33,014 nt of DNA from Comamonadaceae bacterium (GTDB taxonomy: Bacteria; Pseudomonadota; Gammaproteobacteria; Burkholderiales; Burkholderiaceae_C). Position numbers and translations under genes: made by a program. The first letter of the stretch is position 1. The number at the start of each line of letters is the position of its first letter. The stretch is from assembly GCA_947476015.1 (NCBI GenBank), contig CANJOS010000017.1, positions 1 to 33,014 of the forward strand. Reading direction: 5' to 3'. Positions 1 through 33,014 of the stretch are shown one piece after another. The notes under the pieces are model-generated. The model saw only the letters and a program-made list of their open reading frames with translations, was not told the DNA's origin and searched no databases.

Positions 1-378
1 GCGCAAGTGAAAACACAACGCGATGTGCAAAAAAATATTCTGCTGCAAAGCTTCCCTCAAACTTTTGCCAACGTTCCCATCATTGACGCGAGCTTGCAAA
101 TGCGCAAAGCAGTCGACCAATTGCAACGCAATGCGGGTGCACTGTCGTCGCGCGATTTGGAATCGGTATTACAGGCTGTCGGGTCGGCTTTGCCTGCGGG
201 ACAAAACCTCTCCCATGTGGACTACCAAATGCAGGCGAATGGCGAAACCCGTCTGCAAGGATTGCAACTCACTTCCGCACAGGCTCAGTCATTCAAACAA
301 GCTTTGAGTGCCCAAGGCTTAGACGCACAACTGAGCAGTGCCACGTGGCGCATCGTCAGCACGAAGGAGGGCCTGTGA
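1..378 (+). CDS. gspL: Type II secretion system protein GspL, C-terminal part (partial)
   Basis: The reading frame is open at the first base of the window, so this is the 3' end of a longer gene; about 125 codons are visible. GspL is an inner-membrane protein of the type II secretion assembly platform. It ties the cytoplasmic ATPase GspE to the membrane and pairs with GspM. What is visible resembles the periplasmic C-terminal ferredoxin-like domain, with Gln-rich, alternating hydrophobic stretches and no transmembrane segment. The call rests on this domain and on position: gspM, gspN, gspD, gspE and gspF follow directly. Its TGA overlaps the GTG start of gspM. The sequence alone is weakly conserved, so the context carries much of the weight. 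Confidence 0.85.
   Translation, partial: AQVKTQRDVQKNILLQSFPQTFANVPIIDASLQMRKAVDQLQRNAGALSSRDLESVLQAVGSALPAGQNLSHVDYQMQANGETRLQGLQLTSAQAQSFKQALSAQGLDAQLSSATWRIVSTKEGL
363..370 (+). promoter_or_regulatory. Ribosome binding site deciding the gspM start
   Basis: The sequence GAAGGAGG lies inside the end of gspL and ends 4 bases before the GTG at 375. It is a near-perfect Shine-Dalgarno sequence. It selects GTG 375 over the in-frame GTG at 345, which would give ten extra residues. Confidence 0.75.
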
Positions 379-869
379 ATTTCAGCCTTTCTCACCTGTT
401 AAAAGCTTTGCCTGAAAAAGACAGGCAGCGTGCGGTTGCTGTGTTGCTCATTTTGTTGGCCGTTAGTTTGTGGACTTGGAACCTTGCCCCTGCTTTGAAA
501 ACTTGGCGCGAAGTGCCACCGCAATTGATGCAACTTGAATTGCAAACGCAAGGGCTCAAAGCCATGCAAGTGCAAGCGCAGGTTTTGCAAAAATCTCCCC
601 GCATGACGAGTGCAGACGCGGCCGTGGCATTGCAGCGAAATGCAACAGAAATTTTAGGCAGTGCAGGTCGTCTGCAGATGGATGGTGCGCGTGCCACACT
701 CACGTTGCAAGGTGTGACCCCCGATGCCTTGGCCCAATTTTTGGGATCAGCCCGAACCCAAGCACAAGCCCTGCCCGTGGAAGCCCACCTGCAAAAATTT
801 TCGAGTGCAGCACCCAAGGCCAATGAACTTTGGCGTGGCACCTTGATTTTCAACTTGCCAGGCGGATGA
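375..869 (+). CDS. gspM: Type II secretion system protein GspM
   Basis: This encodes a 164-residue bitopic inner-membrane protein, the usual size for GspM. One membrane segment lies near residues 20-40 (Val/Leu-rich, ending before LAPALKTW), after a short charged cytoplasmic tail. The rest is a periplasmic domain. GspM partners GspL in the inner-membrane platform that couples GspE ATP hydrolysis to pseudopilus assembly. The GTG start overlaps the gspL stop as GTGA and has a strong Shine-Dalgarno sequence, so translation is probably coupled. Its stop overlaps the start region of gspN. GspM proteins diverge in sequence; the topology, size and place between gspL and gspN support the call. Confidence 0.9.
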   Translation: MNFSLSHLLKALPEKDRQRAVAVLLILLAVSLWTWNLAPALKTWREVPPQLMQLELQTQGLKAMQVQAQVLQKSPRMTSADAAVALQRNATEILGSAGRLQMDGARATLTLQGVTPDALAQFLGSARTQAQALPVEAHLQKFSSAAPKANELWRGTLIFNLPGG

Positions 870-871
870 CC

Positions 872-1720
872 ATGGCATTCAAGCGCAGCATCTCAAACAC
901 ACCCGCTTGGACCTGGGCCTTTTTCGGGGCTTTCGTCGGTGCTTGCTTGTCGGTGTTGGTGCACTTGCCTGCTGCGTGGATGGCCAGTGGGGTGTCTCTT
1001 GCATCGCAGGGACAAGTGCAGTTGCAAGAAGCGCAAGGGTCTGTTTGGCAGGGTCACGCCAAATTGGTTTTCACAGGGGGTGAAGGGAGCCGAGATGCCA
1101 TGGCTTTGCCAGGACGCATTCACTGGCAATTGGGCGTCTCTGCGTCTGCCAACCTTTGGCCCCAACTTCAACTGCAACTTCTCGCGGCTTGTTGCATGAC
1201 GCAAGCAGCCACTGCCAAACTCAGCTATCAGCCAAGCTCTAGCGACCCTTTGCAAAGCAATGGCTCATCTTGGCGTCTGCAAGTGGCCGATCACGAGTCT
1301 CAATGGCCTGCGCATTTGCTGAGTGGTTTAGGGGCACCTTGGAACACCCTGCAACCGGAAGGTGTTTTGAAACTGCAGACTCAGCAAATGCTGCTGAGCT
1401 TTCAGAATCAACAAACTTGGCTTCAAGGTGGGATCACCTTGACAGCGCAAAACATGTCTTCCAAACTGAGTACTTTGCAGCCCATGGGTACCTACCAAGT
1501 GAGTTTGGGTGGCAGTGCCATACCCAGCAACAGGCCCAGCTTGACGCTGTCCACTCAGTCGGGCAGTTTGCTGCTGAGTGGTCAGGGCCAGTGGCAGGGC
1601 ACCAGACTTCAATTTCGGGGTGAAGCCTCTACCGTGCCTGAGCACGCAGCCGCTTTGTCAAATTTACTGAACATCATTGGACAGCGCCAAGGGGCGCGCA
1701 GCTTGCTTTCTTTGGGTTGA
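872..1720 (+). CDS. gspN: Type II secretion system protein GspN
   Basis: This encodes about 282 residues with an N-terminal hydrophobic anchor (WTWAFFGAFVGACLSVLVHLP) followed by a Gln/Ser/Leu-rich extracytoplasmic region. That pattern is typical of GspN, an accessory protein of type II systems found in only some bacteria and not essential in several. Two starts are possible. ATG 866 overlaps the gspM stop as ATGA, while ATG 872 has AGGCGG (860-865) at a proper distance and is preferred. The stop at 1718-1720 sits against the gspD start. It lies within a continuous gsp operon. Sequence conservation is low, so the name leans on position and architecture. Confidence 0.82.
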   Translation: MAFKRSISNTPAWTWAFFGAFVGACLSVLVHLPAAWMASGVSLASQGQVQLQEAQGSVWQGHAKLVFTGGEGSRDAMALPGRIHWQLGVSASANLWPQLQLQLLAACCMTQAATAKLSYQPSSSDPLQSNGSSWRLQVADHESQWPAHLLSGLGAPWNTLQPEGVLKLQTQQMLLSFQNQQTWLQGGITLTAQNMSSKLSTLQPMGTYQVSLGGSAIPSNRPSLTLSTQSGSLLLSGQGQWQGTRLQFRGEASTVPEHAAALSNLLNIIGQRQGARSLLSLG

Positions 1721-1725
1721 ACATC

Positions 1726-3828
1726 ATGCTTTCACGCACACACCTCTCCGCCTTGTCATTCGTTTTGGCAATGATGGCAACGCATGTTTTGGCGCAGGCA
1801 CCGAGCGCCTCCAAAACAGCGGCTGGCAAAACATCCAACAAAGCGTCCAGCAAAGTTTCACCAGAACCGGTCACGCTCAACTTCATCAATGCCGACATCG
1901 ATGCAGTGGCCAAAACTTTGGCTACCTTGTCGGGGCACAACGTGGTGGTCGATCCCCGTGTGAAGGGCACCATCACATTAACCAGCAACGTGCCCGTACC
2001 ACCTGCGCAAGCACTGCGCATGTTTGCTGCGCAATTGCGCACGCAAAGTTTTGCGCTGGTGGAATCGGCAGGCTTGTATTTGGTGGTACCGGAAGCAGAG
2101 GCCAAACTCCAAAGTGGTGGCGTGTCGGCGGGTGCAGTGCCTGCCTCCAACGGACAAATTGTGACGCAAATTTTTCAGCTGAACCATGAGAGCGCCAACA
2201 ACCTGGTGCCCATCCTGCGCCCCCTCATCAGCCCCAACAACACCGTCAACGTGAACCCTGGTACCAACGCATTGGTGATCACTGACTACGCCGACAACCT
2301 GCAAAGGTTAGCGCGCATCATTGCAGCCCTTGATGTGGCCAATGCCACAGGCGTTGAAGTGATTCAGCTAAAGCATGCCTTGGCCACCGATGTGGTGCCC
2401 ATGCTGCAACGTTTGATCGAGTCAGGCGCCGCCAGCACAGGCACGCCAGCTGCAGGTCAAACCGATGCCTCTTTCAAAACCACCATCATGGCCGAAGCGC
2501 GAAGCAATTCCTTGGTGATTCGCGCCGCCAATGCAGCGCGCATGGCCTTGGCCCGATCTTTGGTGAGCCAACTCGACAAACCCTCTGACAGCGGCCCCAA
2601 TGCCGCCAGCGGCAACATTCATGTGGTGTATTTGAAAAATGCCGATGCCACCAAATTAGCCGGTACCTTGCGCGCTGCTTTGACGGCCCAAAGCAGTTCA
2701 CCCAGCACCGGCGGCTTGAGCGCCCCTGCTACCACCAGCACCACCAACATGACCAACACGGCAAGCGGTGCAGGTGGCAGTTTCAGTGCACCCAATAATT
2801 CTGCAGCCACAGGGGGACAAATTCAAGCTGACCCTTCAACCAACTCACTCATCATCACAGCACCTGAGCCTCAATACCGCCAACTGCGTGCCGTCATTGA
2901 CAAGCTCGATGCCAGGCGCGCACAAGTGTTTGTCGAAAGCTTGATTGCCGAGGTCAGTGCCGAAAAAGCAGCGGAGTTTGGTGTGCAGTGGCAGAGTTCA
3001 CTGGGCAACAAAGGCGACACCAACATTGGCCTGCTGGGGACCAACTTCAAAGTGGGCGGCGCCAACCTCATTTCATTGGCTGCTCAAGGCGCCAGCGGCA
3101 ACGTAGCCCCCTCCTCGGGTTTGAACTTGGGTGTGGCGCATCAAAACAACGGCACTTATGTGCTGGGTTTCTTGGCACGGTTTTTACAAACCACAGGCGA
3201 TGGCAATGTGTTGTCTACGCCAAACCTGTTAACCCTGGACAACGAAGAAGCCAAAATTGTGATTGGTCAAAACGTGCCCTTCGTCACGGGCCAATACACC
3301 AACAACAATACCAGTGCGGGTGCCGTCAATCCGTTTCAAACCATTGAACGCAAAGACGTGGGACTCACCTTGCGCGTGAAGCCGCAAATCAGCGAAAACG
3401 GCACGGTGAAACTGCAAATTTACCAAGAGGTGAGCCGCCTTGATCCGGCATCGATCAATTCCGCCACAGGCTTGATCACCAACAAGCGCTCCATTGAATC
3501 GAGTGTCTTGGTAGAAGACGGCGCCATTGTGGTCTTGGGTGGTTTGCTGCAAGACGACTACGGCAACAGCCAAGAACGTGTGCCGGGTCTGAGCGATGTG
3601 CCCTTCTTTGGCAATTTATTTCGCGCTGAATCCAGAAGCCGCAAGAAAACCAATCTGATGGTGTTCTTGCGACCCGTGGTGGTTCGTGATGGCGCCGCCA
3701 CTGAAGGCCTGTCGATGGGCCGCTATGAGCAAATGCGCACCGAACAAATTCAAGCGCAACCCGCTGCCAGCACTGGCCTGCCTGCCACAGGCGCACCCGT
3801 GTTGCCTGAAGTTATCCGCAAGCCTTAA
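1726..3828 (+). CDS. gspD: Type II secretion system secretin GspD
   Basis: This encodes the outer-membrane secretin (about 700 residues) that forms the multimeric channel through which folded proteins leave the periplasm. ATG 1726 begins a clear signal peptide with cleavage expected after THVLAQA. In order come the N0 domain (about 45-125), N1 (about 145-210), N2 (about 212-290), N3 (about 294-395) and the beta-barrel secretin domain (about 395-660). The secretin hallmarks VVLGGLLQDD and VPGLSDVPFFGNLFR are present. N3 is split by a Ser/Thr/Gly/Asn-rich insertion of roughly 45 residues. A Pro/Ala-rich tail follows the barrel; a pilotin-binding segment cannot be recognised. It is co-directional with gspN, whose stop lies 5 bases upstream. 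Confidence 0.97.
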   Translation: MLSRTHLSALSFVLAMMATHVLAQAPSASKTAAGKTSNKASSKVSPEPVTLNFINADIDAVAKTLATLSGHNVVVDPRVKGTITLTSNVPVPPAQALRMFAAQLRTQSFALVESAGLYLVVPEAEAKLQSGGVSAGAVPASNGQIVTQIFQLNHESANNLVPILRPLISPNNTVNVNPGTNALVITDYADNLQRLARIIAALDVANATGVEVIQLKHALATDVVPMLQRLIESGAASTGTPAAGQTDASFKTTIMAEARSNSLVIRAANAARMALARSLVSQLDKPSDSGPNAASGNIHVVYLKNADATKLAGTLRAALTAQSSSPSTGGLSAPATTSTTNMTNTASGAGGSFSAPNNSAATGGQIQADPSTNSLIITAPEPQYRQLRAVIDKLDARRAQVFVESLIAEVSAEKAAEFGVQWQSSLGNKGDTNIGLLGTNFKVGGANLISLAAQGASGNVAPSSGLNLGVAHQNNGTYVLGFLARFLQTTGDGNVLSTPNLLTLDNEEAKIVIGQNVPFVTGQYTNNNTSAGAVNPFQTIERKDVGLTLRVKPQISENGTVKLQIYQEVSRLDPASINSATGLITNKRSIESSVLVEDGAIVVLGGLLQDDYGNSQERVPGLSDVPFFGNLFRAESRSRKKTNLMVFLRPVVVRDGAATEGLSMGRYEQMRTEQIQAQPAASTGLPATGAPVLPEVIRKP

Positions 3829-3843
3829 AAAATCAATCCCGGC

Positions 3844-5262
3844 ATGGCCCAACGTTTTTTTCTCCCCTACGCATTTGCACGCAGTCACAATCTGTTGCTG
3901 GAAGACGATGGCACGCGCCTCACCCTGTGGCTGTGTCCTGACAGCGCGCCCCATGCGCTGTCAGAAGTCATGCGCAAATGGGGGCATGACAGCTTTTCAC
4001 TCGACATTGCCCGAGAAGAAACAGGGCTTTTAAAGCAACGCATCAGTCAGGCCTACACCGCGCAATATGGCCCGGGTGAATCGAGTGCCGCCGCCGTGGT
4101 GAGTGAAGTCGAATCGGCAGCCGATTTATCACGCATGATGCAAGAGTTGCCGGCCGTGGAAGACTTGCTCGAAACCAGCGACGATGCCCCCATCATTCGC
4201 ATGCTGAACGCCTTGCTCACACAAGCCGCTCGCGACGGTGCCAGCGACATCCACATTGAACCCTACGAGCGGCACTCCAGCGTGCGCTTTCGAGTCGATG
4301 GCAATTTGCGGGAGGTGGTGCAGCCCAACCGAGCTTTGCATGCAGCCCTCATTTCGCGCTTGAAAATCATGGCCGAACTGGACATCGCGGAGAAACGTTT
4401 ACCGCAAGACGGTCGCATCAGTTTGCGCTTAGGCTCTCGTGCGGTCGATGTGCGCGTGTCCACCCTGCCCAGTGCGCATGGCGAAAGAGCAGTGCTGCGC
4501 TTGCTCGACAAATCTGAAACACGCTTGAGCCTCGCATCGGTCGGCATGCAAGGCGCCACACTGCAACGCTTTCAACAATTGGTCACGCAGCCGCATGGTT
4601 TGATTTTGGTCACAGGGCCCACCGGTTCAGGCAAAACCACCACGCTGTATGCTGCATTGCAAAGTTTAGACGCCGCCGGCAGCAACATCATGACCGTGGA
4701 AGATCCCATTGAATATGAACTGGCAGGTGTGGGTCAAACACAGGTGAATGCCAAAATTGATTTGACCTTTGCCAAAGCTTTGCGCGCCATTCTTCGGCAA
4801 GATCCCGACATCATCATGATTGGTGAAATTCGAGATTTTGAAACAGCGCAAATTGCCATTCAAGCGTCTATGACAGGTCACTTGGTTTTGGCCACCCTGC
4901 ACACCAATGACGCTGCCAGTGCGGTGACGCGTTTAACCGACATGGGCATTGAGCCTTTTCTTTTAAGCTCTTCTTTATTGGGCGTATTGGCACAACGTTT
5001 GGTTCGCAAGTTGTGCAGCCATTGCCAAGGCAGTGGCTGCCAACACTGCGCGCAAACTGGTTATGCAGGCAGAACCGGTATTTTTGAATTGCTCATCACC
5101 GACGATGCGCTGCGCGCACAAATTCACGCCAAGCAATCGGAGGCCACTCTTCGAGAGGCCGCCATCTCAGGCGGCATGATGCTCATGCGGGAAGATGGCG
5201 AGCGTCTGGTGAAATTGGGCGTGACCAAAGCCGAAGAGCTGCTGCGGGTCACACGAGACTGA
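3844..5262 (+). CDS. gspE: Type II secretion system ATPase GspE
   Basis: This encodes a 472-residue cytoplasmic hexameric ATPase that powers pseudopilus assembly. Visible motifs are the N2 domain with SDIHIEP (134-140), the Walker A box GPTGSGKT (258-265, Lys264), the Asp box around TVEDPIEYE (284-292), the Walker B region ending MIGEIRD (325-331, Glu328) and the His box GHLVLATLHTNDA (345-357). A C-terminal zinc site is present as Cys391, Cys394, Cys399 and Cys402. Its C-x2-C-x4-C-x2-C form is much shorter than the classical GspE zinc loop. The protein is near the short end for the family, mostly because of this loop and a compact N-terminal region. It lies 15 bases after gspD and before gspF. 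Confidence 0.97.
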   Translation: MAQRFFLPYAFARSHNLLLEDDGTRLTLWLCPDSAPHALSEVMRKWGHDSFSLDIAREETGLLKQRISQAYTAQYGPGESSAAAVVSEVESAADLSRMMQELPAVEDLLETSDDAPIIRMLNALLTQAARDGASDIHIEPYERHSSVRFRVDGNLREVVQPNRALHAALISRLKIMAELDIAEKRLPQDGRISLRLGSRAVDVRVSTLPSAHGERAVLRLLDKSETRLSLASVGMQGATLQRFQQLVTQPHGLILVTGPTGSGKTTTLYAALQSLDAAGSNIMTVEDPIEYELAGVGQTQVNAKIDLTFAKALRAILRQDPDIIMIGEIRDFETAQIAIQASMTGHLVLATLHTNDAASAVTRLTDMGIEPFLLSSSLLGVLAQRLVRKLCSHCQGSGCQHCAQTGYAGRTGIFELLITDDALRAQIHAKQSEATLREAAISGGMMLMREDGERLVKLGVTKAEELLRVTRD

Positions 5263-5300
5263 CTGCAGGATGTCTGACTCCCAACCCAACGCACACCGCC

Positions 5301-6527
5301 ATGCCCGCCTATTCATTTGAAGCCCTGCAAAGCGATGGCACCTTGCGCAAAGGTGTTGTGGAAGCTGACAACGCCAAAGCGGCGCGCAGCCAATTGCGAG
5401 CGCAATCGATGGTCCCCTTGGCTGTTCAAGTATTGGGCACACAAGGCACCGAAAAGAAAAGCATTTGGCAATACAACATTGGTTCAAGCCGCTGTTTTTC
5501 CCCCAATACTTTGGCTGTATGGACTCGCCAATTGGCCAGCTTGGTCAGCAGTGGGCTGCCGCTGGAGCGCGCGCTCACGGCCTTAAGCGATGAAGCTGAA
5601 TCTGAAAAACAAGCGCATCTGGTGGCCAGTTTGCGTGCTGAAGTGAATGCCGGCTTGGGTTTGGCCAAAGCCATGGCGCAGCATCCCACAGAGTTCTCTG
5701 CGCTTTACACCGCCGTCATCAGCGCGGGCGAGCAAGGCGGCAACTTGGGTCAAGTTTTGAATCAATTGGCCGACGATTTGCAAGATCAGCAAAACCTGAA
5801 AGCGAAATTGTTGAGTGCCTCTTTGTACCCCGCCATCGTGAGCGCCATTGCCCTTTTCATTGTGATTTTCTTGCTCAGCACAGTCGTGCCGCAGGTGGCG
5901 CAAGTGTTTGCAGGCAGCCAAAGAAAGCTGCCGGCCCTCACGGTGGCCATGCTGGCCCTGAGTGATTTTGTGCGTCACCACGGTTGGACCCTCGTGGTGT
6001 TGCTTGTTCTCTCCTGGCTGGGTTTTCGCCAAGCCATGAAGCAACACAGTTTACGGCTGCAATTTGACGCAGCCTTTCTCAACCTGCCCATCATTGGCAG
6101 GTTGGCCACAGGCTACAACACCGCTCGCTTTGCAAGCACCTTGGCCATGCTCACAGGTGCCGGCGTGCCCATTCTGAAAGCCATGCAATCGGCAGCCGAC
6201 ACGCTTTCCAATCAGGCCATGCGAGACGATGTGCTGCAGGCATTGGTCTTGGTGAGAGAAGGTGCACCGTTGGCCATGGCCATGAGCCAGAAAAAACGCT
6301 TCCCGAGTTTGCTTGCCATGTTTGCAAGATTGGGGGAACAAACGGGTCAACTGCCACTCATGCTGCAGCGTGCGGCACAGCAACTGTCTGCCGATGTTCA
6401 ACGCCGTGCGTTGGCTTTGGCCACCATTTTGGAGCCCTTGCTCATTGTGCTCATGGGTGCCGTGGTCATGCTCATCGTGTTGGCGGTGCTCATGCCCATC
6501 ATGGAATTGAACCAGTGGGTGCGTTAA
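5301..6527 (+). CDS. gspF: Type II secretion system inner-membrane protein GspF
   Basis: This encodes the 408-residue polytopic platform protein, the normal length for GspF/PilC. It opens with the family signature MPAYSFEAL. Two homologous cytoplasmic helical domains follow, at about 60-180 and 260-380. Three membrane segments are visible: near 175-195 (YPAIVSAIALFIVIFLLS), near 225-245 (WTLVVLLVLSWLGF) and near 380-400 (LEPLLIVLMGAVVMLIVLAV). The motifs LASLVSSGLPLERAL and STLAMLTGAGVPILKAM are the paired repeats of the family. It closes the visible gsp operon. The 38-base gap to gspE contains no evident promoter or terminator. Confidence 0.97.
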   Translation: MPAYSFEALQSDGTLRKGVVEADNAKAARSQLRAQSMVPLAVQVLGTQGTEKKSIWQYNIGSSRCFSPNTLAVWTRQLASLVSSGLPLERALTALSDEAESEKQAHLVASLRAEVNAGLGLAKAMAQHPTEFSALYTAVISAGEQGGNLGQVLNQLADDLQDQQNLKAKLLSASLYPAIVSAIALFIVIFLLSTVVPQVAQVFAGSQRKLPALTVAMLALSDFVRHHGWTLVVLLVLSWLGFRQAMKQHSLRLQFDAAFLNLPIIGRLATGYNTARFASTLAMLTGAGVPILKAMQSAADTLSNQAMRDDVLQALVLVREGAPLAMAMSQKKRFPSLLAMFARLGEQTGQLPLMLQRAAQQLSADVQRRALALATILEPLLIVLMGAVVMLIVLAVLMPIMELNQWVR

Positions 6528-6573
6528 GCTTTGGCGACATGAACACATCCCTTTGTTGCGTCACGTCTTTCTA

Positions 6574-6579
6574 CAGGAG
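6574..6579 (+). promoter_or_regulatory. Ribosome binding site for the 5'-nucleotidase gene
   Basis: CAGGAG ends 6 bases before ATG 6586. It selects that start over the upstream in-frame ATG at 6553, which has no such site; the ATG at 6581 is out of frame. Confidence 0.65.
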
Positions 6580-6585
6580 CATGCC

Positions 6586-7497
6586 ATGGCAGTCAGCCTA
6601 GACGGTCAGTTGGTGGTGGCCATTTCCTCCCGCGCCCTGTTTGATTTTGAAGAAGAAAATTTAGTCTTCGAACAAAGCGACGACCGCGCCTACATGAAGC
6701 TCCAACTAGAGCGATTGGAAACGCCAGCCAAACCTGGCGTGGCATTTTCTTTGGTCAAAAAACTCTTGGCCTTCAACGATGCGCACACTCAGCGTGTGGA
6801 GGTGGTGATCTTGTCGCGCAACGATCCTGTCTCAGGCATGCGGGTGTTTCGCTCGGCACAACACTATGGCCTGCCCATTCAGCGCGGCAGTTTCACGCGA
6901 GGACAAGCGCCTTGGCGGTATTTGAAGCCTCTCAATGCCAATCTCTTTTTGTCCACACATTTGTCCGACGTGAGGGCCGCCTTGGAGGCCGGTGTGCCCG
7001 CCGCACAGGTTTATCCTCACTCTGCTCATGCCTCCGAGGCGCACCCTCACGAAGTGCGAATTGCCTTTGACGGTGATGCGGTGTTGTTTTCAGATGAGGC
7101 GGAGCGTGTCTTCCAAGCAGAGGGCTTGTCTGCGTTTCAGGCGCATGAACGCGCCAAGGCCGCACAAGCCTTGTCGCCAGGCCCCTTCAAACCCTTGCTG
7201 GCGGCCCTGCACAGATTACAACAAGAGGGAACGCCCGCCATGCGCATTCGAACGGCCTTGGTCACGGCACGCAGTGCGCCTGCTCACGAACGCGCCATTC
7301 GCACGCTCATGCAATGGCACATTGAAGTGGACGAGGCCATGTTTTTGGGCGGTTTGCCCAAAGGGGAATTTTTGAAAGAATTTGAGCCGGATTTTTTCTT
7401 TGACGATCAAACCGGCCACATTGAATCGGCTGCACGGCATGTACCATCAGGCCATGTGGCGAGTGGCATCAGCAACCAAGAAAAGCCCAGCGCTTAA
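6586..7497 (+). CDS. 5'-nucleotidase of the cytosolic NT5C1 type
   Basis: This encodes about 303 residues of the 5'-nucleotidase family otherwise known from the eukaryotic cytosolic IA/IB enzymes, which dephosphorylate nucleoside monophosphates such as AMP. Features matching the family are the N-terminal ISSRALFDFEEEN segment, the RNDPVSGMRVFRSAQHYGLPI region, ITHxxFxRG-like QRGSFTRGQAPWRYL, the FDGDAVLFSDEAE acidic loop (HAD-type Asp-x-Asp), RTALVTARSAPAHERAI and the C-terminal FLGGLPKGEFLKEFEPDFFFDDQ. No signal peptide is visible, so the product should be cytoplasmic. It follows gspF on the same strand with a 58-base gap, but a role in secretion is not suggested. It converges with the transporter gene downstream with only 3 bases between the stops. 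Confidence 0.85.
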   Translation: MAVSLDGQLVVAISSRALFDFEEENLVFEQSDDRAYMKLQLERLETPAKPGVAFSLVKKLLAFNDAHTQRVEVVILSRNDPVSGMRVFRSAQHYGLPIQRGSFTRGQAPWRYLKPLNANLFLSTHLSDVRAALEAGVPAAQVYPHSAHASEAHPHEVRIAFDGDAVLFSDEAERVFQAEGLSAFQAHERAKAAQALSPGPFKPLLAALHRLQQEGTPAMRIRTALVTARSAPAHERAIRTLMQWHIEVDEAMFLGGLPKGEFLKEFEPDFFFDDQTGHIESAARHVPSGHVASGISNQEKPSA

Positions 7498-7500
7498 GTT

Positions 7501-8466
7501 TTAATGTTCTGAACTTGGCGTCACCAAAGGATTTGCATTGCGCCGGCCTTCTCGGCGCGCAATCCAAACCGTGGAGACCAAAATCACAGCAGCACCAGTC
7601 CAAGTCCAGTAGCTTGGCACATCGCCAAACACCAACCAACCCAAAATCGCAGCCCACACCAAGTCTAAAAATCGGAGAGACTGCGTGGCAGAAATATCTG
7701 CCAGCGAGAGTGCTCGCGTCAGGCAGTAATGCCCAGCGCTTCCGAGAAAGCCCGTCGCCATGAAGCCCACCCACTGCCACAGCGTTGGGGCTTGCCAATT
7801 CAACAAAGCAAAAGGCAAGCTGAAAGCGGTCACCGTGATGGACTGCCACATCACAATGGCTCCGGAGGATTCAGTCCGGGTTAAATGCTTGGTGATCAAA
7901 AATGAAGCGGCAAAAACAGGGGCAGACGCCAGCATAACCAGGTGATACCAACCCCCTTTGCCTGACAAGTTGGGCAAGACCACCAACAAAACACCTAAAA
8001 AACCGACGATGGCGGCAAGCCACCGATCTTTTTGCATGGGCTCGCTCAAAAACCAAGCGGCGCCCAGCATGATGAAAATAGGTGTGGTGAAACCAATGGC
8101 AGTCATGTCGGCCAATGGAATTTTAGGAAGAGCAACAAACCAAAACAGCAAGCCCACTGTGTGAACAGCGCCCCGCCAAAATTGGCCCTTCAGGTTTTTG
8201 GGCATGTAGGCCATGAAACCTTGGTGCCAGAGCAAGGGCAACATGATCAACAAACCACAAAAATAGCGCAGGAATTGAACCTCAAAGGGGTCCATTTCCA
8301 TGGCAAAACCCCTCGAGATGACGTTCAGCATGGAGAACATCAGGCCGCCCATGGAAATCCAAACCATGCCGCGCACAGTGGGGGGCAGTCTTTCAAAGCG
8401 CCGCGTTTGTTGCAGGCGAACCAGAGTCAACAGGCGAAGGAGGGAGGGTGGCAAAAATCTAAACAC
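7501..8466 (-). CDS. EamA-type DMT family transporter
   Basis: This encodes a 321-residue membrane protein with about ten hydrophobic segments arranged as two EamA repeats, roughly residues 34-165 and 175-305. That is standard for drug/metabolite transporters of the RhaT/YdcZ/SAM-exporter type. Family-like features are the first-helix start RGMVWISMGGLMFSMLN, FLRYFCGLLIMLPLLW, and the second-repeat motif around SLRFLDLVWAAILGWLVFGD. The substrate cannot be told. The assigned start is GTG 8466; the N-terminal 33 residues before helix 1 are basic and cytoplasmic, as in related proteins. The gene sits directly beyond the htpX terminator, so it probably has its own promoter or depends on readthrough. 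Its stop converges on the 5'-nucleotidase gene. Confidence 0.88.
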   Translation of the reverse strand: MFRFLPPSLLRLLTLVRLQQTRRFERLPPTVRGMVWISMGGLMFSMLNVISRGFAMEMDPFEVQFLRYFCGLLIMLPLLWHQGFMAYMPKNLKGQFWRGAVHTVGLLFWFVALPKIPLADMTAIGFTTPIFIMLGAAWFLSEPMQKDRWLAAIVGFLGVLLVVLPNLSGKGGWYHLVMLASAPVFAASFLITKHLTRTESSGAIVMWQSITVTAFSLPFALLNWQAPTLWQWVGFMATGFLGSAGHYCLTRALSLADISATQSLRFLDLVWAAILGWLVFGDVPSYWTWTGAAVILVSTVWIARREGRRNANPLVTPSSEH

Positions 8467-8480
8467 CCACCGACTATAAA

Positions 8481-8504
8481 GGACGCCCGCGTGTTCGGGC
8501 GTCC
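8481..8504 (-). terminator. Hairpin terminator after htpX
   Basis: A perfect 9-bp stem (GGACGCCCG / CGGGCGTCC) encloses a 6-base loop. Read on the minus strand it is followed by TTTATAG, a weak U-tract. It lies 23 bases beyond the htpX stop, so it most likely ends the htpX transcript before the EamA transporter gene. Confidence 0.65.
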
Positions 8505-8527
8505 CTTGAGTTACGCGCTAGCCAGAA

Positions 8528-9400
8528 TCAGGCTGATGCTTCAAGTGCCGCAATGCGCTCTTCAATGGGAGGGTGCGTTGAGAACAACTGCCCAATGCCC
8601 CCCGCAATGCCCATGGCCGCCACACTCTTGGGCAACTCAGCGGTGTGCAGTCCGCCCAAACGAGCCAGTGCATTCATCATGGGCTGCTTGCGGCCCATCA
8701 ACTCAGCAGCACCCGCATCAGCGCGGAATTCACGGTGACGGCTGAACCAGGCCACCACAATGGCCGCAGCGAAGCCCAACACGATATCGAGCACGATGGT
8801 GGTGATCCAGTAGCCCATGCCGGGACCGGTATTTTCTTCGTCGTTTTTGCGCAAGAAGCTGTCTACGGCATATCCGACAACGCGAGACAAGAAAACAACA
8901 AAGGTGTTCATCACGCCTTGAATGAGGGTCATGGTGACCATGTCGCCATTGGCAATGTGAGCAACCTCGTGCGCCAAAACCGCCTCAATTTCTTCGTGCG
9001 TCATGTTTTGCAACAAGCCCGAAGACACCGCCACCAAGGCAGAGTTTTTGAAGGCGCCTGTGGCAAAGGCATTGGGATCGCCCTCAAAAATGCCGACCTC
9101 AGGCATGCCAATGCCGGCTTTTTCCGCCAATTTTTGGACCGTGTCGACCAACCATTTCTCATCGGCATTGCTAGCCTGCGCAATGATCTGAACACCTGAG
9201 CTCCACTTGGCCACCGGCTTGCTGATCAGCAAAGAAATGAAGGCGCCTCCAAAACCCATGATCAGGGCATAGCCCAACAGGGCTGTCAAATCCAAGCCAT
9301 TGGAGGTGAGGAATCGGTTGACGCCCAACAAACTGGCCACCATGCCCAACACCAGCACAACGGCCAAGTTGGTCAAGACAAACAAAATAATGCGTTTCAT
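8528..9400 (-). CDS. htpX: Membrane zinc metalloprotease HtpX
   Basis: This encodes 290 residues, the usual size. HtpX is an M48-family inner-membrane protease that helps remove damaged membrane proteins, partly overlapping FtsH in function. The zinc site is the HEVAH motif (144-148) with a third ligand, Glu224, in the later RHREFRAD segment. Two N-terminal membrane helices (4-26 and 38-60) and two further hydrophobic stretches after the active site (about 155-175 and 195-220) match the family topology. ATG 9400 is chosen because [15 protein letters not shown] is the canonical HtpX N-terminus; an upstream in-frame ATG adds 25 unrelated residues. No clear Shine-Dalgarno sequence precedes it. 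A sigma-32-like promoter lies about 50 bases upstream. Confidence 0.97.
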
Positions 9401-9450
9401 GAGGAATTTTGATTCACCGCCCAGCGAAGGCCAAGCGCACAACCCGAATG

Positions 9451-9476
9451 TTAGGGGGGACCGCCACAAAATCAAG
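9451..9476 (-). promoter_or_regulatory. Candidate sigma-32 (heat-shock) promoter of htpX
   Basis: On the minus strand a -35-like CTTGAT (9476-9471) and a -10-like CCCCTAA (9457-9451) are separated by 13 bases. The heat-shock consensus is CTTGAA, a 13-15 base spacer, then CCCCAT. Five of six bases match in the -35 element, and the C-run of the -10 element is intact. htpX is a known heat-shock gene in E. coli. Transcription would start about 45 bases before ATG 9400. Confidence 0.5.
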
Positions 9477-9485
9477 TGTGCCCCT

Positions 9486-9513
9486 TTAATTCCTCAAAAT
9501 TGAACGGAATTAA
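9486..9513 (-). repeat. Inverted repeat at the end of the pyrC-DUF3025 unit
   Basis: TTAATTCC (9486-9493) pairs with GGAATTAA (9506-9513). Inside it, TCAA pairs with TTGA, leaving a small bulge. The repeat overlaps the stop of the DUF3025 gene and lies just upstream of the htpX promoter. No U-tract follows on the minus strand, so it may be a weak terminator, an RNA stabiliser or chance. Confidence 0.3.
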
Positions 9514-10292
9514 GCTGTGGGTGCACTTGCCCTCAGAGGACGGAAAACTTGGTCGTCTAGGTAGAAGTCTGGCGATTCATTGGCATCCCACCAAGCAGGA
9601 ATGCCCAGCACGGGCGTGGGCAAAAATGGCTTCTGGGCCAGCTTGTCAACTTGCAGATCTTGCGCCAACCAGGCATCCCATTCACTCAGGGGCAGGCCCA
9701 GTGGCACCCGCCATAAATGCACCGTGATGGCCTTGTAGGGATTGACCAATTTCTCTAATGCCGCGTGTCCGAAAATTTGCACATTCACGTCTTGCCACAA
9801 GACTCTGTGCGTGACAAACGCAGTGTGCCAATGCCGCAGTTGCAAAGCATCCCAAAGCACATCGGGCAATTGAATGAGGCTTGCATTTTCATCAAAAACG
9901 GTGGCCGCATCGCGCACAGAGCCGCGCACTGAACCAACGCCTTGGGCTTTGATGGCCGAAGCCTGAATGTGATTCAACTGTTTTTTCGCCAACGGAAAGT
10001 GCATCCAACACAGGGCGTTGAAAAAGTCATGCAAACCCTCTCGCGTTGGCACACTGTGCGTTTCGTGGATGAAATGCTCGTAGGCTTGTCCTTCTGGCAA
10101 GGCTGATTGCATCGCAAATTGAACAGGGCATCTGACTTGTCCCTTGGGATATTGACGTGACAGCAATGACTCATTGCACGCCTGATACAAGGGCACACCT
10201 TGCACCGCACGCCCACTCAAAGGCTCACCCACTCCACGCCAAGACTGAAACCAAGGCGCGGACCAATCAATTCGGCTTAGCTCACTCGCCAT
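9510..10292 (-). CDS. DUF3025 domain-containing protein
   Basis: This encodes a 260-residue soluble protein spanned by the DUF3025 family, which occurs widely in betaproteobacteria, often beside pyrC. Recognisable family features are the N-terminal [11 protein letters not shown], the central [21 protein letters not shown] block (about residues 86-106), DENASLI (about 134-140) and the C-terminal [10 protein letters not shown]. There is no signal peptide or membrane segment. Conserved His, Asp and Trp residues suggest an enzyme, but the function is unknown and none is proposed. Its ATG overlaps the last 16 bases of pyrC, so the two are co-transcribed and probably translationally coupled. This hints at a shared or housekeeping role. 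Confidence 0.88.
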
Positions 10293-11308
10293 GGCAAGGT
10301 TTCGCCCGAGCGCAAGGGTTTCAAATCGGCTTCACCCAATTGAAAACTCTCTGGCGGCGTCCATGATTCACGCTTCAATGTGATGCTGCTGGTATTGCGT
10401 GGCAACCCATAAAAATCTGCGCCATTGAAGCTGGCAAAGGCTTCGAGTTGGTCCAGTTTGCCCACACTGTCAAAGGCTTCGGCATACATTTCCAGCGCGG
10501 CATGTGCGGTATAGCAACCCGCACACCCTGTGGCATGTTCTTTCAAATGCGCTGGATGTGGCGCGCTGTCAGTACCCAAGAAGAAACGCGGGTTGCCTGA
10601 AGTGGCTGCCTTGAGCAAGGCCACACGATGCGTTTCGCGCTTCAACACAGGCAAACAATAGTAGTGAGGCCGAATACCACCGGTAAAAATAGCATTGCGG
10701 TTGTACAGCAAATGGTGCGCTGTGAGTGTGGCGCCCACAAAGCGATCAGCGGACATGACGTAGTCGGCAGCATCTTGGGTGGTGATGTGCTCAAACACAA
10801 TTTTGAGTTCAGGGAAATCACGGCGCAAAGGAATGAGTTGGGTGTCAATGAAGGCAGCCTCTCTGTCGAACAAATCGATGTCGCTGCTGGTGACCTCGCC
10901 ATGCACCAACAAGAGCAAGCCTTCTTTTTGCATGGCCGCCAAGGTGGTGTAGATTTTTTTCAAATCTGTGACGCCTGCATCGCTGTTGGTGGTAGCGCCT
11001 GCAGGGTAAAGCTTGCAGGCCACCACACCGGCGGCTTTGGCTTTCACTATTTCCTCGGGGGGCAAATTGTCGGTGAGGTACAGCGTCATGAGGGGTTCAA
11101 AATCCGTGCCCTTGGGAACAGCTGCCAAGATCCGGGATTTGTAGGCCAGTGCCAATGCGGCGGTGGTCACGGGCGGTTTCAAGTTCGGCATGATGATGGC
11201 ACGCGCAAATTGGGCCGCAGTGTGCGGCACAACGGTTTGAAGTGCTGCGCCATCGCGCACATGCAAATGCCAATCGTCTGGGCGTGTGAGGGTGATGCTT
11301 GAAGTCAT
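10277..11308 (-). CDS. pyrC: Dihydroorotase
   Basis: This encodes a 343-residue class II dihydroorotase, which interconverts carbamoyl aspartate and dihydroorotate in de novo pyrimidine synthesis. The binuclear zinc site is complete: His14 and His16 in WHLHVRDG, Lys99 in [10 protein letters not shown] (the lysine that becomes carboxylated), His136 in VHGEV, His174 in FEHIT and Asp247 in GTDSAPH. Length and motifs match the E. coli-type homodimeric enzyme. It is followed by an overlapping DUF3025 gene. It is preceded on the same strand by the shortened LysR gene, whose stop is 13 bases upstream, so the two may share a transcript. Confidence 0.97.
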
Positions 11309-11321
11309 AAATTGGTATCCA

Positions 11322-11633
11322 TCAAGATTTTTGCCATGCGGGGTCGATCAAGGCGTTCAGGTCCTGTTCTGCCAGGCCATGCGTTCTCACCATGTCACGG
11401 GTGTTGTGCAAGGCTTGTAACAGTTCCAAGGCTTGCGAGTAAAGCGCTTCGCCAGCAGGTGTCAGGGTTGTGGGGTAGGAACTGCGGTTGACCAAGTCAG
11501 TGCCCGCCCATGCTTCGAGCGACTGAATGCGCCGGGAAAAAGCCGGCTGCGTGACGTGGCGCAAATGGGCCGACCGGCTGAAACTTCGGGTTTCAGCCAA
11601 GCTCACAAAGTCTTCCAGCCACTTGGTTTCCAT
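11322..11633 (-). CDS. Truncated LysR-type regulator (DNA-binding domain only)
   Basis: This encodes 103 residues. Residues 1-65 are a full LysR winged helix-turn-helix ([19 protein letters not shown], then [15 protein letters not shown]), followed by the linker-helix region to about residue 85. The normal 200-residue effector-binding domain is absent: the frame ends after a short tail ([16 protein letters not shown]) and pyrC follows at once. LysR regulators are usually about 300 residues, so at least 190 residues are missing. The most likely history is a deletion that joined the linker helix to other sequence. It could still bind DNA and dimerise through the linker helix, or it could be a decaying pseudogene. 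The HTH part shows no frameshift or internal stop. Confidence 0.75.
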
Positions 11634-11669
11634 GACCGCATTATCCCGCAGTTGGCTAGGCTTGAAGCG

Positions 11670-13514
11670 TCAGACTTGGGCGTTTAATTCCTCTGGGCCG
11701 GCTTCCGTGTTTTGCTGCAAAGCCCACATCTCGGCGTAACGCCCATTGATTTGCAGCAAGTGAGCGTGGTTGCCCCGTTCAATGATGTGCCCTGCCTCCA
11801 TGACCAAAATTTCATGGGCGTCCACCACCGTAGACAAGCGATGGGCAATGACCAAGGTGGTTTTATTTTGAGCGGCACTGGCCAATTCGGCCTGAATGGC
11901 GCGCTCATTGGCGGAGTCAAGTGCGGAGGTGGCCTCATCGAACACCAAGATGGGCGGGTCTTTGAGCAAGGTTCGCGCAATGGCCACGCGCTGCTTTTCA
12001 CCGCCTGAGAGTTTCAGGCCGCGCTCACCCACCGAGGTGGCATAGCCCTTGGGAGTTGAAACAATGAAGTCGTGAATGCGCGCGGCTTTTGCAGCCGTTT
12101 CTATTTCTGCTTGGGTGGCACCTGTAAGGCCGTAGCCAATGTTGTAGGCCACAGTGTCGTTGAACAGCACCGTGTCTTGCGGCACGATGCCCAAAGCTTT
12201 GCGCACACTGTGCTGCGTCACTTGCCGAATGTCTTGTCCATTGATGGTGATTCGACCTTGTTGCACATCGTAAAAGCGAAACATCAAACGCGCCAAGGTG
12301 GACTTGCCAGAACCTGAAGGCCCCACCACGGCCACTGTTTTACCAGAGGGAATTTCAAAACTGATGTTGTGCAAGATGGGCCTGTCGGATTCATAAGCAA
12401 ATGAAACCGATTCAAACTTCAAGTGCGCACTGTGTTGACAATTTAAATTGGGCGCGTTGGGGGCATCGGCCACTTCGCGCTCACGGTCCATGAGCACAAA
12501 CATTTTGTCTAAGTCGGTGAGACTTTGTTTGATTTCACGGTACAGCACGCCTAAAAAATTCAAAGGAATGTAGAGCTGAATCATGAAGGCGTTGATCATG
12601 ACCAAGTCGCCCAAGGTCATGCGCCCTTCCACCACGCCTTGCGTGGCACGCCACAGCATGGCCACCAAGGCCGCCGCAATGATCAATTGCTGACCGGTAT
12701 TCAAAAGCGACAAGGAAGTTTGCGCTTTCAACCTGGCTCTGCGCAAGCGCTCCAAACTTTCGTCATACCGACTGGCTTCATAGGCTTCATTGCCAAAGTA
12801 TTTAACCGTTTCGTAGTTGAGCAGCGAGTCAATGGCTTTGGTATTCGCCGCCGAATCAAACTCATTGGCTTGTTTTCTGAAATGTGTTCGCCATTCGGTA
12901 ATGCGCACAGTGAAGAAAATATAAAAGCCCAAGGCAGCCAATGTGATCCAAGCAAACCAAGCATCAAATTTCACCGCCAAAATACTCAGTACCAATGCCA
13001 CCTCAATCAAGGTGGGTACAATGCTGTAAAGCGAATATGAAATGAGCGATTCAATGCCGCGCACACCGCGCTCAATGTCACGGGTCATGCCGCCCGTTTG
13101 GCGAGCCAAATGAAAACGCAAGCTCAAGGCATGCAAATGCTGAAATGTTTCTAAAGCAATGCTGCGCGCCGCGCCTTGCGTGGCTTTGGCAAAGACCAAC
13201 TCTCTCAATTCTGTGAAGGCAGAGGTCATGAGCCTGAGCGCGCCATACCCCAACAGCAAAGCCACAGGCACCACCAAGACTTGAGTGGGGTCGTTGGGCT
13301 TGAAACTCATGTTGTCGATCAAGTTTTTCAACAAAAGAGGGACACTGACGTTGGCCAACTTGGCACCCACCATGAACAGCAATGCCGCCGTCACGCGCCA
13401 CTTGTAAGTGAGCAAATAGGGCAACAACCTTTTCAGGGTTTGGCCGTCGTTGTCTTTGGAGGAAGAGGGGACTGTGGCTGCAGGAGCAGCCGAGCTTTCA
13501 CCGTGATGGCGCAT
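11670..13514 (-). CDS. Atm1/HMT1-type ABC exporter, fused permease and ATPase
   Basis: This encodes a 614-residue half-transporter that should act as a homodimer in the inner membrane. Residues about 35-330 hold six membrane helices. They include NYETVKYFGNEAYE (233-246), a motif characteristic of the Atm1/HMT1/ABCB7 group, which exports glutathione-linked or sulfur-containing compounds and heavy-metal conjugates. The nucleotide-binding domain has Walker A GPSGSGKST (398-406), the Q-loop near GIVPQDTVLF (442-451), signature LSGGEKQR (502-509), Walker B ILVFDEATSALD (522-533) and the switch His in IAHRLS. All are intact. It follows the thioesterase gene by 27 bases on the same strand. The substrate here is inferred only from the family. 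Confidence 0.92.
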   Translation of the reverse strand: MRHHGESSAAPAATVPSSSKDNDGQTLKRLLPYLLTYKWRVTAALLFMVGAKLANVSVPLLLKNLIDNMSFKPNDPTQVLVVPVALLLGYGALRLMTSAFTELRELVFAKATQGAARSIALETFQHLHALSLRFHLARQTGGMTRDIERGVRGIESLISYSLYSIVPTLIEVALVLSILAVKFDAWFAWITLAALGFYIFFTVRITEWRTHFRKQANEFDSAANTKAIDSLLNYETVKYFGNEAYEASRYDESLERLRRARLKAQTSLSLLNTGQQLIIAAALVAMLWRATQGVVEGRMTLGDLVMINAFMIQLYIPLNFLGVLYREIKQSLTDLDKMFVLMDREREVADAPNAPNLNCQHSAHLKFESVSFAYESDRPILHNISFEIPSGKTVAVVGPSGSGKSTLARLMFRFYDVQQGRITINGQDIRQVTQHSVRKALGIVPQDTVLFNDTVAYNIGYGLTGATQAEIETAAKAARIHDFIVSTPKGYATSVGERGLKLSGGEKQRVAIARTLLKDPPILVFDEATSALDSANERAIQAELASAAQNKTTLVIAHRLSTVVDAHEILVMEAGHIIERGNHAHLLQINGRYAEMWALQQNTEAGPEELNAQV

Positions 13515-13541
13515 GGGTCACAATCTGAGTCAAAATAAAAT

Positions 13542-14033
13542 TTAAGTGGTGAGGTAGGCTGCGGTGCCTGTGCTCAGCAACTTGCCATCGGCCGATCTGA
13601 ATTCCATCCGAGCATTGGCCACCTTGGCGCCCACACGCACGGCTTCTGCGTGAATGACGAACGCATCACCAATGGCGGGACGCAAATAGTCAATGCGCAA
13701 ATCGATGGTGCTGTGGCGAGTGAACAGCTCCAGGCGTTTGGCGGGTGATTGGTCCATGTGCTTGGCTGCCAATCCCGAGAGCACCGCCAAACTGCCCATC
13801 ACATCCAAGGCCGCACTGATCACACCACCATGAATGCGGTGATAGGCAAAATGTCCTACCAACTCGGGCTTCATGCGCAAGTGAGCAATGATGTTGGTGG
13901 GTTGATAACTTTCTACCTTGATGCCCATCCACTGGTTGAACAGAATTTTCTCTTCGTAGATCTCTCGCAGTCCCTCGATGAACTCTGGCTCAAAAACAAC
14001 GTGAGGGGGAATATCGGAGCGCGAAGAGGTCAT
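13542..14033 (-). CDS. PaaI/YigI-type hotdog thioesterase
   Basis: This encodes a 163-residue single hotdog-fold protein. The core carries HGGVISAALDVMGSLAVLSGLA (about residues 69-90), where the His-Gly-Gly turn and the long hotdog helix are typical of PaaI-like acyl-CoA thioesterases. It also has IDLRIDYLRPAIGD (about 111-124). Such enzymes release CoA from acyl- or aryl-CoA thioesters. The gene is downstream of the crotonase and acyl-CoA dehydrogenase genes on the same strand and upstream of the Atm1-type exporter. A CoA housekeeping role in fatty-acid breakdown is therefore plausible, though the actual substrate is not visible. ATG 14033 is taken as the start. Confidence 0.85.
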   Translation of the reverse strand: MTSSRSDIPPHVVFEPEFIEGLREIYEEKILFNQWMGIKVESYQPTNIIAHLRMKPELVGHFAYHRIHGGVISAALDVMGSLAVLSGLAAKHMDQSPAKRLELFTRHSTIDLRIDYLRPAIGDAFVIHAEAVRVGAKVANARMEFRSADGKLLSTGTAAYLTT

Positions 14034-14059
14034 GAAGAAAAAGCCATGTGAAGTTCAGC

Positions 14060-14824
14060 TCAGATTTTAGAGAAGTCAGGCTTGCGTTTTTCCATGAAGG
14101 CACCAAAAGCCTCTTTGGCCGCAGGTTCAGTCAGCATGCGTCGGAAACTTTGACCTTCTTCGCCCATCCGCTCAATCAAAGCCTTGGTTTGACCACCCTT
14201 CATCAAACGTTTGGTTTCAATCAGGGCGGTCAGGGGCTTGGCCGCCAATTTCTTGGCCTGAGCTTGCGCGTAGCCGTTCACTTCAGTGGGCGGCACCACC
14301 CGATTGACCAAGCCAATTTCAAGCGCAGCTTCTGCAAAGAAGGCCTCGCCCAACAGCAAAGCTTCAGCAGCGCGGTGGTAGCCAAACATTTGGGGTGCCA
14401 AAACACTGGACGCAAATTCTGGACACAAACCCAAATTAACGAAAGGCATGGAAAACGCCGCATTGTCGCCGGCATAGACCAAATCGCAATGAAACAGCAA
14501 GGTGGTACCGATGCCCACTGCTGGCCCTGCAACCGCAGCGATCACGGGTTTTTCAAACATGCTGAGGGCCCGCATGAAATGAAACACGGGCGAATCTGCG
14601 GTAGAGGGTGGTTTGTTGAGAAAATCACCAATGTCGTTGCCCGCACTGAAAATGCTTTCGTGACCCTGAATCACCAAGACACGAGTGGCGGGGTCAGCCT
14701 GAGCTTGGTCAATGGCTTGGGCCATGGCGGCGTACATGTCGCCCGTGATGGAATTCTTTTTGTCTAATCGGTTGAAGGTGAGGGTCATCACCCCCGCATC
14801 GAGGTGGGTCAAAATGTCTGACAT
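14060..14824 (-). CDS. Crotonase-fold protein, probable delta3,delta2-enoyl-CoA isomerase
   Basis: This encodes 254 residues of the enoyl-CoA hydratase/isomerase superfamily. The oxyanion-hole and CoA-binding motifs are intact: SAGNDIGDF (60-68) and AVAGPAVGIGT (97-107). However, both glutamates that define true hydratases are replaced. The first position lies in GIGTTLLF and the second in SMPFVNLG. A glutamate (Glu136) is present in LGLCPEFASS, where eukaryotic peroxisomal delta3,delta2-enoyl-CoA isomerases place their catalytic base and E. coli PaaG has an aspartate. The likely role is moving double bonds of unsaturated acyl-CoAs into beta-oxidation. ATG 14824 is chosen because MSDILTHLDAGVMTLTFNR fits the family N-terminus. 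It is on the same strand as the acyl-CoA dehydrogenase gene. Confidence 0.85.
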   Translation of the reverse strand: MSDILTHLDAGVMTLTFNRLDKKNSITGDMYAAMAQAIDQAQADPATRVLVIQGHESIFSAGNDIGDFLNKPPSTADSPVFHFMRALSMFEKPVIAAVAGPAVGIGTTLLFHCDLVYAGDNAAFSMPFVNLGLCPEFASSVLAPQMFGYHRAAEALLLGEAFFAEAALEIGLVNRVVPPTEVNGYAQAQAKKLAAKPLTALIETKRLMKGGQTKALIERMGEEGQSFRRMLTEPAAKEAFGAFMEKRKPDFSKI

Positions 14825-14862
14825 GGACTGGCTTTCTTTGAACAGTTCTGAAAGGGTTTGAA

Positions 14863-15321
14863 TTAAGGAACGCGAACCCAAGTTTGCGTTCGGCCAAAGG
14901 GGCCTATGGAGCCGCGAACTTCTAGTTTGGCGCCATTCTCAATGGGCGTTAAGCGCAGGCCGTAGGTTTTACCATTTTCCGGATCCAAAATCTCGCCGTC
15001 TTCCCACACATTTTTAGAAGCCACTTTTTTGACCCCTCGAATGATTTCCATGCCCACAACAGGCTGATTTTTTCGATCATCGCTGCACTTTTCGCATTTC
15101 ACATTGGGATCGGCATCTTTGCGCAACAACTTTTCAAGCCGGCCTTTGAGCACGCCTTGATGCTCAGTGATCACGACCATGCTTCTTGGTTCACCCGTTT
15201 TATCGTCTACCGAGTGCCATTGACCCAAGGGTGAATTGGCCAGCGAAATGTTGTAGACGCTCAACGAGGCGAGCACCAAAACCAATTTGCGAATCCAATG
15301 AGTGAAGGCTTGCTTGTTCAT
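14863..15321 (-). CDS. DUF2147 domain-containing exported protein
   Basis: This encodes 152 residues: an N-terminal signal peptide (hydrophobic LVLVLASLSVYNISLA, cleavage near residue 28) and one DUF2147 domain, a small lipocalin-like fold. Family features are SPLGQWHSVDDKTGEPRS at the mature N-terminus, a Cys-x2-Cys pair (Cys76, Cys79) followed by DDRKNQPVVGMEI, the NVWEDGEILDPENGKTY block and a terminal GRTQTWVRV strand. The product should be periplasmic. The function is unknown; DUF2147 proteins often sit near lipid or envelope stress genes. It lies between the acyl-CoA dehydrogenase and isomerase genes with gaps of 70 and 38 bases. Confidence 0.9.
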   Translation of the reverse strand: MNKQAFTHWIRKLVLVLASLSVYNISLANSPLGQWHSVDDKTGEPRSMVVITEHQGVLKGRLEKLLRKDADPNVKCEKCSDDRKNQPVVGMEIIRGVKKVASKNVWEDGEILDPENGKTYGLRLTPIENGAKLEVRGSIGPFGRTQTWVRVP

Positions 15322-15391
15322 GAAAATATCCTTGGGTTGATTTCGAACAAAGAACTTAATTGAATGAAAGTTTTGATTGAGGCGCGTGTTT

Positions 15392-17203
15392 TCACGCCAG
15401 CGCCAAATCTGTGTCCATCAACACATCGGCGCCTGAACGTGCGGTGTTCATCAGGCTCAGTGTTTCTGGCAGCAAACGTGCAAAGTAAAAACGCGCTGTT
15501 TGCAATTTGGCTTTGTAGAACGGATCGGGGCGTTGCGCTTCTTCTTCAGCAGCGGCAATTTTGGCCAAGGCCACTTGTGCCATGCGCGCCCAGAAATAGG
15601 CAAACACCAGGTGTCCTGCCACTCGCAAATAATCAACGGAAGCGGCTCCGACTTCATCGGCATTGCCCATCGCCTTCATGCCAATTTCCGTGGTGAACTG
15701 CGTCATTTTTTGTCCCAAATCTGACAGCGGTTTGATGAACTCCGCCATGGCTTCGTTGCCCATCTCTTGCGCCACCAATTTGCCAATTAATTTGCCAAAT
15801 TTTTGCAAGCTGGCGCCTTGATTGCCCAGTACTTTGCGGCCTAGCAAGTCAAGCGACTGAATGCCATTGGTGCCCTCGTAAATCATGTTGATGCGGGCAT
15901 CGCGCACATATTGCTCCATGCCCCATTCCTTGATGTAACCATGGCCACCAAACACTTGTTGGCACAGCGTGGTGGCTTGATAACCGTTGTCAGTGAGGAA
16001 AGCTTTCACAATGGGTGTCAGCAATGCCAAGATTTCTGCAGAGTCTGCGCGAACTTTTTCATCAGGGTGGTTCAACTCTTTGTCGATCAGCAAAGCGCCA
16101 TAGCAAGCCAGCGCACGGCCCCCTTCTGCATAAGCCTTGGCCGTCAGCAACATGCGGCGCACATCGGGGTGTACCAAAATGGGATCGGCGGGTTGCGCAG
16201 GTGCTTTGACCCCCGAAAGGCTGCGCATTTGAATGCGGTCTTTGGCATAAGCCAAGGCATTTTGATACGCCACTTCCGTGAGGCCCAATGATTGGTTGCC
16301 CACACCCAAGCGCGCACCGTTCATCATGACGAACATGGCGGCCAAACCTTTGTTGGGTTGGCCCACCATGGCCCCTGCAGCACCCTCCAGCACCATCTGG
16401 CAAGTGGCGTTGCCATGAATGCCCATTTTGTGTTCCAAGCCGCCACAGTAAATGCTGTTGCGATCGCCCATGGCGCCATCGGTCTTCACATTGAATTTGG
16501 GCACCACAAACAAACTGATGCCTTTGCTGCCCGCAGGGGCATCGGGCAATCTGGCGAGCACCAGGTGCACGATGTTTTCTGCCAAATCGTGCTCGCCTGC
16601 ACTGATGAAAATCTTTTGCCCCGTCAAGCGGTAGGTGCCATCTGCTTGGGGTTCAGCCTTGGTGCGCAACATGCCCAAGTCTGTTCCGCAGTGAGGTTCC
16701 GTCAAACACATGGTGCCTGTCCAAACACCGCTGGTGAGTTTGGGCAAGTAAGTGGCTTTTTGTTCGGCAGAGCCGTGGGCTGACAAACAGGCATGCGCAC
16801 CGTGCGACAAGCCAGGGTACATGGTCCAAGCTTGGTTGGCCGAATTGAGCATTTCAAAAAAGCATTGATTGACCACCAAAGGCAGACCTTGTCCGCCATA
16901 TTCTTCTTCCGCGCTCAATGCAGCCCAGCCGCCTTCAACGTATTGTTCATAGGCGCGTTTGAAACCTGCAGGTGCTGTGACTTCATGGTTTTCTCGGTTG
17001 AGCTTGCATCCCTCATCATCACCCGAGACGTTCAGCGGGAACACCACTTCGGCCGCAAACTTTCCGCCCTCTTCCAACACCGCATTGATGGTTTCGGCAT
17101 CTGTGTGTGCATGCTTAGGCATGGCTTTCAATTCATTTTCTAAATCAAGCAATTCATGCAACACAAATTGAAGATCACGCATGGGGGGGGTGTAACTGGG
17201 CAT
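15392..17203 (-). CDS. Acyl-CoA dehydrogenase with extra C-terminal domain
   Basis: This encodes a 603-residue FAD flavoprotein of the large acyl-CoA dehydrogenase group: an N-terminal extension (1-60), the three-part core, and an additional helical C-terminal domain after about residue 470. Flavin and substrate motifs include MCLTEPHCGTDLG (165-177) and TGQKIFISAGEHDL (194-207). The catalytic glutamate is Glu443 in IYEGTNGIQS. It should oxidise an acyl-CoA to the 2-enoyl-CoA, passing electrons to ETF. The same family includes methylmercaptopropionyl-CoA dehydrogenase (DmdC), so chain-length or thio-substrate specificity is uncertain. A TetR regulator precedes it by 52 bases on the same strand and the isomerase and thioesterase genes follow, arguing for a fatty-acid role. 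Confidence 0.93.
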   Translation of the reverse strand: MPSYTPPMRDLQFVLHELLDLENELKAMPKHAHTDAETINAVLEEGGKFAAEVVFPLNVSGDDEGCKLNRENHEVTAPAGFKRAYEQYVEGGWAALSAEEEYGGQGLPLVVNQCFFEMLNSANQAWTMYPGLSHGAHACLSAHGSAEQKATYLPKLTSGVWTGTMCLTEPHCGTDLGMLRTKAEPQADGTYRLTGQKIFISAGEHDLAENIVHLVLARLPDAPAGSKGISLFVVPKFNVKTDGAMGDRNSIYCGGLEHKMGIHGNATCQMVLEGAAGAMVGQPNKGLAAMFVMMNGARLGVGNQSLGLTEVAYQNALAYAKDRIQMRSLSGVKAPAQPADPILVHPDVRRMLLTAKAYAEGGRALACYGALLIDKELNHPDEKVRADSAEILALLTPIVKAFLTDNGYQATTLCQQVFGGHGYIKEWGMEQYVRDARINMIYEGTNGIQSLDLLGRKVLGNQGASLQKFGKLIGKLVAQEMGNEAMAEFIKPLSDLGQKMTQFTTEIGMKAMGNADEVGAASVDYLRVAGHLVFAYFWARMAQVALAKIAAAEEEAQRPDPFYKAKLQTARFYFARLLPETLSLMNTARSGADVLMDTDLALA

Positions 17204-17255
17204 GGTTGGCTTTCAAAACTAGCAAGTCAATTGGAAGGAAAACTGCGGGTTCGCG

Positions 17256-17912
17256 TCAAGCTTTGTTGCGCGCCACGATGTCATTGAAACCTTTTCGCGC
17301 ACGCTCTGCAGCACCAGGGTTTCGAAGAAATCTGGCCTCGTAATGCAAGGCCAAGATCAAACCGTGAATTTCAAAGGCCACCTGCAAGGGGTCGGCCTGC
17401 GAAGAAAGTTGCATTTCTTCTTGCGCTTGTGCCACAGAACGTTGCAGCGCGTTTTGCCAAGTGTTGACCGAAGACGCCAAAGCATCTCGGACAGGCCCCG
17501 GGCGATCGTCAAACGCCACGGCACCACTGATGTAAATGCAACCCGAATCAATTTCGGTCGAGGTGCGTTGCATCCAGTTGTCAAACAAAGACTCCAAGCG
17601 CGGCAAGCCTCTGGTGCGCGACAGCGCAGGGTAGAAGACTTCGCTTTCAAAACGATCGTGGTATTCACGGATGACCGAAATTTGCAATTCCTCACGTGAG
17701 CCAAAGTGAGCAAACACGCCCGACTTGCTCATGCCCGTGACTTCGGCCAAGGCGCCAATCGACAAACCTTCCAAGCCAATTTGGGAAGCCAGCCCCAAAG
17801 CAGCATCGACAATGGTCGCCTTGGTCTGACGACCTTTGTGCAAGGTGCGAACGCTGGCATCGTCCGATGAACGGGTTGCCGAAGTTGCAGAAGTGATGTG
17901 TCGAACTGTCAT
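17256..17912 (-). CDS. TetR/AcrR family transcriptional regulator
   Basis: This encodes 218 residues. An N-terminal TetR DNA-binding domain (about residues 28-78) includes the helix-turn-helix IGALAEVTGMSKSGVFAHFGSREEL. A larger ligand-binding domain follows, containing the segment SGCIYISGAVAFDDRPG found in the group with a TetR_C domain of the YxaF/AcrR type. It sits first in the minus-strand block acyl-CoA dehydrogenase, DUF2147, isomerase, thioesterase, so control of fatty-acid degradation by an acyl-CoA ligand is a reasonable inference. Its own promoter region holds a perfect palindrome (17919-17942), pointing to autorepression. The first 25 residues are Ser/Thr-rich and probably disordered. 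The start ATG 17912 lies very close to the predicted transcription start. Confidence 0.93.
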   Translation of the reverse strand: MTVRHITSATSATRSSDDASVRTLHKGRQTKATIVDAALGLASQIGLEGLSIGALAEVTGMSKSGVFAHFGSREELQISVIREYHDRFESEVFYPALSRTRGLPRLESLFDNWMQRTSTEIDSGCIYISGAVAFDDRPGPVRDALASSVNTWQNALQRSVAQAQEEMQLSSQADPLQVAFEIHGLILALHYEARFLRNPGAAERARKGFNDIVARNKA

Positions 17913-17918
17913 AATTTT

Positions 17919-17942
17919 AAAATAGAACGCTCGTTCTATTTT
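17919..17942 (-). promoter_or_regulatory. TetR operator palindrome in front of the tetR gene
   Basis: Two perfect 11-base arms, AAAATAGAACG and CGTTCTATTTT, are separated by 2 bases. The core GAACG-N2-CGTTC is typical of operators for TetR-family repressors. It ends 6 bases from the regulator's start codon and covers the predicted -10 element. Confidence 0.85.
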
Positions 17943-17949
17943 GCATCAA
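17921..17949 (-). promoter_or_regulatory. Candidate sigma-70 promoter of the tetR gene
   Basis: On the minus strand TTGATG (17949-17944) and TCTATT (17926-17921) are spaced by 17 bases. The spacer and -10 element lie within the palindromic operator. The expected transcription start would be only a few bases before ATG 17912, leaving almost no leader. Confidence 0.45.
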
Positions 17950-17965
17950 AATCAGGCCATCGGCC

Positions 17966-18003
17966 AAAAGAAAAGGCGATTCAGGGTTAATCCTGACTCG
18001 CCT
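17966..18003 (-). terminator. Rho-independent terminator ending the minus arm of the sugar-acid island
   Basis: A 12-bp stem with one mismatch (AGGCGATTCAGG pairing with CCTGACTCGCCT) encloses a 6-base loop. On the minus strand it is followed by TTTTCTTTT. It lies about 50 bases beyond the FAH-hydrolase stop and separates that transcript from the tetR promoter. Confidence 0.85.
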
Positions 18004-18016
18004 TGGTTCTGCTCAA

Positions 18017-18038
18017 CGCCCTGTTTACAAGCAGGGCG
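18017..18038 (-). terminator. First hairpin of a tandem structure after the FAH-hydrolase gene
   Basis: CGCCCTG and CAGGGCG form a perfect 7-bp stem with an 8-base loop, 15 bases after the stop. No U-tract follows it, so it probably stabilises the 3' end or assists the stronger terminator at 17966-18003. Confidence 0.5.
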
Positions 18039-18053
18039 CTTGAAGTTTGGTGC

Positions 18054-18923
18054 TCAAGCCTTGCGCTTGTAGGCCACCACTTTTTGCGTTTGCTCGCCGA
18101 GACCCTCAATGCCCAGGTGCATGACATCGCCCTTCTTGAGGTAAACAGGGGCTGGCTTGCCATCCTTCTTGACGCCCATGCCAACGCCAGGGGGCGTGCC
18201 CGTGGTGATGATGTCACCTGGCTCCAAAGTCATGAACTGGCTCACATAACTCACCAATTTGGTGACGCCAAAAATCATGGTTTTGGTAGTGCCGGTTTGC
18301 ATGCGCTGACCATTCACATTCAAGAACATGTTGAGATTCTGCGGATTGGGCACTTCGTCTTTGGTCACCATCCAAGGGCCAATGGGGCCGAAGGTGTCGC
18401 AACCCTTGCCCTTGTCCCATGTACCGCCGCGCTCGAGCTGGTATTCGCGTTCGCTCACATCGTTGATGGTGCAATAACCGGCCACATAGTCGAGGGCTTC
18501 TTTTTGCGAAACATAACTGGCACGCTTGCCAATGACAATGCCCAACTCCACTTCCCAATCGGACTTCACAGACCCTTTTGGCAACATCACCTCGTCGTTC
18601 GGGCCTTGGATGCAGGAGGTGGTCTTCATGAACACAATGGGTTCTTTGGGCACAGGCAGGTTGGACTCGGCAGCGTGATCGGCATAGTTCAAACCAATGG
18701 CAATGAACTTGGGCACCTTGGCGACTGGGCAACCCATGCGGGGTTTGCCTTTCACCAAAGGCAGTTTGTCCGTTTTGATTTTGGCCAGCTTGGCCAATGC
18801 CTTGTCGGACAGTTGGTCGGGCCCGATGTCAGACACGAGGCCGCTTAAGTCACGCAGTTTGCCTGCAGCGTCAATCAGACCTGGTTTTTCTTTGCCGGGC
18901 TGGCCATAGCGCACGAGTTTCAT
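18054..18923 (-). CDS. FAH-family hydrolase, probable 2,4-diketo-3-deoxy-sugar-acid hydrolase
   Basis: This encodes 289 residues of the fumarylacetoacetate hydrolase family. The metal site is visible as Glu124 and Glu126 in SDWEVELGIVIG and Asp155 in TINDVSERE, with the active-site segment GLNYADHAAES (77-87). This subgroup includes the hydrolases of the non-phosphorylating L-fucose and L-rhamnose pathways, which split 2,4-diketo-3-deoxy-aldonates into pyruvate and lactate. Some members are mis-annotated as ureidoglycolate lyase. The preceding genes encode two short-chain dehydrogenases and a sugar-acid dehydratase, the usual partners. It is the last gene of the minus-strand arm, separated from the SDR gene by an 89-base AT-rich gap, and is followed by tandem terminator hairpins. 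The exact substrate is not determined. Confidence 0.88.
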   Translation of the reverse strand: MKLVRYGQPGKEKPGLIDAAGKLRDLSGLVSDIGPDQLSDKALAKLAKIKTDKLPLVKGKPRMGCPVAKVPKFIAIGLNYADHAAESNLPVPKEPIVFMKTTSCIQGPNDEVMLPKGSVKSDWEVELGIVIGKRASYVSQKEALDYVAGYCTINDVSEREYQLERGGTWDKGKGCDTFGPIGPWMVTKDEVPNPQNLNMFLNVNGQRMQTGTTKTMIFGVTKLVSYVSQFMTLEPGDIITTGTPPGVGMGVKKDGKPAPVYLKKGDVMHLGIEGLGEQTQKVVAYKRKA

Positions 18924-19012
18924 AAAAAGTCCTTTGATTAAAAGTTCAATGAAAAATAATTGAAAAAATAAAATGCCAATTTCGAATGGGGTTGATTGTG
19001 CTCGAATTTATC

Positions 19013-19762
19013 TCAATAGGTTGAGCGACCACCCGACAAATCGAACACAGCACCGGTAGAGAAAGAGCACTCCTCTGTCATCAACCAGGTCACCATGGCC
19101 GCCACTTCTTCAGGGGTGCCAAAGCGTCCCATGGGAATTTTGGAGAGCATGAATTGAATGTGCTCAGGTGTCATTTGATCGAAGATGGCTGTTTTCACGG
19201 CAGCCGGTGTGACGCAGTTGACGCGCACACCGGTGCTGGCCAACTCTTTGCCCAAGGATTTGGTGATGGCCATCACCGCAGCCTTGCTGGCGCTGTAGGC
19301 GCTGGCATTGGGGTTGCCATCTTTGCCGGCTACAGAAGCAATGTTGACAATGCGACCCGCTGGGCGTTTTTGCAAATGCGGAGCCCACTCACGGCAGCAA
19401 TAAAACACGCCATTGACGTTCACGTCCATGACCTGCTGCCAAGCGTCCACAGGATAGTTCCACACTTGGGTGTTGGGTCCGGTGATGCCTGCAGAATTGA
19501 CCAACGCATCGACGGGACCATTTTTCAAAGTAGCCTCAGTGGCAGCCGCCACAGAAGCGTGCTGAGACACATCGACTTGAACCGTGTGAACCGAACCTGG
19601 GTGCTTCAAGCCGGCGGCGGCTTTGCTCATGCCAGCCACATCACGGTCCCACAATGTGACACTGCCACCCGATGCCAAAACGCGCTCGGCAATGGCATAG
19701 CCTAAACCGGTGGCACCACCGGTGATGACCGCGTGGCGGCCTTTCATATCGTATTGATTCAT
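19013..19762 (-). CDS. Short-chain dehydrogenase/reductase, FabG-like
   Basis: This encodes a 249-residue classical SDR. The Rossmann glycine motif TGGATGLG is at 14-21, the NSAG motif at 89-92, and the catalytic Ser143, Tyr156 and Lys160 are all in place. The C-terminal LSGGRSTY matches the family ending. It is an NAD(P)-dependent alcohol/ketone oxidoreductase, and many relatives oxidise sugars or sugar acids. In this cluster it could be the sugar 1-dehydrogenase (L-fucose or L-rhamnose dehydrogenase type) or a second C4 dehydrogenase. The sequence alone does not decide. It lies 54 bases after the other SDR gene and before the FAH hydrolase gene on the same strand. Confidence 0.88.
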   Translation of the reverse strand: MNQYDMKGRHAVITGGATGLGYAIAERVLASGGSVTLWDRDVAGMSKAAAGLKHPGSVHTVQVDVSQHASVAAATEATLKNGPVDALVNSAGITGPNTQVWNYPVDAWQQVMDVNVNGVFYCCREWAPHLQKRPAGRIVNIASVAGKDGNPNASAYSASKAAVMAITKSLGKELASTGVRVNCVTPAAVKTAIFDQMTPEHIQFMLSKIPMGRFGTPEEVAAMVTWLMTEECSFSTGAVFDLSGGRSTY

Positions 19763-19816
19763 GGCAATCTCAAAAAGGAATGGGTTGTGAAAAAAGTTTG
19801 TGAAAACGAGGGGTCT

Positions 19817-20551
19817 TCAGATTGTCATGCCACCGTCCACCATGTAGGCATTGCCCGTAGCGAACGCTGACTCATCTGAGACCAAGAACACCACGATGGG
19901 GGCGATTTCATGCGCCTGTGCAAGTCGACCCATGGGCTGGCGAGCTGTGAAGTTTTTCCGCGCCTGCACGGGATCGGGTTCTGCATTGATGCGGTCTTGC
20001 AAGGAGGGGGTGTCCACCGTGCCGGGGCAAATGGCATTGCACCGAATGCCCTTGGCCACGAAATCGGCAGCCACCGCTTTGGTCAAGCCAATGACCGCTG
20101 CCTTAGAAGCACCATAGATGAATCGGTTGGGCAGCCCCCGCACGCTGGAACACACGCTGGCCATGTTGACGATGCTACCGCCGCCCTGTGCCAACATTTT
20201 CGGCAACACGGCTTGAATCATCCAAAACTGACCCCGCGCGTTGAGATTGAAAGCAAACTCCCAATCTTTGTCGGTCGCATCCAGAATGGTGCCAGCATGC
20301 ACGACGCCAGCGCAATTGAACAGTGCATCGATGCGCGGCATGGCGGCCACGTGGTGTTGGATGCTGTCTTTGTTCATCACATCCAAAACAGCGGTGTGCA
20401 CATTGGCCACGCCCTCAAATCTCTTCAGCAACTCGGCATTGACGTCGGTGGCCCATACTGTCGCCCCCTCGGCGGCCATGGCCAGGACGGCGGCGTGGCC
20501 AATGCCCTGACCCGATGCGGTCACCAAGATGGTTTTATTCTTCAGTCTCAT
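19817..20551 (-). CDS. SDR, probable 2-keto-3-deoxy-L-fuconate-type 4-dehydrogenase
   Basis: This encodes a 244-residue classical SDR. The glycine motif TASGQGIG is at 11-18, NCAG at 79-82, and catalytic Ser132, Tyr146 and Lys150 are present. The Ser-Tyr spacing of 14 residues, the block FNCAGVVHAGTILDATDKDWEF and the run NRFIYGASKAAVIGLTKAVA resemble the DHRS6/BDH2-like group. That group includes 2-keto-3-deoxy-L-fuconate dehydrogenase, which oxidises C4 of a 2-keto-3-deoxy sugar acid. ATG 20551 overlaps the stop of the dehydratase gene as ATGA, so the two are translationally coupled; an upstream in-frame start is less likely. With the FAH hydrolase it forms a dehydratase, dehydrogenase, hydrolase module. 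Confidence 0.87.
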   Translation of the reverse strand: MRLKNKTILVTASGQGIGHAAVLAMAAEGATVWATDVNAELLKRFEGVANVHTAVLDVMNKDSIQHHVAAMPRIDALFNCAGVVHAGTILDATDKDWEFAFNLNARGQFWMIQAVLPKMLAQGGGSIVNMASVCSSVRGLPNRFIYGASKAAVIGLTKAVAADFVAKGIRCNAICPGTVDTPSLQDRINAEPDPVQARKNFTARQPMGRLAQAHEIAPIVVFLVSDESAFATGNAYMVDGGMTI

Positions 20552-21660
20552 GATGTGATCTCCCAATGAATTTTTTGTCGCTTGCCAATGGCTTCCCAAT
20601 TCCAATCAATGCCTAAGCCAGACGCGTCGGGTGGGTAAGCATAGCCGTCTTTGACTTTCATGCGCGAGTGCGTGATGTCGTCCAATTGAGGAATGTATTC
20701 AACCCAAGTGGCGTTCGGAACGGCGGCACACAAACTCACATGCAACTCCATGAGAAAGTGTGGACACACCGGCACATCAAAGCTTTCTGCCAAATGGGCT
20801 GTTTTGAGCCAAGGTGTGATACCCCCAATCCGGGCCACATCTGGCTGCACCACACTGCATGCGCCTTGCTCTAAATATTCTCTGAATTGCATGGGGTGGT
20901 ACAAGGACTCGCCCACTGCCACGGGAATGGGCGTGTGCTCGCGCAAATGTCGGTGCCCCGAAACATCCTCTGCTGGCAAAGGCTCTTCCAGCCAGGCCAA
21001 ATCGAGACCTTCAAAGGCATGGGCACGCCTGACCACTTCCGCTCGGTTAAAGCCTTGATTGGCATCCGTCATGATTTCAAAGCCTGACCCTACTGCATCG
21101 CGTACTGCTGACAAGCGGGCCACATCCTCGCTGACATGGGGTCGGCCAATTTTAATTTTGGCGCCCTTGAAGCCTTCTGCTTGCGCTTTCAAAGTTTGCT
21201 CTACCAACACCTCGGGTGACAACTGCAACCAGCCCCCCTCTGTGGTGTAAAGCGGGACTTTGCTTTGCGCGCCGCCCAAGAGTTGCCACAAGGGCAATTG
21301 TTGACTTTTGGCGCGCCAGTCCCAAAGCGCCGTGTCAACGCAGGCCAAGGCCAAGCTGGTGATAGCGCCCACGGCGGTGGCATGCGTATGGAAAAATAAA
21401 TCTTTCCAAATGGCTTCAATGCGCACAGGGTTTTGGCCCAACAAACGCGGCACCAAATGATCGTGCAGCAAGGCCATGACCGAGCTGCCGCCTGTGCCGA
21501 TGGTGTAGGCATAACCGGTGCCTTCGATGCCATCACTGCACACCACTGTGAGCAACACTGTTTCTTGTGTCACAAACGATTGAATGGCGTCTGTGCGCTC
21601 CACCTTGGGTGGCAAATTAACTTGACGCAAGTGAACGCGATCAATCGTGATGGGCTTCAT
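20548..21660 (-). CDS. Enolase-superfamily sugar-acid dehydratase (mandelate racemase subgroup)
   Basis: This encodes 370 residues. The N-terminal capping domain (1-125) is followed by a TIM barrel. The Lys-x-Lys motif is Lys168/Lys170 in GAKIKIG. Metal ligands are Asp199, Glu225 and Glu251, and the Asp274/His301 dyad sits in QPDVARIGGIT and VCPHFL. This set defines the mandelate-racemase subgroup, whose members include L-fuconate, L-rhamnonate, galactarate/talarate and gluconate dehydratases. Together with the downstream dehydrogenases and hydrolase it is best read as an aldonate or aldarate dehydratase. It is shorter than L-fuconate dehydratases (about 430), so the substrate is open. ATG 21660 was chosen; the upstream in-frame start adds 16 non-conserved residues. 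It is divergent from the FadR-type regulator. Confidence 0.88.
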   Translation of the reverse strand: MKPITIDRVHLRQVNLPPKVERTDAIQSFVTQETVLLTVVCSDGIEGTGYAYTIGTGGSSVMALLHDHLVPRLLGQNPVRIEAIWKDLFFHTHATAVGAITSLALACVDTALWDWRAKSQQLPLWQLLGGAQSKVPLYTTEGGWLQLSPEVLVEQTLKAQAEGFKGAKIKIGRPHVSEDVARLSAVRDAVGSGFEIMTDANQGFNRAEVVRRAHAFEGLDLAWLEEPLPAEDVSGHRHLREHTPIPVAVGESLYHPMQFREYLEQGACSVVQPDVARIGGITPWLKTAHLAESFDVPVCPHFLMELHVSLCAAVPNATWVEYIPQLDDITHSRMKVKDGYAYPPDASGLGIDWNWEAIGKRQKIHWEITS

Positions 21661-21747
21661 AGGCAATATGAAAAAAGTTGACCTAATTCGGGTTTGTGCG
21701 GAGATCAAGAGCCTTGCCCTGATTGAAGTTCCGTGTGAAGATTGTGC

Positions 21748-21764
21748 AACTGGTCAGACCAATT
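21748..21764 (+). promoter_or_regulatory. FadR/UxuR-type operator in the divergent promoter region
   Basis: AACTGGTCAGACCAATT is a near-perfect palindrome (AAnTGGT, 3-base centre, ACCAnTT). It matches the TNGTNNNACNA core and closely resembles the AATTGGTnnACCAATT-like sites of hexuronate regulators such as UxuR/ExuR and of PdhR. It lies 23 bases before the regulator start and 87 bases before the dehydratase start, placed to control both directions. A second palindrome, AATTGGCCAATT (21761-21772), overlaps it. Confidence 0.75.
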
Positions 21765-21787
21765 GGCCAATTCACGTATTCCCTGAC

Positions 21788-22510
21788 ATGCCCCTGATTC
21801 AAGTCGAACCGCAAAGGCTTTACCGCCAAATTGCCAAACAACTTCAAGGATTGATTTCCTCTGGAGAGTTTGCCATCGGCTCTCGGATGCCAGCCGAGCG
21901 AGATTTGGCCACTCAATTGGGTGTCAGTCGCCCCTCCGTGCGGGAGGCCCTGATTGCCTTAGAGGTCGAAGGCGTGATTGAGGTGCGAACGGGCTCTGGC
22001 ATTTACGTCAAATCCTTGAGCAAGCGCGCAGCGCCCATGTCGGCGCACGCCAACACGCCCAAAGACTGGGGGCCCTTGGAAGTATTGAGTGCACGCGTCT
22101 TGGTCGAAGCCGAAGTGGCCTCGCTGGCGGCCACTCACGCTACCAGCGCAGATTTAAAGTCCATCGGCAAGGCCCTTCGAACCATGTACAAAGAAGTCAA
22201 GCAAGGCCGCCCGCCTGTGGAAGGCGATGTCGCCTTCCATTTGGCTGTGGCACAAGCTTCCGCTAACAGTGTGCTGCTGGACACTGTCGATCGTTATGGC
22301 CAAGCTCGATCAGGTCCTTTGTTCACGAGACTGGGGGATTATTTTGAATCGCCAGCCTCCTGGGCTGCAGCACTTTCTGAACACGAAGCAGTCTTGGCAG
22401 CCATTGCGGCGCACGACCCTCAAATTGCACGCAAAGCCATGCAAAAACATTTGAAACAAGCACACAAACGATTCAGCGCTAGCTGGCGAAGCGCGCCTTC
22501 TCGACAATAG
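21788..22510 (+). CDS. GntR-family regulator of the FadR/UxuR subgroup
   Basis: This encodes 240 residues. The winged helix-turn-helix (about 8-75) contains AERDLATQLGVSRPSVREALIALEVEGVI and TGSGIYV. The all-helical FCD domain follows (about 98-228), with the metal-binding pattern Asp147, His151, His199 and His221. FCD domains bind small carboxylates, and this subgroup includes the hexuronate regulators UxuR and ExuR. ATG 21788 is preferred over the ATG at 21647 because homologous sequence starts there and 240 residues is the family's length; the longer form would also run across the operator. It stands between the two arms of the sugar-acid island and is its only regulator gene, so repression relieved by a pathway sugar acid is likely. 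Confidence 0.93.
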   Translation: MPLIQVEPQRLYRQIAKQLQGLISSGEFAIGSRMPAERDLATQLGVSRPSVREALIALEVEGVIEVRTGSGIYVKSLSKRAAPMSAHANTPKDWGPLEVLSARVLVEAEVASLAATHATSADLKSIGKALRTMYKEVKQGRPPVEGDVAFHLAVAQASANSVLLDTVDRYGQARSGPLFTRLGDYFESPASWAAALSEHEAVLAAIAAHDPQIARKAMQKHLKQAHKRFSASWRSAPSRQ

Positions 22511-22555
22511 TTTTTCGCCAGCAAATCACATTTTTATTCAACCAAAGGAGACTCC

Positions 22556-23554
22556 ATGACCACCAAAAGAAAAACCGTCAAAGCACTTGCCAGTGCCAGC
22601 CTCATTGCCTTGGGCATCATGAGCGGCCTGCTGAGTACCTCTGCGCAAGCCCAAACCAAATTGAAATGGGCCCACGTTTATGAAACTTCAGAGGCTTATC
22701 ACACAGAATCTGTGTGGGCTGCCGATGAAATTAAAAAGCGGACCAACGGCAAATATGAAATTCAGGTTTTCCCGGCTTCCACATTGGGCAAAGAAACAGA
22801 CATTAACCAAGGTTTGACTTTGGGCACCGTCGACATGATCATCAGCGGCCCTTCCTTTGCGGCCCGTGCCTATCCTCGTTTCGGCATTGCTTACTACCCC
22901 TTCATCTTCCGTGATGGCGATCACCTCATTGCGTTCTCTAAGAGTCAAGTGTTTGGTGAAATGGTCAAGGAATTCCAAGCCAAAACAGGTATTCAAGTGA
23001 CGGCCTACACTTACTACGGCGCACGTCACACCACAGCACAAAAAGCTTTCACTAATTGCGCTGGCATGAAGGGCATCAAGATTCGCGTGCCTGATGTGCC
23101 TGCCTACCGTGCAACGCCAGAAGCTTGCGGCGCTAATCCAACCCCGATTGCGTTTGCTGAAGTTTATTTGGCATTGCAAAACGGCACCGTTGATGCACAA
23201 GAAAATCCTTTAACCACCATCGAAGCCAAGAAGTTCTTCGAGGTTCAAAAGGCGATCATGCTCACGGGCCACATTGTCGACGGCTTGACTACTCAAATTG
23301 CACCTCACGTCTGGAACAAGCTCAGCGATGCTGAAAAGAAAATTTTCACCGACGTTACGCAAGAAGCCGCTGCACGCGCGACTGCAAAAATCAAGGCGCG
23401 CGAAGTTGAGTTGGTCGACGAGTTTAAAAAGAAAGGCCTGCAAGTTGTCCAAGTCGATCGCAAGTCATTCCAAGATGCTGTCTTGAAAAACAAACCCTTG
23501 GAATCCATGGGTTTCACCAAGTCTGACTTCGACCGAATTCAAGCTGCGAAGTAA
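22556..23554 (+). CDS. dctP: TRAP transporter substrate-binding protein DctP
   Basis: This encodes 332 residues, starting at ATG 22556 after a good AGGAG site (22546-22550). A signal peptide ends at about residue 32 (TSAQA before QTKLKWAH). The mature protein is the periplasmic binding component of a TRAP (tripartite ATP-independent periplasmic) transporter. It has the family features LKWAHVYETSEAYH, GADxxxSG-like GTVDMIISGPS, and KGIKIRVPDVPAY, whose Arg normally clamps the substrate carboxylate. FAEVYLALQNGTVDAQENP is also diagnostic. Relatives bind sialic acid and hexuronates. Its place just before dctQ, dctM and hexuronate enzymes favours a uronate or aldonate ligand. It is separated from dctQ by a strong terminator hairpin, which suggests higher expression than the membrane subunits. 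Confidence 0.95.
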   Translation: MTTKRKTVKALASASLIALGIMSGLLSTSAQAQTKLKWAHVYETSEAYHTESVWAADEIKKRTNGKYEIQVFPASTLGKETDINQGLTLGTVDMIISGPSFAARAYPRFGIAYYPFIFRDGDHLIAFSKSQVFGEMVKEFQAKTGIQVTAYTYYGARHTTAQKAFTNCAGMKGIKIRVPDVPAYRATPEACGANPTPIAFAEVYLALQNGTVDAQENPLTTIEAKKFFEVQKAIMLTGHIVDGLTTQIAPHVWNKLSDAEKKIFTDVTQEAAARATAKIKAREVELVDEFKKKGLQVVQVDRKSFQDAVLKNKPLESMGFTKSDFDRIQAAK

Positions 23555-23597
23555 TCGTCTCGCTTGAAAGAAGATGGCGTGCCCTTGGTACGCCCCA

Positions 23598-23636
23598 CAC
23601 AGGTTGAGCCCTTCAGGCTCAACCTGTGATATTTTT
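23598..23636 (+). terminator. Intra-operon terminator between dctP and dctQ
   Basis: A perfect 13-bp stem (CACAGGTTGAGCC / GGCTCAACCTGTG) with a 5-base CTTCA loop is followed by ATATTTTT. It begins 43 bases after the dctP stop. This has all the features of a Rho-independent terminator and should be partly read through to express dctQM and the catabolic genes. Confidence 0.88.
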
Positions 23637-23649
23637 CCTAGGATTCAAA

Positions 23650-24225
23650 ATGAGCAACCTCCCCGATCTAGACGCCATGCCCAAAGTGATGGGCGACGAT
23701 GGGCAGTTTCATGCTGTCGATGATGAAGTCGATTTGTCCGGAACCCCCATAGAAGCTTGGGTTGCTTTGGGCTTTTTCTGGATCTTGGGCGTCACGGTGT
23801 TTTACCAATTCTTCACACGCTACGTGCTCAACAACTCAGCGTCTTGGACAGAAGAAATTGCGCGTTATCTGTTGATTGCAGTCGTCTTCACGGGGGCCAC
23901 CATTGGGGTGGCCAAGAACAACCACATTCAAGTGGACTTCTTTTTCAAATTCATGCCCAACTGGATGTCCAGAGGCATGGCCACCTTGGTAGACATCATG
24001 CGCGTGGTATTTTTCACAGTCGCCACGCTTCTCACTTGGCAAATGATGGAGAAATTGGGCACTTACAAAATGACCATCATCGACTTGCCCATGAATTTGG
24101 TTTATGGCGTTGTCATGGCAGGCTTTGCCGCAATGAGTTTGAGGGCCATGTGGGTCATGCGAATTCACTGGCAACGAGGCTTCACCGTCTTAGAACGCCC
24201 AGAGTCAGAGATGACCGACCGCTAG
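23650..24225 (+). CDS. dctQ: TRAP transporter small permease DctQ
   Basis: This encodes 191 residues with a roughly 35-residue acidic N-terminal tail and four membrane helices: near 37-57, 75-95, 115-137 and 150-172. It matches DctQ, the small membrane subunit of TRAP transporters, including the motif NSASWTEEIARYLLIAVVFTGATIGVAKNNHI reduced to its hallmark W-EE-R core. ATG 23650 is preferred because AGGA (23640-23643) lies 6 bases upstream; an earlier in-frame start (23626) falls inside the terminator stem. It is followed by dctM after 38 bases. Longer acidic tails than usual are seen before helix 1, with no known function. Confidence 0.92.
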   Translation: MSNLPDLDAMPKVMGDDGQFHAVDDEVDLSGTPIEAWVALGFFWILGVTVFYQFFTRYVLNNSASWTEEIARYLLIAVVFTGATIGVAKNNHIQVDFFFKFMPNWMSRGMATLVDIMRVVFFTVATLLTWQMMEKLGTYKMTIIDLPMNLVYGVVMAGFAAMSLRAMWVMRIHWQRGFTVLERPESEMTDR

Positions 24226-24263
24226 GTTAGACCCTCTTTGTTTAGACGCCAGAAAGTATTCTC

Positions 24264-25658
24264 ATGTTGAAAATTCTATTTTTACTCCTGATGAGCGGCG
24301 GTATTCCTGTGGCCATTGCCATGGCGGGTGCCTCACTCATCTATTTGTTCTGGACGCAAAGCTCGCCGCCATTTGTGGTCATTCACCGCATGGTGTCGGG
24401 CATTGACAGCTTTCCCTTGTTGGCCGTGCCCTTCTTTATCTTGGCCGGCAACCTCATGAACAATGCCGGTATCACCAACCGGATTTACAACTACGCTTTG
24501 GCGTTGGTGGGTTGGATGAAGGGCGGCCTGGGCCATGTCAACGTGGTGGGGTCGGTCATTTTTGCAGGCATGAGCGGCACAGCCATCGCAGACGCAGCAG
24601 GTTTAGGCACCATTGAAATCAAAGCCATGAAAGACCATGGCTACAGCACAGAATTTGCTGTTGGTGTTACTGCAGCTTCGGCCACTTTGGGGCCCATCAT
24701 TCCGCCCAGTTTGCCCTTTGTCATTTACGGCATGATGGCCAATGTGTCGGTGGGTTCCCTGTTTCTAGCCGGTATCTTGCCTGGCGTCTTAATGGCCTTG
24801 CTGATGATGGTCACCGTGGCCTACTTTGCTCACAAAAACAATTGGGGCGCTGATGTGAAGTTTGAATGGCCTCGGGTTTTAAAAGCCTTGTCTGAATCGG
24901 CTGTGGTGATTGGCTGGCCCATCGGTGTTTGGGGATTGGTGACTTTGCTGGAGACGCCCCCCCAGTTGACGGTCTTCATTTCACTCGGATTTTTATTCAT
25001 CGCTGACAAAATTTTCAAATTTCAAGCTGTGCTGCCCATCATGACGCCTGTGCTGCTCATTGGCGGCATGACCACCGGCGTTTTCACCCCCACCGAAGGC
25101 GCCATTGCGGCTTGCGTCTGGGCCATCATTTTGGGATTTTTCTGGTACCGCACGCTGAACTTTAAAATGTTCGTGAAAATTTGCTTGGATACGGTAGAGA
25201 CCACCGCCACCGTGATGTTCATTGTGGCAGCCGCCAGTATTTTTGGCTGGATGCTCACGGCCACCGGCGTCACCGCCGCCATCGGTGAGTGGGTGCTGGG
25301 CGTCACACAAGAGCCTTGGAAATTTTTGCTGCTGGCCAACCTGCTCATGCTTTTTGTAGGCTGCTTTTTAGAGCCCACCGCGGCCATTACCATCTTGGTG
25401 CCCATCTTGGTTCCAATTTGCCAGAAGCTTGGCATTGACTTGGTTCACTTTGGCTTGGTCATGGTGCTCAACCTGATGATTGGTTTGCTGCATCCCCCCA
25501 TGGGCATGGTGCTGTTTGTGTTGGCACGCGTGGCCAAGCTCAGTGTAGAAAGAACCACCGCCGCTATCCTGCCTTGGCTGTTCCCCTTGCTCGGCAGCTT
25601 GGTCATCATCACTTATGTGCCAAGCCTTGTGCTTTGGTTGCCTAAACAATTTTATTGA
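24264..25658 (+). CDS. dctM: TRAP transporter large permease DctM
   Basis: This encodes a 464-residue inner-membrane protein with about 12-13 hydrophobic helices. It is the sodium-coupled translocating subunit of the TRAP system. Diagnostic segments are PLLAVPFFILAGNLMNNAGI, GSVIFAGMSGTAIADAAGLG, SATLGPIIPPSLPFVIYG and, in the second half, GVFTPTEGAIAACVWA and FLEPTAAITILVPIL. It is somewhat longer than typical DctM proteins (about 425-430), mainly because of an extra hydrophobic stretch in the middle (around residues 210-260, which contains VTLLETPPQLTVFISLGFLF). It sits between dctQ and the altronate-dehydratase-like gene, whose ATG follows after 9 bases, so transport and catabolism are in one transcript. 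Confidence 0.95.
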   Translation: MLKILFLLLMSGGIPVAIAMAGASLIYLFWTQSSPPFVVIHRMVSGIDSFPLLAVPFFILAGNLMNNAGITNRIYNYALALVGWMKGGLGHVNVVGSVIFAGMSGTAIADAAGLGTIEIKAMKDHGYSTEFAVGVTAASATLGPIIPPSLPFVIYGMMANVSVGSLFLAGILPGVLMALLMMVTVAYFAHKNNWGADVKFEWPRVLKALSESAVVIGWPIGVWGLVTLLETPPQLTVFISLGFLFIADKIFKFQAVLPIMTPVLLIGGMTTGVFTPTEGAIAACVWAIILGFFWYRTLNFKMFVKICLDTVETTATVMFIVAAASIFGWMLTATGVTAAIGEWVLGVTQEPWKFLLLANLLMLFVGCFLEPTAAITILVPILVPICQKLGIDLVHFGLVMVLNLMIGLLHPPMGMVLFVLARVAKLSVERTTAAILPWLFPLLGSLVIITYVPSLVLWLPKQFY

Positions 25659-25667
25659 ATTGAAACC

Positions 25668-27194
25668 ATGAGCCTTTTTATTCGACTTCATTCTGCCGAT
25701 GACGTGGTCATTGCGCGCGGACAACTGATGAGCGGCACCAGCCTCGATGGCGTGGCAGTTCGGGGCCTGATCCCGCCAGGACACAAAGTGGCGACACGGG
25801 CCATTCAAGCAGGCCAAGCTGTGCGTCGCTACAACCAAATCATTGGCTTTGCCAGCACCGACATTCAACCGGGCGAGCACGTGCACACACACAACCTCAA
25901 CATGGGGGCCGAGAAGGGCAACTTTGAGCGCGACTATGCCATTGGCCAAGATGTGAAGCCTGAAGCGCCTCGCAAACACGCGACGTTCATGGGCATCAAG
26001 CGATCGGATGGCCGCGTGGCCACACGCAATTACATCGGTGTGTTGTCCAGCGTCAATTGTTCAGCCACGGCCGCACGCGCCATTGCCGATCATTTTTCCA
26101 AACGCAACAATCCCGCTGCGCTTGCCAACTTCCCCAACGTCGATGGCGTGGTGGCATTAACGCACGGCACCGGTTGTGGCATGGACACCGAAGGTCTGGG
26201 CATGCAGTTGTTAGAACGCACTTTGGCTGGCTACGCCACACACGCGAATTTCTGGGGGGTGGTGGTGGTGGGCTTGGGCTGCGAGTCCAATCAACTCAAA
26301 ACCTGGTTGGCACACAGCAGTTTGCGTGAGGGCGATACGCTCAAGGTGTTCAACATTCAAGACACAGGCGGCACTCGACTCACCGTTGAAAAAGGCATTG
26401 CGCTCATCCAAGAAATGTTGCCGCGCGCCAACCAAGTGAAACGCGAACCGTGCAGCGCAGAACACATCACGGTGGGATTGCAATGCGGTGGCTCCGACGG
26501 CTACTCTGGTATCAGCGCCAACCCTGCGTTGGGCGCAGCGGTTGACTTGCTGGTTCAACACGGTGGCACCGCCATCTTGAGCGAAACGCCTGAAATTTAC
26601 GGTGCCGAGCATTTGCTCACACGCCGCGCAGTTCAACCTGAAGTAGCCCAAAAACTCATTGATCGCATTCGCTGGTGGGAACACTACACCGAAATGAACG
26701 GCGGCGAGATGAACAACAACCCTTCGCCAGGCAACAAAGCGGGTGGCCTCACCACCATCTTGGAGAAGTCCTTGGGTGCTGTGGCCAAAGGCGGCACCAG
26801 CAATCTGCAAGCGGTTTACGAATATGCGGAACCCGTTGACTCGCACGGCTTTGTCTACATGGACACGCCAGGTTACGACCCGGTCAGTGCCACAGGTCAA
26901 GTCGCGGGCGGGGCCAATCTGATTTGCTTTACCACGGGTCGCGGCAGCGCTTATGGTTGCGCACCCTCTCCCAGTTTGAAGTTTTCCACCAACACTGCTT
27001 TGTGGAAAAAACAAGAAGAAGACATGGACCTGAACTGCGGCGAAATTGTGGACAACGGTGTCAGCATTCCCGACATGGGTCAGCGTATTTTCGAGATGAT
27101 CTTGAAAGCCGCTTCAGGCGAGCCCACCAAAAGTGAGCGGCACGGTTATGGTCAAAATGAATTTGTGCCTTGGCAAGTCGGCGCGGTCATGTGA
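25668..27194 (+). CDS. uxaA: Altronate dehydratase family protein (UxaA/GarD family)
   Basis: This encodes 508 residues: an N-terminal SAF domain (about 1-90, ending GEHVHTHNLNMG), a linker, and the C-terminal UxaA/GarD catalytic domain (about 105-505). The catalytic part has the family markers RVATRNYIGVLSSVNCSATAA, THGTGCGMDTEG, GLGCESNQ, LQCGGSDGYSGISANPALG and the late FTTGRGSAYGCAPSPSLKFSTN. The conserved cysteines and glycines for iron binding are present. Altronate dehydratase turns D-altronate into 2-keto-3-deoxygluconate in galacturonate breakdown. Galactarate dehydratase and L-galactonate or other aldonate dehydratases share the fold, so the exact substrate is uncertain. It lies 9 bases after dctM and 13 before the Ldh2-type gene. 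Confidence 0.85.
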   Translation: MSLFIRLHSADDVVIARGQLMSGTSLDGVAVRGLIPPGHKVATRAIQAGQAVRRYNQIIGFASTDIQPGEHVHTHNLNMGAEKGNFERDYAIGQDVKPEAPRKHATFMGIKRSDGRVATRNYIGVLSSVNCSATAARAIADHFSKRNNPAALANFPNVDGVVALTHGTGCGMDTEGLGMQLLERTLAGYATHANFWGVVVVGLGCESNQLKTWLAHSSLREGDTLKVFNIQDTGGTRLTVEKGIALIQEMLPRANQVKREPCSAEHITVGLQCGGSDGYSGISANPALGAAVDLLVQHGGTAILSETPEIYGAEHLLTRRAVQPEVAQKLIDRIRWWEHYTEMNGGEMNNNPSPGNKAGGLTTILEKSLGAVAKGGTSNLQAVYEYAEPVDSHGFVYMDTPGYDPVSATGQVAGGANLICFTTGRGSAYGCAPSPSLKFSTNTALWKKQEEDMDLNCGEIVDNGVSIPDMGQRIFEMILKAASGEPTKSERHGYGQNEFVPWQVGAVM

Positions 27195-27207
27195 TGAAAG
27201 TTAAATC

Positions 27208-28266
27208 ATGAGTCAATGCATTCAGGCAACACAGTTGCGCCAACAAGTGACCCGCATCATTCAAAAAGCAGGCAGCCAAACCGCTGAAGCTGAACAGGTG
27301 GCCGCCAACTTGGTGATGGCCAATTTGAGTGGTCACGACTCGCATGGTGTGGGCATGGTGCCGCGCTATGTCGATGCCGTGCTGGAGGGTGGACTGAACC
27401 CCAACACGGGAGTCAAAGTCGTCCTCGACACGGGCCCCCTGCTCAACTTAGACGGACAACGCGGCTATGGCCAAATCACGGGTGTGCAAGCCATGCAAAT
27501 GGGCATTGAACGTGCCAAACAACATGGTATTTGCACAGTGGCGCTCAGTCGTTCGCATCACTTAGGACGGATTGGTCATTTTGCAGAAATGGCAGTGGCG
27601 CAAGGTTTGGTATCGGTGCATTTTGTCAATGTCTTGTCGCGCCCCGTGGTGGCACCGTTTGGCGGCGGTGATGGCCGCTTTGGTACCAACCCCTGCTGTA
27701 TCGGCGTGCCCATGGGCCAACGCAAGCCCTTCGTGCTTGACTTCGCCACCAGCCGTGTGGCGCAAGGCAAGATGCGCGTGGCCCACAACAAAGGTGATCA
27801 AGTGCCTGATGGTTATTTGATTGATGAAAATGGGCACCCCACTAACAACCCCGGCGTGGTGGTGGTGCCGCAGGCCAATGGGTTCTTTGGGGCGCTCATG
27901 CCTTTTGGTGAACACAAAGGCTTCGGCATGGCCATGGCCTGCGAATTGTTGGGCGGCGCCCTCACAGGAAGCGGCACATGGCATCGCCAAGCCGACGACA
28001 AACGTGCCGTGCTCAACGGCATGCTGACCATGATCATTGATCCGGTTCGATTGGGCACTCAAGCTGCCTTTGAAAATGAAGCACTGGCGTTTGAAGACTG
28101 GTTGCGTCAAAGCCCCAATGCACCTGGGACGGATGGTGTTTTGCTGGCGGGCGAGCCAGAACGCAACGCTCGCACAGACCGTGAAAAGAATGGTATCTGG
28201 ATCGACGACGCCACCCTGGCAGAAATTCAGGCTGCCGAAGACAAACTCAAGAACCGTCATGTCTGA
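27208..28266 (+). CDS. Malate/L-lactate dehydrogenase (Ldh2) family oxidoreductase
   Basis: This encodes 352 residues of the Ldh2 superfamily, NAD(P)-dependent 2-hydroxyacid dehydrogenases distinct from classical LDH/MDH. Relatives include YlbC/AllD (ureidoglycolate), YiaK (2,3-diketo-L-gulonate) and L-sulfolactate dehydrogenases. Diagnostic segments are ANLSGHDSHGVGMVPRYVDAV (39-59, with the catalytic His in SHG), SRSHHLGRIGHFAEMA, GTNPCCIGVP, FVLDFATSRVAQGKM and FGEHKGFGMAMACELLGGALTG. In this operon a role in reducing or oxidising a 2-keto sugar acid, or in handling lactate or glycerate released by the hydrolase arm, is possible; the sequence does not say which. Its last 8 bases overlap the next gene, indicating translational coupling. 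Confidence 0.88.
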   Translation: MSQCIQATQLRQQVTRIIQKAGSQTAEAEQVAANLVMANLSGHDSHGVGMVPRYVDAVLEGGLNPNTGVKVVLDTGPLLNLDGQRGYGQITGVQAMQMGIERAKQHGICTVALSRSHHLGRIGHFAEMAVAQGLVSVHFVNVLSRPVVAPFGGGDGRFGTNPCCIGVPMGQRKPFVLDFATSRVAQGKMRVAHNKGDQVPDGYLIDENGHPTNNPGVVVVPQANGFFGALMPFGEHKGFGMAMACELLGGALTGSGTWHRQADDKRAVLNGMLTMIIDPVRLGTQAAFENEALAFEDWLRQSPNAPGTDGVLLAGEPERNARTDREKNGIWIDDATLAEIQAAEDKLKNRHV

Positions 28267-29674
28267 TCAGAAACTCTGTCGCGCCACACTGCCTCAAGTA
28301 CCCACCAGCATTCAGACCCCTGCGTATTCGCCGCAAGCATCAGCACCCGGTGTGTTGCATCTCGGCTTAGGGGCTTTTCACCGCGCGCATCAGGCCATGG
28401 TGTTTGATCAATTGTTGCGTGAAGGTGATAGACGCTGGGGCATTCATGGGGTGGGCATGACGCAAGCTGGCTTGGTCAACAAGCTGCGGGCACAAGATGG
28501 TTTGTATGCAGTGCGCATTGCAGGCGCAACAGGCATTCAGTGGCAAGTCCTTGGTGCTTTGTGGCAAACCAGTGTGGCCACCACCGAAAGACAGCATGTG
28601 CTGGACGCCATGGCCGCCAGCAGCACGCGATGGATCACCCTCACAGTGACCGAAAAAGGCTACACACCCTCACTGGCACAACTTCTCATTGACGGCTTGC
28701 GTTTGCGGCATGCGGCTGGCAATGCAGGGCTCACCATTGCCTCCTGTGACAACTTGCAAGGCAACGGCCACGCACTCAAAGCCTTGATTCACGCGACAGC
28801 TGCGCCACAAGACGATCAGCTCTTGGCATGGATCGACGCCCATTGTGCGTTCCCGTGCAGCATGGTCGATCGAATTGTGCCCGCAGCCACAGCAGACATA
28901 GCGGCGGCGGCCAAAGATGCGCTGGGTTTAGAAGATGAATGCGCGCTGAGTACCGAAACATTTTGGGAGTGGGTCATTGAAGACAACTTTGTTGACCCAG
29001 GTGATGCGGCTTTGCTGGCCCGATGCGGTGTGCGTGTCACGTCACAAGTTCACAGCTATGAAGAAGCCAAACTGCGGATGTTGAACGGCAGTCACTCTGC
29101 CATGGCCCTGATGGGTGCGGTCACTGGCCGCGCGCACATTGCCGACTGCATTGGGGCAGATCACATTCGTGAGTTTGTGTACCGATTGATGAGTCAGGAA
29201 GTCGCGCCGCATTTAAGCCGCACCGATTGGGCCGATTACCGCGATGCCCTGATTCAACGTTTTGGCAATCCTTATTTGAAACACAGCGTGCATCAAATTG
29301 CCACCGACAGTTCACAAAAAGTACCCCAGCGCTGGCCCCCTTCTGTGTTGGGTCAAATGGCAACAAGTGCTTGCTTTGAACACCACGCAATGGCGGCTGC
29401 TGTATTTTTACGCTACACCTTGGCCAAGGATGAGCAGGGCAAAACTTATTCACTCAACGATCCTCAGGCCGAAAGCCTCATGGCCATCGGTGCAAAGCAA
29501 GCCACCGAGCCCCATGAATGTGTGCGGGCCTTCTTGGCGCGTGAAGACTTGTGGGGTGCAGAACTGGTGACATCTGAGGCTTGGCTTGAACGCGTCAGCC
29601 ATTGGCACGACCAAGTTTTACACCAAGGCATTGATGCCACTGTGAAATACATCATTCAACAAAACTTTTCATGA
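28259..29674 (+). CDS. uxuB: Mannitol dehydrogenase family protein, probable fructuronate reductase
   Basis: This encodes 471 residues of the long-chain mannitol dehydrogenase family. The NAD-binding domain starts at [16 protein letters not shown] (31-46). The catalytic Lys-x4-Asn-x2-His triad is Lys271, Asn276 and His279 in [12 protein letters not shown]. Family members include fructuronate reductase (UxuB), tagaturonate reductase, mannitol, arabinitol and altronate oxidoreductases. The next gene encodes D-mannonate dehydratase, so NADH-dependent reduction of D-fructuronate to D-mannonate is the natural reading. ATG 28259 lies inside the end of the preceding gene and gives the canonical N-terminus; a start at 28037 would add 74 residues in a shadow frame. 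Its stop overlaps the manD start as ATGA. Length is slightly below E. coli UxuB. Confidence 0.88.
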
Positions 29675-30882
29675 AAATCACCGCCGCTCGCGTCATTGTT
29701 TGCAGCCCAGGCCGCAATTTCGTCACCCTCAAAATCGAAACCGATCAAGGTCTCACAGGCATTGGCGATGCCACACTCAATGGCCGCGAGCTGTCGGTGG
29801 TGAGTTATTTGGAAGAGCACGTCATTCCCTGCCTGATTGGCCGAGATCCGCAGCAAATTGAAGACATTTGGCAGTATCTTTACAAAGGTGCTTACTGGCG
29901 CAGGGGGCCGGTGACCATGAGTGCCATTGCCGCGGTGGACACGGCGCTGTGGGACATTAAGGGCAAAATTTCAGGACAACCCCTTTACCAATTGCTCGGC
30001 GGTCGAAGTCGCACCGCCATCATGTCCTATGCCCATGCCACAGGTCGCGACACGGCAGAAACGGTGGACGAAGTGTTGCGTCACAAAGAAATGGGCTACT
30101 TGGCGATTCGTGCGCAAAGCGGCATTCCTGGCCTCAACAAAGTCTATGGCGTGAGTGGCAACGGCCGCATGTACGAACCTGCCGATGGCCCCTTGCCCGG
30201 CGAGCACGATTGGAGCACCGAGAAGTATTTGAATCACACCCCGGGTTTGTTTCAAGCCGTCCGCGAAGCCGTAGGGCCCGATGTTCATTTGCTGCACGAT
30301 GCACACCACCGCTTAACGCCCATTGAAGCAGGTCGGTTGGGCAAAGCCCTTGAACCCTTCCATTTGTTTTGGCTAGAAGACCCAACGCCTGCAGAAAACC
30401 AAGAAGCCTTCAAACTCATCCGCCAACACACCACGACGCCTTTGGCTGTCGGTGAAATTTTCAACACCATTTGGGATTGCAAAGATTTGATCGAGCAGCA
30501 ACTCATTGACTACATCCGTACCACCGTCACACATGCAGGGGGCATCACGCACCTCAGGCTGATTGCCAATTTGGCCAGCCTTTACCAAGTGCGAACGGGA
30601 TGCCACGGTGCCACCGACATGTCACCCGTTTGCATGGGTGCTGCTTTGCACTTTGACACTTGGGTGCCCAATTTTGGCATTCAAGAACACATGGCGCACA
30701 GCGAAGAAATGCTGTCGGTGTTCCCGCACGATTGGCGCTTCGAAAAAGGCATGCTGTATTGCGGCGAAACACCCGGCCACGGTGTGGACATCGATGAAAA
30801 ACTGGCCGCCAAATACCCGTATCAGCGCGCTTACTTGCCCGTCAACCGTTTGCAACACGACGGTACATTGTGGAGTTGGTAA
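29671..30882 (+). CDS. manD: D-mannonate dehydratase, enolase superfamily (ManD)
   Basis: This encodes 403 residues. It dehydrates D-mannonate to 2-keto-3-deoxy-D-gluconate. Numbering agrees with characterised ManD enzymes: Arg147 and Tyr159 as the active-site pair, metal ligands Asp210, Glu236 and Glu262, catalytic His212, and Glu339 in FGIQEHM near the C-terminus. [23 protein letters not shown] (77-99) and [10 protein letters not shown] (310-319) are diagnostic. Some family members are low-activity or D-gluconate-preferring (RspA-like), so kinetic class is not proven, but the upstream UxuB-like gene, coupled by ATGA overlap, argues for real mannonate flux. It is the last gene of the plus-strand arm and is followed by a strong terminator. 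Confidence 0.93.
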
Positions 30883-30884
30883 AT

Positions 30885-30912
30885 AAAATAGGCACCTTGA
30901 AGTGCCTATTTT
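30885..30912. terminator. Bidirectional terminator between manD and slmA
   Basis: A perfect 11-bp stem (AAAATAGGCAC / GTGCCTATTTT) has a 6-base loop, 2 bases after the manD stop. A-rich and T-rich flanks make it work from either side. The convergent slmA gene ends at 30927, so it can serve both transcripts. Confidence 0.88.
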
Positions 30913-30926
30913 GAGGGCCTGTTGAA

Positions 30927-31583
30927 TTAAAGAATTCTGGCCAAAGACGCCTGCAAATTCTCTGAAGGCAAGCGCTTAAAGCCAGAGCGTGCAAAGCGTT
31001 GCATACGGCCCATCATGAAAGCAACCAACAGGGAAGCCGTCACTTGTGCGTCCACTGTGGGTGTATCGCTTTGCGAACCCCCATCGCGCAAGGATTGTTT
31101 GAACGAGCTTTCGAGTTTGTCGAAAAGCAAGTTCATGCGCTCTTGCAGCCGCTCATTCTCAAAGACCAATGCATCGCCCGTCATGACGCGCGCCATGCCA
31201 GGGTTTTTTTCTGCGAATTGCAAAATAAGTGCCACCATGCGCCCCACTTGTGCAGGCCCTGCAGGCTCACGATCGGCAATTTGACGCACAAATGCAAACA
31301 CCGATTGCTCCACAAAATCAATCAGGCCCTCAAACATTTGCGCTTTGCTGGCGAAGTGACGGTACAGCGCTGCTTCACTCACACCCAGCTTGGCAGACAA
31401 GGCCGCCGTGGTGATCCGCTCAGCGCCAGGCTGCTCCAGCATGCCGGCCAAGGTTTGTAAAATTTGCAGGCGCCGCTCACCGGGCTTAGGCCGCTTGCGT
31501 GTGGGTGCATCTGAAACTCCCGACGCTTCGTTTTCTGGCAAATGGTCTGCCGATGTTGACTCAGGTGTGGTCTCAGATGTCAT
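30927..31583 (-). CDS. slmA: Nucleoid occlusion factor SlmA
   Basis: This encodes 218 residues: a TetR-type DNA-binding domain (about 35-90) and a helical C-terminal dimerisation domain. Segments close to E. coli SlmA are ERRLQILQTLAGMLE, RITTAALSAKLGVSEAALYRHFASKAQMFEGLIDFVE and NPGMARVMTGDALVFENERLQERMNLLFDKLE. SlmA binds DNA at specific sites and blocks FtsZ ring assembly over the nucleoid, rather than acting as a classical metabolic repressor. An acidic, Ser/Thr/Pro-rich N-terminal extension of about 30 residues precedes the core, longer than in E. coli. It is 15 bases downstream of argB on the same strand, an arrangement I recall from other betaproteobacteria. Confidence 0.92.
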   Translation of the reverse strand: MTSETTPESTSADHLPENEASGVSDAPTRKRPKPGERRLQILQTLAGMLEQPGAERITTAALSAKLGVSEAALYRHFASKAQMFEGLIDFVEQSVFAFVRQIADREPAGPAQVGRMVALILQFAEKNPGMARVMTGDALVFENERLQERMNLLFDKLESSFKQSLRDGGSQSDTPTVDAQVTASLLVAFMMGRMQRFARSGFKRLPSENLQASLARIL

Positions 31584-31598
31584 GAAGGTTCCCTTAGC

Positions 31599-32507
<909 letters not shown>

Positions 32508-32522
32508 TCAAAGTGAAAACAT

Positions 32523-32538
32523 GCAAGTCAGTACTTGC
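32523..32538. repeat. Small inverted repeat upstream of argB
   Basis: GCAAGT and ACTTGC are separated by 4 bases, 25-40 bases before the argB start. The position would suit an operator or leader element, but the arms are short and no regulator is known from the window. It does not match the SlmA binding consensus. Confidence 0.3.
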
Positions 32539-32611
32539 TCATTGGATGAAAGGCATTCTGAGCCATATTGTGAACACTTTTAGGGCTTTGTGCCTCAACC
32601 AGACCCCAAGT

Positions 32612-33014
32612 TCACAAAATTTTTGCCAACATTTGATCCACGCCGGCTTGCCAGCTTGGCAGTTTCAGTTGCAGCGCTTGTTCCAAACGGCTGCAGTTGA
32701 GCCGGGAATTGAGGGGGCGCTGGGCCGCTGTGGCGAAATCAGAGGTCGATACCGCCTCAAAATCCTTGACGGCATAGTTCAAGCTGGGCTTTATTTGCTT
32801 GGCTTTGGCAAGCACGTACTCGGCATAGGCAAACCATGTGGTTTCGCCTGCTGCGGCCACATGGTAAATACCCGAAAGCCGCTGAGGGGCTTGAAGCGCC
32901 AGAGCGGTGACATCGGCCAACAATGCGGCGCTGGTGGGCGCGCCAAATTGATCGTTGATGACGGTCATGCGTTCGCGTTCTTGCGCCAAGCGCAACATGG
33001 TTTTTGCAAAATTA
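32612..33014 (-). CDS. rfbD: dTDP-4-dehydrorhamnose reductase, C-terminal part (partial)
   Basis: The frame runs off the right edge of the window, so only about 134 C-terminal residues are visible. RfbD reduces dTDP-4-keto-L-rhamnose to dTDP-L-rhamnose, the last step of rhamnose donor synthesis for surface polysaccharides. The visible part begins NFAKTMLRLAQERE and continues with VINDQFGAPTSAALLADV, GIYHVAAAGETTWFAYAEYV and RPLNSRLNCSRLEQAL. These are the characteristic C-terminal segments of the SDR-type reductase. The apparent ATG at 32998 is an internal methionine, not the start. The rest of the rfb operon is expected beyond the window. Confidence 0.94.
   Translation of the reverse strand, partial: NFAKTMLRLAQERERMTVINDQFGAPTSAALLADVTALALQAPQRLSGIYHVAAAGETTWFAYAEYVLAKAKQIKPSLNYAVKDFEAVSTSDFATAAQRPLNSRLNCSRLEQALQLKLPSWQAGVDQMLAKIL

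Follow-up and report, generated by a model that had tools for sequence, protein, structure and literature searches.

Gene content of the island

The window analysed here is the whole 33,014-nucleotide contig CANJOS010000017.1, from the 79%-complete genome of a freshwater bacterium related to Limnohabitans. It carries two divergent arms of sugar-acid genes separated by an inverted repeat (Table 1). ORF, Pfam and NCBIfam checks bore out the coordinates and families of both arms, and the C4-type SDR and the FAH hydrolase of the minus arm, like the UxuB-, ManD- and UxaA-like genes of the plus arm, are as a preliminary description of this DNA had given them. The enolase-superfamily gene (ENO) and the second SDR (SDR2) of the minus arm, as well as the TRAP and Ldh2-family genes of the plus arm, were absent from that description. 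As it had also stated, no kinase for 2-keto-3-deoxygluconate (KDG) and no KDPG aldolase were recognised by profile scans among the proteins of the island. The scanned island proteins likewise yielded no recognisable lactonase, and no gene of the island was recognised as an L-gulonate dehydrogenase.

Table 1. Features of the island, in positions of the window.
Feature	Position	Strand	Basis
FAH-family 2,4-diketo-3-deoxy-acid hydrolase (LRA6/FucG type)	18054..18923	-	Pfam FAA_hydrolase, NCBIfam, PDB
SDR2, second SDR	19013..19762	-	SDR Pfam
SDR1, L-2-keto-3-deoxyfuconate 4-dehydrogenase-type SDR, proposed KDG 4-dehydrogenase	19817..20551	-	PDB matches, residues
ENO, predicted enolase-superfamily acid-sugar dehydratase or cycloisomerase	20548..21660	-	MR_MLE Pfam
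Conserved operator-like inverted repeat TGGTCAGACCA, between the divergent arms	21751..21761	none	
GntR/FadR-family regulator, ExuR/UxuR-like	21788..22510	+	NCBIfam, E. coli ExuR comparison
TRAP solute-binding protein DctP	22556..23554	+	Pfam/NCBIfam-type profile matches
TRAP small permease DctQ	23650..24225	+	weak YiaM match, location between DctP and DctM
TRAP large permease DctM	24264..25658	+	profile match
UxaA/GarD-family sugar-acid dehydratase (D-altronate/D-arabinonate/D-idonate-type)	25668..27194	+	identities, cysteines
Ldh2-family hydroxyacid dehydrogenase (HcxB-like)	27208..28266	+	NCBIfam PRK10098
Mannitol-dehydrogenase-family hexonate 5-dehydrogenase (UxuB/YdfI-like)	28259..29674	+	identities, PDB
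D-mannonate dehydratase ManD, predicted product KDG	29671..30882	+	NCBIfam ManD, PDB

The putative terminal dehydrogenase and hydrolase

The top PDB matches of SDR1 are human DHRS6/BDH2 and the L-2-keto-3-deoxyfuconate (L-KDF) dehydrogenase, L-KDFDH, of H. huttiense. SDR1 has the R-T-R-R ligand pattern and the Ser-Tyr-Lys triad of type 1 L-KDFDH, together with the equivalent of Asp41, and the pattern itself (Arg148, Thr183, Arg192, Arg214) is kept in the window protein and in 147/147 homologues. In the type 1 enzyme, Trp252 is reported to contact the C6 methyl of L-KDF, W, M, F and L being allowed there. SDR1 has Met at this position, which among 115 island-type homologues is M in 95, I in 19 and L in one; Trp is found in 25 of 32 SDR1s of lower identity, among them the ManD-linked ones of loci L142, L144, L145 and L157. 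Comparison of position 252 across these 115 and 32 proteins gave no sequence mark for KDG. The H. huttiense L-KDFDH is reported to oxidise D-KDG with a kcat/Km of 75 per min per mM and a Km of 6.6 mM, to prefer L-KDF 105-fold over D-KDG, and to have a broad specificity in which L-KDF, L-KDGal and D-KDP are preferred (PMC11199699).

The best PDB match of the FAH protein, and its nearest solved relative, is the L-2,4-diketo-3-deoxyrhamnonate hydrolase 8gsr of the Sphingomonas L-rhamnose Route III (LRA5/LRA6). With 483.1 bits against NCBIfam NF053535 (2,4-didehydro-3-deoxy-L-rhamnonate hydrolase), just below the cut-off of 500, it is not filed as a member of this equivalog, yet it is predicted to work like it. 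The catalytic pair His83/Glu86 is present, with the numbering reported for the hydrolase C785_RS20550, and we propose that the enzyme cleaves 2,4-diketo-3-deoxy-gluconate into pyruvate and D-glycerate.

Other proteins of the island

ManD reached 726 bits against an NCBIfam equivalog cut-off of 550, which places it in that family, with 2qjj as best PDB match. The UxuB-like protein is 36% identical to both UxuB and YdfI of E. coli and 25% to UxaB, its best PDB match is YdfI (4im7), and it scored 295 bits against the fructuronate reductase model (cut-off 603). The UxaA/GarD-family protein is 34% identical to E. coli UxaA and 36% to GarD, and an assignment as E. coli-type D-altronate dehydratase was rejected on this similarity. 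Its relatives, a PD1222 gene adjoining DgoK/DgoA (63%) and an A. brasilense gene adjoining uxaC (62%), place it in the D-arabinonate/D-altronate/D-idonate group. Its four cysteines (Cys131, 170, 205 and 273) lie at a constant offset of 3 from those reported as conserved in C785_RS13685 (134, 173, 208 and 276).

ENO, whose gene overlaps that of SDR1 by 4 bases, has a KIK motif at 184 (numbered from the ORF start at 21708); its nearest PDB entries are 5xd7 (3,6-anhydro-L-galactonate cycloisomerase) and 2pp0 (L-talarate/galactarate dehydratase), and it scored 286 bits against TalGalacDh, below the cut-off of 500. SDR2 passes the cut-offs of two broad NCBIfam subfamilies, 'glucose 1-dehydrogenase' NF005559 (219, cut-off 215) and FabG NF009466 (222.4, cut-off 222), and its closest PDB entries (6d9y, 9jve, 9kq1) bear no substrate name; it may be a 4(R) 2-keto-3-deoxy-acid dehydrogenase or else an aldose 1-dehydrogenase. 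The Ldh2-family protein (510 bits against PRK10098, cut-off 336; 45% identical to E. coli HcxB) perhaps acts on the hydroxyacid product. The regulator is 37% identical to E. coli ExuR, its top NCBIfam model (144.6 bits, under the cut-off of 396), and DctQ matched YiaM weakly, with 34 bits, below the cut-off.

Conservation, alternative tails and a shared site

In 36 named loci with full flanks (about 10 kb on either side of SDR1), genes for FAH and Ldh2 were found in all 36, UxaA and SDR2 in 35, ENO and UxuB in 30, and ManD in 22, the last being a lower bound since in eight of the other 14 loci UxuB lies at most 600 bases from the end of the fetched stretch and ManD is therefore cut off. This co-occurrence indicates that the linkage of the island is not due to chance. 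SDR1 and FAH stand together with a UxaA-like gene in 35 of the 36, and the clustering of dehydratase, 4-dehydrogenase and hydrolase that marks Route III was likewise found in 35. Among other genera, SDR1-FAH is linked to UxaA in 52 of 80 UxaA-like loci flanked by 6 kb or more on each side, and is present in 50 of the 61 loci whose UxaA is at least 64% identical. The pair remains beside UxaA in loci without ENO, ManD and UxuB; ENO is therefore not its obligate partner. Within the genus, 23 of the 82 genomes with SDR1 yielded no ManD match.

Ten loci of other genera carry both ManD and UxaA, and their tails consist of SDR1 and FAH only (five), a KDG-kinase-like PfkB gene only (two), both (two) or SDR1 with the kinase (one); they are not ten independent cases, since L142, L144 and L145 belong to one genus. 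The operon of L157 is collinear (GntR-zADH-TRAP-ENO-SDR1-FAH-UxaA-ManD-UxuB-Ldh2), and those of L147 and L149 (GntR-zADH-TRAP-UxaA-ManD-UxuB-kinase) are without SDR1-FAH. SDR1, FAH and the kinase co-occur in L142 and L145, other genes intervene between UxaA and ManD/UxuB in L144, and the collinear operons L142, L144, L145 and L157 showed no SDR2. For the five operon kinases scanned, the KDG/KDGal kinase model ranked best or second best, all scores lying below its cut-off. The presence of SDR1 and FAH where related ManD/UxaA operons have a KDG-kinase-like gene is in agreement with KDG as a substrate of the pair.

The site TGGT-N3-ACCA occurs in 75 of 105 divergent inter-arm regions (30.3 kb), 73 times as TGGTCNGACCA, compared with 138 occurrences over the full 3.03 Mb of these loci. 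It precedes operons with either tail, lying ahead of GntR in L149, a kinase operon, and, in a form with one change, in L147. None of the seven kinase loci L093-L099 of the genus has it, and the exact site was not found in L144, L145, L154 and L157. These comparative data favour two arms that behave as one regulon, with a tail that may act on KDG.

Kinases, aldolases and uronate isomerase elsewhere in the genomes

The preliminary description had raised kdgK and kdgA elsewhere in the genome as bearing against its reading, and candidates do lie outside the island: edd-eda and DgoK/DgoA in this genome, with two PfkB genes scoring 43.5 and 28.6 bits against KdgK (cut-off 400), and kinases scoring towards KdgK, all below its cut-off, in 75 of the 90 genomes of the genus and in 53 of the 59 that have both ManD and SDR1. 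The uronate isomerase UxaC was found in none of the 56 good genomes of this genus and, of all 90, in 1 (G011, with 9% contamination); 7 of 14 named control genomes yielded it in the same search. The customary conversion of glucuronate and galacturonate into fructuronate and tagaturonate is therefore missing; the hexuronate isomerase (Ashwell) pathway was rejected, and hexonates are likelier substrates than the hexuronates first put forward. A glycerate-kinase-type MOFRL domain is encoded in 84 of the 90 genomes, this one among them.

Proposed pathway and its alternatives

Taken together, these data suggest that the conserved island probably degrades sugar acids after their import, a common intermediate being oxidised and then cleaved without phosphorylation. 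For substrates and flux, we infer a GntR-controlled sugar-acid regulon in which (i) the TRAP transporter would import hexonates such as D-mannonate, D-altronate, L-gulonate and related acids; (ii) SDR1 would oxidise KDG at C4 with NAD+; (iii) FAH would split the 2,4-diketone into pyruvate and D-glycerate; and (iv) D-glycerate would enter metabolism via glycerate kinase, while ENO and SDR2 would probably bring additional 2-keto-3-deoxy acids to this hydrolase, by supplying or by oxidising them. We give this whole explanation, from hexonate through KDG to the SDR1/FAH tail, a probability of about 0.55. The linkage, the alternation of tails, the site, the ligand residues of SDR1, the activity of the related H. 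huttiense enzyme on D-KDG, the His-Glu pair of FAH and the presence of MOFRL argue for it. Against it stand the L-KDF preference of the related enzyme, the lack of a KDG mark, the kinases elsewhere, edd-eda, the loci L142 and L145 with SDR1, FAH and kinase, the 23 of 82 SDR1 genomes without a ManD match and the four loci without the exact site; moreover, since SDR2 passes the 'glucose 1-dehydrogenase' cut-off, there is room for an aldose-oxidising pathway. The KDG tail of the preliminary description is partly supported: it gains from the one-regulon behaviour and the alternation with a kinase, and loses from the preference of the relative.

That same preference, for L-KDF, L-KDGal and D-KDP, would be explained if SDR1-FAH served another 4(S) 2-keto-3-deoxy acid (one of these three), produced by the UxaA-like protein or ENO from L-galactonate, L-fuconate or D-arabinonate, while the KDG of ManD went to a kinase and KDPG aldolase elsewhere and the two arms shared only a regulator. 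An H. huttiense UxaA/GarD relative is reported to dehydrate D-arabinonate and, weakly, D-altronate, L-fuconate and L-galactonate; the genomes with SDR1 and no ManD match, the kinases present elsewhere, and SDR2 as a possible aldose dehydrogenase there (just over its cut-off) point the same way. We consider this unlikely, although by no means negligible: the kinase operons L147 and L149, which share the front end and the operator-like site, are without SDR1-FAH, the scan of island proteins recognised no lactonase, and the kinase loci checked (L093-L099) are without the site. Considerably less probable still is a general hub, in which the dehydrogenase pair and one hydrolase would take several configurations of 2-keto-3-deoxy acids from at least three dehydratases (UxaA-like, ManD and ENO, with IlvD/EDD in relatives), KDG being minor and drained mainly by kinases. 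Three dehydratases and two SDRs in a single island, IlvD/EDD near SDR1-FAH-UxaA in L195, L196, L201 and L202, and the broad specificity of the relative would suit such a hub, but the site that marks the island is missing from the seven kinase loci, and in ManD operons kinases and this tail alternate.

Sugar-acid breakdown has KDG as one of its central intermediates, and the usual assumption is that a kinase phosphorylates it or an aldolase cleaves it. The broader form of the KDG reading, for which the odds fall slightly short of even, is an ATP-free end route for hexonates (D-mannonate, D-altronate, L-gulonate) whose dedicated, co-regulated tail to pyruvate and D-glycerate consists of a C4 dehydrogenase and a diketo-hydrolase in place of KDG kinase and KDPG aldolase; it would be widespread among Limnohabitans-type bacteria and occur here and there in their family. 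If this were true, predicted ATP and NADH yields would change, D-glycerate would be the product, and genomes scored as lacking KDG kinase might still use such sugar acids. Limnohabitans-type bacteria are common in freshwater, and their sugar-acid use therefore bears on algal and plant carbon flow.

Relation to known pathways

The proposed route is of a recently described kind and the setting of the island is new. In the D-altronate/L-galactose pathway of Acidovorax avenae, as Watanabe reportedly described it in 2019, D-altronate is said to pass through KDG into Route III enzymes, pyruvate and D- or L-glycerate to be the proposed hexonate products, and two dehydrogenases to C5-epimerise L-galactonate; the window differs from this pathway in its ManD, UxuB and TRAP transporter. 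The L-gulonate pathway reported for Haemophilus influenzae (PMC5788505) shares with the window a TRAP transporter, UxuB, a mannonate dehydratase and KDG as product, but it uses UxuA and continues through KDG kinase and KDPG aldolase, whereas the window has ManD, the SDR1 and FAH end and no recognised L-gulonate dehydrogenase.

The preliminary description knew of no such route; Route III is, however, already in print for L-KDF, L-KDR and pentonates, with the H. huttiense enzyme assayed on D-KDG. As reported for the non-phosphorylative breakdown of L-fucose and pentoses in H. huttiense (C785_RS13675, C785_RS20550; PMC6336799, PMC11199699), it shares with the window a UxaA/GarD dehydratase, an R-T-R-R 4(S) SDR and a His-Glu FAH, and the chemistry, read for the window from its genes, would be alike: NAD+-linked oxidation followed by C-C cleavage to pyruvate and a hydroxyacid. 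Unlike that system, the window couples the tail to ManD, UxuB and TRAP genes and has no recognised lactonase, and since KDG is the expected main intermediate the product would be D-glycerate, not lactate or glycolate. Sphingomonas LRA5 is reported as a separate L-KDR 4-dehydrogenase, and SDR2 could be LRA5-like.

Organization of the island and linkage of its two arms

The window is one entire contig of a 2.80 Mb genome that is 79% complete, and the genes of interest form two divergent arms with overlaps of 4 bases for SDR1/ENO, 8 for Ldh2/UxuB and 4 for UxuB/ManD (see Table). SDR1, FAH, UxaA, UxuB and ManD had been called correctly in the preliminary description, and that observation is confirmed; its inventory of the island nevertheless omitted ENO and SDR2.

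Table. Position of the features discussed, in the window unless a genome or locus is named
Feature	Position	Strand	Remark
FAH hydrolase	18054-18923	-	
SDR2	19013-19762	-	
SDR1	19817-20551	-	
ENO	20548-21660	-	enolase-superfamily dehydratase
Operator-like site TGGTCAGACCA	21751-21761		between the divergent arms
GntR regulator		+	divergent arm
TRAP genes (DctPQM)		+	divergent arm
UxaA		+	divergent arm; UxaA/GarD-family dehydratase
Ldh2		+	divergent arm; Ldh2-family dehydrogenase
UxuB		+	divergent arm; UxuB-like dehydrogenase
ManD		+	divergent arm
Flank, one side	14060-17912		acyl-CoA dehydrogenase, enoyl-CoA hydratase, TetR genes
Flank, other side	30927-32498		TetR and argB
edd-eda/dgo locus of this genome (G000)	L005 (G000 C2) 7611-14900		IlvD/EDD sugar-acid dehydratase, D-erythronate-dehydrogenase gene, DgoK, DgoA; eda-edd adjoins on the other strand
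Split KdgK-like gene	G027 C4:21769-22520		in-frame TGA in one piece
UxaC, the only one in 90 genomes	G011 C7:25910-30019		beside a second, 80% identical ManD; draft 9% contaminated

Among named sequences, those closest to SDR1 (L007-L026) share 87-91% identity with it and are filed mostly as Limnohabitans, Comamonadaceae or Burkholderiales. One contig filed under Singulisphaera (L008, CALPYQ020000063.1) carries a 91% identical Limnohabitans-type island, its label being probably a binning or labelling error. In the 36 full named loci, defined by about 10 kb on either side of SDR1, FAH and Ldh2 are always present (36/36), UxaA and SDR2 are found in 35, and ENO and UxuB in 30. ManD occurs in at least 22 of the 36, a lower bound, 8 of the other 14 loci ending at the fetch edge just beyond UxuB. 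A self-contained, L-fucose-like pathway made of ENO, SDR1 and FAH was considered and rejected, ENO being absent from six of the 36 loci, all of which retain SDR1 and FAH (L039, L047, L053, L061, L078 and L081), five of which also retain UxaA.

Among the 90 genomes of the genus, SDR1 is present in 82, ManD in 61 and both in 59; these two genes lie on one contig, 6.0-11.3 kb apart, in 44 of the 59 and on separate contigs in 15. In the family sample, a UxaA-like gene was found in 122 of 299 genomes. A selection of 100 regions from these matches was fetched; the 80 with at least 6 kb on either side of UxaA were counted, and the 20 that fell short of 6 kb at one flank were excluded. SDR1 and FAH accompany UxaA in 52 of the 80 loci, that is in 50/61 when UxaA is at least 64% identical and in 2/19 below this value, where the matches belong mostly to other gene contexts. 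Five excluded loci contain ManD: L180, L192 and L210 with SDR1 and FAH, L191 with SDR1 only, and L187 with neither, its sequence ending 71 bases upstream of UxaA. The partner retained with SDR1-FAH is UxaA, a gene of the opposite arm. Many loci, in the genus and in other genera, share the genes flanking the island, including loci with a shorter island.

Alternation of the SDR1-FAH tail with kinases and the operator-like site

ManD is present in 10 of the 80 UxaA loci. Five of these have SDR1 and FAH without a kinase, two (L147, L149) have a PfkB kinase without SDR1 or FAH, two (L142, L145) have SDR1, FAH and a kinase, and L141 combines a kinase with SDR1 but lacks FAH. A single genus accounts for three of these loci (L142, L144, L145). 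The alternation is visible in the gene orders GntR-zADH-DctPQM-ENO-SDR1-FAH-UxaA-ManD-UxuB-Ldh2 of L157 and GntR-zADH-DctPQM-UxaA-ManD-UxuB-kinase-zADH of L149. A KDG/KDGal-kinase model (KDG, 2-keto-3-deoxygluconate) was the best or second-best match of all five operon kinases scanned, each below the curated cut-offs. In the UxaA tree, the kinase-only loci L147 and L149 share a clade with SDR1-FAH loci; the swaps are few and the numbers small. The front end of L147, with L-idonate 5-dehydrogenase-like and fructuronate-reductase-like genes (both under cut-off), much resembles the L-gulonate pathway of H. influenzae, which in PMC5788505 comprises TRAP, GulD, UxuB, UxuA, KdgK and KdgA and leads to KDG and onward.

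The window holds three copies of the motif TGGT-N3-ACCA against 0.61 expected; 2 of 100 shuffles reached this number. We collected 105 divergent regions (30.3 kb in total) lying between SDR1 or ENO and GntR, DctP or UxaA; 75 contain one such site, which in 73 cases is TGGTCNGACCA, these loci being kin and thus not 75 independent events. Over the 3.03 Mb that make up the same 180 loci, the total is 138 sites. The site also precedes GntR in the kinase operon L149, in L142 and, with one change, in L147, and TGGTCAGGCCA, recognized by eye, precedes GntR in L144, L145 and L157; no match was found in L154. No copy was found in the seven fetched kinase loci of the genus (L093-L099; L099 comes from G037, which lacks both SDR1 and ManD) or in this genome's edd-eda/dgo locus (L005). 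Given this distribution across arms and tails, it seems that a single regulator governs both arms and that operons of the two tail types share this system.

An IlvD/EDD dehydratase lies near SDR1-FAH-UxaA, on the same strand, in four loci of other genera (L195, L196, L201, L202); it is 83-85% identical to that of L005, and lies with kinases in the four genus loci read. Perhaps the tail has been exchanged here in the same way, with another dehydratase in front of it.

Enzymes of the minus arm

The nearest solved structures of SDR1 are human BDH2 and the L-KDF 4-dehydrogenase (L-KDFDH) of H. huttiense. The R-T-R-R ligand pattern that defines type 1 L-KDFDH in PMC11199699 is present in the window SDR1 and in 147 of 147 homologues. 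The H. huttiense enzyme oxidizes L-KDF, L-KDGal, D-KDP and D-KDG, all of them 4(S), with kcat/Km values of 7900, 1480, 641 and 75 per min per mM, respectively (PMC11199699). Because these rates were measured, oxidation of KDG at C4 is a known side activity and no new reaction. Route III, the non-phosphorylative sequence of oxidation and hydrolysis, is described for D- and L-KDP in PMC6336799, lactate being the product from L-KDF. A residue that would mark KDG as substrate was sought in the SDR1 homologues and none was found. The Trp at position 252 of L-KDFDH contacts the C6 methyl of L-KDF (PMC11199699); this position is Met in the window SDR1 and Met, Ile or Leu in 115/115 island-type homologues, but of the 32 more distant homologues 25 have Trp. 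Since several of the latter are ManD-linked, the residue at 252 is not tied to gene context and does not mark KDG.

FAH carries His83 and Glu86, matching those reported for C785_RS20550, and falls narrowly under the NCBIfam equivalog cut-off (483 vs 500). SDR2 exceeds, by a few bits at most, the cut-offs of two broad subfamilies, one of them named glucose 1-dehydrogenase; judged by this match SDR2 may be an aldose dehydrogenase, so the absence of such an enzyme is not claimed. The nearest solved structure of ENO is 3,6-anhydro-L-galactonate cycloisomerase, whose pathway yields L-KDGal, the second-best substrate of L-KDFDH; an algal-sugar link via L-KDGal is possible.

Kinases and aldolases elsewhere in the genomes

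That the lineage has no KDG kinase was rejected: PfkB genes scoring towards KdgK form two groups, in 18 and 57 of the 90 genomes. Such kinases are thus common enough to call for caution over KDG as a substrate of the tail, although in no genome of the 90 is the curated KdgK cut-off of 400 bits exceeded. The first group, which includes close relatives of the window, comprises 17 KdgK-like genes at 338-362 bits and a split one in G027; the second scores about 104-170 bits, with some fragments. The cluster around the KdgK-like gene in the three loci read for the first group (L093-L095) includes dehydratases for galactarate and glucarate, together with an aldolase of the HpaI/GarL type. The one scanned was L093: GarD exceeds its cut-off there, the other two enzymes score under theirs, and a uronate dehydrogenase, named by eye, gave no NCBIfam match at the limit applied. 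For the second group, the PfkB gene adjoins DgoK and DgoA in the four loci examined (L096-L099).

Neither group is represented in 15 of the 90 genomes, this 79%-complete one among them. Six genomes combine ManD and SDR1 without either kinase (G000, G011, G034, G038, G039 and G073), all drafts, 77-95% complete. DgoK is present in 78 of 90; the DgoK of L005 is over the Pfam DGOK cut-off and had no NCBIfam match. In this genome, no glucarate dehydratase was found beyond weak enolase matches. The statement that the island has no kinase therefore stands, its absence there being real, but edd-eda and DgoK/DgoA are present elsewhere in the genome, and the absence of a KDG kinase from the genome as a whole may be an assembly gap.

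Hexonates and the probable substrate

The preliminary description proposed a KDG dehydrogenase and a diketo-hydrolase as the end of a hexuronate route, or else two pathways with a common regulator. The hexuronate part is not supported: none of the 56 good genomes yielded UxaC, and the one occurrence among all 90 is in a draft with 9% contamination; of the 14 named control genomes, 7 were positive in the same search. For this reason a hexonate system is the better description of the island. The interpretation is supported in part, one regulator being seemingly common to both arms.

In our estimate, the probability that SDR1 and FAH have KDG as a main substrate is about 0.55. It is possible, and we consider it distinctly less probable, that the SDR1-FAH tail serves another 4(S) 2-keto-3-deoxy acid, that the KDG made by ManD goes to a kinase and aldolase elsewhere, and that the arms share only a regulator; the glucose 1-dehydrogenase subfamily match of SDR2, with the aldose-dehydrogenase identity that it suggests, raised the weight of this alternative slightly and lowered that of KDG as a main substrate by a similar margin.

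The abstract of a 2019 paper on D-altronate dehydratase (Mol Microbiol) reportedly proposes that Route III turns hexonates into pyruvate and glycerate. Since Route III is published and this use of it is said to have been proposed, the idea of KDG oxidation and hydrolysis, presented earlier as a route not known, comes close to an existing proposal; the ManD-linked tail itself was not found described in the open literature, in a search of titles and abstract openings that is weak, the subscription literature lying mostly outside it. As far as these searches show, what is new within the open literature is the setting with ManD, UxuB and TRAP genes, the way the tail alternates with kinases, the operator-like site and the distribution. 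Of the 90 genomes, 84, this one included, encode a glycerate-kinase-type MOFRL domain, so D-glycerate probably has an outlet.
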